NCBI GenBank assembly: GCA_033064195.1
Contig: JARBJD010000103.1
Location: forward strand, 158,849-222,848
Length of the DNA stretch: 64,000 nucleotides
Direction of reading: 5' to 3'
Origin: Blattamonas nauphoetae
Lineage: Eukaryota > Preaxostyla > Oxymonadida
Below are positions 1 through 64,000 of this stretch, piece after piece. Position numbers and translations under genes: made by a program. Position 1 is the first letter of the stretch. Each line of letters starts with the position of its first letter. The notes beneath the pieces are model-generated. The model searched no databases and had not been told where the DNA came from. It was given only the letters and a program-made list of their open reading frames with translations.

Positions 1-76
1 ATCCATTTGTTCTGTTTCCAGAGTTTTTCTAATCATCACGCTGGTAAATCGAAGAAACTATCCAGTAATATTAAGT

Positions 77-877
77 ATGGTCAGGATCTATCTCTCTTTT
101 TTGTATTGTCAACTCGTTTCAATGGCACCTCATGGAGTATTGCATCTCGATTCTGTCTGCTCAATGGAAGCCTATGTCGAGCAGATTGAACCAAACAAGG
201 AATCTAACTCACTCATTTCATTTCCAATCAACCAAGCGAAGCAAGAAGGAGCCAAAATGGAAAGGAACGAAGAAAAGGCATCTGAAGCCGAAAATGAAGA
301 TGAAATGGCAATTGTTTTCTCAAATATCCTGTCTCAGAAGAAAAGAAAGCGAGCTGCGAAGTATCTTGGAAGTCTGCTCTCGTCACTGAGGACACACGAA
401 CATCTGCACACCACTGATGTGTCAGAACACGATGATGGATGCATAGCGTGCCGGGATTATGTTCGGAAGCACGGGAATTGTCGAGTGGCTCGAATCTCAA
501 ACCTAGACTTCTCAGATGCCGAGTCGACCTTCTCAGAAATGCTGTCAGTGCTGATCCATTCTCAGAACGTGACGGAATGTGAGATTGCGAGTGGGATCAT
601 CCTTTTCTCGCGTCTGATTCCAAATCACTGGAATTGTGGAGGATTCTCGTTCTTCGCGAACAACGTCTTTGTGTTATTTGCGGTGTGCTGCTTCATTGGG
701 CAAAAACTGCATTCGGATCGTGGATTCTCGATTGCGGTGTGGGGTCGCTGCTTCGCTCTTCGAAGCTGTGATATCCGAATGATGGAACTTGGGATTCTTG
801 AACTGTTGGATTGGGACACTCGTATTCACCGGGAAGAGTACGAATCAATTGTCAAGGAAGTTTGGGAGGAAGCTTAA
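77..877 (+). CDS. Cyclin-box protein, PHO80/cyclin P-Y-like
   Basis: Predicted regulatory subunit of a cyclin-dependent kinase. The C-terminal hundred residues (about 165-266) read as a single cyclin box: a helix with IASGIILFSRLIPN, then FFANNVFVLFAVCCFIGQKL where cyclins have the N-x-hydrophobic stretch, then DRGFSIAVWGRC, then MMELGILELLDWDTRI, matching the 'E-L-x-x-L-E-x-x-x-L-x-x-L-x-W' helix of PHO80-like cyclins. The N-terminal half is charged and low-complexity (KKRKRAAK near residue 87). Ends in TAA. The start is uncertain: the frame is open to position 2, and TTCTGTTTCCAG at 10-21 looks like a 3' splice site, so this may be a terminal exon of a gene beginning left of the window. In-frame ATGs lie at 77 and 122. 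The partner kinase is unknown. Confidence 0.6.
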   Translation: MVRIYLSFLYCQLVSMAPHGVLHLDSVCSMEAYVEQIEPNKESNSLISFPINQAKQEGAKMERNEEKASEAENEDEMAIVFSNILSQKKRKRAAKYLGSLLSSLRTHEHLHTTDVSEHDDGCIACRDYVRKHGNCRVARISNLDFSDAESTFSEMLSVLIHSQNVTECEIASGIILFSRLIPNHWNCGGFSFFANNVFVLFAVCCFIGQKLHSDRGFSIAVWGRCFALRSCDIRMMELGILELLDWDTRIHREEYESIVKEVWEEA

Positions 878-1241
878 GAAGAGGGAACTTGGGCGATTTG
901 ATCTGTTTTCTTTATTCCGTTGAAATGGGTTCTATGTGTGTGATAATCTCACAGTTGATGCGTACTCGCATTTCTTTGTTGTATTTGCCTCGTTTTGTTT
1001 CTTTCTGCCTTCCTTCGTGTGATATGTTGCTCGCTCTCTTTTTCTCGAAATTTCCTGTTCTTCCGTCTGGAAGTGGAAATGAGTCTGATTTGAGTAAACC
1101 CCTCTCATTACAGTGAGCTACCCTCGTCACGTAGATCTCTTTGATGAAGAGTACCTCAAAGCAATCCACCATTCCACAAAGAAGAAATAGCAAACATACT
1201 ACAGCGGGTGATGGAGTGAAAGTGTTAAGATGTTGGGGTGT
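878..1241. other. Intergenic region between convergent genes
   Basis: 364 bp between the stops of the cyclin gene (+) and the beta-helix gene (-). Both genes end here, so it should hold two 3' UTRs. T-rich tracts occur around 960-1040 on the + strand. I see no RNA gene or conserved ORF. Confidence 0.6.
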
Positions 1242-3932
1242 CTATTGTCGATAGTACCCACCTCTTGAGCCAGCAGCGCAACAGCACGCGCAGAGCGGGC
1301 AGCAACAACAGCAAATGATGAGGAGACCGACGAGCACCAGTGTTCCGATGACAGCGCCTATGATGATCCCGACAATGACAGAGCCTTTGGAGGGGGAGAC
1401 AGTTTTGGTGAAGGAGAGGAACTGGTCTCCCGAGAGCGACAGATCTCGTCCCATGAAGTAGTTGTCGTTTGTGGACGAGTAGACGGGGAAGCCGTCCCAG
1501 TCTCCCTTTCGGACCAGCTTTTCCAGGCCGTGTCCTTCGATATAGATCCAATCACCCTTCTTCCCGCTCGGACATGAGCACCGCGAGTACGTGGCACCGA
1601 TGCGGAAGGGACTTGAGCTGACCTTGCTGTCGAGAGCGAGGTTCATGACGCCACCGTCTCCGCCAGTGCTCCTCACGTTCGAGAACTCGGTTTTGGCGAG
1701 GACGAGTGTGGAGGACGAGGTGAGTGTGCCGTTAAGAGCTGCCCCGTCGCTGGGGGTCTCGATGTTGGACATCTGCACGTTGGAGAGCTTGATCAGTTTG
1801 GGAAGGACGAACGAGATGAGAGAGCCCTTGGCGGGGACAGACTCGTCGGGGACGACGTTGGAGAAGGTGATTTGGAGGAACTTGATGTCGTTGAGGGTCA
1901 GCTTTCCTCCCTCCTTCACGCGCATCAGAGCACCTGCTTTGGAAGTCGATGTCGCTGTGGAGCTTCCCACGCGGCAGGAGGAGAGGACGAGCTCTGTGTT
2001 CTCCTTCAGGTTCACAAGAACAGCCTCGCCAACAACCTCAAAGTCGAACGAGGCGATGCTGACATTCCCGCTGTCGATGGTGATCAGCCTGTCCTTCAGC
2101 GGGCGGATGAGGATGCGCTGCCCGCTGTAGTCGTCTCCCTCGACAGACACCGATCGCTTGAACTTGATCTCCTTCTCTTCCATCACCTCCTTCGTGTAGA
2201 TCACACTCAGCTGCAGTGCTTTGGACTCGGAGTATTCCTCCACTGCGTATTCGATGGTCTTGCATCCATTTGTCTTCGACCAGCAGAGGATACCGTCTGT
2301 TCCACGCTCGTGGTCGACAACCTGCAGCTTCTCCATGAAAGAGTCGCAGTTGATCATCTCCATGCCGACTGTGTTGATGACGAACATGGGAGACGGGTCG
2401 CGAGTCAAGCAGTACGACACTTTGTCTCTGATCTGGCCTGGTCGGGTGCACTTGAGGGCGAAGATGTCGTTGGCATATCCTCCCGCTTTGGTCATCTCGC
2501 AGCCGAAGAAGAGGAGCGACGCCATCTCCACTGGATAGTCGATGACCTGGTCGAAGTAGATCCCCCCAACGTGCGGGCCTGCCCCGTCGCGGAAGCGCGT
2601 GTTGGCGATTTTGAAGGTGGATTGTGGGTACGAAACAGAGATCGTGCCTCCTCCCGACGTGGCGTGGGTGACTTGGCACTGCTCGAAGAGGCAGTTGTCG
2701 ATGAGCCCGCTGGACGCCCAGAAGATGGCGATGCAGACGCCGTACACGCTGCTGTAGCCGGTGCACTCGCACTGGAGGAAGTCGCACCAGATGAAGCTGT
2801 GTGTGCTGGTGTACGTCTGATTGTTGACAATGTGGACACATCCTCCGCTGACCTCGCTAGCGGAGTTGTTGCAGCTGTCGAACTTGCATCCATCGAAGCG
2901 GATGCTGCCGTGATGGCCGAGAATGCACACACACACCCCGTTCGCGTAGCTGCCGGACATTCGGTCAAAAAGGCAGTTTGTGAAGCGGATGGAGAGATCG
3001 TAGTTTTCGCCATAGGCGCGATCACTCGAGCGGAAGGTTAAATTTGTGTAGTCGCTGTAGAGGGCGTTGGCGTACTGGGTGGACGTTGGATGGTCGGTGA
3101 GGGAGTCGGAGTGGCCGTGCGTGAACGAGACGTTCTGCGCGTTGAATGTTCCGCCTCTGTTCAGATCCGCACTGATCTCGTTGTAGAGTGGGGTTGGCAC
3201 TTGGAAGGTGACGGTTGATAGGATGGTCTGCGATGCAGTGTGTGGCAGGCGGTGGAACGTTTCTGGATGAGTGAGACTCATGTTGGTGAATGTGGAGCCG
3301 ATGAGGGCAGTGTGGAATGACGGTGCTGCAGAAGAAGATACAACAACGGAATGTGTGGTGTGGAGAACCAGCGAGTTGATATGGACATTGGACACTGTGA
3401 TGAGGGGTTCGGTTTCGAACTCAGGCGCGAGTTCACAGAAAGCTGGGATTCGTTCTTTCTCCGATGTGACAGAGATTCCATTGAGCTCCACAAAAGATTT
3501 GGAGATAGACGAATCGATAATGGACATGAATGGCAGCATTGTTCGGATCGTGATTGAGACTGCGTTGGCCTTGAAGACAGAGGATTCGAGTTCTGCAATT
3601 CGGCCACCTGCTTCGATTTCTTCAATGCTTAAATGATTCAGGGCCAGTGTGGAATTCAGGAGGAGGAAGATGGCGTCCGCGGTCGGTTCGGCGTTCTCCT
3701 CCAGGATCGGTGAGTGCGGAAGCGAGAGCACTGTCTCAGAGTGTCCAGTGAGCGAAAGAATTCTGTTTCCAACAAAAACAAGTTTTCCAACATGGAGACC
3801 TTCACAAAGAGTGTACGGAGTCGTTGAACTCGACTCCGAATTAAGAATATCACTGACGGTAATAGTCTCTTCAAGTTGGTAGGTTTCTGTTTTCACAAGA
3901 GTAGTGATGAATACAAAGAGTCTAATGAACAT
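1242..3932 (-). CDS. Secreted beta-helix surface protein, type I membrane anchor
   Basis: 896-residue single-exon protein. It opens with a hydrophobic signal peptide (MFIRLFVFITTLVKT) and continues as a long ectodomain of short beta-rich rungs, with recurring N/S/T-C-x-F and G-G motifs such as FTNCLFDRMSGSYANG, FDGCKFDSCNN and SGGCVHI (about residues 310-370), typical of right-handed parallel beta-helix (pectate-lyase-like) surface proteins. Near the C-terminus there is one membrane segment (VIVGIIIGAVIGTLVLVGLL, about residue 850) followed by a very short tail holding a run of nine or more cysteines (CCCCCPLCACCC), which suggests palmitoylation; that is inference. Ligand and role are unknown; families like this are expanded on the surface of gut metamonads. 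It ends in TAG 364 bp from the convergent cyclin gene. No catalytic residues are evident, so adhesion or surface coating is more likely than polysaccharide cleavage. Confidence 0.75.
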   Translation of the reverse strand: MFIRLFVFITTLVKTETYQLEETITVSDILNSESSSTTPYTLCEGLHVGKLVFVGNRILSLTGHSETVLSLPHSPILEENAEPTADAIFLLLNSTLALNHLSIEEIEAGGRIAELESSVFKANAVSITIRTMLPFMSIIDSSISKSFVELNGISVTSEKERIPAFCELAPEFETEPLITVSNVHINSLVLHTTHSVVVSSSAAPSFHTALIGSTFTNMSLTHPETFHRLPHTASQTILSTVTFQVPTPLYNEISADLNRGGTFNAQNVSFTHGHSDSLTDHPTSTQYANALYSDYTNLTFRSSDRAYGENYDLSIRFTNCLFDRMSGSYANGVCVCILGHHGSIRFDGCKFDSCNNSASEVSGGCVHIVNNQTYTSTHSFIWCDFLQCECTGYSSVYGVCIAIFWASSGLIDNCLFEQCQVTHATSGGGTISVSYPQSTFKIANTRFRDGAGPHVGGIYFDQVIDYPVEMASLLFFGCEMTKAGGYANDIFALKCTRPGQIRDKVSYCLTRDPSPMFVINTVGMEMINCDSFMEKLQVVDHERGTDGILCWSKTNGCKTIEYAVEEYSESKALQLSVIYTKEVMEEKEIKFKRSVSVEGDDYSGQRILIRPLKDRLITIDSGNVSIASFDFEVVGEAVLVNLKENTELVLSSCRVGSSTATSTSKAGALMRVKEGGKLTLNDIKFLQITFSNVVPDESVPAKGSLISFVLPKLIKLSNVQMSNIETPSDGAALNGTLTSSSTLVLAKTEFSNVRSTGGDGGVMNLALDSKVSSSPFRIGATYSRCSCPSGKKGDWIYIEGHGLEKLVRKGDWDGFPVYSSTNDNYFMGRDLSLSGDQFLSFTKTVSPSKGSVIVGIIIGAVIGTLVLVGLLIICCCCCPLCACCCAAGSRGGYYRQ

Positions 3933-4192
3933 AATGAATTGATTGGTTGACGGGAGAATTGATCAGGCCCGATCTTCGGACTTTCGATCATTTGTCCAGT
4001 TTCGTCAACATTCGGAATAACTACTCCACAATCTGAGTTTTAAAAATGATTCCGACATTAATTGTGGAACCAGGACTGAAAAGGTAAATCGCAAAGAAGA
4101 AAAAAAGAGAAAACACAAGCATAACAATTTGAAGGCTTGCATTCGTTTGAAATTTCAGCAAAAACAAGAAAGAGAGAGGCGCCCAAACACAT

Positions 4193-6286
4193 TCACCGCT
4201 TCCGTCTTGACGGTGTTTGGTTCGCACTCCGTTGGGGGATGTTCCGCTTCGATGGAGTGGGGTGTCCGGTGGAAGGCCTTCCACGCCACACTCTGCCTGG
4301 CGAGGCCTCTCTCCCTCGAACTGGTGAAGAGGCAGAAGAGAGTGAGAAGGCCACGTTCCGCGGATGGAGAGTGGGGGTGGAGGAGAGAGGCTGGCGGAGA
4401 GTGGAAGAGGACAGAGTGAACGAGACTCGCTGCAACTCCGACAGCGAGCGGAGGAGAGCAAGCTCGGTTGATGTGAGTGGGGATTTCTGCTCCTTCGGCG
4501 TGTCGAGGGAGGGCTCCTGCTTGTCTGCTCGTTTCGGAGGCGGCGGTGTTTTCACTTCGACGAGGTGGACGGGTTTGGGAGTGATGGACAGAGCTGCGAG
4601 GAAGGGTGACTGGCTCGTCCCGTCCAGCAGTGCTTCCGACACACGCCACTCGACCAACTCGTCGCCAACTGGGCCTGTCGACACAGTTCGCGTGGCTTGT
4701 GGGGAGTCGGCGTTGCGCGGAGTTGAAGTTGTGAGGTGGAAGCGAGACTGCGGGCGACTGAGGGACAGCTGCGACGAATTCCTCTCTCGCCCGGTCTGCT
4801 CCTCGCCAAACGGCACAATCGTTGTGAGAGGAATCGGCCGACCCATCGCCGGACTGTTCTTCGTTCTTCGTGCTGACAACGCACGAGACGACGAGACTGA
4901 GCGTGACGAGGAGGGAGACGGCTGGTGGATCGACGTCGAGCTGAGACGGTTGACAATCGCCTCGATTCGCTTGGACGGTCTGGATTGGGCAGACTCGCTC
5001 CTTTCCGGTGCAGTCGACTTCACGCTGGCCGACGTGGATGCGCGGAGCTGGTTTTTGGGCTGCTGTTGGAGTGGCTTGATTTCGTCGAAGTTGAATGAGC
5101 GTTTGAACAGGTCGTCCGTGGCGTGTTCCGGATCCCATCCATCAATGACCCCCAAATCAGTCTTGCTTTCCTTCCGTCGTCGCTTTTCCAAACTGCTTTT
5201 GGCTCGACGAGGGGAGACGACGCAGTCGACGGGCGAATAACACTCCGGCGATTCAAGGCTCGTGTCGATCAGAAGACGGTGTGTGTGCTCGTCAGGATGA
5301 TGTTGTGACGATTGTTTTCGAGTTGTGCGGGCTGATGCGGGTCGCGCTCTTTGGCGAGGCTGTGTTTCAGGGCCTGCGTTCGGAGATGGCGACCTTTGTT
5401 GAGAAGCGGAAAGAGGACGGTCTGTGAGAGGCTTCTGGTTCACAACAAGATACTTTTGACTTTTGATCTGAGGAGAGGGACGGCGAGGCTTTCTTTGTGA
5501 AGTGATCGTGATTGACAGTTCGAGTTCAGGGTTCTTCGGAATAGGAGCATCGACAGACGAATAAAGACTTTTAATTTTGAGTGGTGGGATGTTGTTCGGG
5601 GGAAGTTGGTCAGTAGAAGCAGAGGTATTCTCAGAAGTGAAGGGAGTGGGACGGGAATGTGGGTGGTCGTTTGGAGCGTGAGTTCCCCTTCCAGAGTGTG
5701 GACGAGACTGTGATTGATTTGAAGCAACTTGAGAGATGCGAACAGACTGTGTTGGATTAATCTCCTGCGATATTTGCGTTGGAAAGATGTTTGAATGTTG
5801 TCGATGGAAATATGTTGGTGAATGAGGTGAGTGGTTGACTTGAACTGATGGAAAAGGATTATCAAGTGCATCTTGAGTGCGAGGAGATGGTAGTGTGATA
5901 TGTCGAAGAGTTGGTGACGATACAAATTGTGGAATGGGAGTTGGTTTTGGTGTTGGATCATCATAGGATGGAGAAGTGATGTCATTGAGACGAATTGTGG
6001 CGTATGTGTGAAGGTTAGACGAATTGGTTAATCTATCGTTCTGTCTAGGTGATTCTTTTTGAGTGGTTGGAGTTTTATTTGGTCTTGGCCGAGACAATAT
6101 GTTTCGCTGTACCGACAAGGTAACTTCACTTGGAAAAGAAAGATTCGAGGAGTGGTCGAATGGTTTCTGTGGGCTGTTTGGTGGTGTTGCGTGGAACGGC
6201 GATTGGAGCGATGATGAACCGTCGGCTTTGACGAAAAGGGGAGATTTCTCGGCATATGGAGTTGAACTGAATATTGGATCAAGCAT
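4193..6286 (-). CDS. Large disordered Ser/Pro/Arg-rich protein, unknown function
   Basis: I do not recognise this gene. Starting at the ATG at 6286, which opens MLDPIFSSTPYAEKSP, it encodes 697 residues and ends SRRKR before TGA at 4193. The same frame is open to 6445, but the extra 53 residues look like untranslated sequence, so the shorter start is preferred; a spliced upstream exon cannot be excluded. The whole length is low in hydrophobics and rich in S, P, T, R and Q, with many SP/TP dipeptides (STPTLHPRN, SPAMGRPIP, TPTPKP-like stretches). That pattern suits a phosphorylated scaffold or cytoskeleton-associated linker rather than an enzyme. No domain, membrane segment or signal peptide is visible. 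Long antisense ORFs over the same bases are shadows. Confidence 0.6.
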   Translation of the reverse strand: MLDPIFSSTPYAEKSPLFVKADGSSSLQSPFHATPPNSPQKPFDHSSNLSFPSEVTLSVQRNILSRPRPNKTPTTQKESPRQNDRLTNSSNLHTYATIRLNDITSPSYDDPTPKPTPIPQFVSSPTLRHITLPSPRTQDALDNPFPSVQVNHSPHSPTYFHRQHSNIFPTQISQEINPTQSVRISQVASNQSQSRPHSGRGTHAPNDHPHSRPTPFTSENTSASTDQLPPNNIPPLKIKSLYSSVDAPIPKNPELELSITITSQRKPRRPSPQIKSQKYLVVNQKPLTDRPLSASQQRSPSPNAGPETQPRQRARPASARTTRKQSSQHHPDEHTHRLLIDTSLESPECYSPVDCVVSPRRAKSSLEKRRRKESKTDLGVIDGWDPEHATDDLFKRSFNFDEIKPLQQQPKNQLRASTSASVKSTAPERSESAQSRPSKRIEAIVNRLSSTSIHQPSPSSSRSVSSSRALSARRTKNSPAMGRPIPLTTIVPFGEEQTGRERNSSQLSLSRPQSRFHLTTSTPRNADSPQATRTVSTGPVGDELVEWRVSEALLDGTSQSPFLAALSITPKPVHLVEVKTPPPPKRADKQEPSLDTPKEQKSPLTSTELALLRSLSELQRVSFTLSSSTLRQPLSSTPTLHPRNVAFSLSSASSPVRGREASPGRVWRGRPSTGHPTPSKRNIPQRSANQTPSRRKR

Positions 6287-6621
6287 CTTTATCGGTGATA
6301 GTTTTTGAAGAAAGCTAAAGAAGAATAAGTCGAAAATATTCAAACAAATCATATTTTCGTGATGCTGACGGGCGAAAGTGTGATAGATCGTAGATAACGG
6401 CCTTATTTCCTTTGGGACGAGATGGACTAAACTTGGAACGAGCATTTGACCGTGTATTGAGAGAAGTCATCTCAGACCTCTCACAGATCAAATGTTGTGG
6501 CATGATCGACGATGAACAGTTATCCAGTTGTTCAATCCAGTAGCAAGATAAAAAAAGACAGAAAACCAACATATAATTGAAAATATGAAATCAAAAATAG
6601 GAGATAGATGAGAATTAACGC
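6287..6621. other. Intergenic region
   Basis: 335 bp between the start of the disordered-protein gene and the stop of the next beta-helix gene, both on the minus strand. It should contain a promoter for the former and a 3' UTR for the latter. No RNA gene or further coding signal was seen. Confidence 0.5.
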
Positions 6622-9600
6622 TCAAAAATCAAAATCAAATTTGTCAGAGACGATTCGATTTACAGGGGCTGGACGGATCTCCATCTCTCCCTCCAACTTT
6701 TTCCAGCCATCTTGTTTCCTCTGTTTGGAGCGTCGCCGCATGCACAGCACAACAACAATGATTGCGACGAGCAGCGCGCCAACACCCACAGCGGCAGAGA
6801 TGACGATGACGTTCGTGTTGCCTTTGGATTTCGTGTTGACAACAGTCACATCAATCGGCTCGGCCCACGTGGTCCCGCCGTCGGGGGAGATGAAGACGAA
6901 GATGATCGAAGGCGGAGTGGCGAACAAGTCTTTAAGTGTGAAGGCTGGGAATTTGATTTCTTTCGAGTCGGTCAGGTACGACACGTTGAGCACAAGGAAC
7001 GGCACATCTGAGTTGGCTGGAGAAGAGAAGAGCGGAGTGTGTTCCACACTTCGGCGTGACTGCGAGTTGAATCGATATGAAAGAGGGAATGAGGATGGAG
7101 AGTTGGTGTGTGACGTGGCGAGGGAGGTGTTGGACGGGAGGGCGGTCTGATTCGTCACAAGAGCGATCGGCGCGATGTTGACAAAGTTCGAGACGGTGAT
7201 GCGAAACGGGGGGATGTCAAACTGCTCCGACCAGATCACCTTCGACAGCGTGGTTGCTGTGATTTTGGGGATTCGTGTTTTGCACGCCAAGTACGCGTCA
7301 GTCGCGCCCAAATTGGAGTTGCAGATTCTGTTACAGGCCATCCCGTCCTGCAGCGACGTTGTGCCCTGCATCATCCCCACTGTCCCCGAAAAGCACCCGA
7401 TGGGGATGGAGAAGGAGGAACTGTCGAAAGCGAGTGTGTCGTTGGCGAACGTGCTGCTCGTCGACATCAGACTCCCAAAACGGACAGACACACTCGTGTT
7501 GGAGTTGCCAGAGAACGACGTCTCTTCGACAGCAACGTGGAAGGCCTTGCGCTTCTCAGCCATCTTCACCTCGTCGCCCTCAACAAAGATGGCACCGCCG
7601 CACAGTCGATCAAAGACGGTCAGCTCGTCGCCCGTCGTGCTCATCCGCTGGCACGAGTTGTCTTCGAACTTGGACGAATAAATCTGAAGGCCGTTGGACT
7701 CGACCTGCCCGTCGTCGAACAGCTCTCTCGCGAACACAGCGCCACCGAAGCCTGTCGCGGTGTTGTTGGTGAACGTGGCTGAGGCGAGCGAGATGAGAGT
7801 GACGTGAGTGGGGGAGGACCACGAGAAGAAGCATGCCCCGCCGTGGAGGGCAGAGCAGGAGACGAAGTTGGCTGACTGGATCGAGATTTCGGTGTTCTGG
7901 GCTTTCCACTCGTTCATCTCGATTTGGAGTGCTCCTGCCTTCTGCCCCGCTGAGCACGAGTGGAACGAGAGGTTGGACATTGTGAAGGGCGAATCGGGGT
8001 TGAACACGCGGAGAAGGAAGGCCCCCGCGCTGACGGCAGCCGAGCAGCGGGTGAACGAGCACGACGACACGTTGATCGAGCCGAGCGGGTTGAGAATGGC
8101 GAGGACGCCGGCCGTGCTGGCTATACACTCTTCGAACGAGCAGTGCTGGAGGAGGACGCTTCTGATGTTCTCGCACCGCACACACCCGCCCACACCGAGT
8201 GACGACACCACTCGTTTGAATACACACGGCGCGGAAGGAGTGCCGCTGATGTGGACAGTGTCGAGATTCTGGAAGAGGAAGGCGCTCGTCCCGCGGATCT
8301 GCTCGTTGCCCTCGCCGTCGCACGTGAGGGAGGAGAGCGAGATGCTTCCTGTGCCGTTTGTGGACGACAACATCTCCAAACAGTCGGCTGTCTTCCCGAT
8401 CGTTCCGCGGAAGGCACAGTTCGACAGAGCGGCCTTGTCGACAGAATGGAGCGAGATGCAGCCAGCAGCCGACGAGGCGCTGAGAGCGGTGAAGACGACA
8501 GAATCAAACGACACCGAAGTCGACTTCTCAACGTGGACGATCGTCGTGATCGCATCCGACAGCTCGAATGAGGAGGACGACACTGTGAAGGGCGACGTGG
8601 GGGACGACGCTGCGTGAAGTGATTGGATGATCGCGCCCTGCCCGCCAACGCAGTTCTTCACGACGAGTCTGGCGAGAGTGACGTCTCCCACAGAATGGGC
8701 GAGGAGACACGGCGCGTCGGCAAGGCTGTTCAGGTTGGACATGGCGACATCGTCGAGAAGGACAGACTGCACAGAGACGGTGTGGAGGAACGAGCCCTCG
8801 TCGGACACGGACTTGTTCTGTCCCATGAACGACGCGTTGTTGACAATGAGCGCGGAATTCTCGGGTTCTTCGGTGGCGTTGTAGAAGATGATAGTTGTGT
8901 TGTGTTTGGTGCAGCCGGTGAACGACACATTCTCGATGGAGAGTGGAGTGAGCAGGAAGAAAGTTGAACAAGTCGTATCTGACTTTTGGGACATCGTGGA
9001 CGCACAATTCTCCACAACACCATTTGTGAAGACCACCCCTTCGAGTACATCCCCATGACACGCGGAATACACGGCTGAGCCGGATTGTGCAACGCAGTTT
9101 CTGAACGTGACCGACTCCAGCAGAACCAGGCCGAGGAGATATAATCCGCCTCCGCACACTGCAGAGCAGTCGTCGAAGGTGCATTTTTCGAGATACATGC
9201 CGGAACGGAGGAGGCTGATCGCGCCGCCGAGTGACGACGTTGTATGGATGGATCGGAAATCGATTGTATAAATCTCGCCTGAAACAAGATTGTCAAAAGA
9301 CAGGAGCGGAGTTGGAGACAATTCAGGAGAGGGTTGAAATACACAGGACAGAATACGGGCATTGAGAACATCCGTGAGGTTGATCCATGTTTCTTCTCGG
9401 GTCGTTGAAGGGCATATACAAGAAATATTGGAGATAATGGAAAAAGTGAAGCTTTCTTCTTGGTTTTGCTTTTCAAACGAGATAATCTGAGTCGGGCAAT
9501 TCTCAATTGTTGAATTCTCGAAATCAAGACGTCCAATCGATGTAAAAAGAAATAGGGGCGATGTTGATCGAGCCCACAAAATATGAAGATCTGTGATCGT

Positions 9601-10456
9601 CACAGATGCTTTGTTGCATGCAATCGACATGAGGGGGCATGCCTGAAGCGACGTTGTTGTGATGTTGACGTCAGAGATGGAAACTATCTCCGATGATGGA
9701 CTTGAGAGGGACAATAAGGGTGCCAAGGATTGAGAGGGGCTTTGGAGGAAATTGCAAGACGGAAATTTTGTCGATTTGACATGAAACCTGGCGACCGAAG
9801 AACAGGAGAGGAATGGTTGAGCATCGGTTGTGATTGCTGAGAATGAGACTGACTCCTGTGTAAAAGTGTTGATAGAGCGCAGCGAAAAGAGTGTTGCTTC
9901 AGACGTTCCAAGGAGATGAAAGTCACATTGAATGATGGTGAAGTTGGATGTTGTTTTGGCGGATGACGAAGATTCATTGTTAATATCGAACAATTGGCTT
10001 GTAAAAGTGTCTCCAATGCGAAAAATGACATCGTTCATGACGATATTGACGTCACTCGTTGTAAAAACGAATGTTTCAGTTTGGCATTGGATTTCAAGGT
10101 GTTCAAGTTGAAATCTTGCAAGAAAATGGTTGAAAACAGAAAAGAAGATACAATGAAATATTTTGAAGTCTGAATACTGCACTGTCCGACGATGTACAAT
10201 CAAGGATTGCACGAGATTCAGTGTTTTCATCTGAAATCACTAAGACATCCAGATTCTTCTCAGAAATGTTGGCAACAACATGGATACTTGAATCAACAGA
10301 GATTGAGATGTCCTTGTCGAATAATATCCATTGCAGAAGATATGGAATGGTTCTGCAATGTTTGTTCAGCGTACATCCGAAATTATCTTTTCCCTGTTCA
10401 GAAATAGTGTAATTAGATGCTGAAATGGAACAAATAATGAGATAAAGAACGATCAT
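6622..10456 (-). CDS. Secreted beta-helix surface protein with type I membrane anchor (2 exons)
   Basis: Predicted 1265 residues in two exons, 10456-10152 and 10114-6622, joined across a 37-nt intron (GTATCT...TTGCAAG at 10151-10115) that restores one frame. Exon 1 supplies the signal peptide (MIVLYLIICSISASNYT), and the join gives continuous beta-strand-like sequence. The ectodomain repeats rungs such as ALSNCAFRG, LLQHCSFEEC, INVSSCSFTRCSA and FTNNTATGFGGAVF, with GG and CxF turns typical of right-handed parallel beta-helices. A single membrane segment (VISAAVGVGALLVAIIVVVL, about residue 1205) precedes a basic cytosolic tail of about 40 residues (MRRRSKQRKQDGWKK) without a kinase domain. 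It resembles the 1242-3932 gene in plan but has a different tail. Cell-surface adhesin or coat protein is the likely role; ligand unknown. Several N-x-S/T sites suit N-glycosylation. Confidence 0.78.
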
Positions 10457-10586
10457 TCTACATCAGTTTAATCGTGGGTGATGAAACTCATAACTTGTTT
10501 TCTTTTCTCACAATTGATGACAGTGTCGCCGCAAATCGAATAAATTATGAGATGAAAGTTTAAGAATTAAGATAAAATGTGTATTT

Positions 10587-12315
10587 TTACTGAAAACCTT
10601 GTGTTTCCTGCAATTCCTTTTGTGCTTGCTCCTTCTCTTCCTTCCTCTCAGCTACCGCCTTCTTCATCTCCCTTTCCATCCTCTTTAGCTTCCTTTTCTC
10701 TCTTTCAATTCTTTTGGCCTCTTCCGCAAACTTATCAGCCTCTTCATAGTTGCCCTCGCGTGTTTGTTCGAGTCTGTCCTTCAGAAACTGTTTTCTGCTC
10801 GCAAGTGCAACCTCTTCCTCATCACGGACAGTATTTCGGACACTTTGGGCCATTTTGACTCGCCTTTCCTTGTTCCGCATTTTGGCCCGTTCGTTTTGTT
10901 CGCGCTCTTCCCGTGTCTGCCTGACGATCTTATTCTTCTCTCCAACGAAGTTATCTCGCTCGTTTCGCATTTGCTGTCGTTTTTCCTCCCTTTCTCGTTG
11001 ACGCTGGAGTTCTCGTTGTTTGTTGGCTTCTTGTTCTTTTTTCCTCTGTTTGTCACGTTCTTCCTTCATTTTCCTGGCATTCTCCTGTTTTTCTTTCATT
11101 TCATCTGTTTTTCCTTTTGCGAGATCGATTTGCATTTTCAGAGCGGTGTCTTCGAGTTGAAGTTTTGTGATCCGACTTTTCAAATAGCGAAGTTCTTCCT
11201 CGTCACTTTTGAGGCGCTTCATCTGTTTCAATCTCTCAACACATGATGATGAATCGACTGTCTCGCGTGTTGCACGTGATTGTGACGATGGAGGGCGTTG
11301 TCCTCGCCGATCCTCTGGTGATTTGGCTGGAGTTTGACGTTTGTCAGATTCTGCAACAGCGAAAGAAAGATGAAAGATAGAGAAGAGTCGGGATCAGGAT
11401 GAGATCGATAACAGACTGCTTGGGCTTCTTTCGCCTTGTCGCGGTGTTCGTTTCGATGTTGGAGACTGTTGGTCTTTGGGAGCGGGGCGCTTCTCTGAAT
11501 CATCAAATGTCAATCTGAAAATGACATTGCATACCGTTTGATGGAGGATCACTTCGCTTTTGCGGTGTTTTGTCACTTTTCTTCTGGTCTTCTTTTCTCG
11601 TTGATGATTGGCGGTCTGTTCCACTGGCTTTACGACCGCTCTCGTATTGTTCCTCTTCATCAGCCGAGTCTTTCTTTTTCTGTGTCTTGCCAATTGCCTC
11701 GTCGATGAGTTTCTTCCGTTCCTGCGCATACTTCAATGCGACCTCCAGAGTGTTTTGTTGTGCAGCCTGATCGATTGAAACCATCGTCATTTGCAGTTCT
11801 TGTCGCTCTTTGAACTGAGCAATTTGCGATGCGAGACTGATTGGATTGAGTCCCTGTGCTTGAATTTGGAGGGTGTATTGAGCAATATCTGCCTGAATTT
11901 GTTGCCGTAGTGTTTGTTGCTGTTGTGATTGGGAGTTTTTAAGGTCTTCTAGCTCTTTATTCGAATTTTTGATGACATCTTCGAGATCAGATTGTTCATC
12001 CTGGAAATCTTCTAAGAGATCGTTAATATCATCAGGGGAGCTAGCTTCGTCGATTGAATCCTGTATTTCGATAGAATCTGTTGAGTTTTGGTTTGTAGCG
12101 AGTTCGTCCTCTTCTGTCTTTTGGGCTGCAGCCAACTGTTCATATTGGGCTTGTTGAGCTGGAAGATTAATTACCTGCCCCATTTGAACTTGGGCTTGGT
12201 ATGATTGAGCAACTTGTTGCCTTTGACTTACATGGCGGGTAGAAATTTCTTGAAGTTTCTGATTGAAGAGTTTGATGGATTCGGGTAGATCTGATGCGTC
12301 TTGTCCTGATATCAT
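10587..12315 (-). CDS. Coiled-coil protein, unknown function (3 exons)
   Basis: Predicted 540 residues. Exons 12315-11535, 11494-11417 and 11350-10587 are joined by introns of 40 nt (GTATGC...ATTCAG) and 66 nt (GTCTGT...TTGCAG); both junctions restore the frame and remove stops. The N-terminal third is Gln-rich and helical (QAQVQMGQVINLPAQQAQYE, then an acidic D/E-rich stretch near residue 90). The middle is a basic Ser/Pro linker (EKRPAPKDQQSP, KRQTPAKSPEDRRGQRPPSS). The C-terminal 210 residues are an almost uninterrupted charged heptad coiled coil dense in E, K, R and Q (RKMKEERDKQRKKEQEANKQ). No catalytic motif, membrane segment or signal peptide. A cytoskeletal or axostyle/basal-body structural role would suit but is a guess. 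Ends in TAA. Confidence 0.68.
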
Positions 12316-12608
12316 GCGAACAGATAGGATTTTACACGATATAAAGGAGAGATAATGAGTGGATGTAACTCGTCTTCGAACGGTTTGATGAAAAAAAAAT
12401 TACGGGCTCATTTTTCTGAACCCGGTCAACGACATTTCATTGGGTGCATTTTAGAAAGATGGAAACAAAAAGAACAAGGAGGAGCGAATAATGCTCAGGA
12501 TGAAGTGATTGTAGACCGATGTCACACGAAGAGACACGGCGAGCTATGACGCAGATGAAAGAATTGTTGAATGGGCGTCAAGGAAAAATCAGATCAAAAG
12601 CTATCGTC
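12316..12608. other. Intergenic region
   Basis: 293 bp between the coiled-coil gene start (12315) and the PDE stop (12609), both minus strand. It holds a GATTTTACACGATATAAAGG-like AT-rich patch just upstream of 12315, which could be core promoter. No RNA gene seen. Confidence 0.45.
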
Positions 12609-15600
12609 TCAAACAAACTGCAAAACAAGGTCAGAACGAAAGACAGAGACAGTCGATGAACAAGTCTGTTCGACGGGAGGAAACTCCGACGCATCGTCCT
12701 CCTGCGCTTCTGCCACTTCCACACGGTCCTCCACCACCCTCGCGCGCCTCACCTGCTTCACACACGCGAGCGGGTCACACACACACTCAGGATCCTCCTT
12801 GAGAATCTCGGCAAAGGTCTTGTTGCCAGCGGAGGCGTCCTTCCAGCGGGCGATGTTGTGTTGGAGGTTGGCGTAGAGTGTGTTGAAGGCGGGCAGGGCC
12901 TTGTCGACGAGAGTGAAGAAGGGCTCCACAACGAACACGGAGAACCCCACCTCCATCTCCGCGAAGGGCTTCGTGTTGACGGAAATGGGGAGTTTGATCT
13001 TCTCCTCCAGCTGCTTCTGATGGAGCATCTCGTGCATCATCCGCTCACTCCACTTCAGCGCAATGGGGAACCCACGCGACATGTTGGAGATGTCGGCACA
13101 CTTGATCAGCACCTTCATGATCAGCAGGAGCAGGTCGCTGTCTGTCTCTTCTCGCAGCTGGGCGTCGCGGAGAGAGACCATCGAAGGGCGAGTGGCAGCT
13201 GGTTGGAGTGAAAGATAGTGAGTGATGGTGAGAGTGGGGGTCAGGTCGAGCAGTGTGGAGCGCCTGAGAAGGGGCTTTGCTCCTGGCTGGCTCCCCTTTC
13301 GTTTGAGGAAGGGCGGAGGATTGGGAGAGGTCGTCGCACTTGCTTGGGTTTCAGATGATTGTGATTGCGAAGACCCTTTGGCCTGCTTCTCCTCTGCGTC
13401 CTTCCGCATGAAGGCCTTGACCCATTCTCTCTCCTTCTGCGCACACTGGTTGAGCTTGTCTGCAATCGCCTCTGATTGGAACCCGAGTCGCTGGACATAA
13501 CGCACATGCTCGGCCATGTCTGTCGCGAGGATGCACTGGATGAAGAGCGTGCGGAAGGACTCCTGCAGACCCTTCAGCTTCTCCTTCTTCCGCTCCTTCA
13601 TCTGTCCCACGTGCGAGCCAGTCGGGGTCAGTGCAGGGGGCGGGCTGAGGCAGTCGCCGAAAGGAGAGATGGCAGGGTTGGTGAAGAGCGACCACGAGCG
13701 GATGATGGAGTAGCTTTCAATGATGGACTGGTTGTTCGTCAGCTGGGCAGCGAGGGACGTCGAGTTCGCTTGGAAGACGTTGTTGTTTCCGGGATGCTCA
13801 ACATCGTGGCAGATGCAGGCGAGGACAAGGACAAACACGTGCAAGTCTGAAAAGAGGACGACGGTGCCGGGGATGTTGTGAAGGAGGGCGAGGACCATCT
13901 GCGTGACGTCGAAGGCGTGGTGGAAGTTGTGGTATGCATTGAATGGGGAATACAGAGAGCAGACGCACTCTACGAAACCAGCAACGACAGAAATGTGTTT
14001 GAATTGTGTTTGGGATGAGAAGTTGAGGCAGGAAAGGATGGTAATCAGGAAAAGCTTCAGCTCTTCTGTTGTGTACAGCAGCGAGTCAAACTCCAAACTC
14101 AGAATGTCTTGAGGCAGAGGGTGCAGTAAGCGTCCATCGTGTTGGTGAGGTTTGTGGTGTGGAGTGCAGAAACGGTGGTGTTTGGGCATGCTGAAAATGT
14201 GAGTGATGGGAATGGGATCAGTCGACGTAGTTGGCTTGAACTTGTACTGAATAAGGGAAGAGGGAAGCGGAGAGGTGGTTTCTTCAGTGTTGGTGGCAAG
14301 AACGGGGACGATCACTTCGGTGGACAGAAGACCATCGAAGTGACACGTTGATGTGTTGAGCCGAACAAATGCGAGCCTGGTGAGTTCGAACCCTTCCACG
14401 GTGAATGGAGAGGGAGGAGAGATGAACGAGGGATATGACGCGCACAGTAGGCGCTCAGATTGGTGGATCTGGAGGAAGGTGGATTGAAGTGACGGGAAGA
14501 CGTTGAGCGAGTCGTTGCTGCTTGAGATGATATGGTGAAGGTCTGCCGACGAGAAATAAATCTGAGGGAGCTGAGGGGTCGAGCGTGATGGAGTGTCTGC
14601 AGTGGAGACAGGGGTGAGAGTGGTGATGGACTGCGTGGTGTTTGCGTATGTGTTTGGGACACGCCAAGCTTTAGGTGCAAAGGATTCCATCTGAGAAGCA
14701 CCTGAGAGGGATGCGGTGGATGGTTGTGGAGATATTCCATCGGTCGGAGCGAGGAGAGACTCTGTGGGCGGGAGGATGCGTTTGGTGGTGAGTTCAGCGA
14801 GACTCGGTCGATGAGAATGGATAGGCGAACGAATGGGCCCGCTGGGATATGACGATCGACCGTTTAGAACAGGTGAGGAACTTATGGGCGAACTTGGGGC
14901 GGTTGGAGGCTGAGGGACGCTGTCGTTGAACTCAATGCAGACGAGACATTCCTCGATTGCATCTCGAATTGTCTCCAGTTTGAAAGTGATTGCCGAGGAA
15001 TGGACGTCAGCTTGAGAGAATGGCACCATTTCTCGGATGGTTTGAAATAAGAGTGATGTGAGATGCCAGACAGTTTCCTGAGGATTCAGAAGGAAAAAGA
15101 GTGGTAAGGGGGGGAGAAAGACAATAATAGTCAATTTGCCAGATTAAAGGGAAATATTTTTGTAAAAAATGGAATGAAAGAATGACGATGATTCCGACAA
15201 ACTTCTGTTGGGACGAGAGATTGTATGTTCAATTCGGAAGGGTCAGATGATAATGATAGCTTTGTTGAACGCAATTTGGATGATTGGGTCAGAAGGACCT
15301 TTCGGAAGAATACTGTCAAGGCGTCTGAAAAAGAAGAGGCGTCAGTGGGGAGAGCGATAGCATCGCTTGCACCAGCTGTCAAAAGATTAACTGTAGCGCT
15401 GAAGCTATCAGATGTATATACAGCTGAAGAAATGTGATGAGATTACGGAAAAGATGAATATTCCAGAGCAAGATTTCGATGATGAGAGAATGTCACAAAC
15501 CAAGAATAGGGAGATCTACAAAATCTGAATTCTGGCGAATCGTTGAAACTAAGGAAGGATATTGGTCGTGTTTGGCTGATGAATCAATTATGAGGAGGTT

Positions 15601-15878
15601 GGAGCGAAAGAGTGACTCGAGAGAAAAAAGCGCATCAGGATCGGAGATGACATCCAGAACTGAGAGAATCGGAAGAAAAAAACATGGAGAGATCAGATAA
15701 AACGAAAAAGACCCTCAATTTCCAGAGACTTGCAGATGATAGAGAGAGATGACTGGTTCTCTGGTGACTCCGAAAGAATGATCGCTTTGACTTGGCTTAA
15801 ACGACTTGGTAGATTCCCATTGAGTGTGTCTGATATTGGAGACGCAAAGAACCCTGCATCTCGTGAATAACTCTCCAT
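12609..15878 (-). CDS. 3',5'-cyclic nucleotide phosphodiesterase, class I (4 exons)
   Basis: Hydrolyses cAMP and/or cGMP to the 5'-monophosphate. Exons 15878-15713, 15659-15501, 15423-15203 and 15077-12609, with introns of 53, 77 and 125 nt, give 1004 residues in one frame. The catalytic domain occupies about residues 545-935: YHNFHHAFDV (about 564), CHDVEHPGNNN (about 605, the HD metal-binding signature) and KCADISNM (about 844) supply the metal-binding His/Asp set. The N-terminal half is Ser/Pro-rich and mostly disordered; no GAF, PAS or membrane region is obvious, so the enzyme is probably cytosolic. Oddity: where class I PDEs have the nucleotide-clamping glutamine (Q-V-G-F), this protein has E-V-G-F (MEVGFSVFVVEP, about residue 890). 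A Ser-rich insertion (about 660-790) splits the catalytic helices. The first exon was chosen because splicing from the ATG at 15878 gives a continuous frame. Confidence 0.85.
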
Positions 15879-16174
15879 TCACAGAATTGAAAAACCACCT
15901 ATGGGGGAGGTAGACGATTACGGGTTGATCAAACTCACAACAAAAAAGTCGATGAAAAAAAAGATGTCTTGTCAGGTCCTGGGTATAGAATCCAGGGAAA
16001 GTATTGAGAACTGATTTTTCCGATTAATTGGCTTAGTCTAGAGGAACAGGCAGAGCACGGGACTGGTTCCGGTGGGACAGTGGGATTGACCCGAAGTCGC
16101 CAAAGCAAAGAAAAAAGAAAGAGCTGAATGCATTGGTCTCGGTTCTCCAACCAGATGTCCGACGAAGATTGGAA
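15879..16174. other. Intergenic region, PDE 5' flank
   Basis: 296 bp between the PDE start and the stop of the 1737-residue protein gene, both minus strand. It should contain the PDE promoter. A 71-residue minus-strand ORF at 16150-15935 has no recognisable features and is not called. Confidence 0.45.
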
Positions 16175-19100
16175 TCAAGGAACATCGTCCTGTCCTTCCC
16201 CTGCTCGACTCACACGGCTCCGTTGGCTCATCCTGCTGGTCTGAGTGTGCCTGCTTGGAGGAGTGCTGGAATGGGCGCTGCGTCTGCTCCTCTCACTGAC
16301 TGGCGTATGAACTGGCGTGGTTTGGGCAAACACTCGCAGGAACTGGATTGGCGGGGATTGTGGGACAGTGTAGAGAGGTCGCTGCGACGACGCGGGCTGA
16401 GTGAACGGGTGCTGGCTCTGCCCGGCCAGAAACACACTCTGGGCGGGTGCTGTCCTCGCTTGGGTGACGTCGGCGGGCGACGGGAAGGGGGTGTGGTGAA
16501 GGCGGCCAAGCTTGTTTTGAGCAGCGTGCTGTTGTCCCTTCGTCTGGACAATTCGATGCTGCAGAGTGTTGTATTCGGAGAGGAGGGAGTCGAGATCAGC
16601 CTGCAATGCTGATAGAGCTCGCTCGCCTTCCTTCTCCCGCGCTTCATATTCCTCTTCCTGTCCCTTCAGACGCCCAAGTTCGAGCTGCACTCGCGTTCGC
16701 TCGTTTCTGTTCTTTTCAACTGCAGCCGCGTTCTCCATCTCAGCGTTGGGATCTTTCTTCTTCTTTTTGTCCTTTTTCGTCGCTGCAATCAGAATGCGCT
16801 CGTCTGCTTCTCTCGCAAGTGTCTTGTCCTCGCCAATCAGCTTCAGCACACGCTCCTTCGTTGTGATGAGTGCCATGCGAAGGTCGCGGAGGTCCGCCTT
16901 TGCTTTATCTGAAAAAGGGTGAGGGTGAGATGAGAACACACCAATGTTCCAGCGTGTGGTTGGAACCATTCGTTCAATCTCTTTCATTCGCAGCTCCGAC
17001 CGCAGCAGGACGGTCTCGTCGATCAGCAGTTCTGTCTTGGTCTTCCTCTCCTGCAGCTCCCGTGCCAGCTCTGTCCGCCGTTTCTTGTTCGGAGGAGACT
17101 TCGGGACAGCATCCAAATCGAACGGAGCGGTGTCCGCTCTGCCCTTCTTCCCGCCGCCTTGCTGGCTCTGCGTCGGATGTCGGAGCCAGTCGTCGATGCC
17201 TGGTCCCAAGTCATCGGAACGCCATCCGCCGAACGCTGCGTCGTCGCTGTCTTCCCTCCCGCTCGCCCGATAAGAGGGGCCGCTGTGTTGGGCGTATTCT
17301 TTGTCGTACCATCCTCCAAACTGGATGTCTGCGCGTGTTTCTTCAGGAAGGACGATCGAGCGGCGGGTTTCGTTGGCGTGGAACGTCATCAGCGTGTCGC
17401 TCAGATCGGGCGGAGTGAGTGACCTGACACGAAACGGAACGAGAAAGGAGAAGAAAGTGAGCAAACCTTTTGTCTGGCTTTGGAGAGAGCGGCCTGAAGG
17501 CAGTTCGGTGTTGGACGTTCGCCCCCGTCTTCGTTTCGTTCCCTCGCAGTCGTCCGAACTCGTTTTCCATCATTCGCCGTCTGAGCTTCAGTTCGTCGTC
17601 GTCCTCTCCGTCCACAATGGCCTGCTCCTGATCCCGCTTGGCTTTCATCTCGGCTTGCCTCTTCTGCTCCTCCCGTTCTCTCCGACGTCGCTCCTCTTCC
17701 GCTCGCTGCTGCTCCAAATCGCGAAGGAAGGCCCTCGCTCTGTCCAACAACTCCTTCTCGCGCAGACGCCGAAGCCGGCCACACTCGTCGTCCTCCTCTT
17801 CCTCGTTCGCCAGATCGTCGAACTGATTCAGCTTGAGCTTCTTCTCGATGACGTCGGCGTGATTGACGATGAAAACACATCGCCCCTCAACTTCGGACAG
17901 CGCGCGCAGCTTCTCCTCGTCGACTTCCGGAATCTCGTCATCGTCGTCCTTCTTCTCCACCTCCTGCCGCTTCTCGGCGAGGCGCTGGTGGAATCCTTTC
18001 TTGACAGGCTCGCTTTCTTCCGCTGCTCGTTTCAGTTTTTCGAGTTCGACTTTGTTTTTCTCAGTTTGGACGGCATTTTCAACAAAGTTGGCAACAAATT
18101 TGGATTCGCCCTTGCGCCAATCTGGACGAGGAGAAGAGGGAGGAGAGAGGCAGACCTTGGGAACTGATTTCACTGGAAAGTGTTTCGTGTTGGAAGTGTT
18201 GTTTGAGGAGTGTCTGCAGAGCGGAGCGGAAGACGTCGAATGACCGCTCGGCGTCTTCCTCATTTCGGATCGGATCTGGAAGAGAGGGATGACAAAGGAT
18301 GACACGACAGACGAGAAAGATTGTGCTTTTTCTTTGTTTGCCACTGCACGAAGGTCGACAGTCTCTCCACAAGTGAAGGAGCGTCGGATGCCCTCTTCTT
18401 CGCTTTCGGGCCAGACACGACCAGCCGCTGGTATCTGTCGGGATGGTTGGAAGGGACAATGAAGGGCGGCTTGTTGAACTTCACTTCAGTGCGAGCGAGG
18501 AAGGGCGAGATGCGGAAGAGCGGATCTACGAGAGACGATGCGGAGAGGATGAGCAAAGATGAGTGAAAGAACCTTCAATCTGCGAGTGGAGAGTCGAGCT
18601 CGACATCTGGCCCTCTTCTTTGTAGACGGAGTGTGGGTAGAGCAGGTGCAGAGCTTCGCTGCAGCTGTCCGCATCTTCAAACCCAAACTCGTCAGTCGAT
18701 GCAGTTGGAATGAACAGGCCTTCCTTCGCACGGCGGCGGAGAGCATTGGATGACTGTTTGGATTGGAGCTGGCAGAGAAGGAGGAAGGATGAGAAGGAAA
18801 GAGGAGCACACTCGGATGGGGTTGAACTGGAGTGCTGGTGGCTGTCTGGTGAAGAAGGAGTGTGGGACGAGGCGTGTGTCGATGCGGACGGGTTGGAAGT
18901 GGACTGGAGAAGACGAGTCAGATTGACAAGATGAACGAGGAAGAGGAAAGCAGACGAGACGAATCGAACGGACACACTCGCACGACCCTTCGAGTGAGGT
19001 GTGGAATGCTTCTGTTTGGAGAGAGCTGGCGAGTGAGGAAGTGACGATGGAATGAAATGGAGAAAGCACACCACAACACTGCGGTCGAGTCTGTTGAACG

Positions 19101-21667
19101 CGACTGCCTTCAGAATCAGTCTGGAATCGTTCTTCACGCCAGCCTTGCCGAGCTTGTCGCCGTTGATGTTGGGCACGTAGAACTCGAACACGAAGCCACT
19201 CTCCTCGTCCTCGACGACAGAGCGGGGGAGGTCGATCCGGAAGTAGGACGAGGCGCCTGCGTGGGTGAGGAAGTCCACAGCGACGATCGGGCTGGTCAGC
19301 GTGGACGTGGGTGTCTGATCCTGTCCCATTCGGAGCAGCCCTCCGTTCGACAGCGTCGACTCGTTCGATCCCGTGCTGTTTGCAGTTGACGGGCGAGAGT
19401 CGGGCCTGTCTCGACCTGTCAGATGGAGGAACTGGGCAAGAGGAGCACGCGGGAGGGACGTGGCGTACGTTGTGGAGAGCGACTCGCGAGACGGGAGAGA
19501 CGAGGAGAGGAGGTCGAAGCCCTGCGCGAGGTGCAGGTTGAAGAGCGAGAGCGGGACACACGAGAACGGCAGGTTGAAGAAGGGGTAGCGGTGTGCACGG
19601 TCTTCCGGCGTGACGGCGGGTGCTTTGAAGAACGTCGGGATCGGCGCAGCGTCTTGCTTGGCCTTCCGTCCGCGCTTGTTGGAGTCGTCGGGGAGGGGAA
19701 TGCCCATCGACGCGGCGTGTTGGTTCAGGTTCGACACGAAGCGGGTGAGGAGGAGGGGAGGCAGCGGAGAGGTGGAGAGGGTGCTTGGAGATGGGACGAG
19801 TGACGATGTGATCGACACGAGGTGGTTCTGCGGAGAGAATGAAACAGCAAGTCAGACCTTCTTTCCAGCCTTCTCGTCCCACATGTCTCCCGCCTGGCGA
19901 GTGCTGATGGCCAGCGAGAGGGCGTATCCCGTTCCGGCCTCGTCGACGATTCGGACGAGGCGAGGGGCTTGCTCGTCCACACACAAATCGAAGACAGACA
20001 AAGAGAACGCGAAGAGGGGCATCTCGAAGAGGGAGGAGGGGTCGAAGGAGGAAGAGTAGGGATTGGTTCTGGCTGTGAGCTGGACTCGGTCTGAGGGAGA
20101 CGGAGAAGATTGGAGGAGTGACGATGAGAACAAGACGAAACACACTTTCTGTGCGTGGCGGTGGGAGCTTGACCTGCCCCTTTCCGGTCACAGCCAGCAT
20201 CAGCCCGCCGAGGTCGGTGTTGATCTCTTCCTTCTCCTCGTCCAGCCGAACCAGCGAGACGAGCAGCGGACTTCGCAGGTCGGCCAGGATCTCCACACTT
20301 TCGAAGAAGAACCCAACTGCGCGGTCGAAGTCGTCGTTCTCCAGCGCACCACACTCGCTCAGACCAGACACGCTGCACTCGACGTCTGTGGCCTGCTCGT
20401 CCAACTTTGCTTTGCGCTCGTTCTTCAACTTGAAGATGGCTGGGCGACTGAGAACTGTCTCGTTGAGACCATCGACCGTTCGGACACGCACAGCAGTTCG
20501 AGTTGGAAGGGTTTTGGGGCGGAGGGGAGCGACCTTCGAGGAGAGAACGGAGGCGAAGGAAGGGTTGGCTGGGTGTTGGATTTTCGCGTCGCTTTCGGCC
20601 CAGAAGAGAGAAAGCCTGACAATGACAGGACGAGGCTTGGGATCGATGAAGGAGAGTCCAGTGATGGGAATGGGAGGGGCAGAAGGGCCGGATTTAGGGT
20701 GGTTGGAGGAGGCTGAGTGGTCGGTGATTGTGGAGAGAGGAGGGAGTGGATGGGTCGATGTATAGGACGGGAAAGCGAGATGTTTGGGAACAGGAATACA
20801 ATATGGGAGGTGTTGGGGTTGGGTGAGGGAGTTGTGCAGAGAGAGAGTCACCATCACCCACCCCGAAATGGACGAGCTTTCATTCCATGAAGAAAAGAAT
20901 GTGGATGGATTATTTTGGAAAATTGGCAAAACAGGAGACTGAGAGACGGTTGGAGGTTGTGTTGTGTTTAAAGACAGGCCAGATGTGTCAAAAAGCGCAT
21001 GGCGATTTTCTGAGTCGAGCCGATTGAGGATTGGACCAGATCCACACCAATATCCTCGAGTGATAGGATGAATCGATGAATCCCGTTCGATCTCCAGACT
21101 TAGAGGGATTGAGCAGGACACGGACCGGCCTGAGATCAAACTGGGGAGGATGGGTTCCAGGTCGACAGAGCCGACTCCGAGTGGAGTATCATGAGGTGAC
21201 GTGTTTGGAAATGGAGGATTATGAAGAGTGGGATGATTGAGATGAAGTTGAGGCGACGTTGTTTTGATAAGTGCGACGCGGAGTGATGATGAAGACGAAA
21301 GTTTAGAATTTGGAATAGCTGACGGTAGTTCAGAACAAAAAGTGGATAAACCGTAAAAAAAAGTTGATTTTCTAAACACTGAAATGTCTTGAGGGTTCGT
21401 TATATCAGTTTTAAGTTCGGTCGGGTGAGACAATCCGAAATCGAGAGAAGCAAGGCAATACACAGAGCACTGAACCTTAATAATGGAGAAAACAGATAGA
21501 GAAGTGGTCGAAAAGGGAAAATTCTTGATGACAAGAGAGTAACGTACAGGATGAAGGCAATGAGAGATTTTCACATGAAGGATGGATATTTTGTCATCAC
21601 TCAATGCAGTTTTGAAACCTGACCCATCAAATAAAGAGGATTCACAAAAGGAATGGACAGTTTGCAT
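16175..21667 (-). CDS. 1737-residue multi-exon protein, beta-rich N-terminus and coiled-coil C-terminus, unknown
   Basis: I do not recognise this gene. Eight exons (21667-20146, 20090-19858, 19827-18573, 18525-18313, 18275-18156, 18121-17467, 17423-16942, 16908-16175), joined by introns of 55, 30, 47, 37, 34, 43 and 33 nt, give one frame of 1737 residues; every junction is GT-AG and phase-consistent. Residues 1-600 are beta-rich, with stretches such as VIVRLSLFWAES and FVFEFYVPNINGDKLG that could be C2- or Ig-like folds. The middle contains VQWQTKKKHNLS and a helical segment (ERSFDVFRSALQTLLKQHF). From about residue 1120 on it is charged coiled coil (ENAVQTEKNKVELEKLK; RAFLRDLEQQRAEEERRR; KKDKKKKKDP), ending in a Ser/Pro/Arg tail. 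No signal peptide or membrane segment. The beta-domain plus coiled-coil plan recalls large centrosomal/flagellar proteins, but that is analogy only. Further small in-frame introns may remain in exon 3 (about 18900-19050). Confidence 0.66.
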
Positions 21668-21801
21668 CTAAAAAAGTGGGAGATTTCACTCCCTGACAGT
21701 CTGTGGTTTACTGATTTAAAAGTTACGGGTAAGGAAATAACGATTCGATGAGAAGTAAAGTTGTTATAACAAAGAAAAGATGACAAAAGAACTGCTAATC
21801 G

Positions 21802-23766
<1,965 letters not shown>

Positions 23767-23956
23767 TCACATTAACAAGAAAACAAGCATAATGGTTTGA
23801 TCTTTATCTCGCTTGCGAGAATCTTTCTTCTCTCGTCGTTTATTCGTGAACTTTCTTCCATTTAGGAGGATACATGTGATTATGTTGTGGGATCCGGATA
23901 TCAACCTGCAGCGATGAAAAAATAAGGTTCGATCATTATTCTTTCTTTTGATAGAC
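23767..23956. promoter_or_regulatory. Divergent promoter region, CK1 / ABCC
   Basis: 190 bp separate the divergent start codons of the CK1 kinase (23766, minus) and the ABC transporter (23957, plus), so both core promoters should lie here. Short A/T-rich runs flank both starts. No specific motif can be assigned by eye. Confidence 0.5.
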
Positions 23957-26900
23957 ATGAATACCTATCAATCTACTGATTCTGACGTTATTCCCATCGG
24001 TGCAGCTGGCTCACTTAATGCGGATGAAGGATCATTTGTTCAAATGCCAATATCCACTCAACCATTCTCCACCGCTGGCCTCACGGAATTTGTTCGCCCA
24101 CAGAACAAAGAAGAAAAACACTTTGTTCTCTGCAATATGTTCTACGTTTTCTTCTTTCCGTTCATCTTCCGCTGCAAACCAATCACCAATGAAGATATCT
24201 GGCCTGTCTCCAAGAAGGATTCGAGTCAATACAGCTACGATCGGACAATCCGCCATTGGAATAAAAGATATAATCACTATATTGCTCAGAGAACTGAATA
24301 TGAGCGTCAACGAACAGAAAACCCTTCGTATCACCTCTCTTCTTTTGATTTTCTCAATTTTCTTTCCAGAGCACGTCTCAAACCACCTAAAAAGCCAGGA
24401 TTCTTTGTTTGTGTGTTCATGATTCTCGGAAATTGGAGACTTGCTCTCGGACTCCTCCTCCTTCTCGCACAGTATCCCTTTTTTCTGTCCAACTTTTTCA
24501 CGCAGCACGATGACTCATCTCCTCCAACCAATCATGGAAGAGAAACTTGTTGACGCAAGAACCACAAAGGATGATCATCCGACCACCAAGTTCCCTGTTT
24601 TGGCTGGATTTGTCATGATGTTCTCACCCTTCATCCATTCTGCACCAGATGTGTGGGGTAAACATATCCTCTATCACTATTCAACCAGAGTTCGCGCTGC
24701 ACTCTCCGCCTTGATCTTTGAGAAGACCCTTAAGCTGAATTTGGCCTCGCAAAAGGGCGCTGACCCTGGCTCCCTTCTCTCTCTTCTCGCCACTGACTCG
24801 CGCAATATTGCCGAGCAGCTTCCAAATACATTTCATCTTCTTTGGATCCCTGTCCAATTTTTTGCGCCTCTGTCTCTGATTATCAAGAGCTGGGGGTGGA
24901 CGTCCACAGTCGCTGTTCTTGTCATTATTGTGATGCTCCCGATGCAAATCACACTCACTCATGCTCTGGGCCATGCCCTCAACAAGTTTCTCCATTGGAA
25001 CGACGAGCGCAACTCCATCACAGAGGAAATAATCTCTGGCATCCGCGTCATCAAGTACACGGGAATGGAGGATGTGTTCTACCGCCGTGTGGAGCGTGTC
25101 CGGACCAACCAACTCAAAGCAATCTTCCAGTTCTCTCTAATGACCCAGTTTCTGTCGTCGTTCATGAAGATCCTTCCTCTCGTTGTGAACGGCGTCACAA
25201 TGACCATCTTCATCTTTTGGAAGCAGATCCCGCAATATCAGTTTGGAACTCGCGTCATCCCGCAGCTCGGCTTCCTCTCGCAGATGACAGAGCCTTTCGA
25301 CGAGATCGCCGAGCTTGTCCAGTCTGCCTCGCTCATTCTGATCGGCCAGCGTCGAATCAAAGACTTCCTGCTCGTCAGCGAGAAAGACAGAGTCGGAACA
25401 GCCTCACCACACTCGCAGGAGAATGCCGTTGAAATGACAAACGCGTCATTCCGCTGGCCAGCGTTTGCTGTGACTGAGACCGAACTCGACACCATCGCAG
25501 CACCAAAAGAGCCGACAGAGCGAACTGCCCTCCTCTCCGACACAGACAGGCCACACACAAACACGAACAACGCCACATGCGAACTGTCGGATATCACGCT
25601 CTCCATCCCAAAAGGATCGCTCGCCATTGTCGTTGGTCGCGTGGGGTGTGGAAAGTCCTCGTTTGGATCAGCTGTGCTGGGTGACATGGAGTGCATCACT
25701 GGCGACGTCCGGACGACAGGCAATTTCGCGTACTGCCCGCAAACAGCGTGGATCACCAACAACACCATCCGAGGCAACATCCTCTTCGGGCTGCCGTACG
25801 AGGAACACAAATACAACAACACCATCCGCGTGTGCTCGCTCACAAAGGACTTCACGGAGCTGCCTGCAGGTGATCTGACTGCAATTGGCGAGCGAGGAGT
25901 CAACCTGAGTGGAGGGCAGAAGGCACGCATCCAGCTAGCACGAGCGGTGTATGCAGATCGAGACGTGGTTGTGCTGGACGATCCACTTTCCGCTGTCGAC
26001 GCGCATGTCGGCAGGTTCTTGATGGACGAATGCATCTGCGGAGCGTTGAAAGGGAAGACAGTCATTCTGATGACAAACCAAGCACACCATCAATCGCGAG
26101 CTGACATTGTGATCACCATCGAGAACACCAAAGTCAGGGCAACACACAACACATCCGCAAAACAGTCTGCCACACTTCACGTCGAAGACGAGAAGTCCGC
26201 TCCCCTTCCCGAACCGTCTCCATCACCCGCCTTCTCGCCGCTCGAGAACAAGCAGGCAGTGGAAGAGGCAGGCAAGCAGATGATTGTGGAGGAGGAGTTC
26301 AGCACAAAGGCAGTCCCTCTCAGCTCGTACATCCGGTACTTCCGCTCGCTCCTTCCCGTCGTGCTGATGATCGCTCTGCTCCTCGTCCTCGTCTTCTCCA
26401 TCCTCCTCAACTCCTTCGCTGCGTATTGGAAGGGCGTGATTGGTCGCTCTGACCAGTTCGAGATGCTCCCGTATTACCTCAAGCTGGGCGTGTACGTTCT
26501 CCTCCCGCTCGTCATGTTCGGCTTCCTCTTCCTGCGCTCGTTCATCTCGTCTGCCGCTGTCGTCCGAAGCGGAAAGCGAATCCACGACGCGATGCTCCAG
26601 CGGGTGCTGCATGCCCCAATCTCGTTCTTCGACACGACGCCGATGGGCCGCATTCTGAACAGATTCACGGGAGACATGACTCAGATTGATCAGATGCTGC
26701 TGTCGGTGCTGATGGAAGTGATCGACTTGTGGCTCGGCCTGATCGGCAACATTGTGGTGTGTGCGGTCGACCAGCCGCTCTTCATCTCGTTCGCTGTGCC
26801 CATCCTGCTCTTCTTCGTCGTCATGCTGCTCATCTACGCCCGCGCCTCTCGCAACCTCCTGCGTCTCGAGTCCATCTCTCGTTCGCGCGTGTTGTCCATG

Positions 26901-28115
26901 TTCGGCGAGACGTGTGTTGGGACGGGAGTGACCACAATCCGCACGTACGGCCAGCAGGACTCGTGGACGCAACGGTTCTACGAGCTGAGTGACGAGTGGA
27001 GCGTCCGCTTCGTGCTGTACCAGGAGGGCAAGCTGTGGTCGTCGTTCTACGCGTGCTGGATCGCCACGCTGTACATGATTGGCGTGGTCATCTTTGGGTG
27101 GAACTTCATGGACGGTGTGAAGTTCGCTATTGCCATTGAGACTGCGATGGAGTTCTCGCACCACGGGCAGAACTTGGTCCGCCAGAACGTCGACCTCGAT
27201 TCGCGAATGACCAGCTTCGAGCGTGTCCAGTTCTACTCGACCAAGCTCCCGCAGGAGACAGCCACATCGACAGTCGCTGTCGATCCCTCGTGGCCCGAAC
27301 GAGGCGACGTGTCGTTTGAGAATGTGTCTTTCCGCTATCGTTCAGGCCTCCCGCATGTTCTGAAGCACGTCAACTTGGCCATCCGCGGCGGGGAGAAGGT
27401 GGGTGTGTGCGGTCGGACGGGCGCGGGGAAGACGTCACTGCTGTACGTTCTGTTCAGGCTGATTGAGCTTGACCACACACTCATGCCAGAAGAGCTGGAT
27501 GTGGTGACAGGCCTGCCTCGGCCGCAGCTGGCAGAGGAGTGCAACGAAGGGCGTGTTGTGATTGACGGTGTGGACATCTCGAAAGTGGAGCTGAACAGAC
27601 TCCGCCGCTCACTCGCCATCATCCCACAAGACCCCACGCTCTTCACGGGCAGTGTGCGGTACAACTTGGACTTGGAGGGCAAGCACTCCGACGACGACAT
27701 TTGGAGAGTGCTGGAGACAGTCGAGATGGGGGATCCGGTCAGGCTGTTGGGGAACGGGCTGGACAGCCAGCTCGTCGACGGAGCAAAGAACTTGTCGGCA
27801 GGGCAGCGGCAGCTTCTCTGCTTTGCCAGGGCAATCCTGAACAGAAGTCAGATTGTGGTGTTGGATGAGGCAACGGCCAACGTTGATGGGGAAACAGACA
27901 ACAAGATCCAGAAGACCGTTCGGGAACAGTTCAAGAATCAGACTGTCCTTGTGATTGCACATCGATTAAACACTATTATGGACTCCGACAAAATTGCGGT
28001 GATTGGTGGTGGGAAAGTGCTTGAGTTTGACACTCCTGCCGCCCTCTCATCGGACAAACACTCAGAATTAAACAAACTCCTCAAAAGGATGGAATCTTCC
28101 GACAAAGATGACTAA
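23957..28115 (+). CDS. ABC transporter, subfamily C (MRP type), full transporter
   Basis: ATP-driven exporter, probably of conjugated or amphipathic anions. Exons 23957-24327, 24370-24471 and 24506-28115, with 42- and 34-nt introns, give 1360 residues. The first intron is a multiple of three without stops; the second restores the frame. Order: cytosolic N-terminus with the ABCC motif KPITNEDIWPV, TMD1, NBD1 (GRVGCGKSS about 534, LSGGQ about 624, VVLDDP about 645), linker, TMD2, NBD2 (GRTGAGKTS about 1126, LSAGQ about 1253, VVLDEA about 1275, VIAHRLNT H-loop). NBD1 has Asp where NBD2 has the catalytic Glu, as is usual for ABCC proteins with one degenerate ATP site. No extra N-terminal TMD0 is present, so this is a short-MRP form. 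It lies at a plasma or internal membrane. The ATG at 23957 is the first in frame and precedes all conserved motifs. Substrate unknown. Confidence 0.9.
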
Positions 28116-28681
28116 CACTGTTAAAAAAACGCATTTTCGTTCTATTTTTTGATAATTAATGACTCACTTGAGGCGAATATCAAGCATTTCAGCAACGATT
28201 CATCGAAAAGAATGTCCATGACTAGATTGTGGTAGGAAAAGACAGATGGAAAAGCTTAATATTAAAAATGCATTGAGGAGTTACAAACGAAGGCTGACAG
28301 GAAATAATGAGGTCACCTGAGACAAGACAAGAGAGAATGATGACAGAAATGATCAAGAAAACAGTTGGCAAAAATGAAGATGAATAATGTATGGTCCTTT
28401 AGAGTAGTGTGCCATCTGTCAATTCATGACACGTGTCGCAGGTCCTTCACTACTTTTGAGTTATAGACTCTCCAGTAGCTTGTTTTTGCACAAGAAAAAA
28501 CTATCTGAAAGAGTACAGAACACTCTTCAGTAACTGCCTGTGTGCGTCAAAGAGAAAGGATTTATCACTTTCAACATACTATAGTCATGACTCTTCCTTC
28601 ATATCCACCATGTTAAGGTTCTCCTGATGAGATAATGATAACCCATACTCCCCAGTTCACTCATTATCTCATCCTCAAATA
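28116..28681. other. Intergenic region searched for a kinase N-lobe
   Basis: 566 bp between the ABCC stop and the first ATG of the kinase-like gene. All three plus-strand frames are densely stopped. I looked for a glycine loop and a VAIK-type lysine exon and found neither. It is AT-rich with no RNA gene visible. Confidence 0.55.
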
Positions 28682-31368
28682 ATGGGCCTTTTATTTCGTT
28701 TTGATTTTTGTGCGAACAGTGCCTTCGCCGCCCTCTCAATTTCTGCAGGAATGCCTCATTTCCCCCGAATATATCATTATGGATCCTTTCCGGAAGATTA
28801 TTTTGTCACCATGGAGCTATTTGGGAGAAATCTCAGGTTTATTCTTCACTTTTCATTTTTTCAGTTCACTCGTCAAAAAGCAGCCTAAGCATGCATTTTC
28901 TCAAGTAACCACGGCTCTCATCGGGCTTCAATCGCTTGAAGCCCTTGAACTTCTCCATAGCAAGGGTTATCTTCATTGTGATGTTAAGCCAGTCTGTCAT
29001 GTTATCGTCAATCATTTTTTTGCAGAGTAATTTCGTTATTGGTAGGAATTCTCACAGATCTACTCTGTATTTAATTGATTTTGGATTATCAAGACGTTTC
29101 TTCCCTATTGACGAACAGTGTAATGTATTTCAGTGTTTCTTGGTGAATCTTCCTATTTTCTCAACACTCCGACATTTAGATTGCTTCTCGTGGGTTTCGA
29201 GGTACCGCCCGATATGCCTCTGTATCAATGCATCAGGGATGTGTATGCTGCCCTCTTTTCACATAGCGAACTCACCATGTTTTTAGGAGCAAGGAAGAGT
29301 AGACGATCTTTGGAGTTGGCTTTATATGCTTGTTGACCTCGGCACAGGAACAGTCCCGTGGCATAATATTCAAGACAAGGTGTGCTACTTTTCGCCAGTC
29401 ATGTCGCAGGAGGTCATTATGCAAACAAAGAAGGCCAGCCATGCATCGAAACTCCTTGAGCACATGCCGATTGAATATCAGGATATTTTACTCTTACTTT
29501 CTTCTCTCACGTGTTATGACCAGCCCAATTATTCCTTTCTGAAATCTGCTCTCCTTTCTGTCCTCGAATCCCATTCATCGCTCGACACGGCCTCATTCGA
29601 CTGGAACCCCACCGAGACTGTTTATCCTTCGTTGTGGAACGTTCTTAATAACAATGCGACAGCCCTCGCCCAAAAGAACATGAGAGATCTCCTGCTGACC
29701 GACAGACAACACAGTTTTGATTTGGATTTCGTTCAATCGTCCACCGATACCGCAAATGACAACGACAATTCTGTCCAGGAGCAGAAGGAGCAGGGCACGA
29801 GATCTCCGTCTCCCCAAAGCCCCAAGTACCCCACGCCCACACACAGCAGTGTGCTGCCCACAAGTGAGCAAGAAAAGAGTCCGGGGCAGTGTTCAGGGGT
29901 GCCCGAGCCGTCGCGGCAGTTCAATCGGCCAGAACGGAAGACGTGTGACCCGCCCTGCTTCAGCATGGCTCCTTCTGCGCGACCCGAGTCGTCCACCTTC
30001 CGTGCTCGCTCCAACACAACCGGCGCTCATTACTCGCCGCCGATCTCCCCCGTCGACCCAAACATCGACCGACCGAGAGTATGGACACCTCGTCTGCCTC
30101 CGCGCCCGCTCCTCAGACAGCCCTCCATCCCCGAAATCCGCGACATCGACGATGTGGGCGAGAAGGTGCGGATTCCCGAACAGCACTCGCCCACGCGACT
30201 CGAGGAGCCGTGGGCACCGCTCTTCCAGACATTGCACTCGCACCCGTCTCCCATCTCCGTTGCCAGCCTTCCCCGCACACCAGGCGACACGGGAACGTTC
30301 TCGTCGCAGCTGCTCACACCGACGCTGTCCCAGCTGAGCCACATCCAACACAACACCCCGCAACTGCCAATGGGCTCGCTTTTCCATCCTCCTTCCCTCC
30401 AATCTATTGCCCAACTCAACTCCGCCGACCTGTCGATGCTCTGTCAGGACTCGAAGTTCAGTGCGCGGGTGTCGGAGAGGGGCGAGGGGAGCATCTCGTC
30501 GGGGCAGACCATCCTTGGGACGCCAGGGAAGAACGGACTCCTTCCGCAGGTGTTCGCGTGCGGCTCGTCGATCCTCGGCACGCCACTGCAGCACTCCTCC
30601 TCTTTCGCACTTTTCGACGGAGCGAAGAGCGAGAAGACACCGCCCGATTTGGGAATGGAGCCACTGTTCGGGCAAGCCTCAGCGAAACTGTCGTCGATGC
30701 ACACATCAGCCTCCGCGTCGTTTCTGTCTCCGCTGTCGCACTCGTCGCAGACTCCACACTCCCCGCGCTACAACCCAAACCCAACCGAGACGCCGTTCTC
30801 GATGAACTACAACACAACTCTCGGGGGGCTCAACGCAACGCCCTCGCTGCTCATCTCCGCCCGCTCTCATCGCCACCAGAACAGCTTCGACATCGAACCC
30901 GAGCCGCCCAACCCGAGTCACCAGAGAACAGCGTCGCAGCCTGTTTTTCCGCAGACGAAGCTGACCATCAAGCACCAGCGCACTCCAACCAGCCTCTCGC
31001 CGCGCGCAGACAGCATGCCCTTCTTCGTCTCGATGCCCCCCAACCACCGCTCCAAGCCGTACCACTCCTCGTTCATGTCAAACTCCGCTGCTGGCTCGTC
31101 CAACATCCTCCTCACTGCTCATTCGTCTGCTGTCTCGCCCGTCGTCAACCCGACTTCGAATTCGTTCCCATTCGTCCCGATCGAGCCCAACTCCAGCGAG
31201 ACGTTCCGCGAGGCCAGGATAGTGCCCCTGTCTGGTGAGTTCAACCCCACCCACAACCAACAAACGCGAGTCGCTGCCTCCTCTCTGGAGTATCATGAAG
31301 TTGCGCTCGATCAGGCTACCCCTCTTCCGTCTCCCACAGCAAGGGAATGCGACTGTGTGCTCTTTTAA
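28682..31368 (+). CDS. CK1/TTBK-like kinase homologue lacking the N-lobe (probable pseudokinase), Ser/Pro tail
   Basis: Five exons (28682-28836, 28865-28991, 29026-29124, 29180-29242, 29287-31368), joined by introns of 28, 34, 55 and 44 nt, give 841 residues. The first 220 form the C-lobe of a CK1-group kinase: GMPHFPRIYHYG, LELLHSKGYLHCDVKP joined to SNFVIG, LIDFGLSRR (DFG kept), GFRGTARYASVSMHQG and EQGRVDDLWSWLYMLVDLG, closest in style to tau-tubulin kinases. HRD is changed to HCD. No glycine loop or ATP-anchoring lysine is present, and none is found in the 566 bp upstream, so ATP binding is doubtful. The remaining 600 residues are Ser/Pro/Thr-rich and disordered, ending ECDCVLF, a possible lipid-modified cysteine tail. 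A role as a scaffold or substrate-binding pseudokinase is inferred. If N-lobe exons lie elsewhere the start is wrong. Confidence 0.7.
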
Positions 31369-31618
31369 ATGTGTGTCTTGATTGACGTGTACCCAGCTTC
31401 TGTTCTTGCACATGTATCTTGTTTATACCTCTTTTCTGTTCCTGGGTCGTCTCGTTTTGTTTTCTTTTTCTGCAAACAAAGGCAAAATAACGAAAGATCT
31501 CGGAAAAGAGTTGTTCTGATGAAAATGGCGAGCGCTAGGAAAAGAAAGAAACTGGGAGGGATAAACTGGCGAAGAAAGAAGGGTTAGAACAACACTGGAA
31601 TCAAAAACTCAAGAATAA

Positions 31619-34209
31619 TCATTCCCCAATCACATTCTCCATGGCAACGAGGAGAGCCTGCGAGTTGGGGTCAGTTTTGAGGGCATCGACGAACTCGACG
31701 TGCTCGATCATCACTCGCACCTCGTCCACACACTTCCGCACATTCAGAAACTTGGTGTAGTTCACGTTGCCAGCAATCACGTGAGGGAGGTTGTCGTTCA
31801 GCACGGTCAGGTCAAACAGGTACGCCTCGATGCACGGGATGCACACTGTCACCTTCTTGTCTGTCGTCCGCATCTGCCTGCGGAGGACTCCGAAGTTTCC
31901 CTTCGCTCCGCCCTTCGCCTGGACCTCAGCGAGCTTGGCCTGCAAGCCAGGAAGGAGGGAGGAAAGAGGAAGGCCGTTCTCGATGGCCATCTCCAGTCCG
32001 CCAACGAGAGCTTTGTAAGCACACCAGTTGTGGACGGCATCGCACTCCGCACAGCACTCGAGCAGCGCGTTCGCGATTCGCTCGAAATAGATCTGTTCGG
32101 AGGACGAGGCGAGGAGGATGCGGGAGATGGTGACGGAGAGTGTGTGGATGTGGTGGAGCAGGCGGGAGAGGTTGGGGAAGCGCGGGTTGAAGGCTGGTTC
32201 GGTCGAGAGCCGCTTTGTGATGAGTGTTTTGAGGTTGGAGTCACACATCGCGTTGACCAGCTCGTCTGTGCGCACCACAAGCATCATCTCCAACTGCATC
32301 ACTGTCAGCTGCCGAACGAACTGCTGCGGCGAGTGAAGGACGAGCTCGGAAAGGAGAGCAATGAGTCGCTTCTGCTCGTCGTTCTCGTCCACACCCTCTG
32401 GCTCAAACGGGCCTGTCTCGATCGGAGTGAGCATCGACAAAAACAAGACTTCCTTGATGTTCGTGCTTTCCCTGTCGGTGTCTGCCCATTCGTGCTTGGC
32501 GTCGACAATCAGCGAGACAAGCCCGCCTTTCCGTTGTGACGGTGCCGTGGCCTCTTCCGAATCTGTCTTGGCCTGCTTTTGGAGCTTCTTCATCTCTTTC
32601 TCCTTCAGTCGCACATTCTGCTCCTTCATTTCCGAAAAAGTGGCTGCAAAATTGACGTTTTGGAACGAGTCAAACAGAAACCCGCCAACGATGGAGGCGA
32701 GCATCGTGTTGTGCGGGTGGATGGAGCGGCGGATGAGCGAGACGGTGTGGTTGACCAGATGCAGCATGACAGGCGCCTCGAAGTCTGTTCGATGCCTCCA
32801 AATCCAAAAGCAGAGAAGAGCCGTCACGCGTGCGATGATGGCTGACTGTGTCTTTTCTTCTGCTGTCTGTGTGGGTGTTCCGACGTCGCCGTCGAAGGAG
32901 GGCGGCGGGTGAGGTGGAGAGCCAAGCGGGGAGAGCGGGGACGGATTCGACCTGCGTGGAGACTTCCCGAAAGTGATTGTTTTGAGTTTTGCGGTCTGTG
33001 ATTCTTTGAGGGGGGAAATGGGAGACACGGCGCTGTCGGAGTAAGGCGATTGCAGAGACGTGACAGACGCGTGCTGGTCTCGCGAGTCGTGTGTCGGCAC
33101 GGGACCGTCGTAAGCGTGGTTCAGCGAATCGAAGGTGTCTTGTGGGTGGGGAGGGAGGCTGGCTGCTGTATCGCGCGGGGGGAAGGAAGATGGGAAGGCG
33201 CGCAGGTTGAGAAGGTGCAGCACGTCTTGCGGGGAGATGAAGAGACGGTGGTTGAGAAAGAAGGTGGTTGCGACACGAACAACAGACGGAGGGAGGAACA
33301 AGACAGAAAAGGTGTCATTGACATTGTCTGGAAGGTCGGTGTTTGTGAGGGGGAATATTGATAGATTGAATGAGGTGATCATTGGACTCGCTGGAGCTGT
33401 TCTTCTTTATTCTCTCGGAAAGAGTTGAGACGAGAGGTTCATCGACAGTTTGAATTCGTTTTCGAATCGAGTTTTCGATTGCAATTTTGAAAAGTTGTTC
33501 TTCAGAAGGTTGATTGGTTCCTGTCTCGCTTTCGGATGGGAGAGTGATGCGGAGTGGGAAAGCAGGCGGAGTTGAGGGGCTTCGTATCATCGATTGAAAG
33601 ACAGCTTCGTCTCGAAGATTGAGCACAACTCTTTCATAGAATGCGGTGCGTTCAATGAACAGTGCACGAGGAAGATGGAGCTTGGGTGTTGCGTTCAATT
33701 TCGGATACGGTGACGAGCCGTGAGAAATCCCTTTGAATTGGTTGTACGATTGCTGATGTTTCTTGAAATATACCTACGGATGGAGGAGAGCAATTGATAG
33801 AAGTCGGAAAAATGTCAAGTATATGGATTGAGGAGGATACAGATTGAATTTTGTCGATTCCAAGGTTTTTCAATGTCTCAGTGATTTTTCCGATATGACG
33901 CTACTCACATTGAAATTAAAGAAAATAGAAAACTTGTTCAGTTCTCTGTAGATCCGGCTCTTGAGTCGTTCCTGACTCTCTATCTTTCCACATGCGGATA
34001 AGATGATTGAAAGTGGGATTATCATCCAGATTGGCACGCATTTCAACGGATGGGGCAATGATAACAGAGCTGTGTGGGCTGATGGAGACGAGTGAGACCG
34101 ATGCTGACGATGTCTTCGTTGGTTGAGCTGGCTTTGAAAATGACTGAATAAAGTGAAATGCAAAAAAAATAGAGACTATTGTTGGGAGTTTGGCCGGTTG
34201 AGAAGTCAT
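31619..34209 (-). CDS. Ras guanine-nucleotide exchange factor (REM + CDC25 domains)
   Basis: Activates Ras-family GTPases by catalysing GDP release. The start ATG at 34209 opens an 11-codon exon (34209-34177); exons 34143-33934 and 33900-33709 follow, then 33680 onward, with introns of 33, 33 and 28 nt. The long 3' ORF (33382-31619) carries an REM-like segment (TTFFLNHRLFISPQDVL), a Ser/Pro linker, then the CDC25 catalytic domain: IHTLSVTISRILLASSSEQ, FERIANALLECCAECDAVHN, LVGGLEMAIENGLPLSSL, CIPCIEAYLFDLTVLND and VNYTKFLNVRKCVDEVRVMI. Problem: the frame of exon 4 and that of the 3' ORF differ near 33370, and none of the GT or AG sites I tried gives the required length (1 modulo 3). So there is an unplaced intron, a frameshift or an assembly indel. 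Probably cytosolic and membrane-recruited. Confidence 0.72.
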
Positions 34210-34215
34210 CGTCAA

Positions 34216-35358
34216 TGTGATTTCAAAACTTGAGCGATTAATGGTGATCATCCCGTCAACCCACAAAGCTCGACTCTCATCCCAAGCATCGCAGATTCTT
34301 GTCTCGTGTGTCATCGAAGGAAGCACAAACCATTTTTCGGGCACAGCCACTGCAGACATCAACACGTACGGGTCGTTCGTGAGCCACAACTCGTCGTTCG
34401 AAAGATGCACAACAGATCTCGCAGAATAGGATCAGTATCCGATCTACACTCTGCTCCATCGAACAGGCACAAGTGGACTCGTCATTTCTTCCGATGTTCC
34501 CGCTAAAACTCGGGAAATTAAGGTTTCACGCTACACGTTCAAGACGATGTCTGGATCAGCCTCAGGTTCAGCAATATCCACTCGTAATTCACTTGGAAAG
34601 ACCACAGTCCATGAATTCTCATTCTACGATTGCAGGTTAACAGGATTAGGAGGAGCAGCGTATCTCCAAGCCAAAAGCCTCACCCATCCCATCGTCTTCT
34701 CGTCCAACCGTTTGAACTCCACGCCAGACTTGCATTCGGACAAGAACCATCCACAGACAACCACTTCGTCCTCAAAATTAGTGATGCTGCCGCGAGGAAG
34801 GCAAACTCGCTGGAACAAGCGAAGAACACACTACCTTGGCTTATCTCTGTCGTTGTCGCAACCGTCATGCTGCTGTTGTTGATCATCTTTCTCATCTGCC
34901 GCCAACACCGAAACCAGAAGAAAGACAAAGACTATTTGTTGCTAAACCAGGGAATGGGTGAATCAGATTCAACGATACTGATGGAGAAGATGGAAGTGGT
35001 TGATACACCGCACTATGTTCTCAATGCCCCCAACACAAACAACGTCATCAATAACAACATCCCATCCACCGCTTTCGGAAGTAAACCGGTCCCAGCTCGA
35101 AAAATGAACAGTCATGACGAGGCAACCAGAATGTCGATGCACGGACGCCCTGAATCAGATATGAAGATTGCTGTGAGATGTGGGGTGGAGTTGGAGGAAA
35201 CGCCAGTGAACAAGAACGACACACTCTCCAACACACTCCACAAAAGAAAGAGACAAATCAACACACAGCACGTGTTCAGAATAATCACAAGAGGAATCGC
35301 TCAACTCGCCAAACAGAACCCTCAAATGCCCATTCTCACTCGTCTATCTCTTCTGTGA
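34216..35358 (+). pseudogene. Decayed 3' part of a beta-helix receptor with kinase-like tail
   Basis: Relic starting 7 bp from the divergent RasGEF start codon, with no signal peptide. The first stretch reads as beta-helix rungs (ILVSCVIEGSTNHFSG, YGSFVSHNSSFERC), hits an in-frame TAG at 34427-34429, then continues in the same frame as surface-protein sequence (YTLLHRTGTSGLVISSDV, RYTFKTMSGSASGSA, FYDCRLTGLGGAAYL). Near 34730 coding character moves to another frame, which carries a membrane segment (LISVVVATVMLLLLIIFLIC) and a cytosolic tail of about 165 residues to TGA at 35358. The tail ends in a helical segment (HKRKRQINTQHVFRIITRGI) that resembles the middle of the divergent kinase domains found behind beta-helix receptors, cut off before any catalytic loop; that comparison is from memory and uncertain. 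Stop, frame change and truncation at both ends argue for a pseudogene. Confidence 0.6.
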
Positions 35359-35923
35359 GCTAAATTTGACTCTGAAGATCATGTTGTTCTCGAACATTAA
35401 TAAAACACTCATCGGAATGTATTTCATTTCTCATCAGAACCAACACTTCAAGTCATTTCACACAATTTATTTTCCTCATCGATAATGAAGGTTTGCAAAT
35501 TCGGGGTGACAAAGGGAATTAGTGTGGGCCGATCTGGATTTGTTAGAAATCTATTTGAAGAATCAATCCAATTTCTCTTCTTAGCAATGTTTCTGATTCT
35601 TCCAAAAGCCTAGGCATGGGCAGCGGTCGGTCCGACTGCTCGTCGACCGACCGACTGCTTTTTTTCCCGATCGTACCCTTTTCCAGCAAAATCGATGATG
35701 AAGTCGCTGAGAACGTTTTTTTAACTCTTTTCTTCAATTTCCTTTATTTCTGATTGAATTGTTGTTGAAAGATACTGGACTGAAACAGAACAAACACTAA
35801 TGAAAGAGAGTGGAGTGAACTGTGAAACTGACCGCATTATCTCACTCTTTTCTTCTCGTTCGTCCTTCTCTTTCTCTTCTTCCCTCTCCCCTCCCATTCC
35901 AGTTCGACACAATCAGAGTCCCT
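35359..35923. other. Intergenic, with a short repeat shared with 55.7 kb
   Basis: No gene. At about 35611-35640 the sequence TAGGCATGGGCAGCGGTCGG matches, with one change, the reverse complement of about 55740-55763, at the head of the SINE-like element there. A local GGTCGGTC/GACCGACC inverted repeat follows (35625-35655). The rest is AT-rich with small unsupported ORFs. Confidence 0.45.
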
Positions 35924-36666
35924 TCATCGCTGCTGATCAGGCAAGCGATGTGCAGAAGACAGACGAGCAGAGAAAACCAAAGTGGCAAGTGTCAAAGATG
36001 ACGAACTGCCATGTTTCATGTCGGACACAACGTCGGGTGGTTGGGTCAGAAACACAGTTGCCATGCCCGCTGATGAGGACGAAATCAAGACATTGTGTTC
36101 GAGTTGAGAAGTGAATGTGAATGTTGTGTTGTCCACGACAAGGATTGTTCCGCAGTGATCCGCAGCGAGACGGGCACACCAACATCGAGTGAGTAGCAGG
36201 GCGACGAGTGCGATTCGCACGGTCCAAAAGTGGAGCCTTCTCCGCACCAACAATCTGCGAACGTCGCGTCAACTGCAAAGTCCCACTCGTTCTGCGTTGG
36301 AGTGAGGGAAACGAGACAGCAGCTGCTATCGCCTCCAGATGAGCAGGAAGGGGAGGACGAGTGTCTGATGACGATGCAGTTTGCTTGTTCGAAAACAGGA
36401 CCCCTCCATTCCCTGCTGACGAACACGATGCGAATGAAGAAGAGATTGTGCGGCTGCAGTGTGCTGCATTCACGCTGGTTCGTTCCGTCTTTGTGTTCGG
36501 GTGAAGTGAAGAGTGCGATGTGGACACGTCGATTTGCAAGATCTTTGGAAGTGGGTGTCCCTGCGGCATCCTCGTTGCTTCTCGGGACGATGACTGTCGC
36601 GCCACTGCTTCCAACTGAACTCTCGTTCGCGATGCGGTGTGTTCGATGAAGAACACCACACGGCAA
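35924..36666 (-). pseudogene. Degenerate beta-helix surface-protein relic
   Basis: Several overlapping minus-strand frames each show short pieces of surface-protein-like sequence: FVSREWRGPVFEQANCIVIR, SSAGNGGVLF, and CGTILVVDNTTFTFTSQLEH (36253 frame). No single frame carries them all and no conserved start or membrane anchor can be joined. This pattern fits a frameshifted remnant of the same family as the genes at 1242 and 6622. It abuts the minisatellite at 36873. Chance composition cannot be excluded for the individual pieces. Confidence 0.38.
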
Positions 36667-36872
36667 TTCCGAGTGGAAACAACAACTCGTTCAGTTCCGC
36701 TTCCCTCACCTCAGGATGCGGCTCGGCTGTCACGTCGAGGCTCTTCGGCAGAGTGTGACATGGCAAGAATGGGTGTCCGCACAGACAAAAGTTCGACGAG
36801 TTGGTTTCTGCATTGTTTGAGTGGTGAACGATCCAGCCACAGCGTTTGTGGGTTGAGGATGGACGGGTACAA

Positions 36873-37127
36873 GCTAGGGGCAGACCCCATTTTAGCTAGA
36901 GGCAGACCCCACTTGACTAGGCGCAGACCCCACTTGACTAGAGGCAGACCCCTCATGACTAGGTGCAGACCCCCCACTTGACTAGGCGCAGACCCCACTT
37001 GACTAGAGGCAGACCCCTCATGACTAGGTGCAGACCCCCCTTTGACTAGGTGCAGACCCCACTTTGACTAGGTGCAGACCCCACTTTGACTAGGTGCAGA
37101 CCCCACTTTGACTTGGTGCAGACCCCT
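36873..37127 (-). repeat. Minisatellite, about 12 copies of a 21-bp unit (inverted side)
   Basis: Tandem copies of a unit reading GTGCAGACCCCACTTTGACTAG on the plus strand, with variants (GGCAGACCCC, GCGCAGACCCC, CTCATGACTAG). Its reverse complement is the GGGGTCTGCACCTAGTCAAG unit separating the direct repeats at 38.8-51.8 kb, so this block is the inverted-orientation counterpart. There are no unique spacers between copies. Confidence 0.9.
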
Positions 37128-38612
37128 CCAGATTTCCGTTCTCATTCACTTTTTCATGGTAATTTTATGCTAATTAAGTCAAAAATCACTTCTAAAGCCG
37201 TTTTCTCAGACTTTTTCTCAATTATTGTTCGATTGTGTGGAAAACAGGAAAAGTGGAATGATCGTGGGTTGATCGAATGAATTAACCCAAACAAGTGAGG
37301 TTTTGGTGCGATTACATTCTTCTTGTTGTCTGCTTCTCTCTCCAGAAACCAATGCAAGAATATGAATGAACAATCTGACTTGTCAGCGATTCTTTCGTCT
37401 GAGATGGCGAGAAGAGATTGTTTGACAAGAACCACAGCAAAGACGATACAGCCAAGAAGAACGAGACAGACATGGTGTGCGGAGCGGTGGTCAGAATCGA
37501 CACAATCGAACAGGTAAGACAAAGTGCCATGAGCGCCTCGGACGGGCGGTATCACTCTCAAGAAAGCGTCTATCTTCGCAATCTTCCCGTGCAGGAGGAT
37601 ACAAGTTGTGGATGTGATGTATATTTCAATTGTCAACTGGAGATTGCATTTGGACAACAGTTTGATGATCTCTTCGTGAATCTCCAGCTGAACAGCACAA
37701 GGCGAGGAGAGGAGCAGTTTGATGTCGTTCCGAAGCGACTCATCGAGACTCAACACGGCCCGTAGAGAAGATCCCATTCTCAATCGGAGGACAGTGACAT
37801 GAGATGTGTTGATGAGGTTCGCGATGGTTGGGAGAGCCAGAGCAGCTGGATACCAGGTGAGAGCGGACGAGCGAGTCATCGACAGGGCAGACACGATGGA
37901 CAGGGGAGAGGACAGGGCCGACTGGATGACATTCGCTTCGAACTGGTCGGGGTCGGAGAGAGAAGTCAAGTTGAGGACTGTACGAGCGTGTTCAGCTGCT
38001 GCGCATCTTCCACACTCTGACTGAGATTCTTTTCCAGCTGGTTGGTCAGAATTGTCGTCTCAGTCGTCTTCCTCTGTCCCGACCCAACTGTCTGACTTGG
38101 CGTTTGCGTGTTGATCTGTTCCTCTTCGCATCGGAAGCTGGCTTCTAGTGCTTTGCGTCGATTGTCTTCGATGAACCGCTGCTCCTCAATTTCCTGATCC
38201 TGTTGTCGTTGAACCTTCTCTCCGTCACTCTTTCTTGCCTCGGCCTCAGCTTCCACACGGGTTTCTTCCCTCGCCAGCTTTTCTGTCCATTCTTCTCCTT
38301 TCTAACTTCGGCGCCACGTTTTGTCTCTTCTTCTTGTTTGGCCTCGTTATCATCCTCCTGTTCTTCTTTTCCTTCTCCCTCCTCTTCCCTAGCAATGGGA
38401 TCTGCTTCATTTCTGTCTTTATCATAATACTCTGGCTCAGATTCGTCGAATGTAATTCCTCTTCGGATCTGGGCATGATAGTTCGGAGAATCAGGGGGAG
38501 GAGATTGTGAAAGTGTTGCCTGAATCATGGAATGTACGCTTGGGGAAATAGTCTACAGGATCAATAGAAACAATCAGAGCACAAAAATAAGAGTTCACGC
38601 TGGATGAGAATG
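37128..38612 (-). repeat. Diverged inverted copy of the 1.8-kb unit, with longer open frames
   Basis: Reverse complement of the direct units: the AT-rich tail (37128-37303), the solenoid-like coding region, the acidic region, and a left end matching CATTCTCATCCAGCGTGAAC at 38592-38611. The tail is almost identical to the direct units; the coding part is clearly diverged. Minus-strand frames here stay open longer: 37969-37154 (271 residues, containing SALSMTRSSALTWYPAA as in the direct units), 38528-38145 (acidic, opening MIQATLSQSPPPDSPNY) and 38256-37966 (coiled-coil, EKVQRQQDQEIEEQRF). Read together they suggest an ancestral acidic/coiled-coil protein of unknown function, still broken by frame changes here. 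It is probably the older copy from which the array's coding fragment was derived. Confidence 0.75.
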
Positions 38613-38667
38613 AGTCAACGGATTTGTTCATTTTTGTGAAAAAAGTTCGTGCTATGCGTTGACAGCA
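38613..38667. other. Junction between inverted copy and direct array
   Basis: 55 bp of sequence not found in the direct units. It links the end of the inverted unit to the first direct tail (starting AAAACCTCACTTGTTTGGG), and so marks the centre of the head-to-head arrangement. Confidence 0.6.
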
Positions 38668-39035
38668 CAAAAACCTCACTTGTTTGGGTTAATTCATTCG
38701 ATCAACCCACGATCATTCCACTTTTCCTGTTTTCCACACAATCGAACAATAATTGAGAAAAAGTCTGAGAAAACGGCTTTAGAAGTGATTTTTGACTTAA
38801 TTAGCATAAAATTACCATGAAAAAGTGAATGAAAACGGAAATCTGAAGGGGTCTGCACCAAGTCAAAGTGGGGTCTGCACCTAGTCAAGTGGGGGTCTGC
38901 ACCTAGTCAAGTGGGGGTCTGCACCTAGTCAAGTGGGGGGTCTGCACCTAGTCATGAGGGGTCTGCCTCTAGTCAAGTGGGGTCTGCCTCTAGTCAAGTG
39001 GGGTCTGCGCCTAACTAAAATGGGGTCTGCCTCTA

Positions 39036-40811
39036 GCTTTTACCATTCTCATCCAGCGTGAACGGTTCGTTTTTTCTCTGATTGTCTCTGTCGATCTGGC
39101 CGACTATTTCCCCAAGGGTACATTCCATGATTCAAACAACACTTTCACAATCTCCTCCCCCTGATTCTCCGAATTATCAAGCCCAGATCCGAACAGGAAT
39201 TGCATCCGACGAATCTGAGCCAGAGGATGATGATCAAGGCAGAAATGAAGCAGAGCCCTTTGCTAGCGAAGAGAAAGGAGAAGGAAAAGAAGAAGAGAAA
39301 GATGATACCGAGGCCAGACAAGAAGAGGAGACAACACGTGACGTCGAAGTCAGATGAAGATTGTGGATGGGAGACAGAAAGGCATGCGAGAGAAGATCTG
39401 CGACTTCCATTCGGACGATCTGGATTTGGGTGACTTGGGTCACGCTGAGACGACAAGTCTGACCAACCTGCTGGACAAGAATCTCAGTCAGATTGTGGAA
39501 GATGCGTTGCAGCTGAACAAAACGGATCTTGAGACGTCGGGAAGAAAGTTTGGACAGTCAAAAACACGCTCGTACAGTACTCAGCTCACTCACTCGCTCA
39601 CACAGCCCGTCGCAGGCGAAGATCGATGACATCAACATTCAGCTGCAAAGAAACATCGTCACAAACAACCAGTCCGAGTCCCGTGTTGCCGAATGCAATG
39701 CTCTGCTCGATCACTCTCCTCATTTCGTCGTTCACCCAAACTCAGAAACAGATCCAACTGATTCCATTCATCCACAGTCGATCCACACACGATCTGGGCC
39801 ACACTTCCCTCACACTCATTCCACGACCATCTGCTCTCAACTTGTTCGTACAAAGCGTCGGAATCTCCTCGCTCGCTCAAATCGTCCTCATCTTGACTTC
39901 TCTCTCCGACACCGACCAGTTCGACGCGAATATCATCCAGTCGGCCCTGTCACCTGACCTGTCCATCGTATCTGCCCTGTCGATGACTCGCTCGTCCGCT
40001 CTCACCTGGTATCCAGCTGCTGTGGCTCTCACATCCATCGCGAACCTCATCCCACCACAGCCTGCCAAGATCCTCGAAGCCACCCTCCCCTCGCCATCCA
40101 TCTTTGAGTCCACGTTTGTCCTCCAAGCAGCATCGACTCTCCTCAACACATCTCACGTCACTGTCCTCTTGTCAAGCAGGAAGTCATCACAACTCCGAAC
40201 CGCTCTGTCCTCCGATTGAGAATGGGATCTTCTCTGCTGACTGTGTTGAGTCTCGATGAGTCACATCGCTACGCCATCTCACACGAATGAATCGCCGACA
40301 ACGACAAGTCAGATTGTTCATTCATTCTCTTGTTCTTCATCTCGAACTCCCACTTTGGACGGAGTTGTTCTCCAGTACCATTTCGATGATGAGATCTCAT
40401 TTTTCCCTTCTTTGAACGTTGTCCTCGGTCCAATTCTCGCGTTGGTTTCTGGAGAGAGAAGCAGACAAGAAGAAGAATGTAATCGCACCAAAACCTCACT
40501 TGTTTGGGTTAATTCATTCGATCAACCCACGATCATTCCACTTTTCCTGTTTTCCACACAATCGAACAATAATTGAGAAAAAGTCTGAGAAAACGGCTTT
40601 AGAAGTGATTTTTGACTTAATTAGCATAAAATTACCATGAAAAAGTGAATGAAAACGGAAATCTGAAGGGGTCTGCACCAAGTCAAAGTGGGGTCTGCAC
40701 CTAGTCAAGTGGGGGTCTGCACCTAGTCAAGTGGGGGTCTGCACCTAGTCAAGTGGGGTCTGCCTCTAGTCAAGTGGGGTCTGCGCCTAACTAAAATGGG
40801 GTCTGCCTCTA
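39036..40811 (+). repeat. Array unit 1 (1776 bp)
   Basis: ORFs: acidic 91 codons (39082-39357), 91 codons (39354-39629), 197 codons (39626-40219), 106 codons (40256-40576). It carries five A's in the run at about 39559, which ends the second ORF early. It has the shortest full minisatellite of the array (about seven repeats, 40675-40811), explaining the short spacing. Confidence 0.88.
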
Positions 40812-42690
40812 GCTTTTACCATTCTCATCCAGCGTGAACGGTTCGTTTTTTCTCTGATTGTCTCTGTCGATCTGGCCGACTATTTCCCCAAGGGTACATT
40901 CCATGATTCAAACAACACTTTCACAATCTCCTCCCCCTGATTCTCCGAATTATCAAGCCCAGATCCGAACAGGAATTGCATCCGACGAATCTGAGCCAGA
41001 GGATGATGATCAAGGCAGAAATGAAGCAGAGCCCTTTGCTAGCGAAGAGAAAGGAGAAGGAAAAGAAGAAGAGAAAGATGATACCGAGGCCAGACAAGAA
41101 GAGGAGACAACACGTGACGTCGAAGTCAGATGAAGATTGTGGATGGGAGACAGAAAGGCATGCGAGAGAAGATCTGCGACTTCCATTCGGACGATCTGGA
41201 TTTGGGTGACTTGGGTCACGCTGAGACGACAAGTCTGACCAACCTGCTGGACAAGAATCTCAGTCAGATTGTGGAAGATGCGTTGCAGCTGAACAAAACG
41301 GATCTTGAGACGTCGGGAAGAAAGTTTGGACAGTCAAAAACACGCTCGTACAGTACTCAGCTCACTCACTCGCTCACACAGCCCGTCGCAGGCGAAGATC
41401 GATGACATCAACATTCAGCTGCAAAGAAACATCGTCACAAACAACCAGTCCGAGTCCCGTGTTGCCGAATGCAATGCTCTGCTCGATCACTCTCCTCATT
41501 TCGTCGTTCACCCAAACTCAGAAACAGATCCAACTGATTCCATTCATCCACAGTCGATCCACACACGATCTGGGCCACACTTCCCTCACACTCATTCCAC
41601 GACCATCTGCTCTCAACTTGTTCGTACAAAGCGTCGGAATCTCCTCGCTCGCTCAAATCGTCCTCATCTTGACTTCTCTCTCCGACACCGACCAGTTCGA
41701 CGCGAATATCATCCAGTCGGCCCTGTCACCTGACCTGTCCATCGTATCTGCCCTGTCGATGACTCGCTCGTCCGCTCTCACCTGGTATCCAGCTGCTGTG
41801 GCTCTCACATCCATCGCGAACCTCATCCCACCACAGCCTGCCAAGATCCTCGAAGCCACCCTCCCCTCGCCATCCATCTTTGAGTCCACGTTTGTCCTCC
41901 AAGCAGCATCGACTCTCCTCAACACATCTCACGTCACTGTCCTCTTGTCAAGCAGGAAGTCATCACAACTCCGAACCGCTCTGTCCTCCGATTGAGAATG
42001 GGATCTTCTCTGCTGACTGTGTTGAGTCTCGATGAGTCACATCGCTACGCCATCTCACACGAATGAATCGCCGACAACGACAAGTCAGATTGTTCATTCA
42101 TTCTCTTGTTCTTCATCTCGAACTCCCACTTTGGACGGAGTTGTTCTCCAGTACCATTTCGATGATGAGATCTCATTTTTCCCTTCTTTGAACGTTGTCC
42201 TCGGTCCAATTCTCGCGTTGGTTTCTGGAGAGAAGCAGACAAGAAGAAGAATGTAATCGCACCAAAACCTCACTTGTTTGGGTTAATTCATTCGATCAAC
42301 CCACGATCATTCCACTTTTCCTGTTTTCCACACAATCGAACAATAATTGAGAAAAGTCTGAGAAAACGGCTTTAGAAGTGATTTTTGACTTAATTAGCAT
42401 AAAATTACCATGAAAAAGTGAATGAAAACGGAAATCTGAAGGGGTCTGCACCAAGTCAAAGTGGGGTCTGCACCTAGTCAAGTGGGGGTCTGCACCTAGT
42501 CAAGTGGGGGTCTGCACCTAGTCAAGTGGGGGTCTGCACCTAGTCATGAGGGGTCTGCCTCTAGTCAAGTGGGGTCTGCCTCTAGTCAAGTGGGGTCTGC
42601 ACCTAGTCATGAGGGGTCTGCCTCTAGTCAAGTGGGGTCTGCCTCTAGTCAAGTGGGGTCTGCGCCTAACTAAAATGGGGTCTGCCTCTA
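40812..42690 (+). repeat. Array unit 2 (1879 bp)
   Basis: Same ORF layout as unit 1 with five A's in the polymorphic run. A 2-nt deletion in the GGAGAGAGAAGC stretch (about 42228) shortens the 3' ORF to 74 codons (42032-42256). It has the longest minisatellite (42445-42690, about eleven to twelve repeats), in which a CATGAGG/CAAGTGG sub-block is duplicated. Confidence 0.88.
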
Positions 42691-44507
42691 GCTTTTACCA
42701 TTCTCATCCAGCGTGAACGGTTCGTTTTTTCTCTGATTGTCTCTGTCGATCTGGCCGACTATTTCCCCAAGGGTACATTCCATGATTCAAACAACACTTT
42801 CACAATCTCCTCCCCCTGATTCTCCGAATTATCAAGCCCAGATCCGAACAGGAATTGCATCCGACGAATCTGAGCCAGAGGATGATGATCAAGGCAGAAA
42901 TGAAGCAGAGCCCTTTGCTAGCGAAGAGAAAGGAGAAGGAAAAGAAGAAGAGAAAGATGATACCGAGGCCAGACAAGAAGAGGAGACAACACGTGACGTC
43001 GAAGTCAGATGAAGATTGTGGATGGGAGACAGAAAGGCATGCGAGAGAAGATCTGCGACTTCCATTCGGACGATCTGGATTTGGGTGACTTGGGTCACGC
43101 TGAGACGACAAGTCTGACCAACCTGCTGGACAAGAATCTCAGTCAGATTGTGGAAGATGCGTTGCAGCTGAACAAAACGGATCTTGAGACGTCGGGAAGA
43201 AAGTTTGGACAGTCAAAACACGCTCGTACAGTACTCAGCTCACTCACTCGCTCACACAGCCCGTCGCAGGCGAAGATCGATGACATCAACATTCAGCTGC
43301 AAAGAAACATCGTCACAAACAACCAGTCCGAGTCCCGTGTTGCCGAATGCAATGCTCTGCTCGATCACTCTCCTCATTTCGTCGTTCACCCAAACTCAGA
43401 AACAGATCCAACTGATTCCATTCATCCACAGTCGATCCACACACGATCTGGGCCACACTTCCCTCACACTCATTCCACGACCATCTGCTCTCAACTTGTT
43501 CGTACAAAGCGTCGGAATCTCCTCGCTCGCTCAAATCGTCCTCATCTTGACTTCTCTCTCCGACACCGACCAGTTCGACGCGAATATCATCCAGTCGGCC
43601 CTGTCACCTGACCTGTCCATCGTATCTGCCCTGTCGATGACTCGCTCGTCCGCTCTCACCTGGTATCCAGCTGCTGTGGCTCTCACATCCATCGCGAACC
43701 TCATCCCACCACAGCCTGCCAAGATCCTCGAAGCCACCCTCCCCTCGCCATCCATCTTTGAGTCCACGTTTGTCCTCCAAGCAGCATCGACTCTCCTCAA
43801 CACATCTCACGTCACTGTCCTCTTGTCAAGCAGGAAGTCATCACAACTCCGAACCGCTCTGTCCTCCGATTGAGAATGGGATCTTCTCTGCTGACTGTGT
43901 TGAGTCTCGATGAGTCACATCGCTACGCCATCTCACACGAATGAATCGCCGACAACGACAAGTCAGATTGTTCATTCATTCTCTTGTTCTTCATCTCGAA
44001 CTCCCACTTTGGACGGAGTTGTTCTCCAGTACCATTTCGATGATGAGATCTCATTTTTCCCTTCTTTGAACGTTGTCCTCGGTCCAATTCTCGCGTTGGT
44101 TTCTGGAGAGAGAAGCAGACAAGAAGAAGAATGTAATCGCACCAAAACCTCACTTGTTTGGGTTAATTCATTCGATCAACCCACGATCATTCCACTTTTC
44201 CTGTTTTCCACACAATCGAACAATAATTGAGAAAAGTCTGAGAAAACGGCTTTAGAAGTGATTTTTGACTTAATTAGCATAAAATTACCATGAAAAGTGA
44301 ATGAAAACGGAAATCTGAAGGGGTCTGCACCAAGTCAAAGTGGGGTCTGCACCTAGTCAAGTGGGGGTCTGCACCTAGTCAAGTGGGGGTCTGCACCTAG
44401 TCAAGTGGGGGGTCTGCACCTAGTCATGAGGGGTCTGCCTCTAGTCAAGTGGGGTCTGCCTCTAGTCAAGTGGGGTCTGCGCCTAACTAAAATGGGGTCT
44501 GCCTCTA
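42691..44507 (+). repeat. Array unit 3 (1817 bp)
   Basis: Four A's in the polymorphic run at about 43216 fuse the second ORF into a 200-codon frame (43009-43611). The overlapping 229-codon frame (43184-43873) covers the solenoid-like part. The tail has shortened A runs (GAGAAAAGTCTG, CATGAAAAGTG). Confidence 0.88.
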
Positions 44508-46324
44508 GCTTTTACCATTCTCATCCAGCGTGAACGGTTCGTTTTTTCTCTGATTGTCTCTGTCGATCTGGCCGACTATTTCCCCAAGGGTACATTCCAT
44601 GATTCAAACAACACTTTCACAATCTCCTCCCCCTGATTCTCCGAATTATCAAGCCCAGATCCGAACAGGAATTGCATCCGACGAATCTGAGCCAGAGGAT
44701 GATGATCAAGGCAGAAATGAAGCAGAGCCCTTTGCTAGCGAAGAGAAAGGAGAAGGAAAAGAAGAAGAGAAAGATGATACCGAGGCCAGACAAGAAGAGG
44801 AGACAACACGTGACGTCGAAGTCAGATGAAGATTGTGGATGGGAGACAGAAAGGCATGCGAGAGAAGATCTGCGACTTCCATTCGGACGATCTGGATTTG
44901 GGTGACTTGGGTCACGCTGAGACGACAAGTCTGACCAACCTGCTGGACAAGAATCTCAGTCAGATTGTGGAAGATGCGTTGCAGCTGAACAAAACGGATC
45001 TTGAGACGTCGGGAAGAAAGTTTGGACAGTCAAAACACGCTCGTACAGTACTCAGCTCACTCACTCGCTCACACAGCCCGTCGCAGGCGAAGATCGATGA
45101 CATCAACATTCAGCTGCAAAGAAACATCGTCACAAACAACCAGTCCGAGTCCCGTGTTGCCGAATGCAATGCTCTGCTCGATCACTCTCCTCATTTCGTC
45201 GTTCACCCAAACTCAGAAACAGATCCAACTGATTCCATTCATCCACAGTCGATCCACACACGATCTGGGCCACACTTCCCTCACACTCATTCCACGACCA
45301 TCTGCTCTCAACTTGTTCGTACAAAGCGTCGGAATCTCCTCGCTCGCTCAAATCGTCCTCATCTTGACTTCTCTCTCCGACACCGACCAGTTCGACGCGA
45401 ATATCATCCAGTCGGCCCTGTCACCTGACCTGTCCATCGTATCTGCCCTGTCGATGACTCGCTCGTCCGCTCTCACCTGGTATCCAGCTGCTGTGGCTCT
45501 CACATCCATCGCGAACCTCATCCCACCACAGCCTGCCAAGATCCTCGAAGCCACCCTCCCCTCGCCATCCATCTTTGAGTCCACGTTTGTCCTCCAAGCA
45601 GCATCGACTCTCCTCAACACATCTCACGTCACTGTCCTCTTGTCAAGCAGGAAGTCATCACAACTCCGAACCGCTCTGTCCTCCGATTGAGAATGGGATC
45701 TTCTCTGCTGACTGTGTTGAGTCTCGATGAGTCACATCGCTACGCCATCTCACACGAATGAATCGCCGACAACGACAAGTCAGATTGTTCATTCATTCTC
45801 TTGTTCTTCATCTCGAACTCCCACTTTGGACGGAGTTGTTCTCCAGTACCATTTCGATGATGAGATCTCATTTTTCCCTTCTTTGAACGTTGTCCTCGGT
45901 CCAATTCTCGCGTTGGTTTCTGGAGAGAGAAGCAGACAAGAAGAAGAATGTAATCGCACCAAAACCTCACTTGTTTGGGTTAATTCATTCGATCAACCCA
46001 CGATCATTCCACTTTTCCTGTTTTCCACACAATCGAACAATAATTGAGAAAAGTCTGAGAAAACGGCTTTAGAAGTGATTTTTGACTTAATTAGCATAAA
46101 ATTACCATGAAAAGTGAATGAAAACGGAAATCTGAAGGGGTCTGCACCAAGTCAAAGTGGGGTCTGCACCTAGTCAAGTGGGGGTCTGCACCTAGTCAAG
46201 TGGGGGTCTGCACCTAGTCAAGTGGGGGGTCTGCACCTAGTCATGAGGGGTCTGCCTCTAGTCAAGTGGGGTCTGCCTCTAGTCAAGTGGGGTCTGCGCC
46301 TAACTAAAATGGGGTCTGCCTCTA
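44508..46324 (+). repeat. Array unit 4 (1817 bp)
   Basis: Essentially identical to unit 3: four A's in the polymorphic run, 200-codon frame at 44826-45428, 229-codon frame at 45001-45690, shortened tail A runs. Units 3 and 4 look like the most recent duplication pair. Confidence 0.88.
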
Positions 46325-48137
46325 GCTTTTACCATTCTCATCCAGCGTGAACGGTTCGTTTTTCTCTGATTGTCTCTGTCGATCTGGCCGACTATTTCCC
46401 CAAGGGTACATTCCATGATTCAAACAACACTTTCACAATCTCCTCCCCTGATTCTCCAGATTATCAAGCCCAGATCCGAACAGGAATTGCATCCGACGAA
46501 TCTGAGCCAGAGGATGATGATCAAGGCAGAAATGAAGCAGAGCCCTTTGCTAGCGAAGAGAAAGGAGAAGGAAAAGAAGAAGAGAAAGATGATACCGAGG
46601 CCAGACAAGAAGAGGAGACAACACGTGACGTCGAAGTCAGATGAAGATTGTGGATGGGAGACAGAAAGGCATGCGAGAGAAGATCTGCGACTTCCATTCG
46701 GACGATCTGGATTTGGGTGACTTGGGTCACGCTGAGACGACAAGTCTGACCAACCTGCTGGACAAGAATCTCAGTCAGATTGTGGAAGATGCGTTGCAGC
46801 TGAACAAAACGGATCTTGAGACGTCGGGAAGAAAGTTTGGACAGTCAAAACACGCTCGTACAGTACTCAGCTCACTCACTCGCTCACACAGCCCGTCGCA
46901 GGCGAAGATCGATGACATCAACATTCAGCTGCAAAGAAACATCGTCACAAACAACCAGTCCGAGTCCCGTGTTGCCGAATGCAATGCTCTGCTCGATCAC
47001 TCTCCTCATTTCGTCGTTCACCCAAACTCAGAAACAGATCCAACTGATTCCATTCATCCACAGTCGATCCACACACGATCTGGGCCACACTTCCCTCACA
47101 CTCATTCCACGACCATCTGCTCTCAACTTGTTCGTACAAAGCGTCGGAATCTCCTCGCTCGCTCAAATCGTCCTCATCTTGACTTCTCTCTCCGACACCG
47201 ACCAGTTCGACGCGAATATCATCCAGTCGGCCCTGTCACCTGACCTGTCCATCGTATCTGCCCTGTCGATGACTCGCTCGTCCGCTCTCACCTGGTATCC
47301 AGCTGCTGTGGCTCTCACATCCATCGCGAACCTCATCCCACCACAGCCTGCCAAGATCCTCGAAGCCACCCTCCCCTCGCCATCCATCTTTGAGTCCACG
47401 TTTGTCCTCCAAGCAGCATCGACTCTCCTCAACACATCTCACGTCACTGTCCTCTTGTCAAGCAGGAAGTCATCACAACTCCGAACCGCTCTGTCCTCCG
47501 ATTGAGAATGGGATCTTCTCTGCTGACTGTGTTGAGTCTCGATGAGTCACATCGCTACGCCATCTCACACGAATGAATCGCCGACAACGACAAGTCAGAT
47601 TGTTCATTCATTCTCTTGTTCTTCATCTCGAACTCCCACTTTGGACGGAGTTGTTCTCCAGTACCATTTCGATGATGAGATCTCATTTTCCCTTCTTTGA
47701 ACGTTGTCCTCGGTCCAATTCTCGCGTTGGTTTCTGGAGAGAGAAGCAGACAAGAAGAAGAATGTAATCGCACCAAAACCTCACTTGTTTGGGTTAATTC
47801 ATTCGATCAACCCACGATCATTCCACTTTTCCTGTTTTCCACACAATCGAACAATAATTGAGAAAAGTCTGAGAAAACGGCTTTAGAAGTGATTTTTGAC
47901 TTAATTAGCATAAAATTACCATGAAAAGTGAATGAAAACGGAAATCTGAAGGGTCTGCACCAAGTCAAAGTGGGGTCTGCACCTAGTCAAGTGGGGGTCT
48001 GCACCTAGTCAAGTGGGGGTCTGCACCTAGTCAAGTGGGGGGTCTGCACCTAGTCATGAGGGGTCTGCCTCTAGTCAAGTGGGGTCTGCCTCTAGTCAAG
48101 TGGGGTCTGCGCCTAACTAAAATGGGGTCTGCCTCTA
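46325..48137 (+). repeat. Array unit 5 (1813 bp)
   Basis: Four A's in the polymorphic run (200-codon frame 46641-47243). It is the only unit with one C fewer in CCTCCCCCTGA and CCAGATT for CCGAATT (about 46444-46460). This shifts the acidic reading frame, so the acidic ORF is replaced by a 116-codon frame (46370-46720). It also has one T fewer near 46361 and one G fewer at the minisatellite start. Confidence 0.88.
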
Positions 48138-49953
48138 GCTTTTACCATTCTCATCCAGCGTGAACGGTTCGTTTTTTCTCTGATTGTCTCTGTCGATCTG
48201 GCCGACTATTTCCCCAAGGGTACATTCCATGATTCAAACAACACTTTCACAATCTCCTCCCCCTGATTCTCCGAATTATCAAGCCCAGATCCGAACAGGA
48301 ATTGCATCCGACGAATCTGAGCCAGAGGATGATGATCAAGGCAGAAATGAAGCAGAGCCCTTTGCTAGCGAAGAGAAAGGAGAAGGAAAAGAAGAAGAGA
48401 AAGATGATACCGAGGCCAGACAAGAAGAGGAGACAACACGTGACGTCGAAGTCAGATGAAGATTGTGGATGGGAGACAGAAAGGCATGCGAGAGAAGATC
48501 TGCGACTTCCATTCGGACGATCTGGATTTGGGTGACTTGGGTCACGCTGAGACGACAAGTCTGACCAACCTGCTGGACAAGAATCTCAGTCAGATTGTGG
48601 AAGATGCGTTGCAGCTGAACAAAACGGATCTTGAGACGTCGGGAAGAAAGTTTGGACAGTCAAAAACACGCTCGTACAGTACTCAGCTCACTCACTCGCT
48701 CACACAGCCCGTCGCAGGCGAAGATCGATGACATCAACATTCAGCTGCAAAGAAACATCGTCACAAACAACCAGTCCGAGTCCCGTGTTGCCGAATGCAA
48801 TGCTCTGCTCGATCACTCTCCTCATTTCGTCGTTCACCCAAACTCAGAAACAGATCCAACTGATTCCATTCATCCACAGTCGATCCACACACGATCTGGG
48901 CCACACTTCCCTCACACTCATTCCACGACCATCTGCTCTCAACTTGTTCGTACAAAGCGTCGGAATCTCCTCGCTCGCTCAAATCGTCCTCATCTTGACT
49001 TCTCTCTCCGACACCGACCAGTTCGACGCGAATATCATCCAGTCGGCCCTGTCACCTGACCTGTCCATCGTATCTGCCCTGTCGATGACTCGCTCGTCCG
49101 CTCTCACCTGGTATCCAGCTGCTGTGGCTCTCACATCCATCGCGAACCTCATCCCACCACAGCCTGCCAAGATCCTCGAAGCCACCCTCCCCTCGCCATC
49201 CATCTTTGAGTCCACGTTTGTCCTCCAAGCAGCATCGACTCTCCTCAACACATCTCACGTCACTGTCCTCTTGTCAAGCAGGAAGTCATCACAACTCCGA
49301 ACCGCTCTGTCCTCCGATTGAGAATGGGATCTTCTCTGCTGACTGTGTTGAGTCTCGATGAGTCACATCGCTACGCCATCTCACACGAATGAATCGCCGA
49401 CAACGACAAGTCAGATTGTTCATTCATTCTCTTGTTCTTCATCTCGAACTCCCACTTTGGACGGAGTTGTTCTCCAGTACCATTTCGATGATGAGATCTC
49501 ATTTTCCCTTCTTTGAACGTTGTCCTCGGTCCAATTCTCGCGTTGGTTTCTGGAGAGAGAAGCAGACAAGAAGAAGAATGTAATCGCACCAAAACCTCAC
49601 TTGTTTGGGTTAATTCATTCGATCAACCCACGATCATTCCACTTTTCCTGTTTTCCACACAATCGAACAATAATTGAGAAAAGTCTGAGAAAACGGCTTT
49701 AGAAGTGATTTTTGACTTAATTAGCATAAAATTACCATGAAAAGTGAATGAAAACGGAAATCTGAAGGGGTCTGCACCAAGTCAAAGTGGGGTCTGCACC
49801 TAGTCAAGTGGGGGTCTGCACCTAGTCAAGTGGGGGTCTGCACCTAGTCAAGTGGGGGTCTGCACCTAGTCATGAGGGGTCTGCCTCTAGTCAAGTGGGG
49901 TCTGCCTCTAGTCAAGTGGGGTCTGCGCCTAACTAAAATGGAGTCTGCCTCTA
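48138..49953 (+). repeat. Array unit 6 (1816 bp)
   Basis: Five A's in the polymorphic run, so the second ORF ends at 91 codons (48456-48731) and the 197-codon frame starts at 48728. The T run in ATCTCATTTTCCC is one shorter than in units 1-4, as in units 5 and 8. The last full minisatellite repeat carries GGAGTCTGCC instead of GGGGTCTGCC. Confidence 0.88.
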
Positions 49954-51774
49954 GCTTTTACCATTCTCATCCAGCGTGAACGGTTCGTTTTTTCTCTGAT
50001 TGTCTCTGTCGATCTGGCCGACTATTTCCCCAAGGGTACATTCCATGATTCAAACAACACTTTCACAATCTCCTCCCCCTGATTCTCCGAATTATCAAGC
50101 CCAGATCCGAACAGGAATTGCATCCGACGAATCTGAGCCAGAGGATGATGATCAAGGCAGAAATGAAGCAGAGCCCTTTGCTAGCGAAGAGAAAGGAGAA
50201 GGAAAAGAAGAAGAGAAAGATGATACCGAGGCCAGACAAGAAGAGGAGACAACACGTGACGTCGAAGTCAGATGAAGATTGTGGATGGGAGACAGAAAGG
50301 CATGCGAGAGAAGATCTGCGACTTCCATTCGGACGATCTGGATTTGGGTGACTTGGGTCACGCTGAGACGACAAGTCTGACCAACCTGCTGGACAAGAAT
50401 CTCAGTCAGATTGTGGAAGATGCGTTGCAGCTGAACAAAACGGATCTTGAGACGTCGGGATGAAAGTTTGGACAGTCAAAAACACGCTCGTACAGTACTC
50501 AGCTCACTCACTCGCTCACACAGCCCGTCGCAGGCGAAGATCGATGACATCAACATTCAGCTGCAAAGAAACATCGTCACAAACAACCAGTCCGAGTCCC
50601 GTGTTGCCGAATGCAATGCTCTGCTCGATCACTCTCCTCATTTCGTCGTTCACCCAAACTCAGAAACAGATCCAACTGATTCCATTCATCCACAGTCGAT
50701 CCACACACGATCTGGGCCACACTTCCCTCACACTCATTCCACGACCATCTGCTCTCAACTTGTTCGTACAAAGCGTCGGAATCTCCTCGCTCGCTCAAAT
50801 CGTCCTCATCTTGACTTCTCTCTCCGACACCGACCAGTTCGACGCGAATATCATCCAGTCGGCCCTGTCACCTGACCTGTCCATCGTATCTGCCCTGTCG
50901 ATGACTCGCTCGTCCGCTCTCACCTGGTATCCAGCTGCTGTGGCTCTCACATCCATCGCGAACCTCATCCCACCACAGCCTGCCAAGATCCTCGAAGCCA
51001 CCCTCCCCCTCGCCATCCATCTTTGAGTCCACGTTTGTCCTCCAAGCAGCATCGACTCTCCTCAACACATCTCACGTCACTGTCCTCTTGTCAAGCAGGA
51101 AGTCATCACAACTCCGAACCGCTCTGTCCTCCGATTGAGAATGGGATCTTCTCTGCTGACTGTGTTGAGTCTCGATGAGTCACATCGCTACGCCATCTCA
51201 CACGAATGAATCGCCGACAACGACAAGTCAGATTGTTCATTCATTCTCTTGTTCTTCATCTCGAACTCCCACTTTGGACGGAGTTGTTCTCCAGTACCAT
51301 TTCGATGATGAGATCTCATTTTTCCCTTCTTTGAACGTTGTCCTCGGTCCAATTCTCGCGTTGGTTTCTGGAGAGAGAAGCAGACAAGAAGAAGAATGTA
51401 ATCGCACCAAAACCTCACTTGTTTGGGTTAATTCATTCGATCAACCCACGATCATTCCACTTTTCCTGTTTTCCACACAATCGAACAATAATTGAGAAAA
51501 AGTCTGAGAAAACGGCTTTAGAAGTGATTTTTGACTTAATTAGCATAAAATTACCATGAAAAAGTGAATGAAAACGGAAATCTGAAGGGGTCTGCACCAA
51601 GTCAAAGTGGGGTCTGCACCTAGTCAAGTGGGGGTCTGCACCTAGTCAAGTGGGGGTCTGCACCTAGTCAAGTGGGGGGTCTGCACCTAGTCATGAGGGG
51701 TCTGCCTCTAGTCAAGTGGGGTCTGCCTCTAGTCAAGTGGGGTCTGCGCCTAACTAAAATGGGGTCTGCCTCTA
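49954..51774 (+). repeat. Array unit 7 (1821 bp)
   Basis: A substitution (GGGAAGAAAG to GGGATGAAAG at 50461) creates a TGA that ends the second ORF at 63 codons (50272-50463). An extra C in ACCCTCCCCCTCGCC (about 51005) truncates the solenoid-like frame (50460-51026). Otherwise as unit 1, with long tail A runs. Confidence 0.88.
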
Positions 51775-53429
51775 GCTTTTACCATTCTCATCCAGCGTGA
51801 ACGGTTCGTTTTTTCTCTGATTGTCTCTGTCGATCTGGCCGACTATTTCCCCAAGGGTACATTCCATGATTCAAACAACACTTTCACAATCTCCTCCCCC
51901 TGATTCTCCGAATTATCAAGCCCAGATCCGAACAGGAATTGCATCCGACGAATCTGAGCCAGAGGATGATGATCAAGGCAGAAATGAAGCAGAGCCCTTT
52001 GCTAGCGAAGAGAAAGGAGAAGGAAAAGAAGAAGAGAAAGATGATACCGAGGCCAGACAAGAAGAGGAGACAACACGTGACGTCGAAGTCAGATGAAGAT
52101 TGTGGATGGGAGACAGAAAGGCATGCGAGAGAAGATCTGCGACTTCCATTCGGACGATCTGGATTTGGGTGACTTGGGTCACGCTGAGACGACAAGTCTG
52201 ACCAACCTGCTGGACAAGAATCTCAGTCAGATTGTGGAAGATGCGTTGCAGCTGAACAAAACGGATCTTGAGACGTCGGGAAGAAAGTTTGGACAGTCAA
52301 AAACACGCTCGTACAGTACTCAGCTCACTCACTCGCTCACACAGCCCGTCGCAGGCGAAGATCGATGACATCAACATTCAGCTGCAAAGAAACATCGTCA
52401 CAAACAACCAGTCCGAGTCCCGTGTTGCCGAATGCAATGCTCTGCTCGATCACTCTCCTCATTTCGTCGTTCACCCAAACTCAGAAACAGATCCAACTGA
52501 TTCCATTCATCCACAGTCGATCCACACACGATCTGGGCCACACTTCCCTCACACTCATTCCACGACCATCTGCTCTCAACTTGTTCGTACAAAGCGTCGG
52601 AATCTCCTCGCTCGCTCAAATCGTCCTCATCTTGACTTCTCTCTCCGACACCGACCAGTTCGACGCGAATATCATCCAGTCGGCCCTGTCACCTGACCTG
52701 TCCATCGTATCTGCCCTGTCGATGACTCGCTCGTCCGCTCTCACCTGGTATCCAGCTGCTGTGGCTCTCACATCCATCGCGAACCTCATCCCACCACAGC
52801 CTGCCAAGATCCTCGAAGCCACCCTCCCCTCGCCATCCATCTTTGAGTCCACGTTTGTCCTCCAAGCAGCATCGACTCTCCTCAACACATCTCACGTCAC
52901 TGTCCTCTTGTCAAGCAGGAAGTCATCACAACTCCGAACCGCTCTGTCCTCCGATTGAGAATGGGATCTTCTCTGCTGACTGTGTTGAGTCTCGATGAGT
53001 CACATCGCTACGCCATCTCACACGAATGAATCGCCGACAACGACAAGTCAGATTGTTCATTCATTCTCTTGTTCTTCATCTCGAACTCCCACTTTGGACG
53101 GAGTTGTTCTCCAGTACCATTTCGATGATGAGATCTCATTTTCCCTTCTTTGAACGTTGTCCTCGGTCCAATTCTCGCGTTGGTTTCTGGAGAGAGAAGC
53201 AGACAAGAAGAAGAATGTAATCGCACCAAAACCTCACTTGTTTGGGTTAATTCATTCGATCAACCCACGATCATTCCACTTTTCCTGTTTTCCACACAAT
53301 CGAACAATAATTGAGAAAAAGTCTGAGAAAACGGCTTTAGAAGTGATTTTTGACTTAATTAGCATAAAATTACCATGAAAAAGTGAATGAAAACGGAAAT
53401 CTGAAGGGGTCTGCACCAAGTCAAAGTGG
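51775..53429 (+). repeat. Array unit 8, terminal (1655 bp)
   Basis: Complete coding part and tail, ending within the first minisatellite repeat (CTGCACCAAGTCAAAGTGG) where unrelated sequence begins. Frames: 91 codons (51821-52096), 91 codons (52093-52368), 197 codons (52365-52958), 73 codons (53157-53378). The abrupt end marks the right boundary of the array. Confidence 0.88.
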
Positions 53430-54600
53430 TGTACAAACCGACGAGGCAGGGAACGGTGTTTTCTGTTCGAGCGTTGATTGCCACATCACATTTCGTGTCA
53501 TTCCTTCAGCTCCTTCGAGGAGCAGTCACCACGTTTGATGACTGCAGGGCGAATCCACGTTCAGGTTGGAGTGGAGACTTGAATAACGTTCGCAAGATGT
53601 TGAAAACGAGATCGATGAAAACGAACCTTGTTCATGACTGGATGGGAGAGAACATTGAAGCAAATGGCGGAGATGGGATGGGAGACTTGGTTGGGATCGG
53701 AATCATTCCGTGTCTTCTGCGCACAAGAGACGTGATCGTGTGACCGTTTCCAGAAAGTGCTTTTTATGACGACAAACAATCTGTCAAGCAGAGATAAGTG
53801 ACAGATCATCAGTTTGAAGGAAGGGGCGATGGAGAAGGACGTGATATTGGCCGTGTGCGATGGGACAGAGGTTCGTTGATGGTGACATCACGAGTTTCTG
53901 AAATATAGAGTATACCAGGAGGAAAAATTTAAGAAACGAAGAAATAATAAGAAGTAGACACGAGATTGTGACTGTTTCTGAGCGATAGATCAAGGTTTGA
54001 CCCAATGAAGATCGCTTGATTCCTTGTCGAGCTGTTCAGCTGAAGAGACATAAACAGTCGAAAAGAAGTCACTATATGCATGTTGAAAAGGGATTGGAGA
54101 GGTTGGAGATGTCTGTAGTGTGGACGGAGCACGAAAACAGTGGGATCTCTTTGACGACGACTGCATTAAAACAATCTGACGGGTTGAATGTGACGTTGTC
54201 GGGATGCGCCCTTTTGCACACCGATGTGCATGGAATTATATGTCCCTTCCTGGAAATGTGGCACGGTTGCAATACATTGGCGGAGAAACTTCTCATTCTC
54301 GTCGGGGATGGTCCACGAGAGTCCGATGCACGGGATCTCACTTGGAGTGTGTGATCATGAACACCTTCTGATTCTCACATGCATGGAAGGCTTGTCGGAT
54401 TCGTGTCCAGTGAGTGCTGCAACAAATCATATCTCTAAAAGAGGAAAAGTCATGAATCGAAAAGAGGGTGTCAGGTATTGTGAGGAGATGGAAACGAAGG
54501 CATGAAAAGACAGAGAACAAATGATGCTGAGAACAGACTCAAGGTGAGAGGCAAATCAGGTGTGAGAATAGTCGATGGAGGTGATATTTGTGTTCATCAG
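53430..54600 (-). pseudogene. Possible decayed surface-protein sequence
   Basis: No intact gene. Minus-strand frames contain scattered surface-protein-like pieces (DNVTFNPSDCFNAVVVKEIP and FSCSVHTTDISNLSNPFS at about 54100-54200; NQAIFIGSNLDLSLRN at about 53970-54020), separated by stops and frame changes. The pieces suggest an old beta-helix gene remnant next to the array. Evidence is weak. Confidence 0.3.
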
Positions 54601-54806
54601 TGGTAATGTGGTTCAAGAATCCTGACGAGACAAGAAATATTGAAAATGTGAAGAAAATACAAATCGAAGAAGACAAACGAGGGTTTGACGATAAGGTTGA
54701 GGATCATAGCTCGTTCGGACTCGGCTGTGGGACAGGGAGTCATTTGGAGTGAGATCCTGAATGAAATTGACAGTTCCGGATTGAGATGTTTTAAAACACC
54801 ATTTTA

Positions 54807-55402
54807 TAGATGTGTCATTAACCCGGTCCGTGTCAACAACCCGGAACCTGTGGCTGAAACAAACCGTTTTGGTCAAACTAAGAAAAAAATAAAATTTTAG
54901 AGTTTTCTATCGAGGCGAATCGGAGAAAACCTCAAAATACTGTATACAGCAGGAATACACACATTTTTTCACACTTTTTCAGCTCGTATCTCCACAACCA
55001 GCTATCCGTTTTGAATCAAATAAAATGCATTGTGATCGTAATCATCTCGACAAAAGCTGCTCAAAAAATAACCCTTTTTTTTCTAAGAATTTTTTGTTGA
55101 GAAAAATATGGGTTTTTTTCTATTTTCCCAAATATCCAGAACTTTTTCTCCAATTTTTTTTCACAATGTTCGTTTCACCGAAAAAACGTTTTTAAAACAA
55201 TTTTCATCAAAATCGATTCACTGGTTGTTGAGATATTGCCGACACGAGTTTTTTATCGGGCAAAAGGGGGTTTTTTGAGGTTTTCTCCGATTCGCGTCGA
55301 TAGAAAAATCTAAAATTTTATTTTTTTCTTAGTTTGACCAAAATGGTTTGTTTCAACCCCAGGTTCCGGGTTGTTGACAGAACCGGGTTAATGACACATC
55401 TA
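54807..55402. mobile_element. 596-bp inverted-repeat element (MITE-like) with TTA target duplication
   Basis: Left arm begins TAGATGTGTCATTAACCCGG at 54807 and right arm ends in its reverse complement at 55402. The arms match for about 130 bp each, with a few substitutions and a small indel, and include CAACAACCCGGAACCTG and TTTTGGTCAAACTAAG. The element is flanked on both sides by TTA (54804-54806 and 55403-55405), a 3-bp duplication of the kind made by PIF/Harbinger transposases. The centre is AT-rich and noncoding. No transposase is in the window, so it would be non-autonomous. Confidence 0.75.
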
Positions 55403-55439
55403 TTACAATTATCTATATCCATGGAAATGGTGTTCGAGT

Positions 55440-55765
55440 AAAAAGAAGGAGTCGGAGTCGGTCGGACAGGCCGACTTTTAGTCCAATGTTGGGGAAGGAC
55501 AGACCGACTCAGGGACTCTTGATCCACGGCCTTTTCCACTTTATTTTTGTGAAAAATGAGATGAACTATTTATTGAGATGTTGTGAATCAAAAATGAGAA
55601 AAACCGAATAATAAAGTGTCGTAGGCGGGATTCGATCCTGGGTCCGGGGAGCAAAAAGCTTCCGTGCTACCGCTCGACTAAAGGGGAGTTTAAAAAAGTC
55701 GCCGACTCTTTTATTTTTAGGGACTGGACTCGATGTTCTCAGACCGACCACTGCCCATGCCTACA
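55440..55765 (-). mobile_element. tRNA-derived SINE-like element
   Basis: On the minus strand, 55681-55620 carries a perfect pol III A box (TAGTCGAGCGG) and B box (GATCGAATC) at tRNA-like spacing. The candidate anticodon loop reads CTTTTTG (Lys-UUU-like, but with U instead of a purine at position 37). The acceptor stem does not pair and the T stem has mismatches, so a working tRNA is unlikely. The surrounding sequence (GGCATGGGCAGTGGTCGGTC upstream; GACCGACTC-rich tail downstream) is partly shared with about 35611-35640, as expected for a dispersed retroelement. Exact ends are approximate. Confidence 0.55.
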
Positions 55766-57016
55766 AAAGCCTTTCAGAACCACCCACAGACCACAGTTTC
55801 CGGTCACCCTTGACCACATTTCTGAACAGACTAGTTTTTCCCATTCGTATGTCAACACTTCTCACCAATGAAGACAGAATTTTACCAAATTCATTACAAC
55901 AATTGTGTGTTGAAGTGAAAATCGAGACAACTGGTAGAGTTGCATGCATATCATTCTGCAACAATATCAGGGTTGTTTTGACTTGTGTGGCCATCAAAGA
56001 GAATGAGTGCCCTTCCTTGTTTATTTTTCAGTTGCTTTGTTCTTCGTTGTTCTATGTAATCAAAAACTGATCAAAGCAACAACTGAGATAGTAGATCCTT
56101 GTTCATCTATCCAGTTTTTGTTTGATTCCAAGTGAATTTGATCGGGGAATGATTTGCCAACGAGGTGAGATCGAACCACTCTGGAACAATGAAATGAGAA
56201 CGAAGGTGTTGCCCGTCGACACACACACACACACAGAGAATATGGCTGTGCCGGAGTATGTTGGTGGTTGTGCCAATTCGATTTGTGGATGACTTGACGA
56301 TCAAGGCAGGATAATATTAGGGAGTCTTGTACAGATCCGTCAAGACATCGAAGAATGGTTTGACGTGGAGACGAGACCTTGCCCGGGATCGAGGTAGGGA
56401 CAACAATTGGGGCCACTTCAAAATAAAGAAGGGAGTCTTGCCGAGCCAATTTACAGCCCTTTGAGAGCATGTTGGCTTGATCTCTTTGTGTAGACGACAT
56501 GGTCTCGCTAGCCTGAATTCAAAGGCCTTGTCAATTGTGAAAGGTGGGAAATCGTCCATCCTGGTTCGCATATATCTTGTTTTGTTGGGAAAAATGCCAA
56601 TTCGATTTGGATGAGACACTGTCCGGTTAAATCTTCAGATTCAGTTTTAGATAGATATGGAGGTTTCCCGTCAACTATTGACTCCACTTTTTTGATCGTT
56701 GATGGATTTACATAAAAGTCTTCACAACCATCGTCACAGACATAATCTGAAAATGGAATCATCAGATCAAATCATTGATCATTGATAGCTGTAGTTCGAT
56801 ATATCTTCGAGAACTGGAAAGAGTGACGTTTGACGTGTTGGATCTCTGTATTAAAATAGATTCTCCACAGAAAAGAGGCATGACAGTCATTGGTGAAAAG
56901 GGATGATCACACCAAATCAGTCTATACCAGGTGAACTTGTCTGGTGCACACTCGACAAAGGTGGTGTTTTTCCCACCACTTTTTCGACAAGAACTCACCC
57001 TGGAAAGTACACACAT
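55766..57016 (-). pseudogene. Surface-type gene remnant
   Basis: A minus-strand exon-like stretch (57016-56765) includes GESILIQRSNTSNVTLSSS. It can be joined through a short AT-rich interval ending ATTTTCAG to YVCDDGCEDFYVNPSTIKKV (56762-56508). This style suits the secreted beta-helix surface proteins, but no signal peptide, anchor or long frame is present. A (CA)n run lies at 56219-56236. The upstream side abuts the second inverted-repeat element, which may have interrupted it. No intact gene. Confidence 0.35.
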
Positions 57017-57550
57017 TCTTAGAAACTTTTTGGGGTCATTTTTCCACGAATTTCATTTCATCGACAAAACGTTAATTCAAAAAATTACCTCAAAACAGCT
57101 AAAACAATATCAGAGATACCCTCAAAATACCCCGTGTTGCCTAATACTAAAAATCGTTTTGGAAATATCTTCACAACCCATGAACCGATTTTGATGAAAT
57201 TATTCACAGAAACGTTTTTTTGGTTAAACGAACATTTTGAAAGAAAAATTGAAAAAAATGCTGGGTATCTGTAAAGATTGGAAAAAACCCCTATTTTTCT
57301 CGACAAAAAATGCTTAGAAAAAAAACTTCAATGTTTTGGGCAACTTTTGTCGAGATCTAAACAATAGCAATTCACTTTATTTGATTCAAAACGGATAGCT
57401 TTTTGTGGAGAAACGATCGGAAAAAGTTGAGAAAAATGTGTTATTTTCAGGCTTTCACAGATTTGTGAGGTTTTCTCTTGATACAGGCATTTTGGCGCGA
57501 ACCAATAATTTATTTATTTAGTGTGACCAAAGTAGTGGTAGAAGCGATTT
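57017..57550. mobile_element. Second, diverged copy of the inverted-repeat element family, opposite orientation
   Basis: The reverse complement of about 57080-57520 aligns by eye with the interior of the 54807-55402 element. Both contain AGCTATCCGTTTTGAATCAA followed by AATAAA-rich sequence, CTCGACAAAAG, TTTTTTTCTAAG and TTCATCAAAATCG. The right end keeps an arm-like stretch (GAGGTTTTCTC, then AATTTATTTATTTAGTGTGACC). The left arm is not recognisable, so the copy is probably truncated. Noncoding; boundaries approximate. Confidence 0.55.
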
Positions 57551-59468
57551 GGGAACCAATCTGAAATAGTCGTTGAAATCAAAACTAAAAGTCAAGTCCG
57601 ATTGACCAATTTTGAATCTTGTATTAAAAGGAATTTATGACATTTTGATGACATCAATATTTGGCCTAAATTCTAAAAATATGTCCATTATTTTGACCTC
57701 GTGAAAAGTGTCATTTTTGAAGCAAATTTTGGCAACATTCAAAAAAATGTTGGCGATTTTTTGGTGTTTTTCCCTTTTTTACCACAAATCAGTTGAAACC
57801 AATGTGAGAACCATTTCGAAAAACTCTGAAAAAAATTCTAAAATCTCGGGGACACTGTCGGTCATCGATCAAAACAATCTCGATGAAAATCGGTTGAGAA
57901 TTCGTTGAGCTACGTACCGAACTTAGGTCGAAAAAGTGACCAAAAAAGTCGATGTTCAGATTTCGCCACTATGAACACCTTTTTGTCTCAAATTGTGTTC
58001 AAACACGTTTGATTGTGACGGAAATCATTTTGAAAGGTAGGATTTTCGATAAAAAACACTTCTGAGATTTTTGGTTTGATCCGACCCATTGAGGTTTTTT
58101 CGCGTTTTTTGAGATTTTTTTAGAAAAGGTATGGACGTTCGGGACTATGTCCTTTTGATCACTTTTCGTCGTCTTTCGGTGTTTTTGGGTGTGAAAACGC
58201 TAGTTGGCGTCTTTTTGTGTCATTCATCTCTGAAAACTTTTGACACCTCTACATTCGGACACTTTTTTATGAATTTTCACATTTCACTACTTTCACTTCA
58301 TTTACTCCGTTATTGCATCATTTTAACGAACATAAGTCGACGCGAGACGTATAGTGCATTTCCTTAGTTTCATTTTGTCGGTTCTTCGATCACACCTCTG
58401 ACGACACTCTTGCACCAACATTTTGACACTATGGATTTTTTGATCTGAATTTCGTTACAAATTCTTCTTTCTCACGGTATGAGTAAGGTGTGCTCGAATT
58501 TTGAGGAGATTTTGTCGGATAGTTCTCCCATAAAGTCACTTTTTCATGTTTTCACTTCTCAACTTTTGACCGTTTTTGTCACTTCAAAACCGACTGTAGT
58601 CCCTTTCATTTCATCACTTTCTCTCCCCATTTCACAAATGATCTGTTCATCATTCCTCTTCATTTTGCTCAATTCACTTCCATTTTGTGGGCCGTTCTCA
58701 CTTCACTAGCACATCATTTTAGTCAAGTTTTCATCAACTTTTTCACAAAAACAGAGTAAACGAAAGCGAAACAAGCATGAATGAAGTGAGCAAGTATGAA
58801 ACTGAGAGGGAAATTGACGATCGTGAAAACGGTGTGAAATGTGGCACCAATAGTGAAAATGTCGCTTGTGTTTGGTCCTTTTTTTGCTTAAAAACATCAA
58901 AAAGTGCTCAAAAAAGTATGTGAAATGATGAAGATTACGGAAAAATTCCGAGATATGAAGTGAGCCGTTGTAAGTGAGATCTCTGCAAAAGTCCGGAAAA
59001 CTCAGTAAACGAGAATTGGTGTGTTGAATTTGAAAACAAGATTAAGAGAAAGAAACATGAATGAAGTGGTTAAAAACAGTAAACACTGAAAAAATGAAGA
59101 CGGAAGTGAGGTCAAAAACGAAACAATAATGAGCAATAAACAAGTGACAATTAGCCCGGAAACAGCTGAAACAAGTCTAAAACAAGAAGAAAATGAGAGT
59201 GAAATGATGAAGAATGCATACTTTTACCGAGATCCACGACCGATCCTGAAACCGCGCATAACTCTGCAAAAGTTCGGAAAATCCAAAAAAAGGAGCACAC
59301 CACGATGATCCTACAGTTCCGGAGAATCTGAAACGCACGGAATCGGAACGAAACTATCACTTGTGAGAATTAGTGATCGAACCCATTGATCCTCGTTTCT
59401 GGTGAAAAATCCAAAACTGAGAAAACAACGAAAGAAAATCTAATTCTGAATTTTTTAATTTGTATTAA
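57551..59468. other. AT-rich gene-poor region with strand-composition switch
   Basis: No gene called. From about 58100 to 58690 the plus strand is T-rich with repeated CACTTT/TTTTCAC words; from about 58740 to 59450 it is A-rich with GTGAAA/AAGTGA words, so composition inverts near 58.7 kb. Two loosely similar blocks (around 58924-59010 and 59206-59290) share a TGATGAAGA start, GAGAT and a CTCTGCAAAAGT-CGGAAAA end, about 280 bp apart. This could be the decayed flank of the virus-like element to its right. Confidence 0.45.
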
Positions 59469-60519
59469 ATGAATCCAACTGCGATCTACAAAGAAAGACG
59501 TCGAGTATGTTCAGAACAAGCATTAATTACATCAATGAGAGAAGAGAACTGTTCACTAGTCTCTGAGTATGTCAGAAATAATGTGCCGGTGACGTATGTT
59601 CATGAGGGAATCAAAAATTTTATTTCCAATGAAAGAGCAAACAAAAATGAATCGACAAAAATACAATTCACAAATGATTGAGAAAATGATTGATCATAAT
59701 CTCTCAACAACCAACGAGAATTCGGCAGTGATTGAATCACTTCAGAAGACAACAGAAGCACACAAGACAGCGATCTCTTCAATTCAGAAAGTGGTGAGCA
59801 CAAATGGATCGATCACGACACCAACAATTGGAGGATTGATTCATGTGAATGGAGCGAAGTGGAATATCTCAGAAGGATCACTTCCGAAGTATCCTGGAAC
59901 ATATCCGGCATCAACATTTAAGTCTGGCATTTCAATTTCACAATCGATTTCAGAAACTTCTGGAATTCAGTTCAATGGTGATGGTATAAAAATGTGGTCT
60001 CCGTGTGACTCACCAGCTTTGTACTACTACGATGAGGACACTGGTTCAGGAGTGTTTTCAATATCCACAACAGGAAGTTTTTCTCAACTGTCAGACAGAA
60101 GAGTGAAAAGAAATATTGAACCATACCCCAATGTTCTCGAGCAACTGAATAAAGTGGAAATCGTTCGCTACCAATTCAACACATTCGACTCGAAGATCAA
60201 CAAAGTGACAAAGCAAATTGAAAATGAGACAGATGAAGAACACTTGAAGAACTGCAAAGAGAAATGTGAATGTCTGAAGAAGGAAAGAGAGAAGAAACAC
60301 ATTGGAGTGATTGCTCAACAGATCCAAGAAATATTTCCTGAAGTCGTGAATGATTCCAATCCAGATTGTCTTCAAGTTGAATATGCAGAACTCTCTTGCT
60401 TCTGTCTCAAAGCCATTCAGGAACTGAGTAGCATTGTCGGACAACAACAGACACTCATATATGAACTCATTCAAAAATATAATTCCCTGATCGAAACAAT
60501 GACTAATATTCCAACATGA
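59469..60519 (+). CDS. Virus-type fibre protein with S74 intramolecular chaperone (endosialidase-type) domain
   Basis: C-terminal domain (about residues 165-300 of the 59596 frame) matches peptidase family S74: SDRRVKRNIEPYPNVLEQL holds the Ser-Lys pair used for self-cleavage, followed by a charged insertion and HIGVIAQQIQEIFPEVV, the core 'G-x-x-A-Q-x-x-x-x-x-x-P-E' motif, then a terminal trimerising helix. In phages and Polinton-like elements this domain folds a trimeric fibre and then cleaves itself off. The N-terminal part is a short helix (AVIESLQKTTEAHKTAISSI) and a Gly/Ser-rich beta segment. A 70-codon frame at 59469 (MNPTAIYKERRRV) appears to be the true N-terminus but lies one frame away; the shift falls near the A run at about 59656. 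Either the gene is frameshifted, the run is miscalled, or translation starts at the ATG at 59648. Neighbouring capsid-like genes support a virus-like origin. Confidence 0.72.
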
Positions 60520-60538
60520 GATCAACCAGAAATTCATA

Positions 60539-60913
60539 TTACTCCTTGATTATTTTTCCATTGATTAACTCTTTAGTTTTCATCTCGATTGGTTCACCAG
60601 AACTGTCTTTGAACCAGATCTTCACAATTGATTGTCGAGTAGTTAATTCCCACTTCTTTCGCTTCGCAATCTGTTCGTTACAGAAAGCAACAAACGAGTC
60701 ATTGAATGCGTCAGTCTGGATCCAATCACCATGAATTGTGATGTGCTGAGGAATATCTTTTGAAATGACAGTTGAGTTACCTGTAATTTCTTCTTTCACA
60801 TGAATGAGTTTGCAGTCGAGAAAGTGAACATATTTTTGATTTCTAGAATTAGAAAAATCAGGAGGGAGTTGATCAGTGTGAGAATTTTGAATTGAGAAAT
60901 AACGTTTGACCAT
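60539..60913 (-). CDS. Small protein of the virus-like module, unknown function
   Basis: 124 residues from ATG at 60913 to a stop at 60539, in an AT-rich context. It opens MVKRYFSIQNSHTDQL and is a mix of short beta segments and charged helices (FVAFCNEQIAKRKKWELTTR) with no membrane segment or known motif. It lies between the fibre-like gene (convergent, 19 bp from its stop) and the capsid-like genes (same strand). By position it could be a minor virion or regulatory protein of the element. A T-rich tract sits 15-30 nt upstream of the start, as in the next gene. No homologue recognised. Confidence 0.55.
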   Translation of the reverse strand: MVKRYFSIQNSHTDQLPPDFSNSRNQKYVHFLDCKLIHVKEEITGNSTVISKDIPQHITIHGDWIQTDAFNDSFVAFCNEQIAKRKKWELTTRQSIVKIWFKDSSGEPIEMKTKELINGKIIKE

Positions 60914-60991
60914 TTCTGTTTTCTACAAAAATAAAATATCATATTTGTTCTGTTTAATATTATGACTTCGTCATTCTAATAAATCTTTGAT

Positions 60992-62685
60992 TTAGTATCC
61001 TCTCTTCACTTCTTCATATGCTTCCTGGAGTCGACGATCAATGACATATCGCACTCTGGGTTGTCCATTCTCAATCCAGAACAGCCAGTATGTAGCCTGA
61101 TGCAATGCCAATATTGGTGGAGGAGGTCCTTCTGGAGTTGAAGTGAAATATGGATCGAGTTCACCCTGATTGATCGGTGTTCCTCTGAAGACAATATTCA
61201 CTGATTCTGCTGTTGAAATACCTTCTTCACCACCAGCAATTTCACTTCGATCAGTTGGAACCATAAACGTGAAACTAGTAGCATCCGTTCCTGCTCTGGT
61301 TCTCTTGAACTCCTTTCCAAATCAGGTAGAATTGCGTGACATACAGATTGAATTCTCAAACTCTTCCGTCGCGGAACAACCGATAAAATCACCATTCACC
61401 ATCATCATTTGATAGAACTCTGGCGAGAGTGTTGACATCGGGAAATTGGGAAAGTTGGATCCAAGCATTTCGAATAAGCCAACATAATGAGGATTTCTGA
61501 AGACTGTACATTCATTTGGTCTTTCAGGGAATAAGCACATAAGATTCATGAGATTGTTGAGCTTGATACTGATGTTTGATCTCACTCCCATTGCTGTTGC
61601 TTGTGATTGAAATGATTGAGTGTCAATTCTTTCAGCTTTCAGGACATACAGAGTCTTTGAATATGTGTTGAAGAGTGACTGCTTCGTTGCATCAGTGATT
61701 TGATATCCGTAACAAATCGAAGACACTGTATCTATCGAAGATGAAAGAACAGTGGCTGTGAAGGATTTGGTTTTGATATATGAAATGTAAAATGAATTCA
61801 CAGAAGGCATTATATTGTCATCGAATTGAAGTATTGGATTCCCAATTTGTGTAAATTCCTGTGTCAAATTAGAGTATTCTCCATCGAACATGAGACTCAT
61901 TTGCCCTTCTGGTGCGAGACGAGGCTCGTCTTTATCTGGATATCGATCTTTCATCATCTCAAGTGTTTTTCTTACAACAGTTGAAGTTCGAATGGGACAA
62001 TACACTAGTGAATCAGTGGTCAAATGAAATCTCAAACGTAAATTTCCGAAGATCGAATTTGGATACTGATCAAACGTACTCAGTGGAAGGAGATTCACAA
62101 ATGGAATGACCAGTGGAATCGTTGCAGTGTATGGTTTTTTCTGCCCATTGAGTGTTGGAACATAGTAGAATCCACACACACTTGGATCCATTCTCTTCAC
62201 ATTTTCAAAAAGACTATAGCAATGCTTCATATTGTTTTTTCTTCATACGACTTGAAAGTGTGATACAGAAATGATTCGTGAACATGATTATTCTGGAGTG
62301 TATTGTCAATAATGTTTCCTTTACTGTCAACCAGTCTCATGTCTCGAATGGCATCTGATGATGATTTGTAACCGTAGAACATTCCGTACAATCCAGCTGA
62401 CTCTGAAGCATCTGCATCTGATGGATATGTATATGGAACAGTAATCGTGAGATCAATTCGCAAATGACTCTTCATAAATTCAGTAACATCATGTCCGTCA
62501 TAGCACAGTGGAACTTCAATCTCATCTCCAATTCTGCATGGCATGGGAGGATTGGTAGGATGCACTTCTTGGATGGAGTAGATGTGTGGCTCGGAATCCC
62601 ACTGTTTTGGCAGATATGATTGCACTTCGATTTGCTCAATTAATGTCGATGTTGGTTTGGATTGATTTGATCTGAAACTTCTCAT
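60992..62685 (-). pseudogene. Capsid-like protein gene of a Polinton/PLV-type element, broken in two places
   Basis: Three pieces read in order. 62685-62227 (152 codons) contains EIEVPLCYDGHDVTEFM. 62230-61322 (302 codons) contains IPLVIPFVNLLPLSTFDQYP and IFGNLRLRFHL. 60992 onward (90 codons) contains PPPILALHQATYWLFWIENG. The first break is a frame change next to an A6 run near 62240; the second is an in-frame TGA at 61322-61324, after which coding character resumes in the same frame. The pieces parallel the gene at 62738-64000 along its whole visible length, so they are one gene of about 560 codons. The strand-rich sequence and the hydrophobic P-L-x(n)-F-x-x-Y-P segment resemble double-jelly-roll capsid proteins of Maverick/Polinton elements; that assignment is inference and needs a profile search. 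Old virus-like copy, probably inactive unless the breaks are sequencing errors. Confidence 0.55.
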
Positions 62686-62737
62686 TTATAGAAAAATAAA
62701 AAATACAATATCAATAATTTCTTTTCCTGTTTTGTCT

Positions 62738-64000
62738 CTACATGATTCCTAAATCTTTATGTAGTGCTTTCAATGTATGATTGGGATAGTACTCAACTTT
62801 TGGTTCTCCATTACTGTATCGCAAGACCCACCACGTTGTTGCAGTGGTTGCTAGAATCGGTGCTGGAGGATGTGTAAATGTTGTCATATCACCACCACTT
62901 TGACTTGGGTTGTAAACATTGTAGTATGTGTCAAGATTGCCTTGATAGATTGGATGTGATCTTAAAGTGACAGCAGTATTTCCTTTTGAACTGATGGAAT
63001 CATTACAGTTCGTTGGACATCCACTTCTCTGAGTAGGAAAGCACAGAAGGAAGTCAGTATTGTCATGAACTGGACGAACTCGTGTCATTGTTTCATTTGG
63101 ATATGTTCCGTCACCAGTGAGTTTCTCTTCAACGAGAGAATCTGTAAGTGATCGCTCCAAATCATCAGGAACAGTAAGGTATGAATCAAGGTTGAGAGTT
63201 GATAATGCGAACTGATAGAAACGAGCTCCAATTGTTGTAGTCGGTTGTTCTGGATAATACCTGTTTTGCATTGTCACTTGGATGTTCTTCTGCATTGGGT
63301 TGTGGAAACAAGTGCCTTCATTGTCGTAATGACGGAAGAGAAGCATAATGTCCTTTGCATTCACAACAACCATTTGCTGAGTACAATCAATTCCTGTTGC
63401 CGTTGGTGTCTTCTGAAATGGATAGAATGAGATCTTTTCTGCCGGAATTGTTCCAGGACGATTTGTGAACATCTGCTTCAGATTCTCTTTCGCACCATCT
63501 TTCATTTTGTATCCAGCACTCATGCAATACACATCATCAATCCGATAGTTTGTGACATTTAATGAGATGTACTGATCCACGAATTCTGGTTCTGTTGTCA
63601 CGACATTGTCTGTTGAACAAACAATGTCCTTTGTAACTGTTGGTTGCTGAAATGATTGACCAATTTGAACGAAGTTCTTTGTGCATGAGGTGACAAGATT
63701 GTTCAGAAAATACTGACGATGTTGAAGACAATTGAGAATTGCTGCTTGAATAGTTGGTGCTGCTGCTGTTCCAGTTACGAGTGATGATAGTGTATCTTTC
63801 AAAGTGAGTTCAGGATTTACAGAACAACAAACAAACGCATCTTCATTCATGTGCACACTCAATTTCAAATCGCCAAAGAGACATTTTGGATAGTCAGTCA
63901 TCCCTGAGAATATCAGAAGATCTTCAAGATTAATCGACACACGAATAGGTACATCAATAGTACATGAAACACTCCTGTTCCGACGTCGTTGTAAAATCCG
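62738..64000 (-). CDS. Capsid-like protein of a Polinton/PLV-type element (5' end outside window)
   Basis: The frame is open from the window edge to the stop at 62738, about 420 residues visible; the first in-window ATG is not a likely start because the paralogue's matching region begins well upstream. Shared landmarks with the 60992-62685 gene: DVPIRVSINLEDLLIFSGM against its IPLVIPF segment, CLFGDLKLSVHMNEDAFVCC against IFGNLRLRFHL, and PPAPILATTATTWWVLRYSN against PPPPILALHQATYWLFWI. So this is a tandem paralogue, here without internal stops. It is probably a major or second capsid protein of the virus-like element; family assignment is inferred from composition, pairing and the nearby fibre gene. 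Truncated by the window, not by mutation. Confidence 0.55.
   Translation of the reverse strand, partial: RILQRRRNRSVSCTIDVPIRVSINLEDLLIFSGMTDYPKCLFGDLKLSVHMNEDAFVCCSVNPELTLKDTLSSLVTGTAAAPTIQAAILNCLQHRQYFLNNLVTSCTKNFVQIGQSFQQPTVTKDIVCSTDNVVTTEPEFVDQYISLNVTNYRIDDVYCMSAGYKMKDGAKENLKQMFTNRPGTIPAEKISFYPFQKTPTATGIDCTQQMVVVNAKDIMLLFRHYDNEGTCFHNPMQKNIQVTMQNRYYPEQPTTTIGARFYQFALSTLNLDSYLTVPDDLERSLTDSLVEEKLTGDGTYPNETMTRVRPVHDNTDFLLCFPTQRSGCPTNCNDSISSKGNTAVTLRSHPIYQGNLDTYYNVYNPSQSGGDMTTFTHPPAPILATTATTWWVLRYSNGEPKVEYYPNHTLKALHKDLGIM

Follow-up and report, generated by a model that had tools for sequence, protein, structure and literature searches.

A tandem array probably formed from a non-autonomous, gene-fragment-carrying Mutator-like transposon in a probable oxymonad

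The analysed DNA (64,000 nucleotides in full, hereafter the window) contained an array of eight direct units. Judged by its structure, every unit combines the interior of a non-autonomous Mutator-like transposon (MULE) with one of its terminal inverted repeats (TIRs). The array is thereby a transposon-derived tandem repeat, a known kind of structure. It probably arose as a macrosatellite from a Pack-MULE-like element carrying gene fragments, by nested insertion, unequal exchange between TIRs and a deletion at the right edge. The features of the locus are listed in Table 1.

Table 1. Coordinates of the array, its neighbour element and the surrounding features in the window.
Feature	Position	Strand	Description
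hAT-like element	35611..55763	.	TIR TAGGCATGGGCAG/CTGCCCATGCCTA, 8-bp duplication CAAAAGCC; contains A and the array
Presumed target site GGATGGACG	36857..36865	+	left side only; insert-free version in C220
Element A, non-autonomous MULE	36866..39044	-	opposite orientation to the array, adjoins it
Left TIR of A	36866..37309	-	terminus GGTACAAGCTAGGGGC, 12-repeat minisatellite, leader
Right TIR of A	38668..39044	+	leader, 9-repeat minisatellite, terminus ...TTTTACC
Eight-unit array	39045..53429	+	each unit: interior from ATTCTCATCC, leader, minisatellite, TIR terminus
Interior of unit 1	39045..40490	+	C341 host-gene fragments, joined through internal deletions
TIR of unit 1	40491..40820	+	leader, 7-repeat minisatellite, terminus
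Right breakpoint	53426..53429	.	minisatellite-flank join, 4-bp microhomology GTGG
MITE-like insert in hAT-like element	54808..55401	.	~600 bp, ends approximate

Array junctions were located at positions 39044, 40820, 42699, 44516, 46333, 48146, 49962, and 51783. The unit length, measured as start-to-start spacing, was 1776–1879 bp, with few variable columns outside the minisatellite, which bears out an earlier note on this DNA describing eight near-identical direct units of about 1.8 kb. The extent proposed there, 38668..53429, was correct at its end; the first 377 bp proved to be the right TIR of element A, a separate inverted element absent from that note, and the units of interior and TIR start only after it. 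In 8/8 units the TIR terminus TTTTACC was joined directly to the same internal site, ATTCTCATCC, and within the window the undisturbed sequence GACTCATTCTCATCC was found only inside element A. Unit 8 is incomplete and ends within its own minisatellite.

Identity was 100% across 8/8 copies in the 300-nt ungapped interior families shown, except for D14 and D15, in which unit 5 had 99%. When the eight units were aligned without the minisatellite, only three substituted columns, one 2-base deletion, and seven single-base homopolymer columns were observed. The 22-bp minisatellite repeat was present 7 times in unit 1, 12 times in unit 2, and 9 times in units 3–7, and these differences account for most of the variation in unit length. 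Recent amplification or homogenisation as DNA, as suggested in the earlier note, agrees with these data, and nothing pointed to selection acting on a full-length protein.

The copy number (eight units of more than 1 kb at one locus) is taken from one long-read assembly. An assembler could have expanded one or two units to eight: the presumed source genome is, according to the available part of its description, a Canu assembly of Nanopore DNA sheared to ~20 kb (PMC10703272), a length that barely exceeds the 16.6-kb compound of A and array. The homopolymer differences resemble residual Nanopore error, and those common to neighbouring units may be sequencing errors. Nevertheless, the units carry private differences (a minisatellite of 7 repeats in unit 1 and of 12 in unit 2, the 2-base deletion in unit 2, and substitutions in units 5, 6, and 7) and therefore do not represent one sequence repeated, and both edges of the compound were resolved against empty homologues. 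We give such an artefact little credence.

Element A has TIRs of 377 and 444 bp, roughly half of which consists of 22-bp repeats, and a 1.36-kb interior without such repeats. For comparison, long TIRs made up mostly of tandem repeats characterise foldback elements. The outermost left repeat of A carries CTAGGGGC, common only to the left end of the copy at C565 (2/45 TIR-end matches), and the inner left repeats resemble those of the C184 copy. The interior of A was about 10% diverged from the units. The leader of its right TIR had zero substitutions relative to the leaders of the units compared; because the array may have homogenised this TIR, its identity to the units carries little weight on its own. 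No target duplication was found around A or the array: GGATGGACG stands to the left of A and ATTCTCATC, which belongs to the array interior, to its right, and the right end of the array is deleted.

Single copies of the same family were found elsewhere in the genome. Their TIRs consist of the 22-bp minisatellite and a ~175-bp leader, and 9-bp target duplications flanked 3/3 distinct elements in which both ends were intact and read, a count that leaves aside C184 (left end truncated) and C299 (runs off the contig). The duplications were AACTTTTGC at C565, GGACATGTC at C93, and TCGATCAGA at C113, the last being a member of a second subfamily. All three fall within the 8–11 bp range of MULE target duplications (PMC6446971, available part). 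The TIR-end pattern with at most one mismatch had 45 matches in the genome vs. 0 in the control, 9 of them in the compound of A and array.

The PF10551 MULE domain was above the cut-off in 96 of the 100 genome matches listed. Among 15 head-to-head TIR pairs outside C6, three enclose PF10551 by coordinates (C55, C76, and C90). At C90, which was read, a TIR end was followed by a transposase frame (PF10551, E=6e-21), so that a transposase stands beside TIRs of a related kind there, and by coordinates only at C55 and C76. The TIR of C90 belongs to the related second subfamily, distinct from that of the window, and was about 74–80% alike in the longer matches. The CAGACCCC repeat was absent from the 3.3 kb of each of the six best MULE-domain loci (L046–L051), and most transposases of the genome may serve other families. 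The earlier note rightly recognised no transposase in the unit; it missed that the unit is itself transposon DNA, and that related TIRs stand beside a MULE transposase elsewhere in the genome. The counter-case named there, a unit belonging to some known transposon family that encodes its transposase, applies by half: the family is of MULE type, and the member in question lacks the transposase.

The cargo consists of fragments of a host gene. The parent gene on contig C341 is a single frame, open across 2574 codons, and the interiors of the unit, A, and the copies at C565, C93, and C184 all map between C341-frame positions ~2478 and ~7430–7457, with internal deletions that partly differ among them. 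In the unit, the fragments lie in different phases of the parent frame, and the longest has three stops in its 190 codons, in line with the broken reading frames reported earlier. Host-gene fragments in an interior without a transposase are what defines a Pack-MULE. Two unit frames tested had no Pfam match, and the view that the units represent a conserved protein family was rejected. No match over the cut-off was obtained for the longest frame of A, and the last frame of the window had 0 matches in the PDB. Ribosomal RNA, tRNA, and other known RNAs had 0 matches in the window, which rules out a unit of this kind; the earlier note had recognised no rRNA either.

Homology of the cargo to a large host gene would also be expected if a host-gene family had been amplified in tandem beside transposon ends by chance. 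We regard this as scarcely credible, because all units begin at a TIR terminus and contain a TIR, the cargo is disrupted by internal deletions, phase changes, and stops, and two dispersed elements flanked by 9-bp duplications, C565 and C93, contain the same cargo.

The compound lies inside an element that we presume to be hAT-like from its TIR and duplication length, not from a transposase. An empty copy of about 3.55 kb on C54 shares this TIR but is flanked by a different 8-bp duplication, CCAAAAGT. Two empty copies (C54 and C116) contain 562 bp that are missing at the right breakpoint. The MITE-like insert has dozens of related copies in the genome. The immediate surroundings of the array are thus transposon DNA rather than the gene-dense setting described before.

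The starting point of the proposed route is a family that was observed directly, with TIRs of leader and 22-bp minisatellite, 9-bp duplications, and deletion derivatives of one host gene as cargo. A copy B, a relative of the C565 copy, would have inserted into the hAT-like element at GGATGGACG, and a copy A, close to the C184 copy, would have inserted inversely into B at ATTCTCATC. We infer the second insertion from the TIR terminus standing at every unit junction, and it rests on that terminus because target duplications are absent around A and the array. The right-hand TIR of A and the right TIR of B, a few hundred bp each, would then have been co-directional around the 1.45-kb interior of B. 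Unequal exchange between these direct TIRs, a likely route as the earlier note had supposed, could have duplicated the interior of B together with one TIR repeatedly, up to the eight copies of the assembly. The left part of B was presumably lost through exchange between the two left TIRs. Finally, a deletion at the GTGG microhomology would have taken away the end of the last TIR together with any target duplication and the 562 bp of target; its junction was observed directly, and its place in this order is conjectural.

The units look chimeric. Compared with C565, the unit interior had 12/1312 substitutions and the unit leader 7/175 (Fisher p=0.004), evidence weaker than this p-value implies since leaders differ even inside single elements (11/173 between left and right at C565, 10/174 at C93), and ends have therefore been swapped in the family anyway. 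The unit leader had 0/175 substitutions relative to the right leader of A and 1/174 relative to the left one. The unit minisatellite was also a mosaic, with outer repeats similar to those of A and C184 and an inner edge (TTCAGA) similar to C565. Since C565 lacks about 132 bp present in the units, it is a relative of B and not B itself.

The array might instead stem from self-insertion, in which the right TIR of B joined its own interior at ATTCTCATC in an aborted transposition, and rolling-circle or break-induced replication then multiplied the resulting circle of interior and TIR, which returned via homology to the TIR of A. The unit has exactly the content expected of such a circle, the TIR terminus forms the junction in 8/8 units, and near-identical units suit one burst. 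On the other hand, the unit leader is A-like rather than C565-like, and the repeat number varies among unit 1, unit 2, and units 3–7, which suits stepwise exchange; neither point is decisive. We consider self-insertion unlikely and prefer nested insertion followed by unequal exchange.

The conversion of a transposon into a tandem repeat has mostly been argued from old, blurred arrays. Here several steps can still be read from a single genome, which retains relatives of the two source elements, an empty target, TIR ends at the junctions, and a diverged partner copy. Tandem LTR-retrotransposons arise via LTR-LTR exchange, and they share with our proposal the idea of unequal exchange between direct terminal repeats. 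Unlike them, a TIR element has inverted ends, and the ends of two such copies can act as direct repeats in recombination only after a nested insertion. As Jiang et al. reportedly described in 2004, Pack-MULEs are non-autonomous Mutator-like elements with host gene fragments. Our family resembles them in its long TIRs, 9-bp duplications, lack of transposase, host-gene fragments, and transposase-bearing relatives in the genome. It differs from the Pack-MULEs discussed for plant genomes in the available part of PMC6446971 in belonging to a probable oxymonad protist, in the 22-bp minisatellite of its TIRs, and in that one locus is now a tandem array. The term is also used in a paper on fungal 'transduplication' (PMC3538342, available part), and tandem LTR-retrotransposons are the subject of PMC11899658.

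Tetris, a foldback transposon of Drosophila virilis placed by its authors in the Mutator superfamily, likewise has long TIRs with internal tandem repeats and 8–10 bp duplications, and it is a source of kb-size tandem arrays (PMC4079207, available part). According to that text, it amplifies the ~220-bp TIR repeat itself; here the whole cargo interior and one TIR were amplified, and the minisatellite stayed short. Mutator-like elements are also described for another metamonad protist, Trichomonas vaginalis (PMC2725143); in the main text of that paper, as far as available, 'non-autonomous' and 'tandem repeat' are absent, and 'Pack-MULE' occurs in the reference list only. A literature search covering nested insertion, recombination between TIRs, and MULE-derived tandem arrays returned reviews and plant and animal work with no matching case in the portions available, and a search on oxymonad or Preaxostyla transposons and Pack-MULEs listed no report of gene-fragment-carrying MULEs. 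The locus documents such MULEs in a probable oxymonad.

Tentatively, nested self-insertion of TIR transposons with long, internally repetitive TIRs might be a general mechanism for converting host-gene fragments, once captured, into tandem arrays, though we would not expect this with any confidence. The ends of two nested copies would become direct repeats, and the cargo between them would be amplified. The proposed route, which could raise the copy number of a cargo gene, is testable.

A 3.5-kb dispersed family (C20, C836, C289, and others) was considered as the family to which the array might belong and rejected as a different transposon. Duplications of 7 bp were found in 5/6 of the copies read, the sixth being unread at its right end. 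This family likewise carries pieces of the C341 gene.

The earlier note had described eight near-identical direct units of 1.8 kb from 38668 to 53429, and cuts at a fixed junction bore this out. The units measured, in order, 1776, 1879, 1817, 1817, 1813, 1816, and 1821 bp, followed by a last unit of 1646 bp ending at 53429. The first leader and minisatellite, from 38668 on and taken in the note as the start of the array, belong to the right-hand terminal inverted repeat (TIR) of a neighbouring element, designated A. Alignment of the eight units, minisatellite excluded, showed three substituted columns, one 2-base deletion, and seven single-base homopolymer columns. The 22-bp minisatellite repeat was present 7 times in unit 1, 12 times in unit 2, and 9 times in each of units 3–7. 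The homopolymer differences are suspect because the assembly is presumably the one described in PMC10703272, for which DNA was sheared to about 20 kb for Nanopore sequencing, assembled with Canu, and polished using Nanopolish and Pilon.

Coordinates of the array, associated elements, and related loci elsewhere in the genome
Feature	Position	Orientation	Remarks
hAT-like host element	35611–55763		encloses element A and the array
Element A	36866–39044	opposite to array	same family as the units; both ends present; directly left of array
Array	39045–53429		eight direct units
Element of about 600 bp	54808–55401		inverted ends AGATGTGTCATTAACCCGG; within the hAT-like element
Contig end	59593–64000		A+T-rich (61–63%)
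Second-subfamily element (L045)	C113:24557–32036		7.5 kb, MULE-type
Long frame on C341 (parent or close relative of the cargo)	L010:2179–9900		2574 codons

The unit, an element interior with one TIR (leader, minisatellite, and terminus), is almost certainly transposon DNA. The window forms the final 64 kb of contig C6 in an 88.3-Mb assembly of 837 contigs. When this assembly was queried with the unit, its repeat, and its end, single copies turned up at other loci. The copy on contig C565 (L009) starts with GGTAAAAGCTAG and continues with the minisatellite, leader, interior, and reversed leader and minisatellite up to the end TTTTACC; AACTTTTGC lies at either side, and the interior was 99.3% identical to the units across the longest block (1006 bp). 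The C93 copy had GGACATGTC at either side. The C299 copy, with the same left flank as that on C93, was truncated by the contig end, and the C184 copy was shorter, its left end being damaged. The element read on C113 represents a second subfamily; its TIRs measure about 280 bp (93.6% across a 298-bp match slightly overrunning the ends), its 22-bp repeats are of the same kind, and TCGATCAGA lies at either side. This element lies inside a sequence that, judged by its translation, looks mariner-like. Several long open frames were seen in it by eye, and TIR pairs on C2, C142, C578, and C605 had nearly its spacing; it is perhaps another gene-carrying Mutator-like element (MULE) in many copies.

The TIR-end pattern gave 45 matches and none in the control; nine of the 45 were inside the compound of element A and the array. 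MULE transposase domains were common in the genome (96 over the cut-off among the 100 matches listed), and by coordinates 3 of 15 head-to-head TIR pairs outside C6 enclosed one (C55, C76, and C90). Reading of the C90 pair revealed the TIR and then a frame with PF10551 (E = 6e-21). No such TIR repeats occurred within 3.3 kb of the six best-scoring other MULE loci, which implies that many of the transposases in this genome are those of other families or are located at a greater distance from their own ends. The unit is thus of MULE type and has no transposase.

At all eight unit junctions, the TTTTACC terminus abutted the element's internal site ATTCTCATCC, and within the window an undisturbed GACTCATTCTCATCC was found inside A only. 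In blocks of 21–311 bp, the interior of A matched the units at 83–95% identity. Such a fusion of a TIR terminus with an internal site is the trace expected when one copy inserts into another. Element A would have inserted into a C565-like copy (B), whereupon the right-hand TIR of A and the right TIR of B would become direct repeats flanking the interior of B. Unequal exchange between these direct TIRs would yield exactly the observed unit, and the left part of B would have been lost via exchange between left TIRs. Compared with C565, the unit had 12 differences in 1312 interior positions and 7 in 175 leader positions (p = 0.004); its leader differed from the right leader of A at 0 of 175 positions and from the left one at 1 of 174. 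This combination of a C565-like interior and an A-like leader supports the insertion of A into B. The left side of A, with a C565-like outermost repeat and C184-like inner repeats, is as expected if left-TIR exchange removed the left part of B. Against the insertion of A into B count the lack of a second ATTCTCATC or GGATGGACG at the expected places, 10–11 leader differences within the single elements on C565 and C93, a unit minisatellite that is a mosaic of both types (C565-like and A/C184-like), and about 132 bp of the units missing from C565. Overall, the proposed order of events is likely.

The left edge runs on as GGATGGACG, like C220, and C54, C116, and C414 differ there by another base pair or two; at the right junction, GTGG is common to the array end and the flank. 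The two flanks (96–98%) lie 350–562 bp apart in six places (C54, C116, C461 twice, C414, and C748; by coordinates, three read). The 562 bp between them on C54 and C116 are missing at the window locus; on C414 the gap is 350 bp. Jointly, the flanks form an element with TIR TAGGCATGGGCAG, which is labelled hAT-like on the basis of TIR and duplication length. Both copies read had 8-bp duplications (CAAAAGCC at the window, CCAAAAGT at C54), and three frames in the flanks had no Pfam match. The element of about 600 bp within it has dozens of related genome copies (about 80–98%).

The unit interior matched a frame on contig C341 that is uninterrupted and open to the end of the stretch read. The frame had no Pfam match, and its product appeared charged and coiled-coil-like by eye. 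Unit 1 retains positions of about 2478–7457 of the C341 stretch as seven pieces with 84–90% identity; C565, A, C93, and C184 retain partly different pieces, with outer limits that almost coincide with those of unit 1. At three piece junctions, overlaps of 3, 7, and 5 bases look like microhomology. The simplest reading is a single capture followed by separate internal deletions. Given that the parent-frame phase shifts from piece to piece and that 3 stops interrupt the 190 codons of the longest one, there is no sign of a protein being kept. A second, unrelated DNA transposon of about 3515 bp (L011, L012, L013, L023, L024, and L025; 15 contigs, six copies read) had imperfect ends ATAATGATGAGCAACGGAC..., 7-bp duplications in five of the six copies, and 99.2–99.3% identity in all five comparisons. 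It also holds pieces of the C341 host gene: one gene, two transposon families. The C341 frame is the parent or a close relative of the cargo in both.

Transposon-derived tandem repeats as such are already known; the closest case found by mechanism and superfamily was Tetris, a transposon from Drosophila virilis (PMC4079207). A review describes Pack-MULEs in plants (PMC6446971), and a paper contains an analogous remark on brown algae (PMC12477816). Our literature search revealed no report joining Pack-MULE and oxymonad, nor one of MULE gene capture among studies of transposons in oxymonads or Preaxostyla. For Monocercomonoides exilis, the main text of the paper on its genome contains neither 'Mutator' nor 'MULE' (PMC8767320).

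At the contig end, one frame encodes a Peptidase_S74 chaperone (PF13884, 4.3e-14). Four further frames there had no Pfam match, and one of these had no PDB match either. This region looks virus-like or Polinton-like.
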